Assembly (NCBI RefSeq): GCF_006385175.1
Contig: NZ_VFIY01000014.1
Coordinates: 62,001-126,000, forward strand
Direction: 5' to 3'
DNA from: Emcibacter nanhaiensis
GTDB lineage: Bacteria > Pseudomonadota > Alphaproteobacteria > Sphingomonadales > Emcibacteraceae
DNA length: 64,000 nucleotides
Part shown: positions 1 to 64,000 of the stretch, in pieces
Layout of the letters: each line of letters opens with the position of its first letter
How positions within the stretch are numbered: the first letter of the stretch is position 1
The notes under the pieces: model-generated
What the model saw: only the letters and a program-made list of their open reading frames with translations
What the model was told of the DNA's origin: nothing
Database searches by the model: none
Made by a program: the position numbers and the translations under genes

Positions 1-300
1 AACAGCCCAACCAGCATGATCCTGATCCGGAAGCATTACCTCCGTGCTTTCGTCCCTGGCCAGCGTTAAAAAGCCGCAAAACTTGCCGACATCATTCTTC
101 AATTTTATTATTTGTATACATACATACATTATATTTTCAATAAAATTTGTGCTTTGGCCATGATTTATATCGCTGGACTTGTTTATCTTTTAAGGATTTA
201 CCGCCTCTCCTTTAGTCGGCGCTATCCATGCCGAGCCTTACAAGTCAGTGTGACTTATCTTAAAAAAGTGACCTGGACGCCCCCCTATTCCTTCCTAATT

Positions 301-375
301 CTTTTCCTTGTCTTTCGAGCTTATGCCGGAACCCATCGTCCCTCGAAAGGTAAAGCGCAGTCCATTGGGGATTGT
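301..375 (+). repeat. Dispersed repeat, copy A (shortened)
   Basis: The first 40 or so bases match 41130-41172 almost exactly, and the next stretch (about 341-375) matches 41301-41335. Copy A therefore looks like copy B with about 130 bases missing between two CCCTC-containing points. It runs straight into recombinase-coding sequence. A degenerate third copy lies at 48302-48450. Confidence 0.75.
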
Positions 376-1321
376 GTTCTTTCAGGAGCAATACCAGAAC
401 CAGATCGACGGGGTCAGGAATGCGCTCGCCAACACAAGACGGCCCAAGCACCTGCTCTCCGGCTTGCTCACCTGCGGCCACTGCGGGGGCCGCTACAGTA
501 TTGTGAGCCAGGATCTCTATGGCTGCTTTAACGCCCGGAACCGCAACACCTGCACCAACAAGCACACCATCAAGCGCCAGAGGATTGAGGAACGGGTGTT
601 GCATGGCCTCAAGGACAAGCTGATCACCCCCGAGGTGGTGGAGACCATCATCCGCGAGATGCAACAGGAAGCCAACCGGCTGCAGCGGGAACGCCTGCAA
701 GGCCATGACCAGAAGAAGAAGGATCTTGCCGCCGTAAATTCTAAAATGATGCGGTATGTGGAAGCCATCGGCGAAGGCACCGACCTGCCGATCATGCACA
801 CCCAGCTGAAGGAGCTGGAAGTGGAACGCAAGCGCCTGGAACAGGAGCTCAGTCAGGAACCGATTAAACTGCCGGACCTGCATCCCGGTATTGCCACGCT
901 GTATCGGGAGAAGGTGGAACGACTGACAGAAGCCCTCAATGATCCGGCCTCCCTCCAGGAAGCCGGAGAAGCGATCCGCTCTCTGATCGACAAGATCATC
1001 CTCACGCCCATCGAGGACAAGGATGGCACCTCTACTTTGGAAGTGGCGCTTTACGGGGAACTGGACGCTTTGCTGCATTTCATGACGAGTAAAGAGAGCT
1101 CGTTGAACGTTCCGCAGCCCACATCCCGGGCCGTCAGGCCCAGTGAACCACCCCGCAACCAGGGTATGGAAGAAGACAAGAAGTCTAATGTTTCTGGGGA
1201 GTTACAGATAACAGAAAGCCGTCCTTCTGGTATGGAGGGACGGCTTTACTGTCTCAGTGGTTTCTGGGGCAGGATTTACCGCTATGGGCTTACGCCCTAC
1301 GCGTTGCCTCCAACATATTGA
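308..1321 (+). pseudogene. Serine recombinase, C-terminal fragment (N-terminal catalytic domain missing)
   Basis: The reading frame encodes the C-terminal half of a large serine recombinase of the resolvase/invertase type. A zinc beta-ribbon is visible at about residues 55-95 (CGHCGG, then two further cysteines in CFNARNRNTC), followed by a long charged coiled-coil segment and a short linker. The N-terminal resolvase domain with the catalytic serine is absent. The first 20 or so codons derive from the dispersed repeat (copy A), so the present start is an accident of fusion. The protein cannot catalyse strand exchange. A strong terminator follows at 1384-1417. Whether the fragment is translated is unknown. 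It is best read as a remnant of an older mobile element outside or at the edge of the island. Confidence 0.8.
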
Positions 1322-1383
1322 TTTACAATATGTTTCCGGCCGAACCAGCACGCTCATTCACCGACCCCACCTACCAGATAAAA

Positions 1384-1417
1384 CAAAAGGGCCCCGTTAA
1401 GGGACCCTTTGTTTTAT
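1384..1417 (+). terminator. Rho-independent terminator
   Basis: A G/C-rich stem (GGGCCCC / GGGACCC arms, loop GTTAA) is flanked by an A-rich 5' side and TTTGTTTTATT on the 3' side. It can work in both directions. It ends transcription from the recombinase remnant and directly abuts the tRNA-fMet-like scar. Confidence 0.7.
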
Positions 1418-1441
1418 TGGTTGCGGGGGCTGGCTTTCAAC
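1417..1441 (-). other. tRNA-fMet 3'-end-like scar 1 (possible att remnant)
   Basis: TTGGTTGCGGGGGCTGG on the + strand resembles the reverse complement of the CCA end and acceptor/T-stem of a bacterial initiator tRNA. The T-loop part is already degenerate (CTTTCAAC). No tRNA body follows. Similar pieces occur at 3961, 4078 and 48488. The rest of 1442-1797 shows no gene; a promoter for the chemoreceptor presumably lies at about 1700-1780. Confidence 0.5.
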
Positions 1442-1797
1442 TGAACCCATACTCCGATTTTCTGAGCCTTGCAGCGTAACGAATATTCCGATCAGATCAA
1501 TATCAAGGGGCTAAAACAACCTTAACGTCGGTTGAAGAAACTTCTGCGCAGCTACGCTTGCGGTCTTCACATTTCTCGGCACACCAATCAGCGGCAGAAG
1601 CGAAGATCCAGAAAATGAAACTCAGATTTGTGGACTCATAGCCTACTTCAACTAATCCCAATCCTCTAACTCACACCAAGCATGCATTTCATTAGATTTC
1701 ATTAATATTGTGTTGATCTTTTATCCGTAACATTCACTGAACAAGAAAAAATTTAGGGTTTTGGCGGGGTCTTTAAAATTTAGTGAGGAACTGCACA

Positions 1798-3675
1798 ATG
1801 TTCAGTGAATTAATAGACAGAGTGAATATGCGGGAGGCCGGAGGACTTTCAAGTGAAACGATAAAGGCTCTTTCAGGCGCTCAGGCCATGATCCAGTTTA
1901 CGCCCGAAGGCGAGATTCTGGAGGCAAACGATCTTTTTCTGAAGGCCGTTGGCTATGATATTTCCGAAATCAAAGGCCGACATCACAGCATATTTGTCCC
2001 TGAGAATGATCGTGACAGTTCCGCCTATCGGACTTTCTGGGAAAGTCTGCGCAAAGGTGAAAATCATGGGGAAATTTTCAAACGGGTTGGCAAGAATGGC
2101 CACGAACTTTGGCTGCGGGCTATTTATTTTCCGGTTAAGAACGGATCCGGAAAAGTGGTGCGGGTGGTCAAGCTGGCCACGGATGTCACTGATTTCCAGA
2201 ACAGCAACATCGATCACGCCGGAAAGCTGAACGCCCTGGAGCGGGCGCAGGCCGTCATTGAATTTGACCTGGACGGCACCATTTTAACAGCCAATGAGAA
2301 TTTCCTGAACACCGTCGGATATTCCCTCGAGGAAATTCGAGGTAGAAAACACGCAATGTTTGTGGAAGAAAAATACCACGATACACAGGAGTACCGGGAA
2401 TTCTGGGCGGATCTGGGTGCCGGGCGGTTCCGTGGCGGAGAATTCAAAAGGGTGGCCAAGAGTGGCCGTGGTTTGTGGCTTCAGGCTATTTACAGCCCGA
2501 TCCTGGATAACAAAGGTGAGGTTATCAAGGTGGTCAAATTCGCTACCGACATCACGGAAGAAAAGCTGCGCATTGCTGAGTTTGAAGGCAAAATCGCCGC
2601 GTTGAACAGGGCGCAGGCCGTCATTGAATTTGACCTGGACGGCACCATTTTAATAGCCAATGAGAATTTCCTGAACGCCATCGGATATACGCTTGACGAA
2701 ATCAAGGGAAAACATCACAGCCTGTTTGTGGATGAAAACGAAACAAAAGGCGCCGGTTACAAACAGTTCTGGAAGACCCTGGGCGAGGGCGTTTTTCAGT
2801 CCGGTGAATATAAACGTATTGGCAAGGGGGGAAAGGAAACCTGGTTGCAAGCCACTTACAACCCGATCCTGGACCCGGAAGGAAAGCCCTTTAAAGTTGT
2901 AAAATTCGCTACCGATGTTACCGACATGGTTCATCGCCGTCAGGAACAAGAGCGTGTCGGTACCGTTGTGGATGAAAATCTCGACAAAATTCGCGTCACG
3001 GTAGGGGAAGCGAATGTCAAGGCCGGTTCTGCGGCAACTGCCTCGACACAGACAGACAGCATGATCCAGGTGGTGGCGGCGGCAGCCGAAGAGCTTAACG
3101 CCTCGATCCATGAAATCACAGAAAGCGTTGGACATGTCCGTAAAGCAGCCGACCTGACCTTTAGTGAAACGGAAACCATCGGCGTGTCTACCCGCGAACT
3201 GAGTAAGGCGGCGGAAGCCATGAACAGGATTGTGACGTTGATTGAGGACATCGCCTCCCAGATCAATCTTCTGGCGCTTAACGCCACCATCGAATCCGCC
3301 CGCGCGGGGGAAGCCGGAAAGGGATTTGCCGTAGTGGCAGGAGAAGTGAAAAGCCTGGCGACCCAGGTGACGGACGCTATCGGCCAGATTTCCTCGGAAA
3401 TCACCCGAATGCAGGATGTGTCGAACGATGTGGTCGGTCGATTGGAGTCCATCAGCAAGTCTGTTGGTGAACTCCAGGGAAATGTGGGCGGCATCGCCGA
3501 CGCCATTGAAGAGCAGGGGATCGCGACAAGGGATATTTCATGCAATATCCAGACAGCCGCAACAGCGGTGGCGGATATCAACCGCAACCTGAAGGAATTG
3601 TCCGATAATATGGATGTTTCCAACCGTTATACGCAGGAAGGCATAGACTTGTACCGGAGCCTGAAGGTCTCCTGA
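1798..3675 (+). CDS. Soluble methyl-accepting chemotaxis protein with three PAS domains
   Basis: This protein has three near-repeats of a PAS domain of about 120 residues (roughly 20-135, 140-255 and 262-380), each containing the AQAVIEFD..G.IL.ANENFL pattern. A methyl-accepting signalling domain follows (about 430-620) with the hairpin tip sequence INLLALNATIESARAGEAGK. There is no transmembrane segment or signal peptide, so it is a cytosolic receptor, probably sensing redox state or a bound cofactor and acting on CheA/CheW. The ATG at 1798 is preferred over GTG 1783 because GAGGA lies upstream of it. The gene stands alone, with no che genes nearby. PAS 2 and PAS 3 are nearly identical over their first 20 residues, a sign of recent internal duplication. 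Confidence 0.88.
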   Translation: MFSELIDRVNMREAGGLSSETIKALSGAQAMIQFTPEGEILEANDLFLKAVGYDISEIKGRHHSIFVPENDRDSSAYRTFWESLRKGENHGEIFKRVGKNGHELWLRAIYFPVKNGSGKVVRVVKLATDVTDFQNSNIDHAGKLNALERAQAVIEFDLDGTILTANENFLNTVGYSLEEIRGRKHAMFVEEKYHDTQEYREFWADLGAGRFRGGEFKRVAKSGRGLWLQAIYSPILDNKGEVIKVVKFATDITEEKLRIAEFEGKIAALNRAQAVIEFDLDGTILIANENFLNAIGYTLDEIKGKHHSLFVDENETKGAGYKQFWKTLGEGVFQSGEYKRIGKGGKETWLQATYNPILDPEGKPFKVVKFATDVTDMVHRRQEQERVGTVVDENLDKIRVTVGEANVKAGSAATASTQTDSMIQVVAAAAEELNASIHEITESVGHVRKAADLTFSETETIGVSTRELSKAAEAMNRIVTLIEDIASQINLLALNATIESARAGEAGKGFAVVAGEVKSLATQVTDAIGQISSEITRMQDVSNDVVGRLESISKSVGELQGNVGGIADAIEEQGIATRDISCNIQTAATAVADINRNLKELSDNMDVSNRYTQEGIDLYRSLKVS

Positions 3676-3750
3676 GTGGCGCCGCAACAAGCAGTATAGA
3701 GTTTGGATATCAGTCCGCCCCTAAAGTGATTAAGCCAACCCAAGACACTC

Positions 3751-3775
3751 TTGGTGCCATCTACTAGATGGCACC
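3751..3775 (+). other. Perfect hairpin after the chemoreceptor gene
   Basis: GGTGCCATCTA and TAGATGGCACC pair with a very short loop, about 80 bases after the stop codon. No T-run follows, so this is a weak terminator candidate at best. Its TTGGTGCC start also matches the 3' end of the tRNA-Leu site (8 bases), which may be chance. Confidence 0.35.
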
Positions 3776-3960
3776 GAAAAATGCCTGAGCTCAGCAGCAC
3801 GCAAATTATTCGCCATATCCAAGCCATAAAATAGTGCGGCAGTAAAGCGATATAGAAATCTTATCGAAAGCCCCGCAGAGATTTATCTCAATTGGCAGGA
3901 TATTCAGTAAATTGCACCCATTGTTACACCCCCTTTACCGGTCTGACAAAATAGTTATGG

Positions 3961-3985
3961 TTGGTTGCGCGTGATTTGAACCTGC
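3961..3985 (-). other. tRNA-fMet 3'-end-like scar 2
   Basis: TTGGTTGCG is followed, after a short interruption, by GATTTGAACCTGC. Together they look like the antisense of the CCA end plus T-loop of an initiator tRNA with about seven bases lost. The surrounding 3676-4686 is AT-rich, has no convincing gene, and seems to be an accretion zone of integration scars. Confidence 0.5.
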
Positions 3986-4077
3986 AAGCATAACTCTTTG
4001 ATTTTGTTGGATATTATATTTTACCCCTCGGAAAACATATCGTAACCCACTGAAATATAAAGATATTTTCAATATGT

Positions 4078-4099
4078 TTGGTTGCGGGGGCAGGATTTG
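4078..4099 (-). other. tRNA-fMet 3'-end-like scar 3, candidate left end of the island
   Basis: TTGGTTGCGGGGGCAGGATT equals the antisense of an initiator-tRNA 3' end including CCA; homology stops after GATTTG. The orientation is that expected for a left attachment site of an element inserted in a minus-strand tRNA. About 100 bases inside lies the 11-mer TTTTTGCGCAC, also found about 120 bases inside the right end next to the integrase. The right end, however, is tRNA-Leu, not tRNA-fMet. Confidence 0.5.
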
Positions 4100-4179
4100 T
4101 AAGTAGCCATCAAAAAATTTAGTATTTCTTGTGCGGTCTAAATGCACCGACAGGTTCATATTTTTCAGTATGTTAAAAT

Positions 4180-4204
4180 AAAAAAGTGCGCATTTTTTGC
4201 GCAC
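4180..4204. repeat. Candidate integrase arm-type site, left
   Basis: GTGCGCA-TTTTT-TGCGCAC forms a palindrome in an A/T-rich setting. The 11-mer TTTTTGCGCAC (4194-4204) recurs exactly at 56242-56252 and 56253-56263 upstream of the integrase gene, fitting arm sites of a tyrosine recombinase. Confidence 0.45.
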
Positions 4205-4548
4205 ATTTAAGAGATGGGCATTGCAAGGCTCTTTCGAACAATCTTAAAGTTAATCAGCTCACTCACTTTTTACCCTGTCAAATGATCAGCCGCATATCCC
4301 CTGGTTTCGAATATTCTGATCGTCCAATCATCTTGCTGCCACTTCGGTCTTATGAGTTATATCTTTCTCGTTTATAACTCATAATATCACTATATTTGAG
4401 CTATAAATTAAATTTCAATAACTCAATCAACACGGAAAAGAGAGTTTCAAGGCGCGCAGTAACTATAAACCAGAGAATGAACAAAAATAAGCTATCTAAT
4501 TGACAAAAAATAACTTTCTATATACTTCGGCACAATAGCCTAATACAC

Positions 4549-4566
4549 GCACAACACAATAACCTA
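4549..4566 (+). repeat. 18-bp direct repeat, left copy
   Basis: GCACAACACAATAACCTA is identical to 37522-37539. Looser copies of the same pattern (CACAA..CCTAAT) lie next to each. The function is unknown. Confidence 0.6.
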
Positions 4567-4686
4567 GTTACCGCACACCTAATTTCACCCATTTTTGTAT
4601 AGAGCTGCCTCGCTATTCAAAAGCAATCGGGACTTCCTAAAAATAGGCGAATGGTACCTTTTAATCAGTAGATGCCTAGACATTTC

Positions 4687-4775
4687 TGATATACCAAAAC
4701 ATATCATTACCATAATTTGATATACTACAGCATATAATTCATTGCAATTATTGTTGATATATTTTAGTGTATCAA
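4687..4775. promoter_or_regulatory. hipBA operator array (three sites)
   Basis: Three copies of TGATA-N10-TATCA lie upstream of the antitoxin gene: a perfect one at 4687-4706, one with a single mismatch (TATAA) at 4718-4737, and a perfect one at 4755-4774. Spacing is 31 and 37 bases. The layout fits cooperative autorepression by the HipB-like protein, although the motif differs from the TATCC-N8-GGATA operator of E. coli. Confidence 0.6.
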
Positions 4776-4791
4776 TATTAAGAGGTGATAT

Positions 4792-5496
4792 ATGGAAGAA
4801 GATCATAAAAATATCCAACTTCAAGAGCTGGCAGAAAGTTTAAAAAGAGCCAGATCCAAGAAAGGACTTAGTCAACGCGCCCTTAGTAAAAAAATAGGTG
4901 TGCCACAAGGTCATATTTCGAAGATCGAAAACGGCAAGGTAGATATCAAACTCTCCAGCCTGATTGAAATTGCCCGTGCGCTCGACCTGGAGTTCATGCT
5001 GATGCCACGTCAGCTTGTACCAGTTGTCGAGGCCCTGAGCCGTGCTGATGCATCGGGAGGTTCAGATAATCTACCAGAACACAAGTTGTCATCTCAAAAT
5101 GATACAGTTACTGAAACACACCGCTCTCTGGAACGGATTGGAAAAGAGGCTGGGCGACTTTCTCGCAAGCTGGGGGACGTACCTGAGTTGATGCGACTTT
5201 CTCAAACTGTCCAGGAACTCGACAACATAAGATTTAATCTGGCACAAGCGGAGCAAATAAAGAACGCATTAGAAACAGTCAAACTACCAACTCAAGCAAT
5301 CAATAAAGCTTTGGCAGCGCAACAAAGCCTACCAGAGATCCTGAAAAACATTGACTTCAATAAGTCACTTATTGAAGCAACGCGGGCCAACGACGCCCTG
5401 CGAAATATCCGCAATGCGCTTGCCCACGGCGCCAGTACACCGACGAGACGGTCGACCCCCGCTTATAGACTGAGTGAGGAGGTTGATGATGCCTGA
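4792..5496 (+). CDS. hipB: HipB-like antitoxin with extended C-terminus
   Basis: Residues about 10-70 form a Cro/cI-type helix-turn-helix (LSQRALSKKIGVPQGHISKI). Residues 80-234 are a helical extension not found in the short classical HipB (about 88 residues). The role is DNA binding at the upstream operators and neutralisation of the HipA kinase encoded next. The start follows AGAGG. The stop overlaps the start of hipA, so the two are translationally coupled. The last 15 residues include the ribosome-binding site of hipA (GAGGAGG). The long extension might hold the toxin or form a coiled coil; this is inference. Confidence 0.85.
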   Translation: MEEDHKNIQLQELAESLKRARSKKGLSQRALSKKIGVPQGHISKIENGKVDIKLSSLIEIARALDLEFMLMPRQLVPVVEALSRADASGGSDNLPEHKLSSQNDTVTETHRSLERIGKEAGRLSRKLGDVPELMRLSQTVQELDNIRFNLAQAEQIKNALETVKLPTQAINKALAAQQSLPEILKNIDFNKSLIEATRANDALRNIRNALAHGASTPTRRSTPAYRLSEEVDDA

Positions 5497-6709
5497 TATT
5501 TCCATACTAAATGTCGAACTCCACGGAAAAGTCATAGGTACTCTTGCACTTTTGCCAGACGACCGAACTCTGTTTTCCTTCAATAACAGTTATATAGAAG
5601 ATCAAAATCGTGACACTCTGAGCCTCTCATTCAAAGATATCTATGGTGGACTTGATACGGAGGTACGGCCAACGCGAACTCAAGTTCCAACCTTTTTCGC
5701 TAATCTACTTCCGGAGGGCCATCTTAGAGAATATCTCGCCAAAAAAGCAGGAGTGCACATAGATCGCGATTTTTTCCTTCTTTGGGCTTTGGGGCGCGAC
5801 TTACCAGGGGCCGTCAGAGTTATCCCGGAAGATGAAGAGAGCTGGCCAGAAGATGATGAAGAGCAAAAACTATCGAAGGACGATCATACAGGTTCTGCAT
5901 TGCACTTCTCACTCGCCGGAGTGCAACTGAAATTCTCCGCCGTCAAGGACACCACAGGTGGCCTTACCATACCAGCTAACGGCACAGGTGGGTCATGGAT
6001 TGCTAAACTTCCCTCCACGATCCACAAAGATGTACCGGAAAATGAATTTGCCATGATGGAGCTTGCCAGAATGGTGGGCATTGACGTCCCGGAGACACAA
6101 CTATTGCCGCTCAATGAAATCGGTGGCCTTCCAGACGATGTTTCTGATATTGGAACTCATGCTTTTGTAATCAAGAGGTTTGACCGTATCAATAGCGACA
6201 TTCGCTTGCATATTGAAGACTTCGCGCAGGTCTTTGGCGTATATCCTCAAAGAAAATATGAACGTGCAAATTACGATATGATTGCTCAGGTGCTTTCGGC
6301 CGAAACAGGAGAAGCCGGTGTTGTTGAATTTATCCGCCGCTTTACCTTCAATGCGCTCATAGGCAATGGTGACATGCATCTCAAGAACTGGTCATTGATA
6401 TACCCGGACAGGAGGACAGCATCCATAGCACCGGCATATGATTTTGTCTCAACCATCCTTTATATAAAGAATGACAAACTGGCTCTCAATTTTGCCGGCA
6501 CGAAATTGTTTGAAGAATTGGATATGGATCGTTTCGAAAAATTTGCCGCCAAAGCCCGCCTCTCCTCAGCAGTGGTCCGAAACACGGTTGAAAACACTGT
6601 AGAGCGCTTTCACGCTGCCTGGCAACAACGTGGTGACCTACCGATCTCGGCTGAACTGGAAACTGTCATCAATGATCATCTCAGAGTAATTCCCCTCTCA
6701 AAGATCTGA
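5489..6709 (+). CDS. hipA: HipA-type serine/threonine kinase toxin
   Basis: The protein has about 406 residues, with a HipA N-terminal subdomain (about 1-100), the conserved SLAGVQLKFS segment of HipA proteins, the kinase core with FVIKRFDR, and the catalytic/metal loop NGDMHLKNW. E. coli HipA phosphorylates glutamyl-tRNA synthetase and causes growth arrest and persistence; the target of this one is unknown. ATG 5489 (or 5486, adjacent) is chosen because GAGGAGG lies just upstream; an ATG 5 codons further up has no site. It forms a TA module with the preceding antitoxin, probably stabilising the island. Confidence 0.88.
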   Translation: MPDISILNVELHGKVIGTLALLPDDRTLFSFNNSYIEDQNRDTLSLSFKDIYGGLDTEVRPTRTQVPTFFANLLPEGHLREYLAKKAGVHIDRDFFLLWALGRDLPGAVRVIPEDEESWPEDDEEQKLSKDDHTGSALHFSLAGVQLKFSAVKDTTGGLTIPANGTGGSWIAKLPSTIHKDVPENEFAMMELARMVGIDVPETQLLPLNEIGGLPDDVSDIGTHAFVIKRFDRINSDIRLHIEDFAQVFGVYPQRKYERANYDMIAQVLSAETGEAGVVEFIRRFTFNALIGNGDMHLKNWSLIYPDRRTASIAPAYDFVSTILYIKNDKLALNFAGTKLFEELDMDRFEKFAAKARLSSAVVRNTVENTVERFHAAWQQRGDLPISAELETVINDHLRVIPLSKI

Positions 6710-6766
6710 AATACAAAACTTGCCGTTCATTTCAATTTTGCAAAAGGGGTATCTCATTACGTATAG

Positions 6767-7984
6767 TCACTCGCTGACTGCCAATAAGTCAACCTTCAGA
6801 TCCCTTGTTACTATTATCCTGATCGGCCAGCCGGCACGAACAGTGATCGTCGGCGGGATATTCAGATTTCGGTCGACTATTCTCTGACCTGCATTGTTCA
6901 GGCTTGACTGAGAACTTTCTCTTATTGCCCTGGCGAGTTCGCCCTCGGCATCACCATAAGCAAGCTCCGTACCGACGCCCAGGAGCGTGGCAAGTCCGAC
7001 ACCAGCCACCAACCGGTCTGTATGCCAGTCCACCTGATCCGAAAGTCCGGAATATCCACCTTTATCTGTTCCAGGCATTCCGTCAAGCTGAACGGAAGCC
7101 CCATCTGGACAAATGATGCGATCCCAGACAATCAAGACGCGGTCTTGACCATATTCAATCTCGTTCACATATTTTCCCAGAATACGCGCCCCCTGCGGGA
7201 TCAGAACCTCTTGGCCCGTCACAGTGTCGTAGACAGGCTCCGTAATTTGAGCGACGACCTGCCCCTTTAAATCACTATTGATACCCGTCAAAAGGCTACC
7301 GGAAATGATGGTTCCGGCCAGAAGATTGAATGTTTCCGCTGGCCGACCAGTCGCCTCTGCTTTATCAACTCCCAACGGTGAATAGGGGGGACTATTGTTG
7401 CTGCCCTTCGCGTCTGCAAATCCACGCCGTTTCGATGAGGAATTATCTATCGAAAAGAACACGACCGAATTTCTCGCCTGCCGTTCCAGCTGTGCGGCCT
7501 GAAGCTTTTCCGCTCTCTGCTGCTCTTCAAAAACAGAAGGTCTGAAAGGTTGCGAGCGGTCGTTTTGCTCTGGCCTGTTCGTCCCCAGATCGCTCTCCGC
7601 CCTAAGAAGGGCCGGGCCCGTATCACCCATATAAGCCGGGCCAAGGGCAACAACGTTATCACTCTGTTGTTCCAAATTGCTTCCCAGGTTCCTTTCCAAA
7701 TTTTTGGGGACATCCTGGTAACTGGCAGGAAGTCCGGAGACAGTTTCCATCGGAGCGTGGCGACCAACAGAATATAACTCCTTCCGGGGAGATTTTTCCG
7801 ACGCCCCTCCAGGATCAAGAGCGTAAAAGCTGATCGCCAGCATTCCCGAACATGCGAGACACACGACAGTAACAATCAGTTTTTTGTTTAACCGGCGAAC
7901 CGGCTTGGGTTTCGCGCGAAGCTGAAATTTTTTCTCAATCTTTTCTGCTTCTCTCTCCCCCTCGTCTTTTTCAAAACTCGTCAT
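6767..7984 (-). CDS. trbI: Conjugal transfer protein TrbI (VirB10 family)
   Basis: This is the last gene of the transfer operon. A basic cytoplasmic N-terminus and a single transmembrane helix (about 35-57) are followed by a low-complexity periplasmic linker and the VirB10 C-terminal beta-barrel domain (about 215-400; SGSLLTGINSDLKGQVVAQI, IPQGARILGKY). The protein spans both membranes and forms the core channel with TrbG and the outer-membrane pore. The start overlaps the end of trbG by four bases. Length (405) is usual for the family. Confidence 0.93.
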   Translation of the reverse strand: MTSFEKDEGEREAEKIEKKFQLRAKPKPVRRLNKKLIVTVVCLACSGMLAISFYALDPGGASEKSPRKELYSVGRHAPMETVSGLPASYQDVPKNLERNLGSNLEQQSDNVVALGPAYMGDTGPALLRAESDLGTNRPEQNDRSQPFRPSVFEEQQRAEKLQAAQLERQARNSVVFFSIDNSSSKRRGFADAKGSNNSPPYSPLGVDKAEATGRPAETFNLLAGTIISGSLLTGINSDLKGQVVAQITEPVYDTVTGQEVLIPQGARILGKYVNEIEYGQDRVLIVWDRIICPDGASVQLDGMPGTDKGGYSGLSDQVDWHTDRLVAGVGLATLLGVGTELAYGDAEGELARAIRESSQSSLNNAGQRIVDRNLNIPPTITVRAGWPIRIIVTRDLKVDLLAVSE

Positions 7985-8955
7985 TGCCGCCGCCTCCTAT
8001 GATGGACAATCTGCACCCTGGTCTGGGGGTCAGTGCCCAGACGCAGCTCTGCCCTGGCAAACAGCCTGTCGACAATATAATAGTTGCCGCGCATTCGATA
8101 ATTGACCAGTTCCACTTCATCTTTCCTGCCCAGCACAAAGAGAGGTGGAGCTTCACGTCTGTCGATTGTCGCGGGGAATTCGATATAGATTTTCCGGCCA
8201 TCATCAAATGCTCGCAAAGGGCGCCAGTCGGGTTCATCCCCCTGAATGCTGTAGGAGAAATCCAAGTCTTCCAGTTGAAGTCCTTTATCAATAACTGCCG
8301 AATTCCGACTTCGCTCATTGAGGCGCGTCAGAGCCCTGATTTCGGTCTGAGGATAAGTCCATCTCATCGCCGTCATATAGGTCTCCTCGAAACTTTTCAG
8401 GTCGAGATAATAGCTTCGCCTGTCGGTAGTGATGACCAGGTTCGTCTCCAACTCTTTCTGAACCGGCTTAATGAGAAGATGAACCTGCGCCCCTTCTCCG
8501 GCACCGCTTACCGTATCCCCAATCACCCAGCGCACGGTGTCACCGGCAGAAACCGACACCAGTTGTTCTCCCGGTTCCAGAGCAATGTCAGTGACATGTC
8601 CGGGGGACGCATAGAGCTGATACAAAGCCCCCTCCACAAAAGGATAGACCTGAATGGCATTGAGATAGTTTCCCTGTTCGGGGCTCCACACCGCTTTCTC
8701 ACGGACCTCTGAGGTCGACGGCATTCGTCCCTCGGTCGTGTCGGTATTTTCCTCGGGCAGTTTCTTCAGTTGGCCTGGTAAAGGCAGGGGTTTTGGCACT
8801 TCCACAATCCTGACTTCCGCAGGAGGCTCTTCCAGTCTCTCCGCTCGCACAAAATCATCGGAAAGATCAGGGGCGAAGTTCTTCTTATGGCCGGAGCAGG
8901 CCGCCAGTAAAAGAACCAGTGGGGCCAGCAGTATTATCGCGCGACTGGACATCAT
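7981..8955 (-). CDS. trbG: Conjugal transfer lipoprotein TrbG (VirB9 family)
   Basis: The N-terminus is a lipoprotein signal with lipobox LLAACS. A proline-rich linker and the VirB9 domain (about 90-320) follow; the C-terminus has the pattern YRMRGNYYIVDRLF seen in VirB9/TrbG. VirB9 family proteins bind VirB10 at the outer membrane. The start overlaps the stop of trbF by four bases; two ATG codons are adjacent (8955 and 8952). Confidence 0.92.
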   Translation of the reverse strand: MMSSRAIILLAPLVLLLAACSGHKKNFAPDLSDDFVRAERLEEPPAEVRIVEVPKPLPLPGQLKKLPEENTDTTEGRMPSTSEVREKAVWSPEQGNYLNAIQVYPFVEGALYQLYASPGHVTDIALEPGEQLVSVSAGDTVRWVIGDTVSGAGEGAQVHLLIKPVQKELETNLVITTDRRSYYLDLKSFEETYMTAMRWTYPQTEIRALTRLNERSRNSAVIDKGLQLEDLDFSYSIQGDEPDWRPLRAFDDGRKIYIEFPATIDRREAPPLFVLGRKDEVELVNYRMRGNYYIVDRLFARAELRLGTDPQTRVQIVHHRRRRQ

Positions 8956-9725
8956 TTATCTCCTTTGTCACCAGAACCCGAAACGGGGTTGTTTTTCACA
9001 TCTGAGAAGGCGTTACCGTCCCCTTGATCACTGGCCGGGACATAATCACGGTTCCAGTTGATTTCATGGACGTAGATGCCCAGTGGGTTCTTTCGGAGCA
9101 TCTCTTCGTTGTCAGGCGCGGCAAGAATGACGCCCAGGATCGCGGTATAACGATCGGTCCGTTCAAAATCGCCGTTTCGAAAAAGTTTTTCCTGCCATTT
9201 AATCTGGAAACTGTTCCGGGAAGCCCGCACTATACTGGTCACTTCAACGCTGACGGTTTTGATGCCCAACGCTTTGAAGGGATCATGTTCTCTCGCGTAA
9301 TTGCTGAGATAAAGAGCGCCACTGTCACTTACCATGTCATAGGCAGAGAGCCAGTTTTCCCGAAGCACGACGGGATCGGAAGGCAGGGAGCGAAGTTTTT
9401 CGATAAAATGCGATAAATGCCAGGCAATAACGGCGTCATCTGGATGGTAGCTTTCCAGCGCCGGGCTTATGTTGCGAACCTCCCCCTGTTCACCAACCTC
9501 CACCACATAAGGAACTATGTGATTTTGACCCGCCAGACGATAAAATCCAATCGCAAGTCCCAAAGAGAGGAAGAACAACAAAAACGCCATCAACCGCCAG
9601 TTTGCGGCCTGAACTCGCGCAGACCCCAGGCGTCTGTCCCAGACCTCAGACGCCTTCATAAAAGGCGTTTCTACAGGATCGGATTTTCCGTAGCTGATTG
9701 ATTGTCGGCTGAATATTCCAGTCAT
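8952..9725 (-). CDS. trbF: Conjugal transfer protein TrbF (VirB8 family)
   Basis: A short cytoplasmic N-terminus with VWDRRLGSARVQAANWR, typical of TrbF, is followed by one transmembrane helix (about 44-64) and a periplasmic VirB8 fold (to about 230) containing NPLGIYVHEINWNRD. It is an assembly factor of the inner-membrane platform. Only five bases separate it from trbL. Confidence 0.92.
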   Translation of the reverse strand: MTGIFSRQSISYGKSDPVETPFMKASEVWDRRLGSARVQAANWRLMAFLLFFLSLGLAIGFYRLAGQNHIVPYVVEVGEQGEVRNISPALESYHPDDAVIAWHLSHFIEKLRSLPSDPVVLRENWLSAYDMVSDSGALYLSNYAREHDPFKALGIKTVSVEVTSIVRASRNSFQIKWQEKLFRNGDFERTDRYTAILGVILAAPDNEEMLRKNPLGIYVHEINWNRDYVPASDQGDGNAFSDVKNNPVSGSGDKGDK

Positions 9726-9730
9726 GATCT

Positions 9731-11062
9731 TTATCCCTCCTTGTCACTTTGATTAATCGGTAGCGAAAGTGCGCTTGCGGATCTGTCCCCTTCCCTCATG
9801 GCCTGGAGCCCCATTCTGCCGAAGGACCTGAAATTCTGTCCTTTCCGGAAGTTTTTCGCCCACCGGGGTTCCGCTAAATTTTCGTCGCCTGCACCGGGCG
9901 GCCCAGCTGTCTGATGTGGGGAGATTTGTTCCGCAGGAGTTCCAGCCCCCGCCCAGGCCTTAAGGCGACCATGATCGAAACTCTCCTGAATGTTTCGGAC
10001 GGGTTTCAGAGCCCCCTCTTTCATTGAACCTGCCAAAGACGATCCCACGGATTTCAATCCACTTCCCACGCCACCGGAAGAAGTTGCGCGTCCGATGCGA
10101 TAGGCGGTACTGGCCTGACCGGCCACTGACGCCCCCGCCTTTACGGCTGAGAGACTTCCCGCTGCCGCTCCTTTAAAGGCCAGCGCTGCAGCACCTGACC
10201 CCGCCATCAGACCGCCGACTGCTGTCGCCGCGGCCCCCACAGCCGCTCCCGCGCCCAATTGCGGTGCACCACTGACAAGCCCCGCCGCCACAGCGGGAGA
10301 AAAGATGCTGAGTCCCAGGAGCGAAAGAGCGCCAAGCACAAGAGACAAGGCACCCGACAAAGTAGCTTCATTTTCCGACAGGGCATCGGCAAAGTCCACA
10401 AAGACCAGAGATCCAATTCCGACAATGACGGCCAGAACCATGACCTTGATGCCGGAAGAGATAACGCCGCCAAGAACCCTCTCCGCCAGGAAAGAGGTTT
10501 TGTTCCAGAGGGCGAAGGGCACCAGAATAAATCCGGCGAGGGTCACCAGCTTGAACTCAATAAGGGTTACAAACAGCTGAATGGCGAGGATGAAGAAAGA
10601 GACAATGACCACAATCCAGGAAAACAGGAGTACCGCGATGATCAGGAAGTTCTCGAAAAAGCTGGTCAGGCCCGCAAGATCCCCAATAGTGTCCAGCAAT
10701 GGCCAGGCCGCTTCAAATCCCGTTCGGGCAATATGTCCGGGACGGAACAGATCTTCCGCAGTCAAGGAAGTTCCGGTCGCCATTAGCCCGAGGCCCGCAA
10801 AACTGTCCAACAGCACTCCCGCCAGATAGGCATAATTATTAATCAGAAGCGCGAAGGCCCCCACATAGAGGACCTTTTTCAAGAGTGATGGAATAACCTG
10901 GGCATTTTCATCCATGGCCCAGAACAGGCCAGCCAAAGTCACATCAATGGCAATCAGAATACCGGCGAGCCAGGCCGTCTCGCTGCTAAGAATCCCGAAA
11001 CCGCTGTCAATGTAGCTTCCGAATATCCGACTAAAATTATCTATGATGCCCAGGTCTTCCAT
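9731..11062 (-). CDS. trbL: Conjugal transfer protein TrbL (VirB6 family)
   Basis: This polytopic inner-membrane protein has at least six hydrophobic segments in residues 25-270. A Gly/Ala-rich region (270-370) and a polar tail follow, as in TrbL. It forms part of the substrate path through the inner membrane. ATG 11062 is chosen because GAGGAGGG lies eight bases upstream; the longer frame starting at 11107 has no such site and would overlap trbJ. It lies 10 bases after trbJ. Confidence 0.9.
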   Translation of the reverse strand: MEDLGIIDNFSRIFGSYIDSGFGILSSETAWLAGILIAIDVTLAGLFWAMDENAQVIPSLLKKVLYVGAFALLINNYAYLAGVLLDSFAGLGLMATGTSLTAEDLFRPGHIARTGFEAAWPLLDTIGDLAGLTSFFENFLIIAVLLFSWIVVIVSFFILAIQLFVTLIEFKLVTLAGFILVPFALWNKTSFLAERVLGGVISSGIKVMVLAVIVGIGSLVFVDFADALSENEATLSGALSLVLGALSLLGLSIFSPAVAAGLVSGAPQLGAGAAVGAAATAVGGLMAGSGAAALAFKGAAAGSLSAVKAGASVAGQASTAYRIGRATSSGGVGSGLKSVGSSLAGSMKEGALKPVRNIQESFDHGRLKAWAGAGTPAEQISPHQTAGPPGAGDENLAEPRWAKNFRKGQNFRSFGRMGLQAMREGDRSASALSLPINQSDKEG

Positions 11063-11072
11063 TTCACCCTCC

Positions 11073-11816
11073 TCACCACGGGCGATCCGAGGAAGACAGA
11101 GACGCACTGCCCATGAAACTCTTCCTCAATGCCCGTGCTTCCTCTTTTTCCACAAGCTTGCGGGCTTCCTCCAGAGATCGCGCCCGAAAGTAGAGCACGC
11201 TTGCCTGTTGTCCTTTCTCCAGTTGCTGAAGCTGAAAAAGACTGATCCGGTTTGCCGCCTGAGAGGTCTGCAAGAGCCCCTCCGCACTTTCAGAGGACTG
11301 GGACAGTTGCTGCCGGTATTCCCTGTTCTCCTCAAGGGAGGACATCAGAACCGCCTGGGCTTTGAGGCTGTCTTCAAGAGCTGACCGGGACAAACCCCAA
11401 CGCTCCCGCGCCCGCTGTAAATCTCCGTCTTTTTCGGAATATTGATCCGCATATAACCTGTCGAATGTCCGTTCAAGGGCGTCAACGTTCCGGCTCAGCC
11501 CCTCCGCGGAACTGATGAGCAGGTTGATCCTCTGCAGGCTTTGCACAAGATCCGGCAAAGACGCCTGTTCCAAGGGAGACAGGTTTTTAGCCATATTCTC
11601 CAGCATACGTACCTGATTTTGCAGACCGGTCAGCTGGTTGTTTATGGTTATCAGGCTTCGGCTGGCGATCAGCAGGTTCTGGGCATGATTGGCGGGATCA
11701 TAAACCACGTCTCCCAAGCCAAACAAAGCCCTGGCAGGATCAGCCATCAAGAGCGTCATCAGGCAGATCATAAAGGCACCATTTCGGACATGGCGGGTTT
11801 TACGTTTTTCCATCAT
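11073..11816 (-). CDS. trbJ: Conjugal transfer protein TrbJ (VirB5 family)
   Basis: A signal peptide ends near ADPARA (about residue 30). The mature part is largely helical with the motif LFGLGDVVYDPANHAQN typical of TrbJ and long amphipathic helices. It is a periplasmic or pilus-tip component. The start is one of two adjacent ATGs (11816/11813) behind AAGGAGA, overlapping the end of trbE by 17 bases. Confidence 0.9.
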   Translation of the reverse strand: MMEKRKTRHVRNGAFMICLMTLLMADPARALFGLGDVVYDPANHAQNLLIASRSLITINNQLTGLQNQVRMLENMAKNLSPLEQASLPDLVQSLQRINLLISSAEGLSRNVDALERTFDRLYADQYSEKDGDLQRARERWGLSRSALEDSLKAQAVLMSSLEENREYRQQLSQSSESAEGLLQTSQAANRISLFQLQQLEKGQQASVLYFRARSLEEARKLVEKEEARALRKSFMGSASLSSSDRPW

Positions 11817-14256
11817 CGTTTCTCCTTGAAGTGTCAGGCCCATATTGTTCGATAAGATCAGCCGCCCAGGGAAATCCGCGAGCCCTCAGCCAGCCTGCCC
11901 CGAATGTTTCCGATCCGCATTCGTTAGACACAGCCGTGATCATCGACCGGTCCTCCGGTGACGAGGCCGCCACCAGAGACAAAGCCAGCGGACCCAGCCC
12001 CAGTTGAAACAGCCGGCACCCCACTGGCGTTTGCAAGTAATAGTCCCGCTTGGGCGAAGAACGGGAGATGACTTCGATTTGCCGCTCACTCAGGCCAAAT
12101 GCTTTGTATATGTCCAGAAGACGAGGTTCAGCGGCACGCGGATTGGCGAGAAATATCCGACCGGGACAGCTCTCGGTGAGAACAGGCGAGATGCTGCTTT
12201 CCGCAATGTCGGATAAGGACTGCGTGGCAAAAACCACTGAGACGTTCTTTTTGCGCAACACCTTCAGCCATTCCCTGATCTTTCCGGCGAACGCCGGATG
12301 ATCCAGAAACAGCCAGGCTTCATCGAGAACCAACAGCGTGGGGCCATCGGTCGAGAAAACTTCCTCCAGCCTTCGGAATAGATAGCTCAGCACCGGCAGC
12401 ACCGCCGCGGGTTGTTCCATAAGCTCTTCCATTTCAAAAGCCTGCAAAGGTCCCGGCTCCAGTGTTTCGGCATCGCTGTCAAGCAGATGACCATAGGCGC
12501 CCTCGAGTGTGTAGGGCTTGAGCCCCTGTCGGAGATCTTCATCCTGCAGCAGCAGAACCAGCCCTGTCAGGGTACGTTCCTTCCTCGGCGCCGACGCCAG
12601 ACTGTTAAGAGCGGACCAAATTTGCTCCTTATGACAAGGCTCAAGCTTCACGCCCTGGGCTTCCAGCACCAGTGCTATCCAGTCTCCGGCCCATAGGCAC
12701 CAGCATTCCTCATCAATACGCGCCAGGGGCTGAAAGCCCGCCTGTCTGCCAGCTCCCGGCTCGTGAAACTCACCTCCCATGGCCAGGATGGCGGCTTTGC
12801 AGGAAGCGCCCTTGTCGAAGAAGCAGATATTGGCCTTGGGATAGCGCCGGAACTGAAGACACATGAGGGACAAGAGAACCGACTTTCCGGCCCCGGTGGG
12901 ACCGACCACCATCATGTGCCCCACATCTCCAATGTGCTGCACCAGGCGAAATGGCGTAAGACTGTCCGTCTCCGCGATCAGCAGAGGCGGACCCTGCAGA
13001 TGAGCATTTCGGACAGGTCCGGCCCAGGGAGAAGAGAGAGGGAGCAAGTGCGCCAGATTAAGACTGGAGATCATGGCTTTGCGGAGATTGGCATAAACAT
13101 GCCCCGGCAGGCTCCCGAGCCAGGCTTCAACCGCATTGACGCGCTCCCTGATAGCAACAAATCCTGAGCTACCCAGGACACGCTCCACAGCCATGATTTT
13201 CTCTTCGGCAACATCCTCTGAAGGGTCGCTCACCATTATGGTGACTGTCAGGTGACCATAAGAGACATAATCCCCACCAAGTTCCTGGAGGGCCTCTTCC
13301 ACATCCCGGGCCTTGTTTTCCGCGTCCCGGTCCAGCAACTGGGAGGCTTCATTGGTCATGACTTCTTTCAAAATATTGGCGAGGCTCTTTCTTTTGGAAA
13401 ACCATTGCCGCCGATATTTGTTCAGTTCCTTGAGGGCCTCCTCTTTATCCAGGGCCAGAAAGCGGCTCACATGTCGATATTCAAACCCCAGGCCATCCAG
13501 ACCGCCAAGCAAACCCGGAAGGGATGAGCCAGGGTATCCGGTCAGCGTGACCAGCTTCAGATATTGCTCCCCAAGCCTGGGGGAGATACCACCACTCAAG
13601 GTGTCATCTGTCAAAATCGCATCGAGATAAAAAGGCACCTCCGGAAGACTGATCTTATGTGATTTCGTGGAAACTGTTCCATGGAGATAAGTCAGCAAAT
13701 TGCCCTTCTCCAGCACATCAAACTCCGGCACCACATCCTCCAGCAGACCGAATATTCTGTCACTATGTCGCAGGAACTTCTCCAGATGACGCTCGGGCTT
13801 GCTGAGCGATGCTCCGTTGCCTTCGCCGTCCTTGCGAGACAGGAAAAGCCCGGTAACCTTGTCTGTACGATCTTCCGGCGGCATCCAGAGCAGAGCCAGG
13901 CAGAGACGGTTCTCGAAATGCTCTCCGCCTGCAAATTCCGCCCGCCGTTCTTCCTCCACAAGTGCGCTCACCGGATCGGGGAACTCAGACGTCGGATATG
14001 ATCTGGCAGCAATCCGCCTGTTATCCAGAAAGAGCGCCCAACCACTCCCCAGACGCTTCAAGGCGTCGTTCACCCGGGCATGAAAGGCAATGACCTCCCC
14101 CGTCTCCATATCCTGCAGATCGGGCCCTCTGAGTTCGGCGCACCTCATAAAACTGCCGTCCTTGTTCAGCACCACCGAAGGGTGAACCAGACCCGCCCAG
14201 GGCAAATGATCGGCCAGGCAGGCGGTCTTGTTTTGATATTCCCGAAGATTGAGCAT
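11800..14256 (-). CDS. trbE: Conjugal transfer ATPase TrbE (VirB4 family)
   Basis: The protein has 818 residues: an N-terminal CagE/VirB4 domain (about 1-410) and a P-loop ATPase domain with Walker A VVGPTGAGKSVLL (about 445), Walker B LLVLDEAW and the FATQSLSD motif. It powers pilus assembly and substrate transfer at the base of the channel. Length matches TrbE. Eight bases separate it from trbD. Confidence 0.95.
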   Translation of the reverse strand: MLNLREYQNKTACLADHLPWAGLVHPSVVLNKDGSFMRCAELRGPDLQDMETGEVIAFHARVNDALKRLGSGWALFLDNRRIAARSYPTSEFPDPVSALVEEERRAEFAGGEHFENRLCLALLWMPPEDRTDKVTGLFLSRKDGEGNGASLSKPERHLEKFLRHSDRIFGLLEDVVPEFDVLEKGNLLTYLHGTVSTKSHKISLPEVPFYLDAILTDDTLSGGISPRLGEQYLKLVTLTGYPGSSLPGLLGGLDGLGFEYRHVSRFLALDKEEALKELNKYRRQWFSKRKSLANILKEVMTNEASQLLDRDAENKARDVEEALQELGGDYVSYGHLTVTIMVSDPSEDVAEEKIMAVERVLGSSGFVAIRERVNAVEAWLGSLPGHVYANLRKAMISSLNLAHLLPLSSPWAGPVRNAHLQGPPLLIAETDSLTPFRLVQHIGDVGHMMVVGPTGAGKSVLLSLMCLQFRRYPKANICFFDKGASCKAAILAMGGEFHEPGAGRQAGFQPLARIDEECWCLWAGDWIALVLEAQGVKLEPCHKEQIWSALNSLASAPRKERTLTGLVLLLQDEDLRQGLKPYTLEGAYGHLLDSDAETLEPGPLQAFEMEELMEQPAAVLPVLSYLFRRLEEVFSTDGPTLLVLDEAWLFLDHPAFAGKIREWLKVLRKKNVSVVFATQSLSDIAESSISPVLTESCPGRIFLANPRAAEPRLLDIYKAFGLSERQIEVISRSSPKRDYYLQTPVGCRLFQLGLGPLALSLVAASSPEDRSMITAVSNECGSETFGAGWLRARGFPWAADLIEQYGPDTSRRNDDGKT

Positions 14257-14264
14257 ATTTTCTC

Positions 14265-14528
14265 TCAGCTGTAATAGTCCTTGTGGCGCAAATGCCTGAG
14301 GCCGGTTTCCAGAAAATCAGGGTCCCGTCTTGTCAACCAGACCGCGAGCGACTGACCGGTAAACCAGAGAAGCAGTCCAGCGAGCCACAATTGCAGGCCC
14401 AGGCCCATCGCCGCCGCCAGCGTCCCGATTACGATGGTTACCGATCTTCGCGCGCCTGCCAGCAACAGAGGCTCGGTCAGCGACCGATGAAGGGGCACTT
14501 CCAATCCAATGGGACGATTGTCCGTCAC
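14265..14528 (-). CDS. trbD: Conjugal transfer protein TrbD (VirB3 family)
   Basis: This small membrane protein (87 residues) has two closely spaced hydrophobic segments (about 28-62) and a conserved N-terminal PLHRSLTEP. In many systems VirB3 is fused to VirB4; here it is separate and directly precedes it. Its start overlaps the stop of trbC by four bases. Confidence 0.9.
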   Translation of the reverse strand: MTDNRPIGLEVPLHRSLTEPLLLAGARRSVTIVIGTLAAAMGLGLQLWLAGLLLWFTGQSLAVWLTRRDPDFLETGLRHLRHKDYYS

Positions 14529-14884
14529 AGGATCACCGCTCCTCCCCCGAAGGAGAAAAAGGCCAGAAAGAAACTGGTGGCGGCGAAAGCGATACTCAGG
14601 CCGAACACAATCTGCACCAGACGCCTGAAGCCGCCGCCCGTATCTCCAAACGCCAAAGTCAGCCCGGTGATGGTGATGATAATCACCGCTACGATCCGGG
14701 CCACAGGCCCTTCGATGCTGTCCAGGATCGCCTGGAGCGGCGCTTCCCAGGGCATGTTGGTCCCCGCGGCCTCGGCCACTGAAGCGTTGAGCAAGAGGAT
14801 CAGAGATCCGGCGGCAAGCTGTATTCGGGTCCTGAATTTTTTGAATATTTCAGCTCTGAAAACGGATTGTGTTCTGTCAAACAT
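14525..14884 (-). CDS. trbC: Pilin TrbC (VirB2 family)
   Basis: A long signal peptide ends near VAEAA, and two hydrophobic helices follow, as in VirB2/TrbC prepilins. In the RP4 system TrbC is cyclised after processing by the TraF peptidase, and a traF gene is present upstream in this operon. The start at 14884 is chosen because AAAGGAGATAGTCAG precedes it; a longer frame to 15040 lies inside trbB and is a shadow. Confidence 0.92.
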   Translation of the reverse strand: MFDRTQSVFRAEIFKKFRTRIQLAAGSLILLLNASVAEAAGTNMPWEAPLQAILDSIEGPVARIVAVIIITITGLTLAFGDTGGGFRRLVQIVFGLSIAFAATSFFLAFFSFGGGAVIL

Positions 14885-14888
14885 CTGA

Positions 14889-15914
14889 CTATCTCCTTTT
14901 GTCGGGCATTGGATTTGCCGGGTGAAGTTTCTCAATGCGGTAATCGTCACGGGTGAATCCCTTGACCTGAATGATTTCCCGAAGCCGTCGTGCTCCGCCG
15001 CGTCCTTCCAGGAACAACACCAGATCGACAGCCTGGGCAATCAGCCTGCAGGGCACCTGCTCGGAGACTTCCTGGATAAGCTGCTCAAAACGGTACAGGG
15101 CTCCACTGGCTGAGTTGGCATGGACTGTCGTGATGCCCCCGGGATGACCCGTATTCCAGGCTTTCAAAAGTTCAAGCGCTTCCCCTCCCCGTACTTCGCC
15201 CACAACGATCCGGTCAGGTCGAAGACGCAGAGAACTCTGAACCAGATCGCGCAGTCCCGCGACGCCCGGTCGGGTCTTCAAAAACATGCTGTTGGTGGCG
15301 GACGACCGTAACTCGCGCGTATCTTCCAAAATGATCAAACGCTCCTCCCTGTGCGTGAGCTCCGCGAGCAGCGCATTTGCAAAGGTCGTTTTTCCCGATC
15401 CTGTGCCCCCGGCAACCACCATATTCAGCCTCGCCTCCAGCGCATGACGAATGGCTTTCAGTTGCCAGGGTTCAATGATCCTGTCCTGAAGGTATTTCTG
15501 GAGATCCGGTTGAAACAATGTTGGCTTGCGAATGACGAAGGCGGGCATCGAGACCACAGGGGGAAGAAGCCCCTCAAAGCGTACCCCCGCGCCCTCCAGC
15601 AGCGGAATTTCGGTACTGACAAAAGGCGAGTTGCGATGAGCCACCCGTTCATCAAGGCTGGCAACAAGTCGAATTATCCGCTCCCGCATGGCCGCAGAGA
15701 GAGTATGATCGGTCGCACAACATCCTTTGTCTGCACTGTCGATCCAGAGTGAACCATCCGGATTGACCAGAATATCCGTCACTCCGTCGTCCTGAAGCGC
15801 CGCCAGAATCTCCGTCCCGAGAGCCGTCTTCAGCATAGCGGTCTTGCGGCTGGGGCCTGCGCCATTCCCGGGCTCCGGATCATTTAAATATTTAACCTTA
15901 TGCGCCTCCTGCAT
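14889..15914 (-). CDS. trbB: Conjugal transfer ATPase TrbB (VirB11 family)
   Basis: A hexameric secretion ATPase of 341 residues. Walker A is VAGGTGSGKTTFANALL (about 165-181), Walker B is LIILEDT, and the Asp/His boxes are present (RPDRIVVGEVRGGEA, GHPGGITTVHANS). It switches between pilus assembly and DNA transfer. The start overlaps the preceding CopG-like gene by 17 bases. Confidence 0.95.
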   Translation of the reverse strand: MQEAHKVKYLNDPEPGNGAGPSRKTAMLKTALGTEILAALQDDGVTDILVNPDGSLWIDSADKGCCATDHTLSAAMRERIIRLVASLDERVAHRNSPFVSTEIPLLEGAGVRFEGLLPPVVSMPAFVIRKPTLFQPDLQKYLQDRIIEPWQLKAIRHALEARLNMVVAGGTGSGKTTFANALLAELTHREERLIILEDTRELRSSATNSMFLKTRPGVAGLRDLVQSSLRLRPDRIVVGEVRGGEALELLKAWNTGHPGGITTVHANSASGALYRFEQLIQEVSEQVPCRLIAQAVDLVLFLEGRGGARRLREIIQVKGFTRDDYRIEKLHPANPMPDKRR

Positions 15915-16359
15915 GATCCGCCTCCCCGGGATTCAGGGAAAATAGATCTGTCTCCTCCCCCTGCAACTGCTCCATGACGCGCGCCGTGAGGCCATTTCCT
16001 TCGGCGAGGCGACGCCCGAGAAAGGTCACGAACTCCTCAAACCTCTGCTGTCCCTTGGCACTGGCTGCTTCCCTGTCCTCCACCGGCAAAGGCGGTGTCA
16101 TGGTGAGGAAATAGCGAATAAAAAGCGCCTTGGTTTCCAGAAGAATGGTCAGATCCCGCTCCAGTCTGCCAAACTGTCGCCCTAGCCGATCCAAACGGCG
16201 CAGGATCAGTTCCTCGCTCCCGGGAAGACCGCCTTCCTCAAGATATTGCCCAAGCGCGAGTTCAACCAGGCCGGACCTCGAAACACCGCTTTTGGCAGCG
16301 AGCCTGTCAACCTTACGAAGTTCTTCCGGTTGCACGTAAACATTGATGCGGGGTTTCAT
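15898..16359 (-). CDS. CopG-like ribbon-helix-helix protein of Trb operons
   Basis: The N-terminus (MKPRINVYVQPEELRKVDRL) is a ribbon-helix-helix DNA-binding motif; the remaining 100 residues are helical. Such a gene between traG and trbB is a standing feature of Trb-type integrative elements. It may repress the operon or be a relaxosome accessory protein; the sequence does not decide. It overlaps traG by four bases and trbB by 17. Confidence 0.82.
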   Translation of the reverse strand: MKPRINVYVQPEELRKVDRLAAKSGVSRSGLVELALGQYLEEGGLPGSEELILRRLDRLGRQFGRLERDLTILLETKALFIRYFLTMTPPLPVEDREAASAKGQQRFEEFVTFLGRRLAEGNGLTARVMEQLQGEETDLFSLNPGEADHAGGA

Positions 16360-18470
16360 GAGCGTCCTCCCTTGTCGGCCGGACCGGAGTTTTTATCGCC
16401 TGACCTCTTCACAAAAGACGTCCCTCCGCTGAATGGCAGGTTGAACTGTCCGCCGTTGGAGGTCGATTTCCGCGGGAAATGTCGGTCCAGGCAGAGATCC
16501 GGAAATTCAAACCCGACATCCCCGGCATCGTCTTTTCCCTTTGAGTTTCCAGGGTCATCCTCCCCCGCCGGGCCTGTGCAAGACTCCTTTCGGTTCTCCC
16601 GTCCCTCTACAGAAAGTTTGTCGGACACCGATGCTTCCAGGCCTTTCCAGTCATTTTGCGGCTCGCTGTCATTTTGTGGCTCGCTGTCATCGTCCGGGTT
16701 CTGACAACAGGGCGGTAGAGATCTCTCTATGAAATTTCTGTCGGTAAAATATTTGATCTTGTTTGCCAGTACCGGTTTCCGTCCGGAAATCTGGATAATC
16801 TCCTGACCCTCAGGCAGTTGCATGATTTCCCCGGGGGTCAGCAACTGTCGCGCCGTCTCCTGACTGGAAACCATGACATGACCGAGCCAGGGCGCCAAAC
16901 GGTGGCCGGCGTAATTACGCTGATGCCGCCGTTCCGTCATGCTGCCGAGGCTGTCCGAAACCCTCTTCGCGGTTCTCTCGTCGTTGGTGGCAAAGGCGAT
17001 CCGGATATGGCAGTTGTCCAGAATTGCGCTGTTTTCGCCATAAGCTTTGACGATCTGGTTTAAACTCTGGGAGATCATGAAGGCTCTAATTCCGTATCCG
17101 GCAAGATAGGCCAGCGCCGTCTCGAAAAATTCGAGCCGCCCCAATGCGGGAAATTCATCCAGCATCAGAAGCAGTCGACTGGTTGTTGACCAGCGGCTCT
17201 TTCTTTTGCCCGGGAATTTGAAAATTCCGAAGATCCCACGGCTGGCGGGCGATGCTGTCGCAGTCTTCGTCGCCAGATCCACTTCCTCGGTCAGGCGGCG
17301 ACCAATCTGATTAAGGATCAACCTGATCAGCGGCCTTGTCCGGCTCAAATCCCCTGGCGGGACGACCAGATACAGGGAGACCGGTTTTCCCGTACGGACC
17401 AGGTCTCTGAGCACAAAAGATGACCGAGCCGTGACCTTACTGACCACCGGGTCCCGATAGAGCGTAAGAAAACTAAGCGCCGTGCTGAGCACACCGCTTC
17501 GCTCATTTTCGGTCTTGTTCAGGAGTTCTCGGGCCACAGCGGCCACAACCGGGTGAACGCCGGGTTCCTCACCACCTTGCCCCAGATGATCCGTATGCAG
17601 CATTTTCTCCAGAGTGGCTTCAAACGGGCAGGAAGGATCGCTGAGAATTTCCGCCACCCGGGCAAGAGTCTTCTCCTTCTCCGCATAAAGGACATGCAGA
17701 ATAACGCCCACCAGAAGAGAGTAGCTTGTCTTTTCCCAATGATTGCGACGATCCAGCACACCCTCCGGATCAACAAGGATGTCCGCAATATTCTGCACAT
17801 CACGCACCTCATTCTGCCCCTTGCGGACTTCCATGAGCGGGTTGAAACAGGCACTCTCCGGATCTGTCGGATTAAAATAAAGACATCTTGAAAAGCGTGA
17901 TCTCCAGCCGGAGGTCAGCCGCCAGTTCTCCCCCTTGAGATCATGGACAACCACACTTCCCAGCCAGGTCAAAAGCGTCGGCACGACCAGACCCACGCCT
18001 TTGCCCGCCCGGGTTGGCGCAAAAGCCATGACATGCTCCGGACCATCGTGACGCAGATAAGCCCCGGCGAACCCGCCAAGGACGACACCTTTCTTTCTGA
18101 AAAAACCTGATCTCTTCAACTGCTTTTTGGTTGCCCAGCGTGAAGACCCAAATGTCGTCGCATTCTTCTTTTCCCGGGCGCGCCAAAGAGACCCCAGAAT
18201 GGCGGCAAAAACCCCGATCAAGCCACCAGAGGCCGCAAGGGTCCCGGCTTTAAGAAACACTATTGGCGCATAGCTGCCATAGGCGTACCACCATTCAAAA
18301 AGCCTCCAGGGGAGATACACAGGAATGGAAAACAACTGGACCCATGGCTCCCCCAGTCTCATCTGATATCCCAGCATATGTGCCGCCCACTGGGTGGCAG
18401 ACCATATCGTGAGGAGCACGATGAGAAAGGTCAGGAGTATCTGTCCGAGCAGGATTTTTGTAGGTGTCAT
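16356..18470 (-). CDS. traG: Coupling protein TraG (VirD4 family)
   Basis: This type IV secretion coupling ATPase of 704 residues has N-terminal membrane helices (about 8-28 and 72-92), Walker A FAPTRAGKGVGLVVPTLLTW (about 150) and Walker B LLLMLDEFPALGRLEF. The C-terminal 120 residues are polar and repetitive (DDDSEPQNDSEPQND) and are likely disordered. It docks the relaxase-DNA complex onto the Trb channel. It is preceded by a gap of 324 bases from the relaxase gene. Confidence 0.95.
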   Translation of the reverse strand: MTPTKILLGQILLTFLIVLLTIWSATQWAAHMLGYQMRLGEPWVQLFSIPVYLPWRLFEWWYAYGSYAPIVFLKAGTLAASGGLIGVFAAILGSLWRAREKKNATTFGSSRWATKKQLKRSGFFRKKGVVLGGFAGAYLRHDGPEHVMAFAPTRAGKGVGLVVPTLLTWLGSVVVHDLKGENWRLTSGWRSRFSRCLYFNPTDPESACFNPLMEVRKGQNEVRDVQNIADILVDPEGVLDRRNHWEKTSYSLLVGVILHVLYAEKEKTLARVAEILSDPSCPFEATLEKMLHTDHLGQGGEEPGVHPVVAAVARELLNKTENERSGVLSTALSFLTLYRDPVVSKVTARSSFVLRDLVRTGKPVSLYLVVPPGDLSRTRPLIRLILNQIGRRLTEEVDLATKTATASPASRGIFGIFKFPGKRKSRWSTTSRLLLMLDEFPALGRLEFFETALAYLAGYGIRAFMISQSLNQIVKAYGENSAILDNCHIRIAFATNDERTAKRVSDSLGSMTERRHQRNYAGHRLAPWLGHVMVSSQETARQLLTPGEIMQLPEGQEIIQISGRKPVLANKIKYFTDRNFIERSLPPCCQNPDDDSEPQNDSEPQNDWKGLEASVSDKLSVEGRENRKESCTGPAGEDDPGNSKGKDDAGDVGFEFPDLCLDRHFPRKSTSNGGQFNLPFSGGTSFVKRSGDKNSGPADKGGRS

Positions 18471-18794
18471 TTTCAGTTCCCTGTCTTAAAGGTTCTGAAG
18501 AAATGAGACCGTCCAGAGAAGATCAAATCAAGGCCTTTTTCCTTACATGACAAAGGGTTATGATCACAGAGAAACACACCGACCCGAGGAGATGTTTTCC
18601 GGACTCCAAAGAAATGCAAAGACGTCATAAAAAAGATGAAGTATCGAGCTCCGATTTCCCTGAAATACGGAGAAAAAACTCGCGGGCCCGGACGATTTTT
18701 GAATCGACTCGTCTCTGACCCGTTGATTTAAGGGCGTATATTTTGAGAAATTTTGGGAAGAACAGACCGCCTTAAGGACCGGTCTTTTCTCCGG
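18471..18794. other. Intergenic gap inside the transfer operon (possible oriT)
   Basis: This 324-base non-coding gap between traG and the relaxase gene is the only large break in the otherwise tightly packed transfer operon. It holds no convincing reading frame. It is AT-richer than its neighbours on the traG side and has short inverted repeats (AGACCG...CGGTCT at 18766-18787). A nic region is plausible here but no consensus could be assigned by eye. Confidence 0.3.
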
Positions 18795-20558
18795 CTATTT
18801 GATCTGTCGTCCGCTCAAGGCGCGACCGAACGCCCTGCCGATCTCCTTGCCCCGATATTTTTCAAGGCCAGGCGTCCAGGGGACAAAGCTGAAGTGGTCT
18901 TTTCCTTCAATAAAAGCATAGACGCCACTGACGAGATGAAGTCTTTTCACATATATGCCTTTTGCGGGTGAGGCTCTGCTTTGAGAAACCCAGACCTTTC
19001 CATTTTCCCCGGAGATCTTCTCCGCGACCCTTTCCAGCTCCCGCCGGGTCAGAAGTCTGGAAATCCGTTTCTTCGCATCTCCGGGAGGGTGCTCCTCCAG
19101 GTCACTTTCGGAGACAAAGTTCATTTGGATAAGCCATTGTCGGCGCGCCCCCAGCATCTGTCCCACGCGCTTGCCAAATCCCCTGCCAGATGCGGGAAAT
19201 CTCTCTTTCGCCAGCAGCAAACGATCCAGCCAGCCATATCCCTCCGCCTCCACAAGCTTCTCCAGCGGAACAGGTGAAGCGATTGTCAGATGCACGGGAA
19301 GGTCCCTGCTTCTTTTTTCAGACAAGGCATCCGGTTTATTGTTCAGGGCCGGTTTTACGGTCACGATCATCCCCTGGCGTAAGGTCGTCGGGTAGACAGA
19401 CTTTCCTCTGTCCACATACCAGCGGCAACCGTCAACGCCGTCCAGGATCAGATATCTTCTGTCCTCCAGTTCCTCGGACAGTCCAAGGCTCGACACCTCT
19501 CCGGTAATGCCGTCCCGGTGGCGTGCCGGATCAAATATGGATACATTCTGTTCCAAAGGTGACAAACCGGACCTTGTCATGTCCCGGTGCAGTGTTTTGA
19601 TTATATCACCCCGCTCTCCAAGACGTTTGAGAATGTCCGTAAAATTATCCTCCACGCGCCAGATATTACCCGGCAGTGAATGAGCGAGACCAAGCTTCTC
19701 CAGTTTCTTCAAGCGCTCTGTGAGAAATGATTTCTGGCGACCGCCAGCCTCCGACAGGACCAGACCATCCTCACGCTTTTTCCCAAGCCGGGAAATCATG
19801 CGATCCAGATCGGTGAGGCGTTCCAAGCCGATCTGACGACGGCGCTGCTGCAGGATCTCGAGTTCGGTCCTCGGCCCAAGCTCCAGGCTCATCAGTTCGG
19901 AGGCCCGCCGACGCATGCCGTAAGACATATAGTTTCGGGCAATCACAAGATCCTCTCCCGCCTGATCCACGCCACGCAGGATCACATGTGTATGGGGATG
20001 CGCCGTGTCAAAGTGATCAACCGCCACCCAGTCCAGCGAGGTATGGAGGTCCTTTTCCATCACCCCCATTAATTGCCTGATAAACGGTTTCAAATCCTCG
20101 AGCCTGGTCGCATCTTCCGGGGAAACAATAAAACGAAACTGATGGCGGTCACCGCGGCATCTGTCCCGAAATTCGCCCAGCTCAATATTTTCTCTTTTTT
20201 TGTCATAGGCGCCAGCTTCCAGACCGTCGCGCCCGACACCTTCGCGTTGGATATAGCTTAAGTGTGTGGACGCCCGGGAAAACCCCTTGCCGGAGAGACG
20301 TACAATACGGCTTTTGATGATGACCCGGCGCGCATATGGTTGCGTTCCGCTTGCCCGGTTTCGATATGTCATCATCTTCGAGGCCCAATGGCCCCGACCG
20401 ATCCGGTCCCCCTGGAAACCTGATTTTTTCTTTTGCCCTTGCGGCCAATCAAGACCATGAGAAAGAGACCTTACTTTCCCCCTGATTTTTTCACGGAAAC
20501 TCCGCCCCCTGTCCCGCGGCGGGCCCGGTCGCGGCAAAAATTCCCGATCATCCGTCAT
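18795..20558 (-). CDS. Relaxase, VirD2-like with DUF3363-type C-terminus
   Basis: A 587-residue relaxase of the kind found in Trb integrative elements. The catalytic half contains SRASTHLSYIQREG near residue 95 and the metal-binding histidine motif DHFDTAHPHTHVILRG near 205. The nicking tyrosine is probably one of those in SYIQREG or upstream. The C-terminal half matches the large domain of these relaxases and contains the RGMIVTVKP-like conserved stretch (as QGMIVTVKPA). It nicks oriT and pilots the strand. The start overlaps traF by 11 bases. Confidence 0.9.
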   Translation of the reverse strand: MTDDREFLPRPGPPRDRGRSFREKIRGKVRSLSHGLDWPQGQKKKSGFQGDRIGRGHWASKMMTYRNRASGTQPYARRVIIKSRIVRLSGKGFSRASTHLSYIQREGVGRDGLEAGAYDKKRENIELGEFRDRCRGDRHQFRFIVSPEDATRLEDLKPFIRQLMGVMEKDLHTSLDWVAVDHFDTAHPHTHVILRGVDQAGEDLVIARNYMSYGMRRRASELMSLELGPRTELEILQQRRRQIGLERLTDLDRMISRLGKKREDGLVLSEAGGRQKSFLTERLKKLEKLGLAHSLPGNIWRVEDNFTDILKRLGERGDIIKTLHRDMTRSGLSPLEQNVSIFDPARHRDGITGEVSSLGLSEELEDRRYLILDGVDGCRWYVDRGKSVYPTTLRQGMIVTVKPALNNKPDALSEKRSRDLPVHLTIASPVPLEKLVEAEGYGWLDRLLLAKERFPASGRGFGKRVGQMLGARRQWLIQMNFVSESDLEEHPPGDAKKRISRLLTRRELERVAEKISGENGKVWVSQSRASPAKGIYVKRLHLVSGVYAFIEGKDHFSFVPWTPGLEKYRGKEIGRAFGRALSGRQIK

Positions 20559-21105
20559 GGGGGACTTCCGATTGTTGTGCAGGCCAGACCAGCACAGCCC
20601 TTCCGGAAATATCCCTCTTCTTCACCGGGCCGAAATATCGACTGTCAAAAGAAAGGTCTGACGACGGTCCCAATAGAAAATATTCCTCCGGAAAAAGTCT
20701 TTGACAGCCTGTCCAGACAGGTAATGGACGACCCGCCCCATCCATTCTCAACTGGGTTGCAATCAGAGTGCCGTCCAGAAAAACCCTTCTGTTTTTCACA
20801 CAGACCTGGTCACCCTCGACACCGATAATCTGTTTCAGCAGGGGGATATCTGGAGGGAGATAGCGCCTGTCCGCAAGCATCTTTCTAAAGGCCTCAGGCA
20901 CCGGCAACACAACATTGTCTTTCTTCGCGAACTCATCCGCGGGAAAAATAATATAGAAGCCCTTCGGCATGCTTTCCGACGGATTGTAGAGCAGCCGCGG
21001 CCTGATCCAGCTTGCGCTCCCCAAAAGAGAAACAGCCATAGCAACGAGAAGGCCGTATCTCCAGGCTGATCGTTCCTGAAAATCTCTGCTCCTCGACGAC
21101 AACAT
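20548..21105 (-). CDS. traF: Conjugal transfer peptidase TraF (S26 signal peptidase family)
   Basis: One N-terminal membrane helix (about 18-36) precedes a type I signal-peptidase fold. The catalytic serine lies in NPSESMPKGFY and the lysine in PLLKQIIGVEGD; the C-terminal box SFDSRYFGPV is present. RP4 TraF processes and cyclises the TrbC pilin. Its ATG overlaps the stop of the upstream helix-turn-helix gene in TGATG. Confidence 0.92.
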   Translation of the reverse strand: MLSSRSRDFQERSAWRYGLLVAMAVSLLGSASWIRPRLLYNPSESMPKGFYIIFPADEFAKKDNVVLPVPEAFRKMLADRRYLPPDIPLLKQIIGVEGDQVCVKNRRVFLDGTLIATQLRMDGAGRPLPVWTGCQRLFPEEYFLLGPSSDLSFDSRYFGPVKKRDISGRAVLVWPAQQSEVPHDG

Positions 21106-21362
21106 CAGCGTTCAGAGACTAGAGAGTGGTCGACCGCATTGTCATTGGTCGAGGCTTGGCCATGCTCGTCCGACCAGGTCTTTAAGTCATCGACAGTATA
21201 GACAACACGACGCCCGTGCTTCCGATAGCGGGGACCTTCTCCGCTCATACGCATCTTACTGAGAGTTATCGGACTAATTCGCAGATAGGCCGCGCTTTCT
21301 TCACTGGTCAGATAAACCGGACGGCTGTCTTCCAGCGCCTTTATACGCCTATTCCTTTCCAT
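21105..21362 (-). CDS. AlpA/excisionase-like helix-turn-helix protein, first gene of the transfer operon
   Basis: This 85-residue protein carries a MerR/AlpA-type winged helix (LTSEESAAYLRISPITLSKM, then GPRYRKHGRRVVYTVDDLKTW). ATG 21362 is chosen because GAGGAGG lies upstream. Genes of this type commonly open Trb operons and may regulate them or act at oriT. A perfect lux box sits 58 bases upstream, so this gene and everything behind it is probably AHL-controlled. Confidence 0.82.
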   Translation of the reverse strand: MERNRRIKALEDSRPVYLTSEESAAYLRISPITLSKMRMSGEGPRYRKHGRRVVYTVDDLKTWSDEHGQASTNDNAVDHSLVSER

Positions 21363-21419
21363 GAGTTCCTCCTCTGCAAGGATCAAAACTCTGTAGAATA
21401 AGAGGGGAAATCAGGAAAT

Positions 21420-21441
21420 AACCTGTCCGGTTAAACAGGTT
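21420..21441. promoter_or_regulatory. lux box upstream of the transfer operon
   Basis: AACCTGT-N8-ACAGGTT, a perfect 22-bp inverted repeat with exactly the same arms and spacing as the site before luxI (22643-22664). It lies 58 bases upstream of the first gene of the leftward transfer operon, a position suited to activation by the AHL-bound LuxR encoded nearby. Confidence 0.85.
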
Positions 21442-21458
21442 GACTTGGGAGGGAACAA

Positions 21459-21478
21459 GCCACCCCTCACGGGGTGGC
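21459..21478. other. Strong hairpin between the two divergent promoters
   Basis: GCCACCCC-TCAC-GGGGTGGC pairs perfectly. There is no T-run on either side, so it may insulate the divergent transfer and luxR transcription units rather than terminate by the classical mechanism. Confidence 0.4.
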
Positions 21479-21639
21479 CTGGCTTCATAACTTGTGTCGA
21501 GGATCGTCCTCAAACATCCAAAAGCTATGCTTCCTCCGACAAACTGTCAAATCAATTCCCGCAACATTGTGGAACATGCAGTTTCAATAATATTTGACTC
21601 AACCTATGGTTTAATATAAACGTAACAATTCTGCAAAAT

Positions 21640-21656
21640 ATATATTTCGAATATAT
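21640..21656. promoter_or_regulatory. 7-3-7 palindrome, site 1 (upstream of luxR)
   Basis: ATATATT-TCG-AATATAT. The same palindrome with other spacers occurs at 24044-24060 and 24866-24882, and a variant at 27547-27563. Probably an operator of one of the two GntR-type regulators in the cluster. Confidence 0.6.
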
Positions 21657-21764
21657 TGGGAAGGCTTTAAGAGGCATCTTCAAAAACTGCCGGTATCTAG
21701 AAGGCAGATAATTCTTCAGGGCAAAGGGAGCAATATAGACATCACAGGTCGTGGGGGTACGATC

Positions 21765-22472
21765 ATGATTGATTTTTCTCTTATTGAAGAATTCGTATAT
21801 CTCATAGAACAAACTCAAAACCTGAAAAGCTTGACAGACTTGTTTGGCTCTATCATTCGGCAGTTTGGCTTCGACAAACATACCTGCCTTTCTTCCGTCG
21901 ACCTCAATCATCCTCCTGCCAATTCCATTCTCATTTACGAATTTCCGGAGATCTGGGTAAATCGCTACAAGGAGAAGGAATATTTTAAGCACGACCTTGT
22001 CCTTAAAAGTATTTATCGGGAGGCGAAGCCCCTCAAGTGGCTCGATCTGGAGGAGATGGACGACATCAATCAAAAGATATTTTATGAAGCCCAACAATTC
22101 GGCATCCGTAATGGCATGACGATCCCCCTGATGATGCCCGGGCATTACCCCTGTACAATCAATATCGCGGGCGAGTTTGTAGATGTGGATCCCCGCGCCT
22201 ATTCATCCCTTCACCTTCTCGCCGTCCACTATTTCAATCAGCTCCTGCTTCTGGGCCAATCAGATTTTGCGCCCCCGGCCCTTACCCCAAGACAAAAGGA
22301 ATGTCTGTACTGGGCGGCCCAGGGCAAAAGCGACAGTGATATAGCAGAAATCCTTGCCATTCGCGCCCGCACCGTAAATTACCACATTGAAAAAGTCCGC
22401 GAGAAATTTGACGTGCGGACCCGCAGCCAAAGCATCGCACTGGCAATCTCCTGCGGCCTGCTTCTGCCATAA
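21765..22472 (+). CDS. luxR: LuxR-family AHL-responsive regulator
   Basis: The protein has 235 residues. The N-terminal autoinducer-binding domain (about 15-165) retains the family pattern W..RY...Y..HD, then PLKW and GIRNGMTIPL; the usual Pro after the Asp is Leu. The C-terminal LuxR helix-turn-helix (about 172-232; LTPRQKECLYWAAQGKSDSDIAE) is intact. It is expected to bind an acyl-homoserine lactone made by the next-door synthase and to act at the two lux boxes. There is a 245-base gap before luxI. Transcription runs away from the transfer operon. Confidence 0.92.
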   Translation: MIDFSLIEEFVYLIEQTQNLKSLTDLFGSIIRQFGFDKHTCLSSVDLNHPPANSILIYEFPEIWVNRYKEKEYFKHDLVLKSIYREAKPLKWLDLEEMDDINQKIFYEAQQFGIRNGMTIPLMMPGHYPCTINIAGEFVDVDPRAYSSLHLLAVHYFNQLLLLGQSDFAPPALTPRQKECLYWAAQGKSDSDIAEILAIRARTVNYHIEKVREKFDVRTRSQSIALAISCGLLLP

Positions 22473-22642
22473 CAGTCAGCCCTTTCAGGTAATGGAAAAA
22501 CATCTTTTTCAGGTAGTGCCCACACTGTCGGCCCGGACGTCTCGCGACGACAAGCAACCCCGATTTTTCACATAAAACTCCATTCCTCTTTTCGCCAGAC
22601 TGAACCTCCAGCCGGTTACCCTCTCCCCTGCTGATTGTCGTC

Positions 22643-22664
22643 AACCTGTCCCGCTATACAGGTT
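22643..22664. promoter_or_regulatory. lux box upstream of luxI
   Basis: AACCTGT-CCCGCTAT-ACAGGTT, a perfect inverted repeat 54 bases upstream of the luxI start. It implies the usual positive feedback on signal synthesis. Confidence 0.85.
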
Positions 22665-22717
22665 TAATCGAGACGGCCTTATCTAACACTGTCTCCCGCC
22701 AGGAAACGGGAGCTGCA

Positions 22718-23365
22718 ATGATTACCATCATCAATAAAGACAACAGACATCTTCACAAACCGGAACTGGATGAAATGTTCAGGCAAAGACACAGAGTCTT
22801 TGTTCAGGAACTTGGCTGGTCCCTTCCCCTGGCGCACCAGGGGAGAGAAAAGGACCAGTTCGACAGGGAAGATACCCTCTATATTCTGCTTCGCGACAAG
22901 TGGGGGAATTTGATAGCGTCAAAACGCCTGATCCCCACAGTGAGACCTCATCTCCTGTCTGACATCTTCCCTCACTTGGTTGAACAGGAAGTCCCGCGAG
23001 CAGCCAGTATCTGGGAAAGTTCCAGGACCTGTGTTCCCCAGGAACACAGACGATGTGGGGTGACAAAAAAACTTTTTCTGGCCATGATGGAAACCGCACT
23101 TCTGATGGGTATTGAAAAAATTACCTTTGTTTCTTCAACGTCTGTTTATCCGATAATCCTGGATGCGGGCTGGACCATTCAGCCCCTTGGTCTCCCTCAA
23201 AAAGATCTGGACGGTGAAGAAATTATCGCCGCGGCCATTGAAGTCAGTCCAAGCTCGCTTCGACAGATGCGCCGGAGATATTCCAGCACCCATGTGGCGA
23301 TACTCTCCCTGCCCCTGGACTATCATATGCAGCCAGTTCAACCTGTTCGGAGCAGTAATGCATAA
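22718..23365 (+). CDS. luxI: Acyl-homoserine-lactone synthase, LuxI family
   Basis: The protein has 215 residues and all family hallmarks: RHRVFVQELGW near residue 25, D..D before the second strand (DQFDRED), ASKRLIPT near 70, and WESSR near 102. It makes an AHL from S-adenosylmethionine and an acyl carrier; the chain type cannot be predicted here. Its last codons overlap the start of the following gntR gene by eight bases, so that regulator is translated from the AHL-induced message. Confidence 0.95.
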   Translation: MITIINKDNRHLHKPELDEMFRQRHRVFVQELGWSLPLAHQGREKDQFDREDTLYILLRDKWGNLIASKRLIPTVRPHLLSDIFPHLVEQEVPRAASIWESSRTCVPQEHRRCGVTKKLFLAMMETALLMGIEKITFVSSTSVYPIILDAGWTIQPLGLPQKDLDGEEIIAAAIEVSPSSLRQMRRRYSSTHVAILSLPLDYHMQPVQPVRSSNA

Positions 23366-24044
23366 ACCCTCCAAACATCCTGTTTTTGACAGACTATACA
23401 GGCGGCTCAAATATGAGCTTTTGAATTTCAAATTTGCCCCCCACATCCGTCTGAATCTGGAGCAGATAGCTGACAATTATGACGTCAGCACGATCCCCGT
23501 TCGCGAGGTCTGCAGGCGGTTGAACGCAGAGGGGTTGCTCCACCATATTCCCGGGCGCGGCTATTTCTACAAACAAAAGACACTGGAAGACTTTCAAAAT
23601 CGACAGCAATTGACACTCTGGATTCTCCTGCTCTCCCTGGACAGGGCGGTACGAGCCGAAAAGGCCAGAAAACTCTTCGCCCGACAAATGCCTGTCACCC
23701 CCCTGCTGAGAAAAACCCAAAACACCCAGGAAGCGGAAATCCTTGTGGATACAACCGAGGTCTTATTTGGCCAGATTGCCCTGTTCGCGGACAACGCGCT
23801 TCTCCCGCCCCTCATAAAGCAGCAGAATGATCATCTGCGTGTGATCCGTCTCCGGGCATGCCTCCATTCTCCTGACCTGGCGGGTGAGCTAACTGAAATG
23901 TTGAAGTGTAATGCCGCCAAAGACTTCAGAAAACTGAGAAAGAGACTATTGCGATATCATGTCACGGAAAAGCGGCTTTTGCCCTCTGTCCTGCGGGAAC
24001 TCTCGAGACCCTCGCGATGCCCGGATATCAGCACCGGAAAATGA
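23358..24044 (+). CDS. GntR-type regulator 1, coupled to luxI
   Basis: This 228-residue protein has an N-terminal winged helix-turn-helix of the GntR type (about 12-75; LEQIADNYDVSTIPVREVCR, then GLLHHIPGRGYFY). A helical C-terminal domain of the FadR type, poorly conserved by eye, follows. ATG 23358 (GGAG upstream, overlap with luxI) is preferred over a long in-frame extension that would lie inside luxI. GntR-type genes accompany lasso clusters with isopeptidases in alphaproteobacteria. The gene's stop codon touches palindrome site 2. Confidence 0.82.
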   Translation: MHKPSKHPVFDRLYRRLKYELLNFKFAPHIRLNLEQIADNYDVSTIPVREVCRRLNAEGLLHHIPGRGYFYKQKTLEDFQNRQQLTLWILLLSLDRAVRAEKARKLFARQMPVTPLLRKTQNTQEAEILVDTTEVLFGQIALFADNALLPPLIKQQNDHLRVIRLRACLHSPDLAGELTEMLKCNAAKDFRKLRKRLLRYHVTEKRLLPSVLRELSRPSRCPDISTGK

Positions 24045-24060
24045 TATATTCACAATATAT
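24044..24060. promoter_or_regulatory. 7-3-7 palindrome, site 2 (between the two gntR genes)
   Basis: ATATATT-CAC-AATATAT, starting at the last base of gntR1 and 150 bases ahead of the gntR2 start. Candidate GntR operator, perhaps autoregulatory. Confidence 0.6.
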
Positions 24061-24209
24061 GCTCGCCAGACGAAAGAGTTCCCCCTACCGTTATTTGCCC
24101 AGTGAATATCGGGGTGTCACAGTCCGTTTCCCCGAGATCAGTTCTGTTCAAAGGGACATCAGTAAACGCTTGCAGATATTGTCACCGCTATGGGGAAAGA
24201 CGGCGGCCA

Positions 24210-24851
24210 ATGATAAAGCCAACGGAACAACATCATATTTTCTGTGTCCTGAAACGGCTCCTCCTGGAAGGAGAAATTCGCCCGGGAAGTCACATCACGC
24301 CAGCTGCGCTGGCCGATCAGTTCTTTGTCAGCATCACCCCCGTCAGGGAAGCCCTGTTGCAATTAACCAGTGAGGGACTGGTTAACTTCCTCCCCAACAG
24401 CGGTTTTTTCGCCCGGGAATTATGCCTCCCTGAAAATACAGACCTGTTAGAGGCGCAATCTCTCCTGATAGAAGCCATTCTTGCAGGTCAACAAAGCGCC
24501 AGCGAGGAAGCCCCTTTGAGCTATCCCCCGCCCCACAGAACAGCCGAAAAGCCGGAAAACCGCGATGGCAAAACCATAAACGAAGACATGCATTACCTTT
24601 ATCTCACCATTGCCTCCCTGTCCGGCAACGGGGAATGTCTGCGCTGGCTCAATTCAATAAATGAACGCTGCTGGCTCGTCAGCCGACGGCAACTGGAATA
24701 TTTCCCGGAACTCCACAGCAAGTTTATCGATCTTGAGAAATATTATCTCCAGAGAGAGATGGACAAATTGCCTTCAGCCTATCATGACTTCCAATTGAGC
24801 CGTCTCTCCCGCCTTCCCGATCTCTACAAGAAATTACAGGTCTCGGACTGA
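24210..24851 (+). CDS. GntR-type regulator 2
   Basis: This 213-residue protein has a clear GntR winged helix (about 8-70; ITPAALADQFFVSITPVREAL, GLVNFLPNSGFFAREL). The C-terminal region is helical with a poorly conserved effector domain. ATG 24210 is used because the longer frame from 24102 adds residues with no similarity to the family. It is paralogous to the preceding gene only in the DNA-binding part. Site 3 lies 15 bases after its stop, in front of the lasso B gene. Confidence 0.8.
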   Translation: MIKPTEQHHIFCVLKRLLLEGEIRPGSHITPAALADQFFVSITPVREALLQLTSEGLVNFLPNSGFFARELCLPENTDLLEAQSLLIEAILAGQQSASEEAPLSYPPPHRTAEKPENRDGKTINEDMHYLYLTIASLSGNGECLRWLNSINERCWLVSRRQLEYFPELHSKFIDLEKYYLQREMDKLPSAYHDFQLSRLSRLPDLYKKLQVSD

Positions 24852-24865
24852 TGCGCCCCGGGATC

Positions 24866-24882
24866 ATATATTCTGAATATAT
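24866..24882. promoter_or_regulatory. 7-3-7 palindrome, site 3 (promoter of the lasso biosynthesis genes)
   Basis: ATATATT-CTG-AATATAT, 75 bases ahead of the lasso B start. Expected to control the B-C transcript. Confidence 0.62.
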
Positions 24883-24956
24883 TGGTGACGCCTCTCCATC
24901 CGGGAGCCAAAAATATAATCACCCGGACAACCCCACGAACAGCTGACAGGTCCACC

Positions 24957-25661
24957 ATGACCGAAGAATTCCACATCGCCGGACATATCTTTCCCGCCCT
25001 GACGGATCAGCATCTGGTCCTGCTGGACATTCATGCCGACAGCTATATCCTCGCCGGTCCGGACGAGAAAAAAGTCCTTGAAAATATCATAAAGAATACG
25101 GCCCCACAGCCGGGCAAGACCCTGACCGGTCTGCTCGAGCAAAATATTCTCACCACCGACCTGGACTGTGCGTTAAGAACAGACGGGCTGAGATCCCCTC
25201 TCTCCGTTGAGTATCTCCCCGCCCAGAATGAACGAATGAGATACAGCCTGGACCAGCAACGCACGGAAAAGCCGGTGAACATACTCAAGCTGTTATGGGC
25301 TTCTGCGCAAACTCTGGTGATGCGCAGATTTCTGCCGTTCGATAAAATGCTGGCGGTGGTTGGAAAACGAAAACAAAAAAGCCGTCACGACACAGAAGAA
25401 AACAGCTCTTCGCAGGAGATCGAAGATCTGCTGGATTTCTTCCGACGTTATCGGGTTCTCTTCTACACTCCAAAAGATCATTGCCTTTTTGACAGCCTGT
25501 GCCTGATCAATTTCCTGGCCCTGTTCAATATTTTTCCGGACTGGGTCTTTGCCGTCAGAATGGGACCTTTCGAGGCTCACTGCTGGGTCCAGAATAAACA
25601 GGATCTCTATAACGACACCCTGGCCCACTGCGGCAATTTCGCCCCAATACTCCTGTTGTGA
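24957..25661 (+). CDS. Lasso peptide biosynthesis B protein (fused B1-B2)
   Basis: The protein has 234 residues. The first 80 or so form a PqqD-like RiPP recognition element that binds the leader (LVLLDIHADSYILAGPDEKKVL). The C-terminal part (about 150-234) is the transglutaminase-like leader peptidase, with the cysteine in DHCLFDSL (C176), the histidine in FEAHCWV (H208) and an Asp shortly after. This fused B is usual in proteobacterial lasso clusters. It cuts the leader after the Thr-x position so that the cyclase can close the ring. Only 12 bases separate it from the cyclase gene. A second candidate start further upstream (24882) lacks a site. Confidence 0.92.
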   Translation: MTEEFHIAGHIFPALTDQHLVLLDIHADSYILAGPDEKKVLENIIKNTAPQPGKTLTGLLEQNILTTDLDCALRTDGLRSPLSVEYLPAQNERMRYSLDQQRTEKPVNILKLLWASAQTLVMRRFLPFDKMLAVVGKRKQKSRHDTEENSSSQEIEDLLDFFRRYRVLFYTPKDHCLFDSLCLINFLALFNIFPDWVFAVRMGPFEAHCWVQNKQDLYNDTLAHCGNFAPILLL

Positions 25662-25673
25662 AGGAGAAAACCT

Positions 25674-27497
25674 GTGCTGCGCTTCATCGCCATCCTGTGG
25701 AATGCACATGACCCCGCCGCCAGCAGCGCAGCACAGACACAGATTGACCGAACTCTCCAAACTCCCTGGACAGCCCTTCTTCAGGAGAATGGCCTCTGCG
25801 TGATGACGAGGAAATCAAAACATGACTATTACAGACATTATCACTTGTCCGACCCCTCCGGTCCCGCGAAAGGCGTAATTCTGGGACGGCTCTTCTCGAA
25901 GTGTCAAAATTCTGAAGAGAATGCTTCAAAGGAGGAAGCCCCTCTCATCTCACTCTCCCGGCTCCTGGAGACAGAAGGAAAGTCGCTAACGGACAATTAT
26001 TGGGGCAATTACATTGCTTTCATTTCCCGGGGATCAAATAATTATGTTCAGCTTGACCCGATGGGTACTTTCCCCTGCTTTATGACCCGAAGCTCCAACG
26101 TCACAACCATTTCCTCCACAATCCCGGACCTCCTTACGGCGACCGAAAGACCTTATTCCATAAACTGCCTGGTGATAGGGAGATACCTGAGATACGGCCT
26201 TGAGCGTTCCCAAACAGGATTAAGTGAGATCGGGAAAGTTCTCCCCGGGCAGTTCCTGAAATTTTCTCCCTTTGGCGTCACCATCAGTTACCCCTGGACC
26301 CCGCTCGACTATTGCAACCGGGGAGAGGACATTGATCCGTCCAGGGCAAGCGTGACGCTCCGACAGCTTCTCTGTTCAACAACTCAAGCACTGGCGGCGC
26401 CCCACAAAAAAATACTCCTGAAAATCGGGGGACTGGATTCCAGCTTGCTGTTGTCCTGTCTTTCGCACACACGGTCCGCAGATGATCTCTCCGCCATCAC
26501 CATATACCAGGATTGCCCTATGGGGGATGAACGCCGCTTCGTTCGGGAAGCAACAGGGAAGGTCTCGATCCCTCTCCTGGAATATCCCGAAACCGCGTCC
26601 AGGCTCGATGAGGACCAACTTTCCGCGGCACCCCTGACAGCCCTTCCCCTTTACTATGCGCAACACGGCCAGTTTGAAAAGCGCCTGACCGAGATCATCG
26701 AAGAAGAAAATTTTGATGCGATTTTCACCGGACATGCCGGCGATGAAATTCTCTATGCCGCCGCCACAAGTTATGGCGCAATGGACTATCTCTATAACCG
26801 CCTGTTCCCGATAAAGCTGTTCAGCTTCATGATGGAGGCCGCCCGGATGCAAAACAGATCCGTCTGGAGCCTGTTTCCTGAAATTCTCCGCAGTCGCTTT
26901 AACAAGCAGCCCTGGAGTTTCTACGCACAGCATGGTCATGGGAAAAGCAGGCTTCTTGATCCGGACCTCCAGGACCAGATCAGGCCCGGGAAAGACACAC
27001 ACCCCTGGCTCACCCGGGAGGCATCCATTCCACCGGGGAAGTATTACCATCTCTTCCCCCTGACCAAGGGGCTTTACGCACTGGAGTTTATGGGGCATGC
27101 GGAAGATCCGCCTCCCGTCATCATGCCCTATCTTTCCCAGCCCTTTGTTGAATATTGCCTAAGCCTGCCAAGCTGGCGCCTGACCTCTGACGGCATGGAC
27201 AGGGGATTGGCCCGCCTGGCCTTCAAAAACTTTGTTCCGGACAATATTCTGAAACGACGATCCAAATTCTCTTCCGCCTACTATCTTCGCACCCTGGTCG
27301 AATTGAATTTTGACTTTATTCGGGACACGCTGATGGATGGCCTGCTGGTGCAGAACAGGATCATCCATCGACAGTCCCTAGAGCAGCTTCTGTCGAAAGA
27401 GCAAGATACGGACACCCGGGATCAGGCCTGGCTTATAAATTTTCTGAACACCGAAATCTGGGCCAGAAAATGGGAAAATATGGGCCGCTTCCGTTGA
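25674..27497 (+). CDS. Lasso cyclase C (asparagine-synthetase-like)
   Basis: The protein has 607 residues. An N-terminal glutaminase-like fold without the nucleophilic Cys2 is followed by an ATP-binding synthetase domain with the P-loop variant KIGGLDSSLLLSCL (about 245) and the GHAGDEILYA motif (about 350). It adenylates the Asp/Glu side chain of the core peptide and joins it to the freed N-terminus, making the lasso ring. The GTG start follows AAGGAG. The precursor gene follows 152 bases later under its own palindrome. Confidence 0.93.
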   Translation: MLRFIAILWNAHDPAASSAAQTQIDRTLQTPWTALLQENGLCVMTRKSKHDYYRHYHLSDPSGPAKGVILGRLFSKCQNSEENASKEEAPLISLSRLLETEGKSLTDNYWGNYIAFISRGSNNYVQLDPMGTFPCFMTRSSNVTTISSTIPDLLTATERPYSINCLVIGRYLRYGLERSQTGLSEIGKVLPGQFLKFSPFGVTISYPWTPLDYCNRGEDIDPSRASVTLRQLLCSTTQALAAPHKKILLKIGGLDSSLLLSCLSHTRSADDLSAITIYQDCPMGDERRFVREATGKVSIPLLEYPETASRLDEDQLSAAPLTALPLYYAQHGQFEKRLTEIIEEENFDAIFTGHAGDEILYAAATSYGAMDYLYNRLFPIKLFSFMMEAARMQNRSVWSLFPEILRSRFNKQPWSFYAQHGHGKSRLLDPDLQDQIRPGKDTHPWLTREASIPPGKYYHLFPLTKGLYALEFMGHAEDPPPVIMPYLSQPFVEYCLSLPSWRLTSDGMDRGLARLAFKNFVPDNILKRRSKFSSAYYLRTLVELNFDFIRDTLMDGLLVQNRIIHRQSLEQLLSKEQDTDTRDQAWLINFLNTEIWARKWENMGRFR

Positions 27498-27546
27498 AAG
27501 AATTTGTGAAGTTTCCCAGGAGAAACCCCGGATATTCTGTCAATCA

Positions 27547-27563
27547 ATATAAACTCTTTATAT
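27547..27563. promoter_or_regulatory. 7-3-7 palindrome, site 4 (variant; precursor promoter)
   Basis: ATATAAA-CTC-TTTATAT, same geometry as sites 1-3 but with the two inner bases of each arm changed. It lies about 87 bases before the precursor start. Confidence 0.5.
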
Positions 27564-27649
27564 GAATGGTGTCCCTCTCCCGCAGCCCATAATCTGATGA
27601 AGTCGGTTCCGACCGACACTCACTTTCAACCCGAACTTAGGAGACTGTC

Positions 27650-27739
27650 ATGACTATTCTTGGACGTGCGTCAAGCGCCACAAAGGTCAAATCAACTTTC
27701 CCGCTGGAAGTTGATCTGCTTCCCGCCGAAGAAATCTGA
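27650..27739 (+). CDS. Candidate lasso peptide precursor (29 residues)
   Basis: The gene starts at ATG after TTAGGAG. The first 12 residues, MTILGRASSATK, match the end of alphaproteobacterial lasso leaders (pattern LGxAsxxT[RK], as in astexin and caulosegnin precursors), with Thr at the penultimate leader position. The predicted core is VKSTFPLEVDLLPAEEI (17 residues). Glu8 would close an eight-residue ring with Val1. Two features are odd: the first core residue is Val instead of the usual Gly, and the leader is only 12 residues because an in-frame stop lies just upstream of the ATG. A perfect terminator follows. Position directly after the cyclase supports the call. It could be a decaying gene. 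Confidence 0.68.
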   Translation: MTILGRASSATKVKSTFPLEVDLLPAEEI

Positions 27740-27757
27740 ACGCCTGCGCCAGACCTG

Positions 27758-27785
27758 ATACGGGGAGACAATTGTCTCCCCGTAT
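27758..27785. terminator. Terminator after the precursor gene
   Basis: A perfect 28-base palindrome (ATACGGGGAGACAA and its complement) followed by TTTACG, between the rightward precursor and the leftward isopeptidase gene. It can serve both transcripts. Confidence 0.75.
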
Positions 27786-27818
27786 TTACGATCCAAGGAC
27801 CTGACAATTCCAAACCTG

Positions 27819-29981
27819 CTATTGGTCCTCGTTGAGGTTTTTCCTCATCTCTCTCCAGCGCCTGTATTGTTTCTGCTTTACCGGATCAGGATCTTCCTTT
27901 CCCTGCAGCCAGAATTTAAACCAGTCGATATGTCGCTTATAGACCGCTTGTCGCTGGGCCGGCTGCCATTTCACATGATAGGCGTCCGGGAAAATATACA
28001 TCTCAACCGGCTTACCGGCTTCCCTGAGCAAAGTATAATTCTGCATGGACAGCTGAAACTCCCGGTCCGCCGCCTGAACCAGAAGGGGTGTATTGATTTT
28101 CCCGGCATTTAATCCCAGGGAAAAAGCGGCGCTCTCCCCAACATAAGGCTTCCCCCCGAACAGGAAGTTCTTATATTTCCGGTTGATGGAAAGATTATGC
28201 ACATAATAGGCCATTGGATTAGAGCTGATGTAAGCCGCTGACGCCGCGGCAAAACGATCAGTAAATAATATTTCCTGTTCTACTGTACTGGCCCCATGGC
28301 TAAGCCCCGTAATACCGATATGTGCGGGATCGACAAGGCCACGCTCAACAAGTTTGTCCAGTATCCTGTTCAGGGCGATCAGCGTTCCCTGGTCAAAAAG
28401 AAGATAAGACCAGTGTTTCGCACTCATCTCGAGAAAATCGCCGGTCCGGGCGTAATTTTCCAGGTCGTCCGTCATATCGAAACTGAGCACCATAATTCCC
28501 TGTTGCACCAGAGCATGAATGGGGACTTCATCTCCCGTCCCCCCTCTCAGGAATCCCGCCGAGCGATATTGAACCACCACCAGAGGATAGGCCCTTCCCT
28601 TCTCATAGTTCGCCGGATAGACCAGATGCCCATAGGCGGTATTGCCCATGCCATCATCGGAAAGCAGTTTCTCGATTTTGGTAAATTTCATTTCTCTGAA
28701 TGCGGGATTTTCATCCACTAGCAGCTCTTTTTGTCCAGTCGCCAGATCAATGGAGACCAATTTTGCCGGAGAGGTCCAGCCCTCTTCCTTACAGATCATT
28801 TTCTGTTCACGACGCCTGCAGTCCTGAAGCAACTCATCCCCCCGGACAATGGTTCTGAGTTTTCCTGTCTCAGGGCTCCAGGCGTATAAGGCCATCAGAC
28901 TGTGATGAGATCCGTCGCGTCGCTGAAAGATCACTTTATTCAATTCCGGTGACCACCAGAATTTTCTCAATATCCGGCCCCGATAGCCCAGACAGGCCTC
29001 ATGGGCGCAAGTGATCCCCCTTCCCCCCACGACAACTTCCAGCCTGGAAAGAGGCGCAAATCCCTTAAAAATTTCAGGGTTCACATTTCTGAACTGAATT
29101 TTCGGGTCAACAGAGGACGCCTTGCCAACTTCTTCGACCTGCCCAGTATCCTTCGAAGTCTCAATAAAGGCAGTGGAGTTGCCAAAATAATTCTCGGTTT
29201 CTTTGTCAGTCACTATGCGTTCCTTGCCGCTCGTCACATCCAATATCCGCACGCGCAACTCACAGTGCCGGTCAGACTTCATTAAGTCCTCATATCCTGA
29301 CGAGGTCTGCGACGCTTTGCAGGTTGGCCAGATGGACCGGACATCACTGGAATAGACCGGACTAATATCGTCCTGGACAAGAACCCCCTCGCGGTTTTCT
29401 TTATTTACCTCTCGTTCCACATCCGCCCGGTCTCTCCCCACCGTGAAATAAAGCAGCCTGCCATCCCTGGAAAATTTCAAATTTTCCACATCGGCAGTGC
29501 TATGCGTGAGTTGGACCACCTTCCCTCCTTCTCTGTCCACGCGCCAGATTTGCACCGCGTCATCCATCTTCCGGGTAAAGGCTATCCAGCGACTGTCCGG
29601 AGACCAGGCCGCAGGTGTACCGACAAATTCCCCTACTTTCATACCGTCCGGGAATACCGGCAGATAAAACTCTCCGCCATCGGCAAGGAACCGTCCCCCT
29701 TGCCGCTCCTGATCTGTCTCCGGAAAAATATCCATTATCTTCCAGGCCAGTTTATAGGTGTTGGCTTCAGGATCGGCCTGCACAATCTGATAAGCCACAG
29801 ACTTCCCGTCCGGCGAAACCTCATAGGTCTTGATGTCTCTGATGGTCAGCAGGTCTTCTGTTGTCACAGCACGGGCCAGGCTCAAGTCAGGAAAGATCAG
29901 GGTCAGCAATAGAAGTATCTGCACCCCGTAAATCTTCCTTGCGAAAGAGCTCTTTCTTAAAATCTTCATTCCGATAGGCAT
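27819..29981 (-). CDS. Lasso peptide isopeptidase (S9 prolyl-oligopeptidase family, AtxE-like)
   Basis: The 720-residue protein starts with a signal peptide (cleavage near LSLARA). A seven-bladed propeller (about 40-430) is followed by an alpha/beta hydrolase domain with Ser561 in GLSHGAST, Asp639 in QAADREF and His669 in DAYHVKW. AtxE-type enzymes, always found beside lasso genes in this group, cut the isopeptide bond and linearise the cluster's own lasso peptide. The periplasmic location and the neighbouring TonB receptor suggest import and breakdown of the peptide. The start has AGGAG eight bases upstream. It is convergent with the precursor gene. Confidence 0.9.
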   Translation of the reverse strand: MPIGMKILRKSSFARKIYGVQILLLLTLIFPDLSLARAVTTEDLLTIRDIKTYEVSPDGKSVAYQIVQADPEANTYKLAWKIMDIFPETDQERQGGRFLADGGEFYLPVFPDGMKVGEFVGTPAAWSPDSRWIAFTRKMDDAVQIWRVDREGGKVVQLTHSTADVENLKFSRDGRLLYFTVGRDRADVEREVNKENREGVLVQDDISPVYSSDVRSIWPTCKASQTSSGYEDLMKSDRHCELRVRILDVTSGKERIVTDKETENYFGNSTAFIETSKDTGQVEEVGKASSVDPKIQFRNVNPEIFKGFAPLSRLEVVVGGRGITCAHEACLGYRGRILRKFWWSPELNKVIFQRRDGSHHSLMALYAWSPETGKLRTIVRGDELLQDCRRREQKMICKEEGWTSPAKLVSIDLATGQKELLVDENPAFREMKFTKIEKLLSDDGMGNTAYGHLVYPANYEKGRAYPLVVVQYRSAGFLRGGTGDEVPIHALVQQGIMVLSFDMTDDLENYARTGDFLEMSAKHWSYLLFDQGTLIALNRILDKLVERGLVDPAHIGITGLSHGASTVEQEILFTDRFAAASAAYISSNPMAYYVHNLSINRKYKNFLFGGKPYVGESAAFSLGLNAGKINTPLLVQAADREFQLSMQNYTLLREAGKPVEMYIFPDAYHVKWQPAQRQAVYKRHIDWFKFWLQGKEDPDPVKQKQYRRWREMRKNLNEDQ

Positions 29982-30053
29982 TCATAAAACTCCTGAGGTG
30001 TTCTGCCGCACACCCTCAATTCCGGGTTAGAGACAAAGTCGACAGAGAAAAAA

Positions 30054-30147
30054 GGGGCCGGAAGCGGTTTTTATTTGTTTTCCTTCCGGCCCCACCGGGG
30101 CCTGCTACCCTGTTGGGGGGCAGGGTTTGCCTGTGGCTCACCTCACG
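30054..30147 (-). terminator. Two hairpins between the receptor and isopeptidase genes
   Basis: GGGGCCGGAAG/CTTCCGGCCCC (30054-30093) and CTGTGGCTC/GAGCCACAG (30130-30156 region) both pair perfectly. They lie after the stop of the receptor gene and before the isopeptidase start, so they probably reduce read-through rather than stop it fully. Confidence 0.5.
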
Positions 30148-30172
30148 CGAGCCACAGACACACAGGTCGGCG

Positions 30173-32923
30173 TTACCACTTTTTCGTCAATTGCAGGCTG
30201 ATCACACGTCCCATGGGACTGGCGTTGGCAGGGTCATAATTGATGTTGTAGCCAAAGTTGCCGGTCACATAGGGAGGGTCCTGGTTGAACAGGTTCAGGA
30301 CAATCAGGGAAAAGGCTGTATTCTGCAGTCCAACGGCGGACAGTTTATCGCCGGTTTCATAGCCGATATTGAGATCAAACGTGGTCCAGGACTTTACCGG
30401 CACCTCCGTCTCGCTTCTCCTGTCGGTATAGCCATCGGTGTAGTTGACAGACAGATTTGCTGAAAGGCCATCTTTCGCCCAGGACAGAATGGATTTCAGG
30501 CGCAGGTCAACGGGATAGTTGTAATTGTCCAGTTGATCGACCGGTTCATCTGTTTCAAGAAGTTTCTCTTCGAAATCCAGCAACCAGCTGCCACTCAGTG
30601 ACCAGTTGAAATTCCCAATGCCGGTATCGAAAGCATAGGCAATCTGGAAATCCAGGCCGCTGGTTTTGATGCTCGCCATATTACGCAGATTGCCATCGAC
30701 AAGGGCTTCCGCATCGGTGAACTCCGACGAGGACGTAAAGTTGCCGGAACGAGGTTGACCTGCCAGATACTCGAGATAGGCCGGATCGGGGGAATAGTCG
30801 ATCACAGATGCCCAGCGAGGATTGGTGAAACTGTCCAGATAGGCTTTGGCCGCGGTGATCCTGTTGTTGAACGAAATATTGAAATAGGTCACCTTCAGAG
30901 AAAGTCCCGGGACTTCAGCCGGCGTGTAATCAAACCCGGCAGTCCAGCTGGTTGCCGTCTCCGGCTGAAGCCGGGAGTTGTTGCCGCGCGTCAATACAGC
31001 CAGCGTCGCGCCGGAGGGAACTGCAGGATTTGGCAAATAGAGCAAATATCCAGCATTGCTGCTCTCATCCAGCTCACTGAACAACGGTGCCCGGAAAGAG
31101 GTCCCAAAGGTTCCCCTCAGGGCAACCCCTTCAACCGGTTGCCACAGCAGACCGACTTTGGGATCAAGAGTGTTTCCGAAATCACTGTAATCCTCATACC
31201 GGGCCGCAAGGGTCAATTCCAGCCGCCGCCCGAAAGCTCCACTGTTCTCCTCCCCGACAAAGGGGACAAAAACTTCACCGAACAGCGCTTTGACATCCCG
31301 TGCTTCATCAACAGCCTCGTCTTCCGGGTCCCAGAAGTTCTCATGTCGGAACTGACCTCCAACAGCCATTCTGACAGAGCCCCCCGGGATCGTACCAAGC
31401 GAACCATCCGCTTTCGCATCAACGGTCATCGTCCGGGAGTTCCGGCCAGTCAGGTCCCGATAGATGCGGGTATTCTCATTCAGATATCCGCCGTAGGCCT
31501 GGCTCTCACTGATGGTTCCAACAAGTTCCAGCTGCCAGTCCCTCAGGAAACCAAAACGGCCGCCAAGACTGCCGCCATACTGCTCCGTGTTACGGTCGAT
31601 CACTTCGGTATTGAGGGTCACAGTGTTGGTGCCGAGGCGCGTACTTTCCCGGATGGTATAATAGCCGTCCGCAAATATCTCACCCCGGTCCGCAACCTCC
31701 TGGCCGAAGTTCAGGAAGATACTTTGCCGTTTCTGACGGGGCAGAAGATCGGTTGGATCAGAGGCCTCAACAGAATAGTCCCGGTCATTCGCATCAAGAT
31801 GATCCCGTTTATAATATTCATAGGACGCCAGAGCGTGGCCCGTCTCCCAGGCCGAACCGAACACCTGCCCCACCTGGAATTCATCGAGATCCCCATCTGT
31901 CGCGGTTCCGTAGCGCAGCCTTGTTTCCGCGCCGTCAAAATCCTTGCGGAGCTTGAAATTAACCACGCCTCCGACGGCATCAGAACCGTAAATGGCTGAA
32001 GCGCCGTCCGTCAAAACTTCAACCCGGTCAATTGCAGTCAACGGGATCATGGAGATGTCGACAAAATTCCCCATTCCCACCGGTGCCAGACGACGCCCGT
32101 CGATCAGCACGAGGGTGGCGTCATTGCCGAGGCCCCGGAGGTTTATCCCCGTACCTTCGTTGATATTGATCCCATCCTCAGCGGTCACCAGGCCCGACGT
32201 GTTTTCCGCGATGCCACCGCCGAAGTTCTGGGGAAGCTGTTGAATGAACTGGGGCACCGATGACACACCGAGCCGGTCAATGTCCTCCCTGTCATATTTA
32301 AAGACAGGCGAAGCCGACCGACCGCCGCGGATGTTTGACCCGGTAACAACAATTTCCTCAAACTCCAGAACAGCCTCAGCCTCTTCAGCTAAACCTTGTC
32401 TTTTGCCCAAGCTTTTTTCCGGATCGGAGTCCATTTGTTTCAGAGAAGAGCGCTCGTCATCTCCAGCGGGATCGTGCGGACCCGTGACCGGGAAGACATA
32501 GACATTTCCCTTCTCATCCCTCCGGAACCCGAGGCCGCTTCCCGCCAGAATTTGATGCAGAGCCTGTTCCAGAGAAGCGGGTAAATCCGCCGTGGACGCT
32601 GTTTTGTTTGCTACGATGCCGGCATCGTAAATTATGTTTACTCCATGGTCTCTGGCCAGGGCCTGCAGGGCTTCCCCGAGAGGCTGCCGCTCCATGGAAA
32701 TGGTTTGTCCTTCATCTGCCCGTGCAGGAGCATTCACACCGGTTACGCCCACTGTCATTAACAGGGCGAGTGCCGTCGCCGCCCTCAGTGACAAGCGACC
32801 GTTACGACCGGCCACTGCTCCAAATTCTTTTACACCCGGTTCTCTATATTTACCGGGCCAAAAGCCCAGCTTCCCGAGTTGATTTTTATTGCGACGTATA
32901 TTTCCTTTGGTCTCCGTTCTCAT
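30173..32923 (-). CDS. TonB-dependent outer-membrane receptor with STN signalling domain
   Basis: The protein has 916 residues. A basic N-terminus is followed by a signal peptide (cleavage near NAPARA, about 68) and a secretin/TonB short N-terminal domain (about 72-130; GEALQALARDHGVNIIYD). A TonB-box-like stretch EEIVVTG and the plug domain (to about 330) come next, then a beta barrel ending in QLTKKW with the usual aromatic last residue. The STN domain implies contact with the FecR-type anti-sigma factor encoded divergently. It probably imports the lasso peptide or a fragment of it; the ligand is not shown by the sequence. Confidence 0.93.
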   Translation of the reverse strand: MRTETKGNIRRNKNQLGKLGFWPGKYREPGVKEFGAVAGRNGRLSLRAATALALLMTVGVTGVNAPARADEGQTISMERQPLGEALQALARDHGVNIIYDAGIVANKTASTADLPASLEQALHQILAGSGLGFRRDEKGNVYVFPVTGPHDPAGDDERSSLKQMDSDPEKSLGKRQGLAEEAEAVLEFEEIVVTGSNIRGGRSASPVFKYDREDIDRLGVSSVPQFIQQLPQNFGGGIAENTSGLVTAEDGININEGTGINLRGLGNDATLVLIDGRRLAPVGMGNFVDISMIPLTAIDRVEVLTDGASAIYGSDAVGGVVNFKLRKDFDGAETRLRYGTATDGDLDEFQVGQVFGSAWETGHALASYEYYKRDHLDANDRDYSVEASDPTDLLPRQKRQSIFLNFGQEVADRGEIFADGYYTIRESTRLGTNTVTLNTEVIDRNTEQYGGSLGGRFGFLRDWQLELVGTISESQAYGGYLNENTRIYRDLTGRNSRTMTVDAKADGSLGTIPGGSVRMAVGGQFRHENFWDPEDEAVDEARDVKALFGEVFVPFVGEENSGAFGRRLELTLAARYEDYSDFGNTLDPKVGLLWQPVEGVALRGTFGTSFRAPLFSELDESSNAGYLLYLPNPAVPSGATLAVLTRGNNSRLQPETATSWTAGFDYTPAEVPGLSLKVTYFNISFNNRITAAKAYLDSFTNPRWASVIDYSPDPAYLEYLAGQPRSGNFTSSSEFTDAEALVDGNLRNMASIKTSGLDFQIAYAFDTGIGNFNWSLSGSWLLDFEEKLLETDEPVDQLDNYNYPVDLRLKSILSWAKDGLSANLSVNYTDGYTDRRSETEVPVKSWTTFDLNIGYETGDKLSAVGLQNTAFSLIVLNLFNQDPPYVTGNFGYNINYDPANASPMGRVISLQLTKKW

Positions 32924-33263
32924 TATTCCTTCCCTTCTTTTTTATGTTGAAAATGTGAAGCCCTCGAGCTCCACATCCTGTTTATCGAGGGGAAAAAGAA
33001 TGACGATTTTGGGAACAGCTTAAAAAGCACCAACGAACTGAAATTTCTGTTCTTTTTTATTCTTACTCGCAGGTTTCTGCAGATCTTTCCCATAAAACCT
33101 TTAGTCGTCGCACCCAGAAATCCGGACTGCGTACAGCGGTTTCTGCAATTGAGGAAATTCGGGGAGAATTCATAATAAACTCAGGGAAGCTCCTACTCCA
33201 TGATCAACGCAGAGTGACGGAACTGAATTTTCCCGGAATCACTTCACTAAACGGGGGTATGGC
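32924..33263. promoter_or_regulatory. Divergent promoter region, receptor / FecI-like sigma factor
   Basis: This 340-base non-coding region separates the leftward receptor gene from the rightward sigma factor gene. No clear operator or lux box is visible. By analogy with FecI systems the receptor promoter should be the target of the sigma factor. Confidence 0.4.
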
Positions 33264-33806
33264 TTGTCGGAACAGAAATTTTCTGAGGATTGCGTGCAGC
33301 CGCCGGACTTCGACAGTCTCTACCGGACCTGGCTTTCTCCCCTGGTCTCATTTCTTGAGAGACGGGGCGCCGCAGGGCCGGACGTGGACGATCTCGCCCA
33401 GAATATTTTCCTTCGCTTTTTTAAACTCACACGCTCCGGCAAATATTCTCCAGAACCGCCCTTCCTGTTCCACATCGCAAGATATGCCCTGAAAGATCAC
33501 TTCAGGACGGAAGCACACCGACATACGAAAGATCATCTTCCTTTGGAGAATTTACCTGAAGGTAAAATTCCCCGCGACCGGCTGTCGCCGGACCGTGCGG
33601 TCGCTTCCCGGCAGGACTTGCGACGGCTTATGGAACAGATTGACCGACTGCCCGATGACGCACGACAGGTTCTTTTGCTGTATCGGTTCAGGGGGCTCCC
33701 CAAACGACAGATCGCCAGCCAACTTGGCCTGCCCCTCAAACGCATAAATCTTCTGCTGGAGCAGGCATTTTGCATCCTGATCGACGAGATGGAGGATGAC
33801 CTGTGA
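33264..33806 (+). CDS. FecI-type ECF sigma factor
   Basis: The protein has 180 residues: sigma-70 region 2 (about 15-85; DVDDLAQNIFLRFF) and region 4 (about 118-172; LPDDARQVLLLYRFRGLPKRQIA). The start is TTG with a G-rich site upstream. It partners with the overlapping FecR gene and the divergent STN-containing receptor to form a surface-signalling circuit that should raise receptor expression when the ligand is bound. Confidence 0.88.
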   Translation: MSEQKFSEDCVQPPDFDSLYRTWLSPLVSFLERRGAAGPDVDDLAQNIFLRFFKLTRSGKYSPEPPFLFHIARYALKDHFRTEAHRHTKDHLPLENLPEGKIPRDRLSPDRAVASRQDLRRLMEQIDRLPDDARQVLLLYRFRGLPKRQIASQLGLPLKRINLLLEQAFCILIDEMEDDL

Positions 33807-34870
33807 GCCATCTTCCGCGAAGTACAATCAAACTGTCGGTACAGGAACTCCGCCTTCAACAGGCCGCTGTCTGGCACAGACGAAACCTGGAAGGCACGAT
33901 GACTGAAGCTGACCAGGGTGAATTCGAGAAGTGGCTCATGGAAGACAAAGCCAACCTCCTAATCTATCAGAAGTGTGGGAAGCTGCAGAACAGGCTGGAT
34001 CAGTTGTTTCATGATCCGAACTTTCAGGATCAGCTCTCCGCTTCCACGGACATTTGTCAGGAGATACCCATACGTCGGAGAAGACTGAGATTGCCTCGAC
34101 TACAATCCTCCTGCTTCCACCGCCCCCTGGCATTGTCTCTCATTGCCCTCCTCGCCTTGCTGCTGCTCGCCGCCCCAAAGGAGGTCAGCATGCCGGTGAC
34201 CTATCAATCAATTGTCGGCGAACAGAAGATCGTTCTCCTTGAGGATGGATCGGAACTTACGCTCAATACCGACAGTCGCGTCTCGGTCAAATATCAGGAC
34301 CAGTCCAGATATATCTCTCTTCAAAAAGGGCAGGTTTACTTCAAGGTCGCCAAGGATCAGAAGCGCCCCTTCGTCGTGACTTTTCCAACAGGCCGGGTCA
34401 CGGCTCTTGGGACTGAGTTTGACATCAGCCTGAAAAACAAACAGGCCATTGTTCGTCTGTTGGAAGGAAAGGTAAAAGTAGAGCCGGAAGTATCATTGTC
34501 GAAGTCCCTTGCAAAAGTAACACCCGTATATCTGGAAGCAGATCGCAAGAGCGACAGGGCCACGGAAATCACTTTATCCGACAAGCATCCCTCTGCGGCT
34601 GTTCCCATCCCGAGACGAGGTGCCTCCGAATGGCGAAGTGGAAAAATCATTTTTGAAAATCAAAAGCTCAAGGAAGTGCTGGAGGAGATTAACAGATACT
34701 CAGCCAGGAGATTTGAACTTGCCGCTCCTGAGATTGGGGAGCGACGTATCAGTGGTATCCTCCCCACGTCTGCAACGGAGGCAATTCAAATACTCTGTGA
34801 ATTTCAGGGATTAAAACTGACTGATGACGGCAGCTATCTCATCCCTGCGAAAGCCTCCAAATTGAATTAG
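33803..34870 (+). CDS. FecR-type anti-sigma factor
   Basis: The protein has 355 residues. The cytoplasmic N-terminus (WHRRNLEGTMTEADQGEFEKWL) binds the sigma factor. One membrane helix (about 112-130; ALSLIALLALLLLAAP) is followed by the FecR domain (about 140-235) and a C-terminal STN-like domain (about 285-350). The GTG start overlaps the sigma-factor stop in GTGA. This is the last gene of the lasso cluster. Confidence 0.9.
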   Translation: MSHLPRSTIKLSVQELRLQQAAVWHRRNLEGTMTEADQGEFEKWLMEDKANLLIYQKCGKLQNRLDQLFHDPNFQDQLSASTDICQEIPIRRRRLRLPRLQSSCFHRPLALSLIALLALLLLAAPKEVSMPVTYQSIVGEQKIVLLEDGSELTLNTDSRVSVKYQDQSRYISLQKGQVYFKVAKDQKRPFVVTFPTGRVTALGTEFDISLKNKQAIVRLLEGKVKVEPEVSLSKSLAKVTPVYLEADRKSDRATEITLSDKHPSAAVPIPRRGASEWRSGKIIFENQKLKEVLEEINRYSARRFELAAPEIGERRISGILPTSATEAIQILCEFQGLKLTDDGSYLIPAKASKLN

Positions 34871-34935
34871 TATCCCGCAATCAGGCAGTAATTTAAGACG
34901 TATTATACTTTGCTGCCTCACCGCAAAATTCTGCA

Positions 34936-34985
34936 GTTTTATACGCTTTACCGCATAATTCCGTTTTATACGGTTTAACGTATAA
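34936..34985. repeat. Paired palindromes, period 27 bases
   Basis: TTATACG-N6-CGTATAA is perfect at 34966-34985 and has one mismatch at 34939-34958; each is preceded by GTTT. They lie between two convergent genes, where promoters are not expected. They might bind a protein such as the ParB-like product encoded at 39217. Confidence 0.5.
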
Positions 34986-35041
34986 GCGACGGCGTGACGT
35001 TTATCAGCGTGGCAATACTACATAGAGTGGATCACTAGAAA

Positions 35042-35983
35042 TTATTTCGAAAACCGGGTCAAACCTGTCAGCTCCCGCTCGTCGATGGAGGCCTCTCCTC
35101 CTCCATATACCTCGCTCTGAAGCCATTCCTTTTCCTCAAGGGCCTTGTCTGCCGGCACGGATATTTCCCAGCCCTTGATGGTGCCATCACTGCCGTCTCG
35201 CCAATAATATCCCCTCGTCTTCAGTAGATCCTTGGTCTCGAAGGGCGTATATTGCGCCCGCAGGGTCACGGTGGTCGTTCGGGCGCCAGTAATCATCTGG
35301 CTGAAGTAACTGTCGCCCTCCGGCGTGTTCTGGGCCAGAATGGCCAAGGCGGCCAGACAGTCCTTATCCGCCTGGTGAGCATCAAAAAACATGCCCAGTT
35401 CGACCGCCAGAAGGGAGAGCTTCATACTCTCAAACCCTTGCCCCGCCCAGTTCACATCTGAGATAGAACAGCCCCAATATTTGCCAGCAAAACTTTCGGT
35501 AATTTTGTGGGCGAACGGTCGATCGAACTTCGCATTATGAGCAGCAATAATATCAGCACCCGCAATAAGCTCTTCGATCGCCTCCAGGTCGAGACTTTGC
35601 CCCTTCAGCATTTCATTGGTAATACCGGTAAGCTGAACGATCTCTTCCGGGACCGGCTTGCCCGGTTCCCGCAGCCCGATATAGGGCTTTTGCACTTCAA
35701 TTAGATAAGACTCTTTGGTCTCTCCATCCACTGCAAAGCGAAACGGCATCATACAAAGCTGAATGACCTCATCTGTTTCATGATCCATGCCGGTCGTTTC
35801 CGTATCCAGAAAAATCCCATTCCTGACAATGCAGCGCTCATGATGAGGTAAATCGGTCAGGGCAATAGCATGAGCCGGGAAATCTACCCGGCGCAGGATA
35901 CGGTGATCAGAGGAGTGCTCAAGGATTTGGATAGCGTCTTCATAACCATCATCACTGAAGAACTGGAGCTGGGGCATTGTCAT
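35042..35983 (-). CDS. DEDDh 3'-5' exonuclease (DnaQ-like)
   Basis: The protein has 313 residues. Exonuclease motifs are at residues 58-66 (FLDTETTGM), in the middle (AAHNAKFDRPF) and at HQADKDC. A C-terminal region of about 95 residues holds the pattern TVTLRAQYTPFETKDLLK, which may be a nucleic-acid binding module. Such genes are frequent on conjugative elements and plasmids; the function is probably DNA processing or repair. It is convergent with fecR. Confidence 0.87.
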   Translation of the reverse strand: MTMPQLQFFSDDGYEDAIQILEHSSDHRILRRVDFPAHAIALTDLPHHERCIVRNGIFLDTETTGMDHETDEVIQLCMMPFRFAVDGETKESYLIEVQKPYIGLREPGKPVPEEIVQLTGITNEMLKGQSLDLEAIEELIAGADIIAAHNAKFDRPFAHKITESFAGKYWGCSISDVNWAGQGFESMKLSLLAVELGMFFDAHQADKDCLAALAILAQNTPEGDSYFSQMITGARTTTVTLRAQYTPFETKDLLKTRGYYWRDGSDGTIKGWEISVPADKALEEKEWLQSEVYGGGEASIDERELTGLTRFSK

Positions 35984-36264
35984 GACTATTTTCCTCCGAC
36001 TGATAGATGCTTCTCCCCCCGATAGTCCGATATTCTCCCCTTACCGGCAAGTAATCGAGAAACTTCGGATTGAACCATCAATTTTATTACTTACAAATTT
36101 CTATCTAACATAAATCAGGAGTTTTGTTATTTGAACAATTGCAATGGAAGTGTAAAAGCGGCACATAAACCGGCCATTTTTACATCACTTTTATTGACTT
36201 TATATGATTAACTATTTGTGATATATATATTTATATAATAAGCAAACAGGACAATAAACCGGAC

Positions 36265-37464
36265 ATGAATGAGGCCAATGACCGCAATGAAGCAGTGACA
36301 CTTATGGAACCTCTGCTTATATCTGAAAGCTCACACCATCGCGGAGAGTTAGCCGATTTGGTCATGGAGCTTACCGCCCAGTCAACAAGCCTACGCAGAA
36401 GCCTGCCGGAAGATATTGTAATAGCCTTGTCTAACCTCGTTCGGTCCATGAACTGCTATTATAGCAACCTGATCGAAGGACATGACACGCACCCCATAGA
36501 CATTGAGCGCGCCCTTGCAGAAGACTACAGTCAGGATCCGCAAAAACGAGATTTACAACTTGAAGCACGGGCCCATATCGCTGTTCAAAGATGGATTGAT
36601 GAAAAGGGGCTTTCAGGACAAGCAACATCGGTAGAGGGCATCCTGGAACTCCACCGCCGTTTCTATGATCTTTTACCAGAGGAATTGCTTTGGGTGGAGA
36701 ATAAGGAAACTGGCGAACGTCTAAAAGTAAATCCTGGCGAGCTACGCCAGAAAGACGTAAAAGTTGGCAGGCACATTCCCATAAGCCCAGGTGCCCTGCC
36801 CCGCTTTCTAAAACATTTTGAAAAAGTCTATAAAAAACTTGGCAGAGTAGACTCTGTCCTCGCCGCGGCTACTGCACATCATAGATTTCTGTGGATGCAT
36901 CCATTCTTGGACGGGAATGGCCGTGTCGCCAGGTTAATGTCTTATGCCATGCTTAATGACAGCCTTGATACCGGTGGCATATGGTCCATAGCGAGAGGAC
37001 TGGCCAGAAATGAGGGATTATATAAATCCCACCTGGCAGCTTGCGACTTGCCTCGCAGAAACGATCTGGATGGCCGCGGGAACCTGAGTGAAGAATCCTT
37101 GGCCGATTTTTCAAAATTCTTCCTGCAGATATGTATCGATCAGGTCAACTTCATGGAAAGCCTTATGCAACCCGACCGGCTCCGAAACAGAATCCTGATA
37201 TGGGCGGAGGAAGAAATGAGGATGGATACGCTGCCCCCCAAGTCGAACATTGTTCTCGAGACCATTCTTTACCGCGGCATCCTGCCTCGTGGTGATGTAG
37301 CAGGACTTCTTAACACCAGCGAGCGCAATGCCCGGCGCGTAACATCTGCATTATTGGATCAGGGGGTCCTGACTTCAGAAAGCACCCGGGCGCCGCTCCA
37401 TCTGGCATTCCCCGCCAAACTTGCCGCTCGCTGGATGCCGGGACTATTTCCGGAAAAGCCCTAG
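36265..37464 (+). CDS. Fic-domain protein (AMP transferase family)
   Basis: The protein has 399 residues. The active-site motif is HPFLDGNGRVARL (about 212-224), with all catalytic residues present. An N-terminal inhibitory-helix motif SNLIEG (about 70-75) places it among self-inhibited Fic enzymes. A C-terminal winged helix (ILPRGDVAGLLNTSERNARR) suggests DNA binding. It would transfer AMP to a target protein; the target is unknown. No separate antitoxin gene is present. The upstream 281 bases are very AT-rich. Confidence 0.9.
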   Translation: MNEANDRNEAVTLMEPLLISESSHHRGELADLVMELTAQSTSLRRSLPEDIVIALSNLVRSMNCYYSNLIEGHDTHPIDIERALAEDYSQDPQKRDLQLEARAHIAVQRWIDEKGLSGQATSVEGILELHRRFYDLLPEELLWVENKETGERLKVNPGELRQKDVKVGRHIPISPGALPRFLKHFEKVYKKLGRVDSVLAAATAHHRFLWMHPFLDGNGRVARLMSYAMLNDSLDTGGIWSIARGLARNEGLYKSHLAACDLPRRNDLDGRGNLSEESLADFSKFFLQICIDQVNFMESLMQPDRLRNRILIWAEEEMRMDTLPPKSNIVLETILYRGILPRGDVAGLLNTSERNARRVTSALLDQGVLTSESTRAPLHLAFPAKLAARWMPGLFPEKP

Positions 37465-37521
37465 AATTCTGCGAATTTCCACACTCTTCAATCCAGAAAT
37501 CGACACAAAAACCTAATTTTG

Positions 37522-37539
37522 GCACAACACAATAACCTA
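37522..37539 (+). repeat. 18-bp direct repeat, right copy
   Basis: Identical to 4549-4566. It sits in a short tandem of related units (CACAAAAACCTAATTTTGG then CACAACACAATAACCTAATT). The interval 37465-37708 otherwise has no gene. Confidence 0.6.
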
Positions 37540-37708
37540 ATTTTGGCCCGGAATTTTGGCCAAAAATTTTGGATCGAAAATGGCGTCTTATCCGAGGTGC
37601 TGGCAGCAGGCACCGAACAGCCGATAAAACTCATACGGTTAAGAGGTAAAATTGCGCGAATTGTGCGCACTTATTCCCAGGTTCATCTTTAACGGCGCCG
37701 CGGCCGGC

Positions 37709-38005
37709 TCACTTACCCTGCTGCGCGCGATAATTCTGCACCATCGCATCTGAAACATCGGCCGGATAACAAAGCGGCGCATAGCCGCCAGGCTTTGAAT
37801 AGGCGCTCCGCTTGCCGCAGAGACTACCATTGGCGGCCCGATTGTAAGGACAGGGACAATTGCCCGGATATCCTACCTGGGACTGCTGGATCAGGATCTG
37901 GCGGATCTCCTTGTCCGTGAGGGAAGCTTTGTCGCCCGCCTCAGCAGCAAAGACGGCCACCGGCAGGAAACATAGTGCAAAAGCAATAAGCACCTGTTTC
38001 TTCAT
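37709..38005 (-). CDS. Small exported cysteine-rich protein beside the nuclease gene
   Basis: This 98-residue precursor has a clear signal peptide (MKKQVLIAFALCFLPVAVFA) and five cysteines in the mature part (NCPCPYN, SLCGKR, APLCYP). I do not recognise a named family. It lies 16 bases after the secreted nuclease gene on the same strand and is probably co-transcribed. It could be an inhibitor or chaperone of the nuclease, or act with it in the periplasm. The start at 38005 follows GAGGTGG. Confidence 0.75.
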   Translation of the reverse strand: MKKQVLIAFALCFLPVAVFAAEAGDKASLTDKEIRQILIQQSQVGYPGNCPCPYNRAANGSLCGKRSAYSKPGGYAPLCYPADVSDAMVQNYRAQQGK

Positions 38006-38021
38006 AGCGCCACCTCCTCTT

Positions 38022-38801
38022 TTAAGGACAGCCAAGGGCCGCGTTCAGATCCCCGGTGGGCCAGGCAGAGGGCGCTTCGGGAAAAAGATCAAGGCCGCTC
38101 TGGCTCTCGACATCCGCAAGCGTTTTGATATGACTGCAATGGCTGTCGTCACGATCCGTGTCCTGGTCAAAGATGAAAGCCGTCATGGCTCCCCCCGCGG
38201 TCGCCACCACCTTGAAGTAACCGGTCGGCACATTATGGCTCTCATCTGCCCGCGGAAGCGTCATCTGGTTCTCATTGGGATCATAGAGCGGACCTGTCAC
38301 CACATAGATCTCCTTGCGAGCGTAAGCCACGTCCCGCACCGCGCTCTCAAGCGCTACCCAGGCTCCCTGGTTCAGGTCACTCTTTTGCGGGGTGATGTTG
38401 GAGAGAATATTCGTTGAGCGCCAGAAGACCGTGCCGGCGAAGCTCGCCAATGGCGCCTGATGTCCGCGGTCGGTTTTAAGCTCATTAAAGGCGCTCTTAT
38501 AATCGTCAGGTTCCAGGGTCTCATTATCTTCAAGGAAGGGGTCCTCTTCCCAGTCCCGGTTCAGGGACTTTGAGGTCCCGATGGTCTCGGAAGTGACCCG
38601 GTAAGCCACCCAATCCGCAAACTTGGTGGCGTCATTGGAGGAGAGCGCGAAGATCTCCCGAATAATAAGATCATTACTCTCCGGCGCGCCTGTCGGGCAG
38701 CCCTTGAGGCAATGCACGATATGCACCTCCCCGGCCTGGCCGGAAGCAGAGGACAAGCTGATAATAAACACTGAACAGATGAAGGTCAGGAAATGTCGCA
38801 T
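38022..38801 (-). CDS. Secreted DNA/RNA non-specific endonuclease (DRGH type)
   Basis: The precursor has about 259 residues, with a signal peptide ending near SSASGQA. The catalytic motif is TDRGHQAPLASF, and the metal-binding Asn lies in SNITPQKSDLNQGAWVALE, as in the NucA/NucG family. Comparable nucleases occur on conjugative plasmids (nuc of pKM101). It acts in the periplasm or outside, degrading nucleic acid; the role in transfer is uncertain. The start at 38801 gives a normal signal peptide; a longer frame begins at 38840. Confidence 0.88.
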   Translation of the reverse strand: MRHFLTFICSVFIISLSSASGQAGEVHIVHCLKGCPTGAPESNDLIIREIFALSSNDATKFADWVAYRVTSETIGTSKSLNRDWEEDPFLEDNETLEPDDYKSAFNELKTDRGHQAPLASFAGTVFWRSTNILSNITPQKSDLNQGAWVALESAVRDVAYARKEIYVVTGPLYDPNENQMTLPRADESHNVPTGYFKVVATAGGAMTAFIFDQDTDRDDSHCSHIKTLADVESQSGLDLFPEAPSAWPTGDLNAALGCP

Positions 38802-38855
38802 TTTCTTTCTCCCAAGTAAAATAATCCCAAAGATATGCAACCAGATACCTCATCA

Positions 38856-39216
38856 TACATCATTATTTATTCATGAATAGTGGTTTGAAATGGGCTTCTC
38901 TCCACTCAAAGGATTCAGAAACCCGGGGCGTCCACGCAAACCTGCATCAGGAACTTCATGCCCTGCACCGCCCGGGCCAGGCTGTAAAGCAGGCAGATTA
39001 TAAAATTTAATGATGATTTCCACGCGGGGAGGCTGATCGTCGCTTTTAAGTCTGCCTGATCTCTCATGTCAACTGGCAAGCAGTCTACTACCCAAAGGGT
39101 GTATCCCTTCGGGTGACACATTCTCATGCCGACTTCTGCTCCTGTTCTCAGCCCCCCGCTCACGGGGAAATGAACGCGCGGGAGGGGGGAGTTATCAAAC
39201 TTCGAAAGGAAAGATC
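38856..39216. other. Non-coding region before the ParB-like gene
   Basis: No gene is seen in these 360 bases. A hairpin ACCCAAAGGG/CCCTTCGGGT occurs at 39090-39114 and a G/C-rich stretch near 39155-39190. A promoter for the leading-region-like genes parB-ardC is expected here. Confidence 0.4.
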
Positions 39217-41004
39217 ATGAAAGAACAACTCATCAAAATCAGCAACCTGAGTGTGGCAAAGGAAAATGCCCGGAAAACAAACATTCATGGCCGACTGCCT
39301 GAACTGGTGGCCAGCATGAAAAGCCTTTACGAGCATGACCCGGCCACGACCGGCCTCATCCATCCCTTAACTGTGATCAAGGCACGCGGCTCAAAGCATC
39401 AGATCGTTGCCGGGCAAAGACGCTATCTCGCCGCCCAACAACTCGTCAAAGAGAAGTTCTGGTCCCCGGACAGCAGCCTGCGCTGTACCGTCTTTGACGG
39501 AAAAATCAGTAATGAAGTCTCACTTGCGGAAAATCAGGTCCGCGAGAATATGCACGCCGCAGACCAGTTTGAGGCGTTTCACACACTCGCCAAGACCGGA
39601 CTGTCCGTCACGGATATCGCCGCAAAATTCGGCGTGTCCGAACTGGTGGTCAAACAGCGTCTCAAGCTTGCGGTCGTCGCTCCCGAGCTGATTGAGGAAT
39701 ATAAAAACGATAATCTGACCCTGGAGCAGCTTATGCTGTTCACCCTGTCGGATGATCACGGCAAACAGCTTGAAGTCTACGAACGCTGCAACAAAGGATG
39801 GGCCATGAACCCGGACTTTGTAAAACGCTGTCTCACGGACGAAAAATACTCCACCCTGCACAAATACGGAAGGTTTGTGGGAGTGGACACCTACCGGGAC
39901 GCCGGAGGCGCCGTCACCAGCGACCTATTCAGCGAAGTGGAATATTTCGATGACGGGGCGTTGCTGGAAAAACTGATGCAGGACAAAGTCGACCGGGAAA
40001 TCGAAACCCTCAAAGCAGACGGCTGGGCCTGGGTTGAGTTTGACGAGGACAAATATCTCTATTCCTATGAGTTCTGCACCCATCGGCCGCAGCAGCGGGA
40101 GTTCACTGAACCAGAGCAAAACCGCCTCACAGAAATTGAGGAGGAAATGGAAAAGCTCTCTACCGGTCCCGAGACCGAGAAAAGCTGTGAGAAAGCCAAC
40201 ATGCTGGAGCAGGAACAGTCCGAGATCAATAAAATGGCCTATGAATATACCGGGAAGCAGAAAGCCTCCTCCGGGGTTGGCCTCTCCCTCAGATATGACG
40301 GCACGCTGGCTTATGTGAAAGGCATCTATGAGCCCGAAAAAACCGGGGCGGCGAACAAGAAAAACACCAAGCGTGTTTTCTCCGACAAACTGGTGACCCA
40401 TCTGACAAGCCGCCGAAATGAAATCCTGAAATATGAAATCAGCAGCAATCCGGATTTTGCCTATGACCTGCTGATCGTCTCCATCGTGTTATCAAGCCTG
40501 CATTGTCGCGGCGGCTCACAAGGCAATCCGCTTCAAGTGCGGTTTTCTCTGGCGGAGCATGACACCAGCATTGAAGAGCACACACAGGCTGCGCAATTGC
40601 TTGAGGAAAAAAGGGCCGGTTTGCTTGAACCTTTTACCCGGCTTGAAGAGCATGATTTCGCGAGTGTTTACACGTGCGTCCGAAGCATGGAGAAAAAAGA
40701 CAAGGAAGAGTTCCTTGCCTTCTGTATCGCCCTGTGTTTTTCCAGCGTCCTGCAAACAGAGAGCAATGAGACAGTATTCGTTGAAAGGATCCTGACCGAT
40801 CTTGATATCGACATCCTGAAATATTGGACGCCGACCGCGGAAAACTGCTTCAGGTTCCTCTCAAAAGAGAAGCTTTGCGAAATCATCAAATCCCGGCAGC
40901 CAAAGCAGAATGAACTTGCCCTGATGAAAAAGAAGAAGGGTGAACTCGTCGCCTATGCCGAGGAAAAATGCTCTGACTATATCCCGGAGATCATGACGAG
41001 ATAA
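39217..41004 (+). CDS. ParB-like protein of conjugative elements
   Basis: The protein has 595 residues. An N-terminal ParB/sulfiredoxin-like domain (about 1-110) contains HPLTVIKA, IVAGQRRYLAAQ and SLAENQVRENMHAADQ; a helix-turn-helix follows (about 120-170; LSVTDIAAKFGVSELVVKQRL). The remaining 400 residues are typical of the long ParB-like proteins on plasmids and integrative elements. No parA gene is nearby, so a role in gene regulation or DNA protection in the recipient is as likely as partition. The start has AAAGGA upstream. Confidence 0.87.
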   Translation: MKEQLIKISNLSVAKENARKTNIHGRLPELVASMKSLYEHDPATTGLIHPLTVIKARGSKHQIVAGQRRYLAAQQLVKEKFWSPDSSLRCTVFDGKISNEVSLAENQVRENMHAADQFEAFHTLAKTGLSVTDIAAKFGVSELVVKQRLKLAVVAPELIEEYKNDNLTLEQLMLFTLSDDHGKQLEVYERCNKGWAMNPDFVKRCLTDEKYSTLHKYGRFVGVDTYRDAGGAVTSDLFSEVEYFDDGALLEKLMQDKVDREIETLKADGWAWVEFDEDKYLYSYEFCTHRPQQREFTEPEQNRLTEIEEEMEKLSTGPETEKSCEKANMLEQEQSEINKMAYEYTGKQKASSGVGLSLRYDGTLAYVKGIYEPEKTGAANKKNTKRVFSDKLVTHLTSRRNEILKYEISSNPDFAYDLLIVSIVLSSLHCRGGSQGNPLQVRFSLAEHDTSIEEHTQAAQLLEEKRAGLLEPFTRLEEHDFASVYTCVRSMEKKDKEEFLAFCIALCFSSVLQTESNETVFVERILTDLDIDILKYWTPTAENCFRFLSKEKLCEIIKSRQPKQNELALMKKKKGELVAYAEEKCSDYIPEIMTR

Positions 41005-41039
41005 TTTCCGCCAAGCAGGAAGTACAACTCCCATCAAAT

Positions 41040-41067
41040 GGCCAGTTCCCGATAATGGGGACTGGCC
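41040..41067. other. Hairpin after the ParB-like gene
   Basis: GGCCAGTTCCC-GATAAT-GGGGACTGGCC with one mismatch, 36 bases after the stop codon. No T-run follows. Confidence 0.45.
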
Positions 41068-41129
41068 TGGTACTGAACGCGCGGACAGGACATGTCCGAA
41101 TAAAGTGGGCGACACGCCCTCACCTTTTG

Positions 41130-41340
41130 CTTTTCCTTGTCTTTCGAGCTTATGCCGGAACCCATCGTCCCTCAAGGGACCGGGTTGTTCGCTTCGCTCA
41201 CTGTCCGCACCACACCCTTGATCTCCTCCTGAACCCGGCGGGGGTCTGGGGAAACAACCACCGGGATTGTTTCCCCACCATCTTCGATGGCCCCCCTTCG
41301 CCCCTCGAAAGGTAAAGCAGCGGTCCACTGTGGGCCAAAG
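41130..41340 (+). repeat. Dispersed repeat, copy B (leader of ardC)
   Basis: This is the longest copy of a repeat also found at 301-375 and, degenerate, at 48302-48450. It ends about 30 bases before the ardC start and includes a perfect 10-bp stem GGGGAAACAA/TTGTTTCCCC (41248-41276). It contains no gene. The position upstream of an antirestriction gene recalls the structured single-strand promoters of plasmid leading regions; this is inference. Confidence 0.7.
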
Positions 41341-41371
41341 ATCAAACCAGCACCTTACAGGAGTGAAGACC

Positions 41372-42283
41372 ATGACCAATATCGATATCTACCAGACCGT
41401 CACCGACAGAATTGTGGAAGCCCTCGAGCAAGGCAGCATCAGCTGCAGTCTGCCTTGGAACAGCGGTCTGTCCCTGCCTGTAAATGCCCATACCGGAAAC
41501 TACTATCAGGGGATCAACATTCTCAATCTTTGGGTAGAAGCCTATCTGAAGGGCTTCAGTTCACCCTGCTGGGGCACTTTCAAGCAGTGGAAACAACAGG
41601 GCGCCAGGATCAAGAAAGGCAGCAAATCTTCATTTATCATCTTCTACAAAGCCTTTGAACGGGAAGAAGACAAAATGATCAACGGGGAAGCCGTTCCCGG
41701 AGAGACCGAGCTTGTCACCCGGCATTTTGCCCGGGCAAGTCGGGTCTTTAATGCCGACCAGGTAGAGGACTGGGCCGGAGCAGAAGGCAACCAAGACCCG
41801 GAAGGAGAAAATACCCCCTGCCCGGTGACTGAGATGGAGGAAGTCGAGCAGTTCATTGCCGGCACGGGAGCCCATATTTCTCATGGCGGAAACCGGGCCT
41901 ATTACTCCCCTACCCTGGATCGGATATTCATTCCGTCCCGAGATCTTTTCACAGAGACGGAATACAGCAGCGCCACCGAAGGATATTACAGCACAATCCT
42001 GCATGAACTCACCCATTGGAGCGGTGCTGAACATCGCCTAAACCGGGACAAGGGAGAAAAGTTCGCCGATCAGAAATATGCCTTTGAAGAACTTATTGCC
42101 GAGCTGGGGGCTGCTTTCTTGTGCAGCAGGCTATCTGTTACCCCCCAACCGAGGCTGGACCATGCCGCCTACATTCAGTCATGGTTGAAAGCCCTCAGGA
42201 ATGACAAGAAGGCCGTTTTCAGAGCGGCAAAGGAAGCCCAAAAGGCAATCGACTTTTTACATCAACTGCAAAGGGAGACCTGA
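41372..42283 (+). CDS. ardC: ArdC-like antirestriction protein (ssDNA-binding N-terminus, zincin-like C-terminus)
   Basis: The protein has 303 residues. The N-terminal domain (about 1-130; PWNSGLSLPVNAHTGNYYQG, CWGTFKQWKQQGARIKKGSK) is the ArdC single-stranded-DNA binding domain. The C-terminal domain (about 150-300) is a metalloprotease-like fold with HELTHWSGAEHRL (HExxH plus a later Glu). ArdC proteins protect incoming DNA from restriction during conjugation. ATG 41372 with CAGGAG upstream is chosen; a longer frame would run into the repeat. A terminator follows at 42316. Confidence 0.93.
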   Translation: MTNIDIYQTVTDRIVEALEQGSISCSLPWNSGLSLPVNAHTGNYYQGINILNLWVEAYLKGFSSPCWGTFKQWKQQGARIKKGSKSSFIIFYKAFEREEDKMINGEAVPGETELVTRHFARASRVFNADQVEDWAGAEGNQDPEGENTPCPVTEMEEVEQFIAGTGAHISHGGNRAYYSPTLDRIFIPSRDLFTETEYSSATEGYYSTILHELTHWSGAEHRLNRDKGEKFADQKYAFEELIAELGAAFLCSRLSVTPQPRLDHAAYIQSWLKALRNDKKAVFRAAKEAQKAIDFLHQLQRET

Positions 42284-42315
42284 GCTCCTAGTAGTTAAAA
42301 ACGGCCAAAATTCTC

Positions 42316-42341
42316 GGCCCCGCGTTACCCGGGGCCTTTCC
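42316..42341 (+). terminator. Terminator after ardC
   Basis: GGCCCCG-CGTTA-CCCGGGGCC followed by TTTCCTT. It separates ardC from the convergent defence genes. Confidence 0.7.
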
Positions 42342-42372
42342 TTGGTATATTCTCTAGAGAGAAAATAAATAC

Positions 42373-43170
42373 CTACCTATCCCGTAATTGGCAGTTCTTC
42401 ATAGACCCACAACACTGTATTCCTTTCTGCAATAGGCCATCCACAAGTTCAGCTTCAGCCTTCCTGCGTCGATATTCATGGAAAACCAACTGTTCTATTA
42501 CTTCCCTATTGGGGCAGTCTTTACGGAGGATCGGCTTATGTTGTTTTGTGCAGCCTGAACTACATTGCTTTCGTTCACAGCTTTGATTCCGCAAAATTTT
42601 ATGTTTTCGAGTACATCCCCTAGGGCACGGTGCTCGTGCATTCAACATTTGATCATGTGTCTTTGAAATACGCGGCAGAGGTTCTGCCAGCCAACCGCTA
42701 CTTCGGAAAATTGCCTTTAAAAGCTCATCTTTCCAACCGAGATTTTCAACGAGCTCTTCCATTGCGAGTTGCTCATTTGCGGCATCACCATGGCTCAGCC
42801 CAGAGGCTAACGGCCAGAGACCATATTTCTCTGCATAGATTTGATTGTTGAGATAAACAGCGAGATTTGACCACCAAGCAATAGCTCTATCTTGGTCTTC
42901 CAGGTTTTCCTCTGAGCCACGGTATACGCAAAAACTGCTATCATAATTTATGTGCCGCTCAATACAGCAGTCAGGAAATTGCTTGTGATTCTTCTGTTCA
43001 AAAACACGAACACCCCGTTGATTTGACGACCGCAACTCTAAATAAAAATCGCGCTGTGTCGCAGTTCCCATCGAAGGGGGTGAAACGAGTATTTTCACCC
43101 TCTCCTGCGAACTCTCCTGCATCGTTACCCATGTTGGGTTGTTTTTAATGAGCAAATCGAGTGAATTCAT
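42373..43170 (-). CDS. E2 (ubiquitin-conjugating)-like protein with cysteine-rich C-terminus
   Basis: The protein has 265 residues. Residues 70-83 (ERHINYDSSFCVY) resemble the HPN...C active-site strip of E2 enzymes, with Cys81 as candidate catalytic residue and His73-Asn75 as the HPN equivalent. The middle part has conserved-looking WWSNLAVYLNNQ and LWPLASGLSHGDAANEQ. Residues 182-255 contain nine or so cysteines and histidines (CPRGCTRKH, CERKQCSSGCTKQH, CCGSMKNC), probably a metal-binding module. Its ATG overlaps the stop of the cyclase gene by four bases, so the two are made together. I infer a role in conjugating or regulating the cyclase; no ubiquitin-like or E1 gene is visible nearby. 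Confidence 0.6.
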   Translation of the reverse strand: MNSLDLLIKNNPTWVTMQESSQERVKILVSPPSMGTATQRDFYLELRSSNQRGVRVFEQKNHKQFPDCCIERHINYDSSFCVYRGSEENLEDQDRAIAWWSNLAVYLNNQIYAEKYGLWPLASGLSHGDAANEQLAMEELVENLGWKDELLKAIFRSSGWLAEPLPRISKTHDQMLNARAPCPRGCTRKHKILRNQSCERKQCSSGCTKQHKPILRKDCPNREVIEQLVFHEYRRRKAEAELVDGLLQKGIQCCGSMKNCQLRDR

Positions 43171-44771
43171 TCAGATTTAAAATGTGCGCGTGGTTGAGGA
43201 ACATTTACTGGTGCATGAGCGCGTGCTACAGCGGGTCCAGAGGCTATAGCCGAAGGAGTAGCCGATAAGCAGATTGCAACCTCCCCATAATCCATTTCAG
43301 CGCTATAGCCCGCATTATTTAACAGATCCTCAAGTGCCGCGGGTGCAGCACGAAGAGCATTGATGCCAAATTTTACTCCGTTTTCTTCGCATTCTTTCTG
43401 CATTTTTTCCGAAAGCGTTGTTGCGATACTTGAGGCCACCCTAACGGAGCGCTCACCGCGAATTCCTATCCTGGAGATTGGCGTTGGACCAAGCTCAATT
43501 CCGATTGCCAATCCAAGACTGTTTAAATTCCCCAGTACTTCCTTGCATAACCTGAAAGATGATTGTAATCCGCCAGCACATAGCGCCGCAGTGGCTACGC
43601 TTTCTCGCTCTTTCGTCTCAGTACTTGTTCCTTCAGCGACCACTGCATGAATGCAGTCTCCAATGAAGCGCACTTTTCTTCCACCAAAATCCTTTTCAAC
43701 CACATTCTGGAATTCCTGGCGTATAACATAAAGTGCAGTAACAGCCTCTCGAATGCTACCTGTGGAGACCGCATTGTCAATATATGCGGTGTAACCGGAG
43801 AGGTCAGCAAAGATGGAAACAACGGGCATCCTAATAGATCTGCTTGGCTGAAGCTCTGAATAATTGATCTTACTTAAGGGAGGTTCCTTGTAGTAGAAAC
43901 TGAAATTCGGGTTAGTATAATCAGGAAATTCACCACGCTTTATTTCCTGCTGCCAATTTCCCATCACTTGTTGCACGTACGCACTGCGATCTTGTACTCC
44001 ATAGACCAGTTGATCATTCTCCATGCGGCGTGCAGAGTTCAAAGAAATATCGTGGTCAGAAAGCCCCATAATTTCACTCAGAACCCCCACACTCTGAAAA
44101 CCGACAATATTTCGTACTCTATCAGAAACATACACTCCAGGTTCTTGCCCAGAAGCAAGCTTGGCGGCGTGGTTGGCTGCACTTCCAAGGAACATCGGCT
44201 CTTGTTCACAACCTGTGCCATTGTTGATTGCCACACAAGTGCCGACATCGACGCCAATCCTGAAAGTCACATTAAACTCACTACCGGCTAACTCTCTATT
44301 GGCAGCAGCAGCAAGTCTCTTAAAGTCTTCAATGAATGCAAAGGCTTCGGAAATTGTGTCTGCTGTTATACCTTTGTTACCCCGCTCTAGAACAACGGCA
44401 TGTACGCGCCCATTATGAAAATCTACTCTCTGTGCAGATGAGGCCTCAATCGCCCTGTCTGCCGCGCTATAGTACAAATGCAGAAGTTGCAATGCGCGTT
44501 TGTGAGAGGATTCGGTCTCCCGACCATCCTCAAGACGGTAGTCGTCATAGTTTGTAATTGCGATATATACTTGGACCGTGTCCACAACGATTGCTCTGTT
44601 TTTGGGCAAACTAAAGAGTGGTGGCGTTGCAGGCTGCTTTTGCATGGAGCGTGCGGCTTGTTCCGCCTTGTAAAGTTGCCAGTATTCTTGAAACTGTCGA
44701 ACGTCAAAATCGGGCACTTCACTCTTCAATTTCTTTATGCGCGCCAGCGCGGTATCCTGATTCCAGGGCAT
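43167..44771 (-). CDS. Tandem class III nucleotide-cyclase-like protein
   Basis: The protein has about 534 residues and two cyclase homology domains. Domain 1 (about 45-240) looks degenerate: it starts YIAITNYDDY without the first metal Asp in the usual place but keeps RIGVDVGTCVA and FLGSAANHAAKL. Domain 2 (about 310-490) has VSIFADLSGYTAYIDNA with the first metal Asp, KVRFIGDCIHAVV with the second, and ISRIGIRGERSVRVASSIA. This resembles the cyclases of the Pycsar anti-phage systems. The product nucleotide cannot be told. ATG 44771 with AAGGA eight bases upstream is preferred. It forms a two-gene operon with the E2-like gene and is divergent from the WYL regulator. Confidence 0.75.
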   Translation of the reverse strand: MPWNQDTALARIKKLKSEVPDFDVRQFQEYWQLYKAEQAARSMQKQPATPPLFSLPKNRAIVVDTVQVYIAITNYDDYRLEDGRETESSHKRALQLLHLYYSAADRAIEASSAQRVDFHNGRVHAVVLERGNKGITADTISEAFAFIEDFKRLAAAANRELAGSEFNVTFRIGVDVGTCVAINNGTGCEQEPMFLGSAANHAAKLASGQEPGVYVSDRVRNIVGFQSVGVLSEIMGLSDHDISLNSARRMENDQLVYGVQDRSAYVQQVMGNWQQEIKRGEFPDYTNPNFSFYYKEPPLSKINYSELQPSRSIRMPVVSIFADLSGYTAYIDNAVSTGSIREAVTALYVIRQEFQNVVEKDFGGRKVRFIGDCIHAVVAEGTSTETKERESVATAALCAGGLQSSFRLCKEVLGNLNSLGLAIGIELGPTPISRIGIRGERSVRVASSIATTLSEKMQKECEENGVKFGINALRAAPAALEDLLNNAGYSAEMDYGEVAICLSATPSAIASGPAVARAHAPVNVPQPRAHFKSE

Positions 44772-44897
44772 GGTTAGTATCCTTCTTAGCACCGCACCCT
44801 TTGCGCCGCGCTGATTCTAAAATTTAATGTACTCCTATATTTTAGGACTATTACACAAAATGTCAACATGCTAGAATCTGCGAAGGAGGAAACATCT

Positions 44898-45767
44898 ATG
44901 AAAATTGATGGTATTAAACCAGGTCAAAGAAAGCGGTATGAATTCATAGAATTCCAGCTTATGTGGGAAGGAATTGTTGGCCGAAAGCTTCTTATGCAGA
45001 AATTTGAGATTTCACCTCAGCAAGCTACACTTGATCTCACCTCCTATTTGGACATTGCCCCAAAGAACATGACATATGATCCTCGGCAAAGGACATATGT
45101 TGCTCCACCTGATTTCCAACCGGCGTTTATCAAGGGAGACGCTTCAGAATATTTGCTTCATTTGGAAATGCTTTGTCATGGTTATCGTGAGCCAGATGAG
45201 ATTTGGCCAACGACCATTCCTGCTTTTGATGCTGTGGCGGTCGCCTCAAGGAAAATTACCCCAACAACGTTGAAAGCAGTACTGCATGCGATTCGAGACC
45301 GTAAATGTGTCGAAGTGATGTATGTTTCTTTGAGTTCGCAATCAGAAACGCCTAGACAGCTTTTTCCTCATGCCATCGCTAGTGATGGCCACCGATGGCA
45401 TATGAGAGCTTATGACGGAGACAAGGACAGATACTCCGATTTTGTTCTATCGCGGATTGAAAAAATCCATCTCTTGGATTGCCAGGGTGAAGAAATTCCA
45501 GAAGATAAAAGATGGTCGTCAAATATTGAATTAATTCTTCAACCTGATCCTAGTCTCGAAGAGCGACAAAAGAGACATATTCAGATTGAATATGACATGG
45601 ATGACGGCAGACTCGCTGTAGATGTGCGTCAGGCAATGTTATTCTATTACTTACGTTTCTATGGTTTTGATCCAAGAGAGAAAGAGGGTGAACATATCCG
45701 AAATAAAAGTAGTTTTCACCTTCAGATTTCTAACCTTGAAGAAGTGACGGCATGTCTAGACAGGTGA
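44898..45767 (+). CDS. WYL-domain transcriptional regulator (CapW/BrxR-like)
   Basis: The protein has about 289 residues: an N-terminal winged helix (about 5-60; IVGRKLLMQKFEISPQQATLDL), a middle WYL domain (about 125-210; RKCVEVMYVSLSSQ, FPHAIASDGHRWHMRAY) and a C-terminal extension. Proteins of this build (CapW, BrxR) repress CBASS and BREX defence operons. ATG 44898 is behind AAGGAGG. It is divergent from the cyclase-E2 operon and overlaps the next gene, so it probably controls both sides. Confidence 0.85.
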   Translation: MKIDGIKPGQRKRYEFIEFQLMWEGIVGRKLLMQKFEISPQQATLDLTSYLDIAPKNMTYDPRQRTYVAPPDFQPAFIKGDASEYLLHLEMLCHGYREPDEIWPTTIPAFDAVAVASRKITPTTLKAVLHAIRDRKCVEVMYVSLSSQSETPRQLFPHAIASDGHRWHMRAYDGDKDRYSDFVLSRIEKIHLLDCQGEEIPEDKRWSSNIELILQPDPSLEERQKRHIQIEYDMDDGRLAVDVRQAMLFYYLRFYGFDPREKEGEHIRNKSSFHLQISNLEEVTACLDR

Positions 45768-46657
45768 AAATGGACAATATCGAAGAACAGGCAAAACTCT
45801 CAAACTTGCTGGACACAGAAACACTTGAGCGGCAAAAATCCATACTACTTAGAAATGAGCTGATTTCAAACAACCAAGAAATTGCCGAGAAAGTGCTGCA
45901 GAGAGGAAAACTGATAACTTTTTCTAAAAATGAAAAAGTTATCGAACAAGGGGCGGACGACGACTGTGTATATTTTATACTCTCAGGTGAAGTGACGATC
46001 CGGGTCAACAAAAGAGTAATTGATAAGCGAAATACGCCATATAGCTTCGGCGAAATGGCCGCAAAAAAAGCTGGAGAAACACGAACTGCAGATGTAATCG
46101 TAGAATCCAAAAAACTCGAAGCTATTGTATTGTCTGGAACTGACTTCCGAAAATTGATTATTGAGCATTCTGTATTCGCCAATAACCTAGAAGACTCGAT
46201 CGATACCCTCTCTCGTAAAAAGATTCTTCAGCTTGGTGAAAACACTAAAGCAAAAGGCTTCCCATGGTTGGCAATCTCTGCAATTGTGGGAATGACAGCA
46301 TCTATAATAACAGGTTTCATTGCATGGCAATCTGAAGCTTTGACCACTACACAAATTATATTTACAAGCCTCCCTGTAGGCTTGATCTCTTTTGTGTTCA
46401 TGCTAATTTTCAACCCAGAACTGAGGTATCGTAATTTGGCGATAATGACTGGTTCTGCACTAATCGGGTATATTATCTATGGCTCTTTGAGCTTTGCTTT
46501 GACAATTGATGGAAAGGAAGTTGATTGGCCGTTAATTGATTTCAGCGTACATACAGAACAAAGACTGGGTCTATATATTGTCGGAACTTTTACACTCTTG
46601 CTACTTTTTCGGTATGCTGGAAAATTTGATATGGATCTTGTTCGATCTAAAAAATGA
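45752..46657 (+). CDS. Cyclic-nucleotide-binding membrane protein (candidate effector)
   Basis: The protein has 301 residues. A cNMP-binding domain (about 35-155) has the phosphate-binding cassette FGEMAAKKAGETRTADV with the Glu and Arg that hold the cyclic phosphate. Four hydrophobic helices follow (about 170-192, 200-222, 230-252 and 275-293) and a short basic tail. This suits a membrane-damaging effector opened by a cyclic nucleotide, as in Pycsar systems with transmembrane effectors. ATG 45752 overlaps the WYL gene by 16 bases; ATG 45770 directly after its stop is an alternative. Confidence 0.82.
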   Translation: MSRQVKMDNIEEQAKLSNLLDTETLERQKSILLRNELISNNQEIAEKVLQRGKLITFSKNEKVIEQGADDDCVYFILSGEVTIRVNKRVIDKRNTPYSFGEMAAKKAGETRTADVIVESKKLEAIVLSGTDFRKLIIEHSVFANNLEDSIDTLSRKKILQLGENTKAKGFPWLAISAIVGMTASIITGFIAWQSEALTTTQIIFTSLPVGLISFVFMLIFNPELRYRNLAIMTGSALIGYIIYGSLSFALTIDGKEVDWPLIDFSVHTEQRLGLYIVGTFTLLLLFRYAGKFDMDLVRSKK

Positions 46658-46948
46658 ATAGTCCGCATTTAAGAAAGCTTTATTATTATCGTAATTAAGA
46701 TTTCCAGCGCGCCGAGAGACTTGTTGAAAAGATCTAACCTGCCCCAACTACCCCCAAATCTATCTGTAACTTCGGTTGCTTAACAGACCTAATCTTAGCC
46801 TTCCGCTTTTTCTACATCATTACTTTCAGAAATATTGCCGTTGGCGTATTTTTGAAAAGTATTTTTATATACAACACCCTAGTAAAATTGATAATTTGGA
46901 AACCAATCCCAATCTTGAAACGCATAGCCCATTGAAAATACGTCAACG
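46658..46948. other. AT-rich gap between the two cyclic-nucleotide modules
   Basis: These 291 bases have no gene. They presumably hold the promoter of the following Pycsar pair. No palindrome stands out. Confidence 0.4.
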
Positions 46949-47458
46949 ATGAATACCGAAACAGTATTGACTTTAACTGAAAAGATATCCGCAGCTGAGA
47001 AGAACCTTGAGAGGCAATTGAACTGGATTAGTAAGTACGACACCCGACTGTTCTTTATCTCGGGCATAAGCTTTACCATGATGGGGATCGCTGCAAACGC
47101 AATAAGTGATTTGGTGGATAGGATTGACTGTTTGATACTATTGCTTGCTATTGTGACTTTTGGTTTACTAACTATTAGCACAGTCTGTGCTTGTAACGGC
47201 TTTTACCCACGTACAAAAGCGGCAAATAACTCTCTAATATATTTTGGATCAATCGCACATCACGATATCTCCTCCTATATGGAAACATTTAAGAACCTTA
47301 CGTGTGAAAAATATATCGATGATTTGCTCATACAAATTCATGTTAATTCAAAACTCCTGGACAAGAAATTTAGACAAATGCAAGTGGGGTTTATTTCTCT
47401 TGTTGTCTGTGTTCCTTTTTGGATCCTTCTAATTATTATTTCAGGTAATACTTTCTAA
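46949..47458 (+). CDS. Pycsar-type membrane effector (PycTM-like)
   Basis: The protein has 169 residues. Two central hydrophobic helices (about 28-50 and 57-78) are followed by a conserved segment LIYFGSIAHHD..SYMETF and IQIHVNSKLLDKKFRQM, then a third hydrophobic helix (about 145-167). This matches the pattern of the Pycsar effector domain (formerly DUF5706). Such effectors are proposed to disrupt the membrane when cUMP or cCMP is made after infection. It lies two bases ahead of the cyclase gene. Confidence 0.78.
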   Translation: MNTETVLTLTEKISAAEKNLERQLNWISKYDTRLFFISGISFTMMGIAANAISDLVDRIDCLILLLAIVTFGLLTISTVCACNGFYPRTKAANNSLIYFGSIAHHDISSYMETFKNLTCEKYIDDLLIQIHVNSKLLDKKFRQMQVGFISLVVCVPFWILLIIISGNTF

Positions 47459-47460
47459 AC

Positions 47461-48153
47461 ATGTCCAACTGGTCGAATAAACTCACCGAAAAGATGGAAG
47501 AAATTTTAAGTACGACTTGGGATGTACGGACTGGGAACGTCATACCTGATGCGAGTGATGTTAAACTCAAGGACGGTGCTGTAAAAATTGAAGCAGCATT
47601 TCTATATGCTGACTTGGCCGGCTCATCAAAACTTGCTGAGATATGCCCTTGGTCAACCACAGCGAAAATTATTATCGCCTATTTAGATTGCTGCACCCGA
47701 TCCATTCGAGTGAACGGAGGCGAAGTAAGAAGCTTTGATGGTGATAGAGTAATGGGTATCTTTAAAGGAAAAACGCCATGCACTGACGCAGTTCTAACAG
47801 CACGAGAAATTGACTGGATGGTACACAACAAGCTTAATCCGCTCGCAAAGTCAAAATTTCGTTCCATTGACGAGAATAATCTACGCATTAAACATTGCAT
47901 TGGTATCGATTTTGGCGAGGCTTATGCTGTTCGTGCGGGAATTAGGGACAATAACGACTTGATTTGGGTTGGAAAATCGGCAAGTTTCTCGGCAAAACTG
48001 TCAGATGTTAGAGACTATCCGTTCGAGGTATATGTTTCTAGCACTTGTCGCAATAGATTAGTAAAATATGAAGACGGATGGTCTAGAGAAAACTTTAGTT
48101 TTGCAGGGAAAAATTACTACGCCTACAAAACTAAGACACCTATAGAACCCTAA
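47461..48153 (+). CDS. Pycsar pyrimidine-cyclase-like protein (PycC-like)
   Basis: The protein has 230 residues and a single class III cyclase domain. FLYADLAGSSKLAE holds the first metal Asp (D51) and SFDGDRVMGIF holds the second (D95). GIDFGEAYAVRAGIRDNND and VGKSASFSAKL form the substrate and transition-state region. These are characteristic of PycC enzymes, which make cCMP or cUMP on phage infection. It forms a compact pair with the preceding effector. The short spacing means co-expression. Confidence 0.85.
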   Translation: MSNWSNKLTEKMEEILSTTWDVRTGNVIPDASDVKLKDGAVKIEAAFLYADLAGSSKLAEICPWSTTAKIIIAYLDCCTRSIRVNGGEVRSFDGDRVMGIFKGKTPCTDAVLTAREIDWMVHNKLNPLAKSKFRSIDENNLRIKHCIGIDFGEAYAVRAGIRDNNDLIWVGKSASFSAKLSDVRDYPFEVYVSSTCRNRLVKYEDGWSRENFSFAGKNYYAYKTKTPIEP

Positions 48154-48301
48154 AATAAATTCCGTTTCTAATACCTCCCCCCAGGATCGTTGTGACTAAA
48201 AAGCATACCGCCGGGTTACACGTCTGCTTTTTATCATTCTATCCGGCTTAGACAAATTGGATTTTAAAGACTGGGTTCATGTCCTTATACCTTTCACATT
48301 C

Positions 48302-48450
48302 TCTTGTCTTAAGACTTATGCAGAAATCCATTTTCCCTCCAGGGACCGGGCCGTTCGACCCCCTCACTGTCCGCACCACGCCGTTCATCTCCTACTGAAC
48401 CAGACGGGGGTACATGTAACCCCTGGAGAGTAAAATCGGCCCATAACGAC
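48302..48450 (+). repeat. Dispersed repeat, copy C (degenerate)
   Basis: About three quarters of the bases match copy B (41132-41330), including AGGGACCGGG and CTCACTGTCCGCACCAC. The internal stem is kept but with a different sequence (GGGGTACATGTAACCCC), so structure may matter more than sequence. No gene follows directly; the IS66 element begins 130 bases later. Confidence 0.6.
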
Positions 48451-48457
48451 CAAATCA

Positions 48458-48500
48458 CCTGCAACCAATAAAGTGAGCTTGATACCCGTTGGTTGCGGGG
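48458..48500. other. Inverted pair of tRNA-fMet-end-like sequences
   Basis: CTGCAACCAAT (48459-48469) and GTTGGTTGCGGGG (48488-48500) pair with each other and the second equals the first 12 or so bases of the scars at 1418 and 4079. An inverted copy CCCCGCAACCAAC lies at 52679-52691 beyond the IS elements. Confidence 0.45.
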
Positions 48501-48679
48501 TTAAGGGTGTTTTGGTGCGGGGCGTGGGAAAGCAGCGGATTTCCTAGGACTATTGAAAGGTAGGGTGCGTGAAATGGGGGTAAGCGTCCGGTCTCGTCCG
48601 CCTTGTATGATTTTTTTGTGCTGTCATTCTTTGGGTCTTAGTGGGCGATGGTGTCCACTAAGTTAAGTGGACACTAACG

Positions 48680-49078
48680 ATGTCAAATAATAGGGGTCGC
48701 CGGCGGCGTTTTCATAGCCAGGCTTTCAAGCGCATGGTTGTCGCGGCCAGTTATGAGCCGGGTCAGTCAGTATCCTGTGTTGCGCGGCGGCATGATCTGA
48801 ATGCCAATCTTGTTTTCAAATGGCGGCGCGATCCGCAGCTCAATGACTTTTTAGCGGAGCAGCACTTTCTGCCGGTTGAACTTGTAGCAGATACAGTGGC
48901 GCCGTTCGCGGATGGCATGAGTGCTGAGGCTATGGGCGATAAGGTCATTGGGTCAGTCCCTGTATCGGATGGCTGTCTGGAGATCGATCTGCCCTGCGGG
49001 ACGCGCCTGCGCTGCGCTTCTGATCTGCCCTCTGAATTGCTGACGGAGGCTTTATCTGTTCTGAGGCGGTCGGCATGA
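48680..49078 (+). CDS. tnpA: IS66 accessory protein TnpA
   Basis: The protein has 132 residues with an N-terminal helix-turn-helix ([34 protein letters not shown]). The protein is required with TnpB for transposition of IS66 elements. It overlaps tnpB by four bases. Confidence 0.9.
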
Positions 49079-49422
49079 TCCCGGTGCCGAGCCACACCAA
49101 GGTCTGGCTTGCGGCGGGGGTGACGGACATGCGCAAGGGTTTTGCTGGCTTGTCTTCTCTGGCGGAAAGGGTATTGGAACAGGATCCTTATTCCGGCCAC
49201 CTGTTCGTGTTCCGGGGGCGGCGCGGCGACCTGCTCAAGCTGATCTGGTGGGACGGTCAGGGGGCGTGTCTGTTCTCCAAGCGCCTGGAGCGAGGCCGCT
49301 TTGTCTGGCCGTCGTCGACGGGCGGCAAGGTTGGCTTGACACCGGCGCAACTGTCGATGCTGCTGGAGGGCATAGACTGGCGCATGCCGGAACGCACATG
49401 GCAGCCCTTATCGGCGGGATGA
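49075..49422 (+). CDS. tnpB: IS66 accessory protein TnpB
   Basis: A typical IS66 Orf2 protein of 115 residues: [37 protein letters not shown] and [11 protein letters not shown] are the family hallmarks. The start overlaps tnpA. Confidence 0.95.
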
Positions 49423-49495
49423 TTATTCTGTGAAAACAATGAGATATTGAGCATTTTCGGTTCTCTTTCGAGGGGTGATCGGCTATATAATATCC

Positions 49496-51022
49496 ATGTT
49501 GACTGCCCCTCAGAACCTGCCCGATGACGCCAGGGCCCTGAAAGCCATGATCGCGGCCTTGACCGCCGATCTCAAGTCCCGTGACCTCCTGATCGAGAAG
49601 CTGGAGCATCAACTGTCCGGCCTGCGCCGGCAGCAGTTCGGGGCGCGCTCCGAGATGCTGGACCAGCTTGAGCTGGTGCTGGAAAGCGAAGAGATTGCCG
49701 CGGCCCAAGATCAAAACGAGCAGAGAGAAGCCGAGCCGGTCGAAACGCCAACGCCAACGCCAAAAGCCAAACCAAAACGCACCCCCTTGCCGGGCCATTT
49801 GCCGCGCGATGAACAGATCATATCTCCCGACCTCGCTGAGGAGGGAGCCTGTGATCACTGTGGTGGCAGGCTCAAACATCTCGGAGAAGATGTGACCGAA
49901 GAGCTGGAATATGTGCCCGGCCGCTTCCGGGTCAACCGATTTGTGCGGCCCAAACTGTCTTGCGCCTGCTGTGAGACTATTCATCAGGCGCCGCTGCCGT
50001 CGCGTCCCATTGAGCGCGGCCGGCCGGGGCCGGGATTGCTGGCCCATGTGCTGACATCAAAATATTGTGACCATTTGCCGCTGTACCGGCAGAGCCAGAT
50101 CTTCGCCCGAGAGAAGGTCGATCTCGACCGTTCAACTCTGGCCGACTGGGTCGGCAAATCGACCGCGCTGCTGGAGCCTCTGGCCGAGGCCATCGGATAT
50201 CATGTAAAGGCGGGACAGGCGATCTTTGCCGATGATACGCCGGTTGGCGTACAGTCCCCCGGCACAGGAAAAACAAAAACCGGCAGGTTCTGGACTTATG
50301 TGCGCGATGAGAGGCCGTGGGATGGAGAGAATGCACCCGCCGTGTATTACCGCTATTCTCCTGACCGCAAGGGTGCATGGCCGGCTGAGCACCTCAAGGA
50401 CTTTAAGGGGTGGATGCATGCCGACGGTTATGCCGGCTTCAACAAACTCACCGAAAAGGGCAAGGTCAGGGAAGTGGCCTGCATGGCTCATATCCGGCGC
50501 AAGCTCTTCGACGTCCACAAGTCACAAGGCTCCGCCAGTGCCGCCGGAGCCCTGAAACGGATTGCGGAACTATACCAGATCGAAGACGAGGTGCGGGGCC
50601 AGCCGCCGGATAAGCGAAAGGCAGTCCGCCAGGCCAAAGCCAAGCCCCTGTTTGAGGACCTGGAACTCTGGCTCGAACGACAATTGACAACAATATCCGG
50701 CAAAAGCCCGCTTGCCGGAGCGATCCGCTATGGCCTCAGTCGCATGAAACGGCTGACGCCGTGGTTGGAGCACGGCTTCCTGGAGCTGGATAACAACAGC
50801 GCGGAACGCGCCATACGCCCGATCGCCGTTGGACGAAAAAACTATCTCTTCATGGGCTCCGACAGAGGCGGAAAATCCGCCGCCATCGCTTACACCTTGA
50901 TCGGCACGGCAAAACTTTATGGCATAGATCCAGAGGCCTGGCTCACGGACATTCTGGGCCGCATCAACGACCATAAGGTCAACCGCATCGACGAACTGCT
51001 GCCCTGGAATTACAAAAAGTAA
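49496..51022 (+). CDS. tnpC: IS66 transposase TnpC
   Basis: The protein has about 508 residues: an N-terminal leucine-zipper helix, a zinc-finger region (CDHCGG, then CACCETIHQ), and a DDE catalytic core with [17 protein letters not shown] and, near the C-terminus, [20 protein letters not shown]. The last is the invariant Glu-containing stretch of the family. Intact and probably active. Confidence 0.95.
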
Positions 51023-51193
51023 ATTCTAATAACACCGTCAAATTAACTTACAAGGCGCCTCAGACCGGACGCTTACAAATGGGGGGTGCCACGGCTCGGG
51101 TAACCCTTCAGGCAAGCGAGGCGGTTGGTACTGACGTGCGAGGGCGGCATCCTGTAGACTGTAAAAACCCCCAACATCCTGAAGGAGATCCCC

Positions 51194-52336
51194 ATGGACA
51201 TTTATATCGGACTGGATATATCCCTCGCTGACACCCACATCTGCATCGTTGACCAAGACGGCGCCATCCTCGAAGAAACCGTCTCGGAGACCGAACCCAG
51301 CGCCATCTTCACCGCCGTCGAAGGCTATCAGGGCTATATCAAGAGGGTCGGCCTCGAAGCCTCCTCCCTCGGCTCCTGGCTGCATGACGAACTGAGCAGC
51401 TTCGACCTGCCCGTGATCGTCGTCGACGCCCGCCATATGCGCGCTTCCCTCGAGGCCCAGCGCAACAAGACCGACAAGAATGACGCCCGCGGCATCGCCC
51501 AGATGATGCGCATGGGCTGGTATTGTCCGGTCCACGTCAAAAGCCCCGAAAGCCAGCGGCTGCGGGTCCTGCTCAACAACCGCCGCACCCTCAAGCGCAA
51601 ACTGGTCGATATGGAAAACCATATCCGCGGCACCTTGCGCGCCTTCGGCCTCAAAATGGGCAAGATCGCGCGCGGTGCCTTCGAAGACCGGGCCCGGGAG
51701 CTGATGGACGGCCACGAGCCGGAACTGATGTTCTATATCGACACCATGCTGGCGGTGCGCAACAACCTGCTGGAAGGCTACAGCCGGCTGCACAAATGCG
51801 TCCTCGAGATCGTCAAGAGCGATCCGGTCTGCCGCCGCTTCATGACCGTGCCCGGGGTCGGCCCCATCGCCGCCCTGTCGTTCCGGGCCGCCATCGACGA
51901 TCCCTGCCGGTTCAAGAGTTCCCGCACCGTCGGCGCCTATCTCGGCCTGACCAACCGGCGCTGGCAGTCGGGCACCATCGACCGCGAGGGACGGATCACC
52001 AAGCAGGGCGACCGGGAAGTGCGCACTGCCCTGTGCGAAGCCGCCGCCAGCCTGCTGTTGCGCAGCCAGAAATGGACCGCCGTCAAGGCCTGGGGCCTCC
52101 GGCTGGCCAAACGCACCAGCATGATGAACGCCATCGTCGCCGTCGCCCGCAAGCTGGCGGTGATCCTGCACCGCATGTGGCTCGACGGCAGCACCTTCCG
52201 CACCGGCCGGGGCGCCAAGCTGGTCGGCCGCATGCATCTCACCCCGCCGCGCATGGTCAAACAGGCGGCCCAGGAGATGGCCCGGGAGATGGCCGAAAAA
52301 ACGGCTCGCAGGGGACACAAGCCGCAACCGGCTTGA
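51194..52336 (+). CDS. IS110-family transposase
   Basis: The protein has 380 residues. An N-terminal DEDD RuvC-like domain (YIGLDISLADTH, VGLEASSLGSWL, KTDKNDARGIAQM) is followed by the C-terminal transposase_20 domain (VPGVGPIAALSFRAAI, YLGLTNRRWQSG). IS110 enzymes use a bridge RNA made from a non-coding end of the element. AAGGAG lies seven bases upstream. The left non-coding part is cut by the IS66 insertion, which lies within 120 bases of the start codon. The element ends were not located because IS110 has no obvious inverted repeats. Confidence 0.93.
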   Translation: MDIYIGLDISLADTHICIVDQDGAILEETVSETEPSAIFTAVEGYQGYIKRVGLEASSLGSWLHDELSSFDLPVIVVDARHMRASLEAQRNKTDKNDARGIAQMMRMGWYCPVHVKSPESQRLRVLLNNRRTLKRKLVDMENHIRGTLRAFGLKMGKIARGAFEDRARELMDGHEPELMFYIDTMLAVRNNLLEGYSRLHKCVLEIVKSDPVCRRFMTVPGVGPIAALSFRAAIDDPCRFKSSRTVGAYLGLTNRRWQSGTIDREGRITKQGDREVRTALCEAAASLLLRSQKWTAVKAWGLRLAKRTSMMNAIVAVARKLAVILHRMWLDGSTFRTGRGAKLVGRMHLTPPRMVKQAAQEMAREMAEKTARRGHKPQPA

Positions 52337-53153
52337 CCCCCGCCTGAACAGTCGGCCAGGCACCGCGACACACACAAAATGACCAGAGAGAGACAGATGA
52401 TGACCATACAGACTTAACAGCCCCGGGCAAATGACCGCCGTCAGGTTCACGACACCCTTTCTCGCGAGAGACCTCTCCTGATCGTAAAGGGAGAGGCAGA
52501 CGACAGGGGCAATCCGGTATCTTGCCTGTACCGTTGCCAATCCCAAGACCCTTCAGCAATGAGTACGCAGTCTCCGCTTGGATGCCCTCGTCATCACCAG
52601 ATCAGAGCAGGAGCCTGAGACGCGCCTTTCTCCCGTAGATAAATCCGGACCACCCCACGACAGCGGGGGTCCGTCAGGCCCCGCAACCAACAGGCCGGGG
52701 CCGGAAAGGCCGATCTCGAAAGAACGCATGGATTGCCATTTTGATCAGATTATTTTGCCAAAAATCGCGCGACAGGATAGAATGACCCCCGGACAAAAGC
52801 CCCCGCACCCCCTTGATGAACGGAGAAAAGACCGGATGACTGACCGGACCAAATCCAGACCCGTTCCGATCCGTCGGAAATTGCCCCGATAGATCAAATA
52901 CTTGCCTGAAGGGTTAAGAAAGCAAGATAAAAGTAGCAGTAGCGCGATGTGATTTGGGCCTTATTTTTTAGCGACTTATCGCGGGGCAGACCGGTGATTT
53001 TAGAGATATTTGGGAGGCATCCCCGGAAATTGGAAGGTTGGGCCTTCACCATAGCTCGTTGGGGGTCGAACAGGCGAAGGCCCTGCAGTAAAAACTGCAA
53101 TGAAATTTTACCACAGATTGCCCTTCTAACAACCGAGCAAATTATTTTTTAAA
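52337..53153. other. Non-coding region after IS110 with several hairpins
   Basis: No reliable gene. Hairpins: CCTCTCC/GGGAGAGG (near 52478-52496), GGACCACCCC/CGGGGGTCC (52648-52672), GGCCCCG/CGGGGCC (52677-52702) and GGGCCTTCACC/GGCGAAGGCCC (53040-53084). Part of it should be the right end of IS110. A 104-codon open frame at 52578-52892 is proline- and arginine-rich and not convincing. Confidence 0.45.
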
Positions 53154-53170
53154 TAGACGTTAATCGTCTA
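53154..53170. promoter_or_regulatory. Palindromic operator upstream of the Xre gene
   Basis: TAGACG-TTAAT-CGTCTA, a perfect 6-5-6 palindrome 47 bases before the start codon. A second copy at 53484-53500 (TAGACG-ATATT-CGTCTT) lies after the gene. Likely bound by the Xre protein between them. Confidence 0.65.
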
Positions 53171-53194
53171 CATCATTTTTGCAATTCTCTCATA

Positions 53195-53240
53195 GTTCCC
53201 GCAAAAGGAGCGCTTAATGAAAGCCAATATTTGCGGGAAC
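53195..53240 (+). promoter_or_regulatory. Inverted repeat enclosing the ribosome-binding site of the Xre gene
   Basis: GTTCCCGCAAA (53195-53205) and TTTGCGGGAAC (53230-53240) are perfect complements. In mRNA the loop would hold AAGGAG and the start codon at 53217. It could limit translation, or be a DNA-level operator. Confidence 0.55.
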
Positions 53241-53444
53241 AAAATTCGTGAACTTCGCGTTCAAAACAAAATGGACCAAGTAGAGTTAGCTGCCGAACTC
53301 TCCGTAGAATACGATATAAAACTGGATCAATCAGACATCTCCGAAATAGAGAGAAGGGTAAGAGGCGTTAAAGATTTTGAGTTACTAGCCTTCGCAAAAA
53401 CGTTCAACGTCAGCACCGATTTTCTGCTTGGCCTAGACGAGTAA
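53217..53444 (+). CDS. Xre-family repressor
   Basis: The protein has 75 residues and is almost entirely a helix-turn-helix domain of the Cro/cI type (MDQVELAAELSVEYDIKLDQ, SDISEIERRVRGVKDFEL). The size and position near the integrase suggest a maintenance repressor of the integrative element. Palindromic operators lie on both sides. Confidence 0.85.
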   Translation: MKANICGNKIRELRVQNKMDQVELAAELSVEYDIKLDQSDISEIERRVRGVKDFELLAFAKTFNVSTDFLLGLDE

Positions 53445-53483
53445 AAAGGCCTTCCCTCTTCCTCATATTCTATGAAATCTCCA

Positions 53484-53500
53484 TAGACGATATTCGTCTT
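53484..53500. promoter_or_regulatory. Second Xre-type palindrome
   Basis: TAGACG-ATATT-CGTCTT, one base from perfect, same geometry as 53154-53170. It is suited to controlling the transcript of the LuxR-like gene at 53795. Confidence 0.6.
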
Positions 53501-53529
53501 TTTCGTTGAATAAAACCACCCGACATGTC

Positions 53530-53794
53530 ACAATAGTTGCACTGCAATTTTGCAGTGGCGTTGAAACCGCCTCGTAAGTCGGCCCACTCCCGATTTTGAG
53601 TGGAATTCATCCGGGGATGTCGCTATAGACCCCCCTATGGTGTATCCTGTCCGGATATGAGTCTTCCTCTCATGTCGGGGGTGGTGCTGGAATAGAATAC
53701 TCTCCGGAGGAATACAGCCCACACGACTTGCGCGTGGTTTCAGCCCCCGGCGCCAGGGATTGTCTTTGGTGCCTGAGATCAGGAGGCTAAGACC
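53530..53794 (+). ncRNA. Structured leader of the second luxR-like gene (candidate)
   Basis: About 265 bases without a gene contain a row of stems: TTGCACTGC/GCAGTGG-type (53537-53562), CCACACG/CGCGTGG (53722-53739), and GGCGCCA/TTGGTGCC (53749-53773) ending just before AGGAGG. The last stem could sequester or space the ribosome-binding site. No known riboswitch class is recognised. Confidence 0.35.
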
Positions 53795-54718
53795 ATGCTG
53801 GATTCAGACTCTTTTGGAATTGACACCATGTCTGCTCTTCGTGAGTTGACCGGTGATCCCTCTTCTCGATCCATTCTCCCTCGTGCACCAAAAAACCCGC
53901 CCTCCTATTCCACCAGGGAGTTCAAGAGCTTCGAAGCGGCTTGTTACAAGAGCCTTTATCCCACCACCTCACCCGAACAGTTCCGCGATCGGCTAGCCAG
54001 TATTCTGGAGAAGCTGGGATTTCCCTATTTCTCTTTAACGGCACTGAATCCACATCCCAGAGTGTTATTTCACAACCTCCCTGATGCCACATGCAGCGCC
54101 TATGAGCAGGGAAACTACGATCAGGTGGATTATGCCGTATCTTATGCCAATAGCGCACGGCACCCCATCCTGAGGTCCAGGATCGAGGACTATATGTCCG
54201 TCGCTCCTGTGCAGACCGGGGAGATGGTTCGGAACCAAGACCTCTCCATCCTCTACAAAAGCCATGGCTTCTATGAATTCTACTTAATCCCTGTTGTGAC
54301 CGGTAGGGAACGCTTTCTGTTCAGCCTCACCTCACAAGATATCGCGCCGGACTTTCTAAAGAAGCTCAGCAAGCACCCTGAAGCCATCCAGCTGGTGGCC
54401 GAGATATCCGTAAGCTTTGGGCAACGGAAGTTTCCGAAGCTTTTCCGACCTCATGAGCGAGAAGGAAAGATCAAGCTGCATAGACAGCCCTTGGCCGTCA
54501 TTCATACAATGACTGAAAAGGATTTGACCATTCAGCAGTTTGCACACTCCCAGGACAGAAGCGTGCACACAATCAATCAGCACCTTGCGAGTGTTCGCAA
54601 GGCCCTCAAAGTTAAAACCAATCATGGAGCGGTTTACCAAGCAATTCGAGAAGGATTAATCCCCTGCCCTTGCCAGGAATGCACGGGCCAGCGGGAAGTC
54701 AAAGACTCGAGAGGGTGA
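53795..54718 (+). CDS. Orphan LuxR-type regulator near the integrase
   Basis: The protein has 307 residues. A central autoinducer-binding-like domain (about 55-205) has QGNYDQVDYAVSYAN and HPILRSR in the positions of the family's W/Y/D/P pattern, though the Trp is missing. A C-terminal LuxR-type helix-turn-helix follows (about 235-295; MTEKDLTIQQFAHSQDRSVHTINQHL). A final Cys pair (PCPCQEC) is unusual. There is no synthase beside it. AGGAGG lies eight bases upstream of the start. It may switch excision genes in response to the AHL made by the other pair, or to another ligand. Confidence 0.78.
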   Translation: MLDSDSFGIDTMSALRELTGDPSSRSILPRAPKNPPSYSTREFKSFEAACYKSLYPTTSPEQFRDRLASILEKLGFPYFSLTALNPHPRVLFHNLPDATCSAYEQGNYDQVDYAVSYANSARHPILRSRIEDYMSVAPVQTGEMVRNQDLSILYKSHGFYEFYLIPVVTGRERFLFSLTSQDIAPDFLKKLSKHPEAIQLVAEISVSFGQRKFPKLFRPHEREGKIKLHRQPLAVIHTMTEKDLTIQQFAHSQDRSVHTINQHLASVRKALKVKTNHGAVYQAIREGLIPCPCQECTGQREVKDSRG

Positions 54719-54981
54719 GGTTAGCTTCATTGTTCCTCACCCTCCAAGACACGCCTTGAATTAAGGCTCTCCGGTAAAAACCGCCATTTTTCCCTATATT
54801 ATTCGGAATATTTTCAGACGTCACTGTATTTCCCTAAAGTCCATAATATAGCTTTTATGGTCTCTACGTTCCTTTACATGTCTTTACCTTCCAGCATGAC
54901 CCCTCGCCTGTTCTTGACACCAGTAATAAGCCGGTTCTAATTTTAAACAGACGCTACTCTCAATCCATATGAGCAAGCGAT

Positions 54982-55251
54982 ATGCAGAACCTGAACCATG
55001 AAGAACAAAACCTGTTAAAGAGAATTGCCCGTGATGTCAGTTACATCACCCGGGACCTTCATTTTGGTTATCTCAATGTCCATGAAGTGGCCTCACTGCT
55101 GGGAATGAAAGCCAAAACCATCCAAAACAGATACAAGTCCTGGCCCGACTTTCCCAAACCCTTTGTATTGAGAACGGGCAGCAAGCGAGGGACACTGCGC
55201 TGGTCGGAACGCGAGATCAGGAAGTGGGCAGAAAAAATCCGATCATCCTAG
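54982..55251 (+). CDS. AlpA-like excisionase candidate
   Basis: The protein has 89 residues with a winged-helix DNA-binding core (LNVHEVASLLGMKAKTIQNR, FPKPFVLRTGSKRGTLRWSE). AlpA and Xis proteins of this size direct integrases towards excision. It runs towards the integrase gene and overlaps its end by nine bases, an arrangement seen in integrative elements. An upstream gap of 263 bases (54719-54981) shows no gene. Confidence 0.78.
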   Translation: MQNLNHEEQNLLKRIARDVSYITRDLHFGYLNVHEVASLLGMKAKTIQNRYKSWPDFPKPFVLRTGSKRGTLRWSEREIRKWAEKIRSS

Positions 55252-56217
55252 ACGGCCGGCAATCTCTGATGCAGAAGCATTATAATAGATCATGAGTGAT
55301 CTGGGATCACGGTGCCCCACCATACGAGCCAGGTCCAATACATCAAGTTTCCTGGCCAGCCTGGAAATTGCTTCATGCCGTGTATCGTGAAAAGTCAAAT
55401 TTTCAATCTCAGCCAACTTGACCGAACGACGAAAAATAGTGCCGGCTGATTTTTGCTTGACCGAAAAAACTTTCCCACTTTTTCTCGGTCCGAGATATCC
55501 GAATAGTTCCACGGCTCTTTTTGAAAGAGGAACATCTCTTCGAAACCCATTCTTGGTCATAGGAAGACGCAGGTATTGCTTCTGCAAATCAACCCGCTCC
55601 CATTCGAGCCCCCAAAGTTCCCCTTGCCTCATTGCTGTTTCAATGGCCAGTAAAAAAGCAACTGCAATCTCTTGTCTAAGACTCTTGGCCGGACCTTCAT
55701 TCTCAAATTCCAATATTTTCAGGATACTCGCAATCTCAGCATCCGAAATACGCCTGTCTCTCGGTTGAGGTTTGCTTGGCTTTCTAACTCTTTTGATCGG
55801 ATTGTCGACCGCCCAGTTCCAATCGTTAATGGCACACTCCAACACACCAGACATAACCTGAAGCTCCCGAAGTATGGAGCCAGGCGCCAAATCCGTTTGA
55901 TCCTTGATCCACTTTTTAAAATCCTCTGGTGTTAGATCTAGTAGAGTGAGATCAGCTATAGGGTGGCGACATAGCTTATTTAGACGAATTGTCTCCCATC
56001 GGGCGCCACGTTTCTTGACACTCTCTTCTTTCGCATATCGCTGCATAGCATCCCGGAACGTCCAATTTACACCATGCAGTCCAGGATGAACAAATTCCTC
56101 TTGTTTAATAGCCCATTGCTGAGCTTCCATTTTCGTTTTAAAAAGTTTCGTTCGGCGCAAACCTTTGAGTCTGATATCCGCCTGCCATTTCTTTCCATGT
56201 TTCCTAATTGAAGCCAT
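55243..56217 (-). CDS. int: Tyrosine-type site-specific integrase
   Basis: The protein has 324 residues. An N-terminal arm-binding domain (MASIRKHGKKWQADIRLKG) and a core-binding domain (about 60-150) precede the catalytic domain. Catalytic residues are the Arg in AMRQGELWGLEW, His and Arg in FHDTRHEAISR, the His in MVGHRD and the Tyr in MIYYN. It inserts the island next to tRNA-Leu, 156 bases upstream of its start. ATG 56217 follows GAGGTG; a longer frame reaches into the repeats and is rejected. Confidence 0.93.
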   Translation of the reverse strand: MASIRKHGKKWQADIRLKGLRRTKLFKTKMEAQQWAIKQEEFVHPGLHGVNWTFRDAMQRYAKEESVKKRGARWETIRLNKLCRHPIADLTLLDLTPEDFKKWIKDQTDLAPGSILRELQVMSGVLECAINDWNWAVDNPIKRVRKPSKPQPRDRRISDAEIASILKILEFENEGPAKSLRQEIAVAFLLAIETAMRQGELWGLEWERVDLQKQYLRLPMTKNGFRRDVPLSKRAVELFGYLGPRKSGKVFSVKQKSAGTIFRRSVKLAEIENLTFHDTRHEAISRLARKLDVLDLARMVGHRDPRSLMIYYNASASEIAGRLG

Positions 56218-56232
56218 TTTTTCACCTCTGTC

Positions 56233-56263
56233 TTTGCGCACTTTTTGCGCACTTTTTGCGCAC
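56233..56263. repeat. Three 11-bp direct repeats upstream of the integrase gene (right arm sites)
   Basis: TTTGCGCAC occurs at 56233, 56244 and 56255 with an 11-base period, two of them extended to TTTTTGCGCAC. The same 11-mer lies in the left end at 4194-4204. Likely integrase arm-binding sites that may also repress int. Confidence 0.5.
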
Positions 56264-56372
56264 TTTTTTCTGATAAGATCGAAAATGAGGGAAAAATGGA
56301 AGAGCTTCAATCACAGAAAACTGCAGTTTTCTGCGGGTTAGGAAGATTTGGGAAGTTTTGGGAAATCTATGT

Positions 56373-56459
56373 TGGTGCCCCCAGTCGGACTCGAACCGAC
56401 ACGGCCGTGAAGCCACTGGATTTTGAATCCAGCGTGTCTACCAATTCCACCACAGGGGC
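56373..56459 (-). tRNA. tRNA-Leu (anticodon CAA)
   Basis: An 87-base tRNA with encoded CCA. The acceptor stem GCCCCTG/CGGGGGC is at the ends; the anticodon loop TTCAAAA sits between CTGGA and TCCAG, giving CAA. A long variable arm (GTGGCTTCACGGCCGTG region) and T-loop TTCGAGTCC are present. It is the integration site of the island; the gene is complete, with the island attached at its 3' end. Confidence 0.95.
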
Positions 56460-56610
56460 TCCGGGCAGAAGCGCGACGCGCAATGTGGCCTGAATATTAC
56501 CGATGCCCCGGGCCGGGTCAACATGGAAATCTCATTGATCCAAAAAAATTACTGATTGTTGCCACTATTTGCGGTAACAATATTCCGGCTCGAAAACAGG
56601 CGGATCGCGG

Positions 56611-57189
56611 ATGTTCAATAAACTCTATAATAAAACGCTGGAACTGGCGGAAAAACCCCATGCCCTGAGCATGCTGGCCATCATTTCCTTTATCGAAAGC
56701 TCCTTTTTCCCCATTCCACCGGATATCCTGCTGATCCCCATGGTGCTGGCCGCGCCGAGCCGGGCCTGGAAGATTGCCTTTGTCTGCACCATCAGCTCGG
56801 TACTGGGCGGCCTGTTCGGCTATTATATCGGCTATGCCCTGTTCGATGTCATAGGGCAGCCGCTGCTGGAATTTTACGGCCACGAAGAAAATTTCGCCCG
56901 CTTTACCGACCAGTATAATGAATGGGGCGCCTGGATTGTCGCCTTCTTCGGCCTCACGCCCTTCCCGTACAAGGTGATCACCATCGCCAGCGGGGTCACC
57001 CACCTCAGCCTGCCCACGTTTATTTTGGCCAGCCTGGTTTCCCGGGCTGTGCGCTTTTACCTGGTGGCCGCCCTGCTGTGGAAATTCGGCGCCCCGATCA
57101 AGACTTTCATCGAAAAGCGGCTCGGCCTGCTGACCACCCTGTTCTTCATATTCCTGTTCGGCGGCTTCCTGGCGCTCAAATATCTTTAG
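56611..57189 (+). CDS. YqaA/DedA-like membrane protein
   Basis: The protein has 192 residues with four or five hydrophobic helices, including SFIESSFFPIPPDILLIPMV near residue 25 and FGLTPFPYKVITIASG in the middle. Both are hallmarks of the SNARE-associated/DedA-related YqaA family. Members are thought to move lipids across the inner membrane; the exact role here is unknown. It is the first chromosomal gene beyond the tRNA. Confidence 0.88.
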   Translation: MFNKLYNKTLELAEKPHALSMLAIISFIESSFFPIPPDILLIPMVLAAPSRAWKIAFVCTISSVLGGLFGYYIGYALFDVIGQPLLEFYGHEENFARFTDQYNEWGAWIVAFFGLTPFPYKVITIASGVTHLSLPTFILASLVSRAVRFYLVAALLWKFGAPIKTFIEKRLGLLTTLFFIFLFGGFLALKYL

Positions 57190-57923
57190 TCTGCCCGGAA
57201 CCAGCCGGTAATACCGTAACGCGGCCTGGTCGCAAAGGGTGTCACATAGGACACCTGATGGCCCTGCGGCACCTTGAAAATCGACAGGTTGTTATAGCCG
57301 GGCACAAAAGTTTCCGTGACCCGGCCCGCCTCTACAAACTGCAGCAGCCCGCCCCAGTGGGACTGCCAGTCCTTTGTCAGATTGAGCACGAAGGCGTAGC
57401 GCCGGTCGTCAGTCCGGGTATCTTTGCCCTGATCGGAATGATACATCAGGAAATGACCAGGCAGATAGGCTGTCGCCTGCCCCTCTCCTTTTCTGATTGA
57501 AGTATCTCCGGTGATCTTCCGGATAAAGTCCAGGATATAGGCGCTGTTCCAGAATTCGATGAAACGGTTGAGGATCAAATGCGGATTTTTTCCCGCGATA
57601 TAGGCTTCCACGATGGGATAGCGATTGTAAAAAAACTGATATTCACCTTGCGCCTGGGCGACAATCCCGTTGACCAGCTGCTGCTGTTCCCGGGGTGAAA
57701 GTCTGCCCAGTTCGGCCAGCGGCACCGACTTGTCGGTCTCCCCCTGGCGGTAAGCCGCCTCCCAGGGCACTTCCCTGTCGAGGCAGTCATACAGCTGGTC
57801 GGCAACGTCAGATCTGAGGAAATTGGGAATGACCATCCGGGTCTTCTGCTGCAATGCCTGCCCGATGGCGTCGGCATCCAGATCATCACTCATCCAGTTT
57901 TCGACAATATCAGTCATATTCAT
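57186..57923 (-). CDS. 2-oxoglutarate/Fe(II)-dependent oxygenase (prolyl-4-hydroxylase-like)
   Basis: The protein has about 245 residues. Iron ligands are His and Asp in YHSDQGKD and His in PQGHQVSYV; the 2OG-binding Arg is in RPRYGITGW. It probably hydroxylates a protein side chain, as in the Tpa1/P4H group. ATG 57923 (or 57917) is used because the longer frame to 58004 would overlap the divergent dsbB gene. It is convergent with the YqaA gene. Confidence 0.87.
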   Translation of the reverse strand: MNMTDIVENWMSDDLDADAIGQALQQKTRMVIPNFLRSDVADQLYDCLDREVPWEAAYRQGETDKSVPLAELGRLSPREQQQLVNGIVAQAQGEYQFFYNRYPIVEAYIAGKNPHLILNRFIEFWNSAYILDFIRKITGDTSIRKGEGQATAYLPGHFLMYHSDQGKDTRTDDRRYAFVLNLTKDWQSHWGGLLQFVEAGRVTETFVPGYNNLSIFKVPQGHQVSYVTPFATRPRYGITGWFRAD

Positions 57924-58003
57924 ATCCCGATTATTATTGCACATTCCGAGAGGCGCACTATTCTGATGCCTTTGGATGTAACAGGTTATCTTAATTACGG
58001 GCA

Positions 58004-58522
58004 ATGAAAAAACTTACTTGCATGATTTTTGACTTTATCCGCACCTGTCCGGCCCGGGCGGCCATTTTATTTTCCGCCGCCATGCTGGCCGGGGCCTGGA
58101 GCTTTGAAATGTTCGGCGGTTACGTGCCCTGCGACCTGTGCTGGACCCAGCGCTACGCCCATATGGGTGTCATCGGGCTTGGTGTTTTTATCATCATTCT
58201 GCACCAGATGACCTCTCTGCCGGCCAGGTTCCTGGACTATCTGATGGTCCCGGCCCTGTGGGCCGCCGCCGGTGTCGGCGCCTACCATGCCGGGGTGGAA
58301 TATAAATGGTGGCAGGGGCCGACAGACTGCACCGCCCAGACCATCGGCGGCAATTTCGATCCCGACCAGTTCCTGCAGGCGCTGCAAAGCGCCCCCATTG
58401 TCAGCTGTGACGAAGTGGTGTGGGAACTGTTCGGCATCTCCATGGCCGGCTATAATTTCCTTTTCACCCTGGGCATGGGCCTGTTAATATTGGCGGCCCT
58501 GACAAGGAAGGAAAATGGTTAA
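58004..58522 (+). CDS. dsbB: DsbB-like disulfide oxidoreductase
   Basis: The protein has 172 residues with four transmembrane helices. The first periplasmic cysteine pair is in PCDLCWTQRYAH; the second pair is spread over DC...SC between helices 3 and 4. It passes electrons from the DsbA thiol oxidase to quinone. It overlaps the COQ7 gene by eight bases, a link with quinone synthesis. Confidence 0.93.
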   Translation: MKKLTCMIFDFIRTCPARAAILFSAAMLAGAWSFEMFGGYVPCDLCWTQRYAHMGVIGLGVFIIILHQMTSLPARFLDYLMVPALWAAAGVGAYHAGVEYKWWQGPTDCTAQTIGGNFDPDQFLQALQSAPIVSCDEVVWELFGISMAGYNFLFTLGMGLLILAALTRKENG

Positions 58523-59087
58523 AAAGAAAACAGCCAAACAAACCGCTGACAATCGCCTGCCCGGCGATCCGGACAAGGCGCAACTGCTCGACCGTTTCCT
58601 GCGCGTCGACCATGCCGGGGAATATGGCGCGGTGAGGATTTACCAGGGCCAGCTCGCGGTGCTTGGCGACAAGCATCCCAAAAGCGCCATGATCAGGCAC
58701 ATGAAAGACCAGGAGGACGTGCACCTGGACCGGTTCACCAAACTGCTGGACGAACGGGATGTGCGTCCCACCGCCCTCATGCCGCTGTGGCATATGGCCG
58801 GCTTCGCCCTTGGCGCCGGCACTGCCCTGCTGGGGGAAAAAGCCGCCATGGCCTGCACCGAAGCCGTGGAAGAAGTCATCGACCAGCATTATGCCGCCCA
58901 GATCGAACAACTGGGCGCGGACGAAAAGGAACTGGCGGCAGAGCTGGAGAAATTCCGCCAGGAAGAAGTCGAACATCACGATATTGCCGTCGAACACGGC
59001 GCCCGGGAAACCCCAGGCTACAACCTGCTGTCCAATGCCATCAAGCTGGGTTGCCGCACCGCGATCAAGATCGCGGAACGGCTCTGA
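58515..59087 (+). CDS. coq7: Demethoxyubiquinone hydroxylase COQ7
   Basis: The protein has 190 residues, a four-helix di-iron enzyme with the two ExxH motifs (MKDQEDVHLDRF and RQEEVEHHD) and DHAGEYGAVRIYQGQL near the N-terminus. It performs the late ring hydroxylation in ubiquinone synthesis. Coupled to dsbB by overlap. Confidence 0.95.
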   Translation: MVKKKTAKQTADNRLPGDPDKAQLLDRFLRVDHAGEYGAVRIYQGQLAVLGDKHPKSAMIRHMKDQEDVHLDRFTKLLDERDVRPTALMPLWHMAGFALGAGTALLGEKAAMACTEAVEEVIDQHYAAQIEQLGADEKELAAELEKFRQEEVEHHDIAVEHGARETPGYNLLSNAIKLGCRTAIKIAERL

Positions 59088-59094
59088 ACCCCGC

Positions 59095-59682
59095 TCAGCT
59101 TTCCAGTTCCGTATCCCAATATAAAAAATCCCGCCAGCTCTCATGGAGGTAATTTGGCGGGAAGGATCGTCCGTGATTCTGCAGCTTATGGACCGTTGGC
59201 CTCAGGGGTTTGGTCAGCAGCCGCATATGGGCTTCTTCCGGCGTTCGCCCACCCTTTCGCATGTTGCAGGGCGGACAGGCGGTGATGATGTTTTCCCACG
59301 TGGTCTTTCCGCCTGCCCGTCGCGGAATCACATGGTCAAAAGTCAGTTCCTTGCCGTTTGGCGCCCGATGCCCGCAATACTGGCAGGTAAAACGGTCGCG
59401 CAGGAAGACGTTAAACCGGGTGAAGGCCGGATGCTGGCCCGGGTTAACATATTCCTTGAGGCTGATCACACTGGGAAGCCTGACCTGGCATGAGGGGCTG
59501 TGTATGACCCGGTCATACTCCTCAATCACCTGCACGCGGTCCAGGAACACAGCCTTGATGGCAGTCTGCCACGGCCAGATGGAAAGGGGAAAATAACTCA
59601 ACGGCTGGAAGTCAGCATTAAGAACAAGTGCCGGACAATGTTCCGGCTTGATGGGCGATGGGCCATGGCCTGTTACGGGCAC
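59095..59682 (-). CDS. HNH endonuclease family protein
   Basis: The protein has about 195 residues. The HNH domain is at about 95-150 (FTCQYCGHRAPNGKELTFDH, ENIITACPPCNMRKGG) with two CxxC metal pairs. This single-copy chromosomal HNH protein is widespread in alphaproteobacteria; its substrate is not established. The GTG at 59682 has AAGGAG seven bases upstream and is preferred over a TTG at 59688. Only seven bases separate its end from coq7 on the other strand. Confidence 0.88.
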   Translation of the reverse strand: MPVTGHGPSPIKPEHCPALVLNADFQPLSYFPLSIWPWQTAIKAVFLDRVQVIEEYDRVIHSPSCQVRLPSVISLKEYVNPGQHPAFTRFNVFLRDRFTCQYCGHRAPNGKELTFDHVIPRRAGGKTTWENIITACPPCNMRKGGRTPEEAHMRLLTKPLRPTVHKLQNHGRSFPPNYLHESWRDFLYWDTELES

Positions 59683-59832
59683 AGTCAATCTCCTTTTTGA
59701 GCCTAGCTCCGGTTACGCGGCCAACCTTGCCGCACCGCCATAATAACTGCCTCATTGTGACAGCCCTATGACATGTTAACCATAATAGCGCTTTTCCACC
59801 CGGGACCCAAGAAAAGATTGCACTGCAGCGAT

Positions 59833-60492
59833 TTAGCGGTCCACTTTTTGCAGGAATTCGAGCGCTTTCTGCAGGCCGTCCGGACCAATGCTGTGGGTAA
59901 TGCCGCGGGAAATATGGGTTTCCACATTAATGCCCACGGACTTGAGCGCTTCCTTGGCGTCATACATCATCTGGATCGGCAGCACATCATCCATGTCGCC
60001 ATGAATCAGCATCACCGGCGGCTTGGCGGTCACGTCCTGCTGCCAATCGTCCGGCAGGGTCATGGCGCCGGAAAAGCCGAGGATGCCGGCCGGTGTATTT
60101 TTACGCCGCAGGCCCACGTGCAGGGACATCATGGTGCCCTGGGAAAAACCGCTGAGTACCAGGTCCTTGTCCTCCAGGCCATAGCGGTCCAGTTCCTGGT
60201 TGATGAAATTGTCGAGCACCGGCGCCGCCCGCAAAGTACCTTCGAGCCGCTCTTCCCGGCTCAGGCTGGTCAGGCCGAACCATTGGTAGCCCAGGGGGGC
60301 GCCCGGACAGGCCTCCGGCGCATTGGGGGAAATAAACACCGCATTGGGCATGGCCCGCTGCAGATGCGGCACCAGACCGATCAGGTCATAGCCGTTGGAG
60401 CCATATCCATGCGACAGAATAACCAGCTTTTCAATTTTTGTGCCGGCCGGCGGCTCAACCCGGGGACCGGACAGGTTTGTGATCGTTGACAT
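59833..60492 (-). CDS. Phospholipase/carboxylesterase family alpha/beta hydrolase
   Basis: The protein has 219 residues. The nucleophile elbow is GFSQGTMMS, the Asp lies in IHGDMDDVLP and the His near HSIGPDGLQ; HGYGSNGYDL forms the oxyanion region. It cleaves short-chain esters or lysophospholipids; the natural substrate is unknown. Confidence 0.92.
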   Translation of the reverse strand: MSTITNLSGPRVEPPAGTKIEKLVILSHGYGSNGYDLIGLVPHLQRAMPNAVFISPNAPEACPGAPLGYQWFGLTSLSREERLEGTLRAAPVLDNFINQELDRYGLEDKDLVLSGFSQGTMMSLHVGLRRKNTPAGILGFSGAMTLPDDWQQDVTAKPPVMLIHGDMDDVLPIQMMYDAKEALKSVGINVETHISRGITHSIGPDGLQKALEFLQKVDR

Positions 60493-60550
60493 GGATACTC
60501 CATTACCTATGATTTGCTGAATAACAACCTAAATATAATCAAAGTGATTT

Positions 60551-61429
60551 ATGGATCAATCATCCGATCAGCAGAAAAAAGAGATTGTCACCCGATTTGC
60601 GCCGAGCCCGACCGGGCTGCTGCATCTGGGCCACGCCTATTCGGCCAAACTGTCCCATGACTTCGCCCGGGAACGCGGTGGCCGGTTTCTGCTGCGCATG
60701 GAGGATATCGACCAGACCCGCTGCAAACCCGAATATGTCGACCAGATCATGGACGACCTGCGCTGGCTCGGCCTCACCTGGGACGGTCAAGTCCGCCGCC
60801 AGTCGGAACATTTTGACGACTATCGCAGGGCCCTCGACCATCTGGAGAGGGAAGGCCTGCTGTATCCCTGCTTCTGCAGCCGCAAAGAGATCCAGGAGGA
60901 AATTGCCCGTAGCGCCCATGCCCCGCACGGCCCGGAAGGGTTTCACTATCCCGGCACCTGCAGGGAACTTTCAGCGGAGGAACGGGGACAGAAAATCGCC
61001 GCCGGCGACAGTTTCGCCCTGCGTCTCGACATGCAGCAGGCGCTCTCGCGGCTGGCCGCCCCGCTGTCCTGGCACGACCTTATCAAGGGCAAGCAGGTCG
61101 CGACACCGGAAATCCTTGGCGATGTGGTGCTGGCCCGTAAGGACACCCCGGCCAGCTATCACCTTTCGGTGGTGGTCGACGACGCCGACCAGGGCGTCTC
61201 CCATGTCATACGGGGGGAAGATCTTTTTTACGCCACTCACCTGCACCGGCTTCTGCAACATCTCCTGAACCTCCCGGTCCCGGACTATCTTCATCATCCC
61301 CTGATAGTGGATGAAAACGGTAAACGCTTTTCCAAAAGAAACCAGAGCGTCACCCTGAAACATTTTCGCGAAGAAGGCGCGCCACCTTCGCGGGTGCTGG
61401 ATCTTATATCCGGGAGCATCAACCGTTAA
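60551..61429 (+). CDS. gluQ: Glutamyl-Q tRNA(Asp) synthetase
   Basis: The protein has 292 residues and is a truncated glutamyl-tRNA synthetase lacking the anticodon domain. The HIGH-like motif is in RFAPSPTGLLHLGHAY, the KMSKS-like motif is KRFSKRN, and a zinc site (CFCSRKE...CREL) is present. It attaches glutamate to queuosine in tRNA(Asp). The 209-base gap after it (61430-61638) has a likely promoter but no gene. Confidence 0.94.
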   Translation: MDQSSDQQKKEIVTRFAPSPTGLLHLGHAYSAKLSHDFARERGGRFLLRMEDIDQTRCKPEYVDQIMDDLRWLGLTWDGQVRRQSEHFDDYRRALDHLEREGLLYPCFCSRKEIQEEIARSAHAPHGPEGFHYPGTCRELSAEERGQKIAAGDSFALRLDMQQALSRLAAPLSWHDLIKGKQVATPEILGDVVLARKDTPASYHLSVVVDDADQGVSHVIRGEDLFYATHLHRLLQHLLNLPVPDYLHHPLIVDENGKRFSKRNQSVTLKHFREEGAPPSRVLDLISGSINR

Positions 61430-61638
61430 CTTCATTAACGAAAATACGGCTCTTTCTGGTCTTAATTGACTATAAAATTTTTCCTATATTCGTAATCGAT
61501 TGATTTGAAATACTTTTTCCGTATCTTTTTATCGAATTTTTTCTAAAAATTTTAGCTAATTTTCAGAAATACCTTACCCCGCCCGGTTATCATGACACTC
61601 TCATTTGTTGTAGTCACTCCAGCTAAAGAGGCAATTCG

Positions 61639-62181
61639 ATGAGTGAAGCTTCCCAGGTCGACCCGAATTCGCAGGATGAACGTTCAGAAGTCCTGGATAC
61701 ACAGAATTCACCTCCGGAGGAGAGCGTTTCAGCCAGGCTCGAGAAGCTCAAGGAGCCGCTGGAAGTTCCCCTTCACCTCGAAGACCTGAATGAAAAGGTC
61801 AAGTCCGTTTCCGAGGAATACCTGAAGTGGGTTGAGAAAAACATCGAAGCGCTGGAATATCTCAGCACCCTGGCCCGCAAAGACCCCGAACATTCAGGCA
61901 CCTATTTGACGATCATGTCGCAAAAAGCCTCGGAAATCGGACTTCTCGGCGCCGGGTTTCATTATCCCCTCATGGCTGTGGCCGCGGATTCCCTGCGCTA
62001 TTTCGTCAGTGAAGTCGGCAGATATGACAAGAAGTCCGCTGAAATCATTGATGCCCATATCAAGGCCATGCGGGTCATTCGGGACAAAAACATCCAGGAT
62101 CACGGGGGACTTCTGGGCCGCAAGATCCTGTTCAGGCTGGAAACTGCCGTAAATTCCTCCATCAAGAAAGTAAAGTGGTAA
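61639..62181 (+). CDS. Conserved hypothetical helical protein
   Basis: The protein has 180 residues. The first 60 are acidic and probably disordered; the rest is helical with no signal peptide or membrane segment. I do not recognise a family. A four-helix phosphotransfer-like bundle is conceivable, but no H-x-x-K-G motif is seen. It has its own promoter region and a T-rich segment after the stop. Confidence 0.7.
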   Translation: MSEASQVDPNSQDERSEVLDTQNSPPEESVSARLEKLKEPLEVPLHLEDLNEKVKSVSEEYLKWVEKNIEALEYLSTLARKDPEHSGTYLTIMSQKASEIGLLGAGFHYPLMAVAADSLRYFVSEVGRYDKKSAEIIDAHIKAMRVIRDKNIQDHGGLLGRKILFRLETAVNSSIKKVKW

Positions 62182-62322
62182 CTCCCTCCTCCTGACAGGG
62201 ACTGAAATGAAAGGACTTTTTTCAGGTCCTTTAAGATTTCTTCATCTTAATCAGCTACATATTTTGACCATATTCGTGTTCCTTACTAAAATAGAAACAT
62301 AAAACTGTTAGAAGGTTGGAAA

Positions 62323-62922
62323 ATGGTCCGGAAAACTCGCCTCGTTGTTCTTTTTCTGCTGGCAATCATGCTGCCACTTGCAGCCCATGCGCAGGTGGGC
62401 ATCGAGAAAAAGCACCCCTCCTATAAAGACAACTATAAGATCACCGGCTCCGTAAAGGGCCCCTTCTATGACCCCCACACCAAGAGCTACTTCGAACTGA
62501 GATGGTGGAAGAAGGGACGCAAATGGCGTCAGGCCTATCTGGAAGCCCAGTCGCTTGTATTTAAGGACACCCATGGCCGCCTCGCCCTGGTCAAGGACCT
62601 GCAAACCCATACTTTCATCCAGACTCATTTCAACATTTCCGCAGCCACCTGGATCGGCCTGCAGTATTATTGTGACGAACAGCGTCTTAACTGGGCTGAC
62701 GACAGCACACTGAAAAAAGGCGATTTCTCAGCCTGGTCTTATCGGTGGGCCCGGCGCGATGATATCCGTTGCGGCTTCATGAACCCGCATTACACCCCCG
62801 AACTGCACATGAAATCCCACATGGGCGTGTCCTATATCGGTCAACCTCCCATGTGGCAGGCGTCTGGTCCGGAAAAGGAATATGACTTTTTCCTGGTCGA
62901 ATACCCGACCGGCAAGGAATAA
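62323..62922 (+). CDS. Exported protein with C-type-lectin-like fold (tentative)
   Basis: The 199-residue precursor has a signal peptide ending in AAHAQ. The mature part contains QTHFNISAATWIGLQYYCDE, LNWADDSTLKKGDFSAW and a final EYDFFLVEYP. This recalls the WIGL...W..G...W...WxxxxC pattern of C-type-lectin-like domains, but only two cysteines are present. It would act in the periplasm or at the surface. The ligand is unknown. Confidence 0.6.
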   Translation: MVRKTRLVVLFLLAIMLPLAAHAQVGIEKKHPSYKDNYKITGSVKGPFYDPHTKSYFELRWWKKGRKWRQAYLEAQSLVFKDTHGRLALVKDLQTHTFIQTHFNISAATWIGLQYYCDEQRLNWADDSTLKKGDFSAWSYRWARRDDIRCGFMNPHYTPELHMKSHMGVSYIGQPPMWQASGPEKEYDFFLVEYPTGKE

Positions 62923-62928
62923 GCTCTC

Positions 62929-64000
62929 CTAGAGCGACGGCAGGTCTTCAATCTGGCTGGCGCGTTGTTTTTTGAGTTTGTCCAGCGCCTCGAGCAATTC
63001 GTCTTTCTGCGCACTGCTGATCGGGCCTGAACCCGAAGTCTTGTTTTTCGCATCCTTGATCAGGCTGTCCAGCTCCTTCGACAGTTTGGCAAAGCGGTCA
63101 ACCAGCTTGCCGGAGGCCTCGGAAATGGTGCCGAGGTCCTGGCTGGTCTTCTTCAGCCCCTGGACCAGCGAGTCCTTGTCGGCCAGCGCGCCGTTGAGAA
63201 CCTCCTGGGTTTCTTCAATACGCGACATATGTTCACCGATAAACTCGCCATATTTCTTATAGTTCTGGTCGATTTCCTCTTTCAGGCTTTCGAGCACTTT
63301 TTCAGTCTGCGCCGTCAGCCGCTGTTCGGAATTATTTTCTTCCCTCTCCACAGCCTCTTTCATTTGCGTCAGCTGGCTGGCGAACCCTTCCGCCGTCGAG
63401 GAAAAGCTCTTTTCCATTTTTTCGGCAGTTTTCTGGGCCTTCTCGAGGGAGCCGGTCAGCGCGGCCAGTTGCTTGCCGGCATTCTTTTCCATTTCCGCCT
63501 CGAAGGCGGCGATTGCCCGGGACAGAAACTCCTCCAGCTTGGCGCCCTGGTCATCAGCCAGGGCTTTCGTGGCCTTACCGATGGCATTGAGCGGGCGCTG
63601 GATGGCCTTCTCCACATCCTTGGACAGGGAACTGTCCCGCATCATGTCCACCATATCCCGCAATTCGGCATGCCATCCGTCATGATGGAACAGGTGATCA
63701 ACCAGCGCCGCCAGGTCGGCCGCATTCTGGCGCAAAATCCCGACGCTGAACTTCACAAGTACATAGATGACCAGAGCCGTAAAAGCTGAAAAGACGAGTG
63801 CCACCAGGCCGGGTTGCAACTGGGCGACAAAATCACCAAGCGTTGTCATATTGACGTTGAGCGCCGGATCGAACACAGTGAGTGAAAGCAAATTCACAGA
63901 CAGAATGAGCCCGCCGGCGGCCAGCAGTATTTTCGGCAGCGCCTCTACGAACCAGAGGTACAGGCGCTGGTCAACCAATTGTTCGGAACTGAATACCGAG
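62929..64000 (-). CDS. Membrane-anchored coiled-coil protein, MotA/ExbB-like N-terminus (partial)
   Basis: The reading frame is open to the window edge, so the N-terminus is probably missing; a TTG at 63978 is only a possible start. Two hydrophobic helices (about 12-35 and 55-78 from that TTG) are followed by about 270 residues of charged coiled coil. The design resembles proton-channel proteins of the MotA/TolQ/ExbB class with a long cytoplasmic tail, as in ZorA, but the family cannot be confirmed. Six bases separate its stop from the previous gene, on the opposite strand. Confidence 0.6.
   Translation of the reverse strand, partial: SVFSSEQLVDQRLYLWFVEALPKILLAAGGLILSVNLLSLTVFDPALNVNMTTLGDFVAQLQPGLVALVFSAFTALVIYVLVKFSVGILRQNAADLAALVDHLFHHDGWHAELRDMVDMMRDSSLSKDVEKAIQRPLNAIGKATKALADDQGAKLEEFLSRAIAAFEAEMEKNAGKQLAALTGSLEKAQKTAEKMEKSFSSTAEGFASQLTQMKEAVEREENNSEQRLTAQTEKVLESLKEEIDQNYKKYGEFIGEHMSRIEETQEVLNGALADKDSLVQGLKKTSQDLGTISEASGKLVDRFAKLSKELDSLIKDAKNKTSGSGPISSAQKDELLEALDKLKKQRASQIEDLPSL

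Follow-up and report, generated by a model that had tools for sequence, protein, structure and literature searches.

Our analysis indicates that the alphaproteobacterium Emcibacter nanhaiensis (Emcibacteraceae) carries an integrative element of the ICEMlSym type in which a LuxR/LuxI pair probably controls excision and transfer directly, the FseA relay being missing and a lux box standing in its place. The window referred to here is the whole stretch analysed, 64,000 nucleotides of contig NZ_VFIY01000014.1, numbered from its first letter. ICEMlSym-R7A serves as a model of how quorum sensing controls an integrative element, and the informative point of the present case appears to be a shortened cascade, with LuxR predicted to act directly on rdfS. 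The features on which this reading rests are:

21420..21441, no strand, lux box 1, upstream of rdfS; exact, centre 68.5 bp before the rdfS ATG
22643..22664, no strand, lux box 2, upstream of luxI; exact, centre 64.5 bp before the luxI ATG
21395..21400, minus strand, possible -10 element TATTCT of the rdfS promoter; chosen by eye, it would centre lux box 1 near -42.5
21105..21362, minus strand, rdfS, excision factor; HTH_17, match to the solved RdfS 8dgl (E=3.2e-12)
21765..22472, plus strand, luxR; Autoind_bind and GerE domains
22718..23365, plus strand, luxI, AHL synthase; Autoind_synth, matches solved AHL synthases

Sequence reading and exact motif search found that AACCTGTCCGGTTAAACAGGTT (lux box 1) and AACCTGTCCCGCTATACAGGTT (lux box 2) are both perfect copies of AACCTGT-N8-ACAGGTT, as a preliminary description of this DNA had claimed, and their places before the leftward transfer operon and before luxI are confirmed. 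The genome (3,963,826 bases searched) holds just these two exact copies, where a uniform-base estimate for 14 fixed bases predicts about 0.015, and a chance origin of two exact copies in 3.96 Mb was therefore ruled out. Across 396 Sphingomonadales genomes the exact box was found in three, twice in E. nanhaiensis and once each in G015 and G101, where the identical box lies directly upstream of a luxI homologue. A wider lux regulon was considered and rejected, given that most of the near-matches checked are hairpins or coding sequence. The contexts of six sites, a subset of all two-mismatch sites in the genome, comprise three hairpin sequences beside serine-recombinase genes (C1, C15:8236 and C19), two in-frame coding sequences of MOBF-type relaxases (C4:170766 and C15:38568) and one unassigned intergenic site (C4:170361).

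The tra boxes of R7A are centred 69 bp upstream of traI1 and 67 bp upstream of traI2-msi172-msi171 (PMC5882170), so that working boxes at 69 and 67 bp can be set against 68.5 and 64.5 bp for the lux boxes described here. The distance to rdfS takes the ATG at 21362 as the likely start of that gene; the open-reading-frame tool also lists an upstream TTG at 21386. The TATTCT at 21395-21400 was absent from the output of promoter consensus scans. Taken together, sequence, uniqueness and geometry give good support to the proposal that one LuxR acting through identical boxes would control conjugation, and the predicted AHL control of the transfer operon is well supported.

Leftward from lux box 1, domain and model searches identified the following genes of the transfer operon, which continues from rdfS:

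20548..21105, minus strand, traF, transfer signal peptidase; Peptidase_S26, the TraF_Ti model scoring under its cut-off
18795..20558, minus strand, rlxS, relaxase; DUF3363, RlxS model 542.7 bits, under the cut-off of 850
16356..18470, minus strand, traG, coupling protein; IncP-type TraG model 1012.8 bits, cut-off 674
15898..16359, minus strand, copG-family gene; RHH_1
6767..15914, minus strand, trb block, ending at trbI
14889-15914, minus strand, trbB
11800-14256, minus strand, trbE
9731-11107, minus strand, trbL
8952-9725, minus strand, trbF-like
7981-8955, minus strand, trbG-like
6767-7984, minus strand, trbI

The genes trbC, D and J were assigned by position alone. The gene content is as previously described, with the addition of traG and the copG-family gene between the relaxase and trbB; a 324-bp gap (18471-18794) separates rlxS from traG, and this gap could carry its own promoter, making read-through into trb conditional. 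The presence of rdfS-traF-rlxS with traG and trb genes places the element in the ICEMlSym type. The preliminary description had singled out a helix-turn-helix gene followed by traF, relaxase and trb genes as the unusual trait; the order is indeed present, but the gene in question is rdfS, and ICEMlSym-type elements normally have their genes in the order rdfS-traF-rlxS, which is therefore not the distinguishing feature. What distinguishes the element is the putative control site on rdfS itself, a lux box with no recognisable FseA between. Adjoining the trbI end of the operon (4792-6709), a helix-turn-helix gene overlaps a HipA-like gene.

The R7A reports (PMC11963761, PMC10359603) describe a cascade in which TraR activates fseA, and FseA then activates rdfS through an FseA box. 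The Mesorhizobium japonicum element (also described in PMC5882170) resembles ours in its rdfS-traF-rlxS order and trb genes, in an AHL regulator whose boxes have their centres some 65-70 bp upstream of the targets, and in a synthase under its own box. It differs in that TraR acts there on fseA and FseA on rdfS, whereas the box is on rdfS here, no FseA box was found before rdfS, and no FseA or DUF2285 (QseM-like) protein was detected in the E. nanhaiensis genome.

A domain search of that genome gave no match to the two FseA domains (DUF6499 plus DUF2285), searched for as PF10074 and PF20109; in the joint search of 20 genomes, PF10074 was present in 15 and PF20109 in 16. Of 32 genomes within the family, 4 carry PF10074. 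A sensitive profile made from the FseA domains of relatives, run with filters off, found nothing credible in the window or the own-genome pieces searched; a divergent FseA could evade the profiles. The FseA-type inverted hexamers that precede rdfS in many relatives were not found upstream of rdfS here, where the lux box stands instead. Among 46 rdfS-traF entries (one locus, L077, being entered twice), FseA lies within 1.5 kb upstream in 26 and elsewhere in the locus in 8, and 12 show none in the stretch compared, the window counted among these and one of them (L091, from G044) having FseA just beyond that stretch. The local lack of FseA is thus not peculiar to the window, since 11 other entries also have none near rdfS. 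The window was the sole entry with an exact lux box no more than 330 bp from rdfS; the remaining entries show at least 3 of 12 mismatches to the lux box near rdfS.

The nearest relative found, Emcibacter sp. OFTM17 (G060 C11; JAJFIQ010000019), shares the arrangement of a luxR that diverges from a leftward rdfS-traF-rlxS operon across a lux-like box, and gave the best TraG match (65%). Unlike our element, it has fseA after the box and ahead of rdfS, and its rdfS is preceded by an FseA-type inverted repeat. There, luxR is followed by a lux-like box that has 2 mismatches and lies about 65 bp upstream of fseA, and then by fseA, rdfS, traF and rlxS; because this order includes fseA, loss of the gene would be the simplest history for our element, with few relatives behind it. 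G072, which lacks a PF10074 match and has luxR beside rdfS, was weighed as a second direct case but left out of the count: its palindrome differs, its RlxS match is short, a separate contig gives a weak PF20109 match, and the genome is 85% complete. In both G072 (L081, about 5959-5980) and G060 (L098, about 7937-7958), a conserved dyad whose core is GTTCCACTACCAGAAC lies between luxR and the leftward operon.

We propose that AHL-bound LuxR would bind the two identical lux boxes. At the luxI box it would switch on luxI-gntR1 with positive feedback, and at the rdfS promoter, in the place where an FseA box would be, it would switch on rdfS-traF-rlxS and, by read-through from rlxS, traG-copG-trb. 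RdfS may then drive integrase-mediated excision, with RlxS, TraG and Trb carrying out transfer. Binding, activation, read-through and excision are predictions of this scheme, and so is the view that FseA was lost and not absent from the start.

In the Ti plasmid, AHL controls tra/trb genes through an inverted-repeat box, and no excision factor is known to be involved. The comparison with TraR/TraI drawn in the preliminary description is right in outline, this AHL control through an inverted-repeat box being the point of likeness. It does not extend to the proteins, which score far under the curated Ti-type cut-offs (LuxR 53.1 bits against TraR, cut-off 250; LuxI 76.2 and 73 against TraI, cut-offs 250 and 292). 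Autoinducer-binding and GerE domains, an autoinducer synthase and a lux box before luxI together point to a LuxR/LuxI pair. The TraM antiactivator domain PF09228 had no match in the genome, but likewise none in any control genome.

Five further autoinducer-binding proteins are encoded in the genome. One of the two LuxR/LuxI pairs of E. nanhaiensis, at C15:81167-82636, has the related box AACCTGCCTACCTAGGCAGGTC ahead of its luxI, and cross-talk is possible. A LuxR-like protein in the window (53795-54718) has an autoinducer-binding domain and no GerE match; its homologues at C1:8658 and C15:34261 are 70-74% identical and lie near large serine-recombinase genes.

To the right of luxI, the window continues into a lasso-peptide region, in the order luxR, luxI, gntR1, gntR2, lasso B, lasso C and then the isopeptidase, TonB receptor, ECF sigma factor and FecR:

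23358..24044, plus strand, gntR1; GntR, overlaps the end of luxI
24210..24851, plus strand, gntR2; GntR
21640..21656, no strand, second palindrome upstream of luxR; 1 mismatch
24044..24060, no strand, second palindrome upstream of gntR2; 1 mismatch
24866..24882, no strand, second palindrome upstream of lassoB; exact
24957..25661, plus strand, lasso-peptide B protein; lasso_biosyn_B2 60.4 bits, cut-off 33
25674..27497, plus strand, lasso-peptide C protein (cyclase-like); Asn_synthase, cyclase models under cut-off
27819..29981, minus strand, lasso-peptide isopeptidase; Atxe2 family 578.6 bits, cut-off 400
30173..34870, TonB receptor (minus), ECF sigma factor (plus) and FecR (plus) of the lasso region; domain searches

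The B2 protein and the isopeptidase both score over their curated cut-offs, which identifies a lasso-peptide cluster, and the luxI box heads luxI-gntR together with this cluster. Only unconvincing candidates for the precursor gene A were found in the window; in G101, a candidate precursor, MNKRENRKQPTLIELGSITKKTKGAVGIVSELGQPLKRF, lies between gntR and lasso B (L094, around 5348-5430). The second palindrome, ATATATTCNGAATATAT, occurs at up to one mismatch in three copies in the whole genome, all within the luxR-gntR2-lassoB module, and GntR would be the natural candidate to bind it.

The module was surveyed by a profile scan of loci and seven extensions, the loci having been chosen for luxI or rdfS hits and not for lasso genes. 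The complete set of rdfS, luxR, luxI, gntR, lasso B and lasso C is present in the window, G030 (L083), G062 (L084), G124 (L087), G044 (L091) and G056 (L085 with extension L218), and G003 (L082) has the same genes except for gntR, which was not matched. Counting the window, seven loci thus combine lasso B and C with both rdfS and luxI, a figure that is a recurrence and not a rate, the loci being non-random and some stretches shortened. The four genes rdfS, luxR, luxI and gntR were found in G131 (L086, L219) and G170 (L092, L220), with no lasso match in the extension, and in G184 (L088), where the stretch scanned ends inside gntR. In G039 (L090, L221), rdfS, luxR, luxI, FecR, TonB and isopeptidase were matched but neither lasso B nor lasso C; G060 carries rdfS, luxR, isopeptidase and TonB together at one locus (L098, L222), with luxI on a separate contig (L097). 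Smaller sets occur in G072 (L081, L223; rdfS, luxR, luxI and TonB), in G185 (L089) and G080 (L093), which have just rdfS, luxR and luxI, in G015 (L096) and G027 (L100), with luxRI alone, and in G047 (L099), with rdfS alone. Finally, G101 (L094) and G055 (L095) have luxRI and gntR along with lasso genes, and gave no rdfS match in the stretch scanned. Other Sphingomonadales rdfS elements, too, carry the lasso-peptide cluster next to luxRI.

An unlikely alternative is that luxRI serves the lasso-peptide cluster and the rdfS box is incidental or inherited, with little effect on transfer. Such a role would fit G055 and G101, in which luxRI adjoins lasso genes and the stretch scanned gave no rdfS match, and the overlap of gntR1 with luxI; against it, the rdfS box is an exact copy at the spacing of activating boxes, and rdfS, lacking FseA, would be left with no known activator. 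It seems similarly improbable that the rdfS box is in fact governed by another LuxR, whether that of the C15 pair or the LuxR-like protein at 53795. The five further autoinducer-binding proteins and the related site of the C15 pair make this conceivable, but the local luxR is flanked by both exact boxes and the C15 site departs from them at 3 of 14 arm positions.

LuxR-family repressors exist, and sequence alone does not give the sign of the regulation, so that LuxR might in principle repress at the rdfS box until AHL lifts the repression, as EsaR does. We consider this very unlikely, since the expected -10 lies downstream of the box, whose spacing is that of activating tra boxes, and the geometry is the same at luxI. 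Direct activation of rdfS by LuxR is the reading we prefer. A keyword search of open-licence papers, mostly of titles and abstracts, turned up no account of LuxR controlling rdfS directly, nor of an element combining luxRI with lasso genes.

PMC10359603 proposes that the multi-layer restraint of FseA in R7A guards cells from over-expression. An element apparently without FseA would be a natural test of the purpose of the relay. The lasso-peptide cluster beside luxRI suggests, in addition, that such elements may couple competition to transfer. More tentatively, the window could hold a single circuit, in which LuxR would drive rdfS and luxI-gntR1, GntR at the second palindrome would control luxR, gntR2 and lassoB, and signal and peptide together would decide the exit of the element. 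If so, the luxRI-lasso module would recur on Sphingomonadales rdfS elements as a cargo-and-control cassette.

A possible end of the element lies further to the right:

55243..56310, minus strand, tyrosine integrase; Phage_integrase, beside tRNA-Leu, possible element end
56373-56459, tRNA-Leu; tRNA search

No repeat matching the tRNA-Leu region, as expected of an attachment site, was found in C14:2001-166000. A possible defence island at 42373-47458 encodes an E2-like protein, a nucleotide cyclase, a WYL protein, a cyclic-nucleotide-binding protein and a Pycsar effector transmembrane domain.

Follow-up and report, generated by a model that had tools for sequence, protein, structure and literature searches.

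A twelve-residue leader and a predicted Val1-Glu8 ring: a candidate minimal lasso peptide precursor in Emcibacter nanhaiensis

Is a lasso peptide precursor with an exceptionally short leader and a valine at the head of its core a minimal gene or a decayed one? The question is raised by gene A, an open reading frame found in a stretch of 64,000 nucleotides of Emcibacter nanhaiensis (contig NZ_VFIY01000014.1, positions 62,001 to 126,000), here called the window. Lasso leaders are given as 20-40 amino acids in reviews (PMC13352647), and among predicted lasso peptides the first core residue is Gly in 62%, Ala in 16% and Leu in about 7% of cases (PMC7549694). Metanodin was described in 2025 as the first lasso peptide with Asn1 (PMC12670498). 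From the letters of the window alone it had been noted that known leaders are longer and that known cores mostly start with Gly, and both statements hold; the accompanying list of rarer first residues (Ala, Ser, Cys or Trp) was incomplete, since Leu1 (PMC7549694) and Asn1 (PMC12670498) are known as well. The window precursor departs from the common pattern twice, with a leader of 12 residues behind an upstream in-frame stop and with Val1 in place of Gly, Ala, Ser or Cys, its clade relatives carrying Val, Ile, Leu, Phe or Trp. Both departures could speak for a gene rendered non-functional by truncation of its leader and loss of Gly1. The evidence gathered here argues instead that gene A very probably encodes a working lasso precursor of class II type, one whose leader is minimal by nature and whose ring is predicted to join Val1 and Glu8. 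The features of the locus are collected in Table 1.

Table 1. Position, strand and supporting evidence of the features at the lasso locus (coordinates of the window).
Feature	Position	Strand	Evidence
LuxR-type regulator and LuxI/TraI-type acyl-homoserine-lactone synthase, 5' of the cluster	21765..23365	+	PF03472, PF00765
Two GntR-like regulators, starts approximate (longer ORFs from 23163, 24102)	23361..24851	+	PF00392
Lasso B protein, RRE fused to B2 cysteine protease (ORF open from TTG 24882)	24957..25661	+	NF033537, E 2.7e-16, above cut-off
Lasso cyclase C, asparagine-synthase-like, PP-loop read as KI-GGLDSS	25674..27497	+	PF00733, E 3.4e-17, above cut-off
In-frame stop TAG (27638-27640) within Shine-Dalgarno sequence TAGGAG, just 5' of ATG	27638..27645	+	Sequence reading
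Lasso precursor gene A, 29 aa, MTILGRASSATKVKSTFPLEVDLLPAEEI	27650..27739	+	ORF from ATG 27650 to TGA 27739
12-residue leader MTILGRASSATK (Leu-9, Gly-8, Ser-5, Thr-2, Lys-1)	27650..27685	+	Aligned with 15 short-leader precursors
Predicted core VKSTFPLEVDLLPAEEI, putative Val1-Glu8 ring	27686..27736	+	8/16 identities to LKACFPLEFDMQPREC of the Kordiimonas cluster
28-base perfect palindrome ATACGGGGAGACAATTGTCTCCCCGTAT, hairpin, between A and the convergent isopeptidase gene	27758..27785	.	Folding and exact check
Atxe2-family lasso peptide isopeptidase, GLSHG motif intact	27819..29981	-	NF033523, E 2e-173, 578.6 bits against cut-off 400
TonB-dependent receptor of the cluster	30173..32923	-	PF00593, PF07715, PF07660
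ECF sigma factor and FecR pair	33264..34870	+	Domain matches; homologues in L031

Rereading of the window returned gene A with the start, stop and length originally claimed for it, as MTILGRASSATK/VKSTFPLEVDLLPAEEI (leader/predicted core). The in-frame TAG lies four codons upstream of the ATG and no ATG, GTG or TTG occurs between the two, so that the leader cannot be extended by starting farther upstream, as the sequence-only reading had held. Very short open reading frames arise often, and none of the NCBIfam models matched the 29-residue product; gene A might then be a chance frame, with the true precursor elsewhere in or outside the cluster. A leader profile covering positions -11 to -1, trained on 74 distinct precursors of other loci with the window excluded, gave gene A 20.6 bits, a figure that measures likeness to other lasso leaders and not processing, the training set having come from a motif-seeded search. 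The next best of the 530 window ORFs scored reached only 4.1 bits, with no other precursor in the window above background, and in 60 first-order Markov sequences of 64 kb the best matches averaged 4.4 bits with a maximum of 8.5. A short-leader profile, which contains gene A itself, picked out gene A alone from the 3.96-Mb genome (E 3e-9), no second precursor appearing at E values up to 10. Moreover, the precursors of homologous clusters occupy the same place. The profile, the genome search and the placement already contradict a chance frame, which we regard as extremely improbable; at the level of sequence, it is confirmed that the frame is more than chance and resembles a lasso leader.

The lasso isopeptidase gene, convergent to gene A, adjoins it as in Atxe2-type clusters, and gene A begins 152 bases after the end of C. 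In protein B, which joins an RRE to a cysteine protease, Cys176, His208 and the Asp of a YND motif are all present. Its N-terminal domain matches TfuB1 (6jx3, E 3.7e-4 in a profile search) and TbiB1, both RRE proteins solved with the leader bound, and the model of B was paired with 5v1v and 6jx3 at a Foldseek probability of 0.99 but with E values of 0.1-0.2. The reading frame of C contains no stops and its product, an asparagine-synthase-like cyclase, falls among the C proteins from other lasso clusters in a cyclase tree; its match to the lasso-specific model NF033535 (E 2e-12) lies well below the cut-off, at 46.5 against 525 bits, and C is therefore considered a divergent member. A PDB search with the C profile returned weak matches to asparagine synthetases only, and the structure model of C is of moderate quality (pLDDT 74.5, low at about 355-378), no structural claim being built on it. 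The gene for the TonB-dependent receptor is conserved next to C across homologous clusters, and GntR-like homologues are found 5' of B in most related clusters.

Cyclase C was used as query against 298 genomes of the order and wider genome contigs. The nearest relative of the cyclase, at 38% identity, belongs to an uncultured Kordiimonas whose cluster has the layout of the window: LuxR, LuxI, GntR, B, C, precursors, then the convergent isopeptidase and TonB receptor genes. Two precursors with 12-residue leaders follow C in this cluster, MIDLGQASTETK/LKACFPLEFDMQPREC and MIDLGKVSVETK/IKPTVPAEFNGELRP. The window core is identical to LKACFPLEFDMQPREC at K2, F5, P6, L7, E8, D10, P13 and E15, and the score of this pair (40) was reached by none of 20000 shuffles, the next best other core scoring 10. 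A second Kordiimonadaceae genome carries, on another contig, MTNLGKVSVETK/VKSGFRIDLPFTPTKP, again with Val1-Lys2-Ser3, together with a sister copy, MVNLGKVSAETKQIKSGVSIELPFSPTRP, in which an extra Gln makes the first residue uncertain. Other precursors of the clade include MINLGKISQVTK/VEKITPMRE..., six cores with Ile or Val in one genome, and cores with Phe and Trp in Eilatimonas. A different precursor elsewhere in homologous clusters would have spoken against gene A; the nearest clusters carry a like precursor, likewise after C. A further observation concerns the precursor at L135 (1275-1364), MVNLGKVSAETK-Q-IKSGVSIELPFSPTRP, in which an additional residue separates Lys-1 from the IKSG start of the core; the first core residue is then Gln1, or else the leader has its Thr at -3.

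Overall, 83 distinct precursors were found, 37 of them with leaders of 11-13 residues, mostly of the form MIxLGKVSxxTK, and 38 with leaders of at least 20. For 19 of the 37 no alternative start precedes the upstream in-frame stop, while in the remainder longer starts are possible and the leader length is a prediction. In the alignment of 15 short-leader sequences M-12, L-9, G-8 and T-2 are invariant, and the start Met is matched by a hydrophobic residue in the longer leaders of other clusters (e.g. DLIELGTASTDTK). Thr is present at -2 in the window precursor, and Glu8 falls within the core positions (7, 8 or 9) at which lasso precursors carry Asp or Glu. Aligned on Thr-2, the homologous precursors agree with the cut before Val13, the 12-residue leader and the eight-residue Val1-Glu8 ring first proposed. 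A real precursor with another register is conceivable: the core could start at Ser15 (STFPLEVD, closed Ser1-Asp8), which likewise places an acid at position 8, or the ring could close at Asp10, which the window shares with the Kordiimonas core. However, the alignment shows little or no variation at Thr-2 and Lys-1 ahead of position 13, and in IKPTVPAEFNGELRP, the second Kordiimonas core, no acid is placed to allow a register of the Ser15 type; the published range of ring sizes is 7-9 (PMC7549694). Another cut or ring is accordingly judged unlikely, with the choice of Glu8 as ring acid resting on known ring sizes, since Asp10 is likewise conserved in the nearest core. For the Val1-Glu8 product, with a 17-residue core and an 8-residue ring, the computed monoisotopic mass is 1881.013 Da ([M+H]+ 1882.02). 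As a separate observation, no usable acid occurs before position 10 in two cores, VNKGACFPPD... (L035, 4018-4125) and DQSPFTAPLD... (L076, 6083-6199); each would either form a 10-residue ring, larger than the published 7-9, or be a dead copy.

The first core residue of the short-leader precursors is Gly in 20, Ile in five, Val in four and Ala in two, with Leu, Phe, Trp, Asp, Thr and Ser once each. The hydrophobic residues other than Gly all fall within one cyclase clade of nine rows, which unites the window with Kordiimonas, Emcibacter, Eilatimonas and relatives of these (fork support 82; 100 for an inner clade of eight rows) and in which most copies have Val, Ile, Leu, Phe or Trp; two members (L048, L049) have Gly1, and a bulky first residue is therefore not obligatory in the clade. 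An odd first residue peculiar to the window is ruled out by this survey. Outside the clade, citrulassins are actinobacterial Leu1 lasso peptides in which a lasso cyclase accepts an aliphatic first residue; they differ from the window clade in having split B1/B2 proteins, long YxxP leaders and Leu, not beta-branched Val or Ile.

On whether gene A is minimal or decayed, the point left undecided by the sequence-only reading, these data favour the first and tell against the second. While the length of the leader and Val1 gave decay its plausibility, a like leader length occurs in 37 distinct precursors and a hydrophobic first residue throughout the clade, conservation of the ring residues extends to a relative of only 38% cyclase identity, B, C and the isopeptidase are open with their catalytic motifs present, and gene A retains its ribosome-binding site. 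A minimal precursor is thus preferred because leader length, gene place, ring residues and enzymes are conserved, and decay appears very improbable. Going beyond the single locus, it is likely that one clade of proteobacterial lasso synthetases, in the lineage of Kordiimonas, Emcibacter and Eilatimonas, represents a naturally minimal system, with native 12-residue leaders, rings closed on a branched or aromatic first residue (Val, Ile, Leu, Phe or Trp), a B-C-A gene order and a PP-loop without the serine of SGGLDS. It is exactly this PP-loop serine that one cyclase clade (17 of 76 rows, the window included) has lost and nearly all other cyclases retain, as seen in YDNVFHQL-GGLDSS against YNNVFHNLSGGLDSA.

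From what is known of the family, a mechanism can be proposed for gene A as a functional minimal precursor. The RRE domain of B would bind the short leader along its beta-sheet through Met-12, Ile-10, Leu-9 and Gly-8, and the B2 protease would read Thr-2 and cut after Lys-1, freeing Val1. Cyclase C would then adenylate Glu8 with ATP and join it to the amine of Val1 around the pre-folded tail; the resulting peptide would have 17 residues, eight of them in the ring. The presence of the isopeptidase and the TonB receptor suggests that the same or a related cell releases, takes up and linearises the product.

A link to leader recognition comes from a review of work on microcin J25. In an AlphaFold model, residues -12 to -10 of the McjA leader add a strand to the RRE sheet and Thr-2 occupies a pocket lying between the two domains of B (PMC11420955), so that -12 to -1, the residues making up the window leader, are just those for which contact with the leader peptidase of microcin J25 is reported. 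Severe truncation is tolerated, up to 28 of the 37 McjA leader residues being removable with product still detectable (PMC11420955); the minimal McjA leader works poorly, which counts against a minimal-leader reading (PMC11212047). Both systems have an 8-residue ring on Glu8 (predicted in the window) and leader contacts from about -12 onward, whereas microcin J25 has a native leader of 37 residues, Gly1, the transporter McjD and no isopeptidase. The class II astexins, caulosegnins and caulonodins with Atxe2 isopeptidase share with the window a fused RRE-protease B, cyclase C, isopeptidase, TonB receptor, sigma/FecR pair and a leader ending in Thr-2 with an LGxAS motif; the window differs in its 12-residue leader, Val1 (not Gly, Ala or Ser), B-C-A order and LuxR/LuxI upstream. 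Metanodin, a proteobacterial lasso peptide from a Steroidobacterales metagenome that was demonstrated by mass spectrometry, resembles the window precursor in its Thr-2 and in a first residue outside Gly, Ala, Ser and Cys, but this residue is Asn, not Val (PMC12670498). No natural leader this short, and no lasso cluster in Emcibacter, Kordiimonas or Eilatimonas, was found in the open-access literature, a weak form of evidence as most subscription papers fall outside that scope.

Should a product be formed, a lasso leader of the shortest workable length would already exist in nature, its 12 residues being just those modelled to touch RRE and protease, and the cluster would lend itself, as a compact and clean system, to work on leader recognition and to lasso synthesis in vitro. 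Furthermore, engineering would have a broader ring chemistry at its disposal with a cyclase that takes a beta-branched or aromatic residue in first place. Genome miners expecting longer leaders and Gly1 may overlook such precursors, a risk also noted for metanodin (PMC12670498). Short-leader precursors with Phe1 and Trp1 follow C in Eilatimonas milleporae DSM 25217 (L059; L039, 7877-7969 and 7657-7743), a cultured type strain and thus practical for testing this class. One complete genome (L035, 6753-7844 and 4018-4288) has six short-leader precursors flanking two B-C pairs, four of the six being near copies of IKKPxGVPDHLLxPDIFVEVPADGQ.

Some observations concern the surroundings of the cluster. 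LuxR and LuxI genes likewise stand beside clusters L031 (1829-3327), L037 (1503-3567) and L044 (11721-13206), and their adjacency suggests quorum-sensing control of lasso production; a literature search for a pairing of LuxR/LuxI with lasso clusters gave no match. A terminator scan found no T-run terminator after gene A and did not flag the palindrome in this interval, which is possibly a two-way terminator or an operator. By-eye reading of the translations placed conjugation-like ORFs (VirB/VirD4/relaxase-like) at 6767-20558, and ORFs resembling transposases and an integrase at 48680-56310; with these flanks, the cluster could be part of a mobile element.
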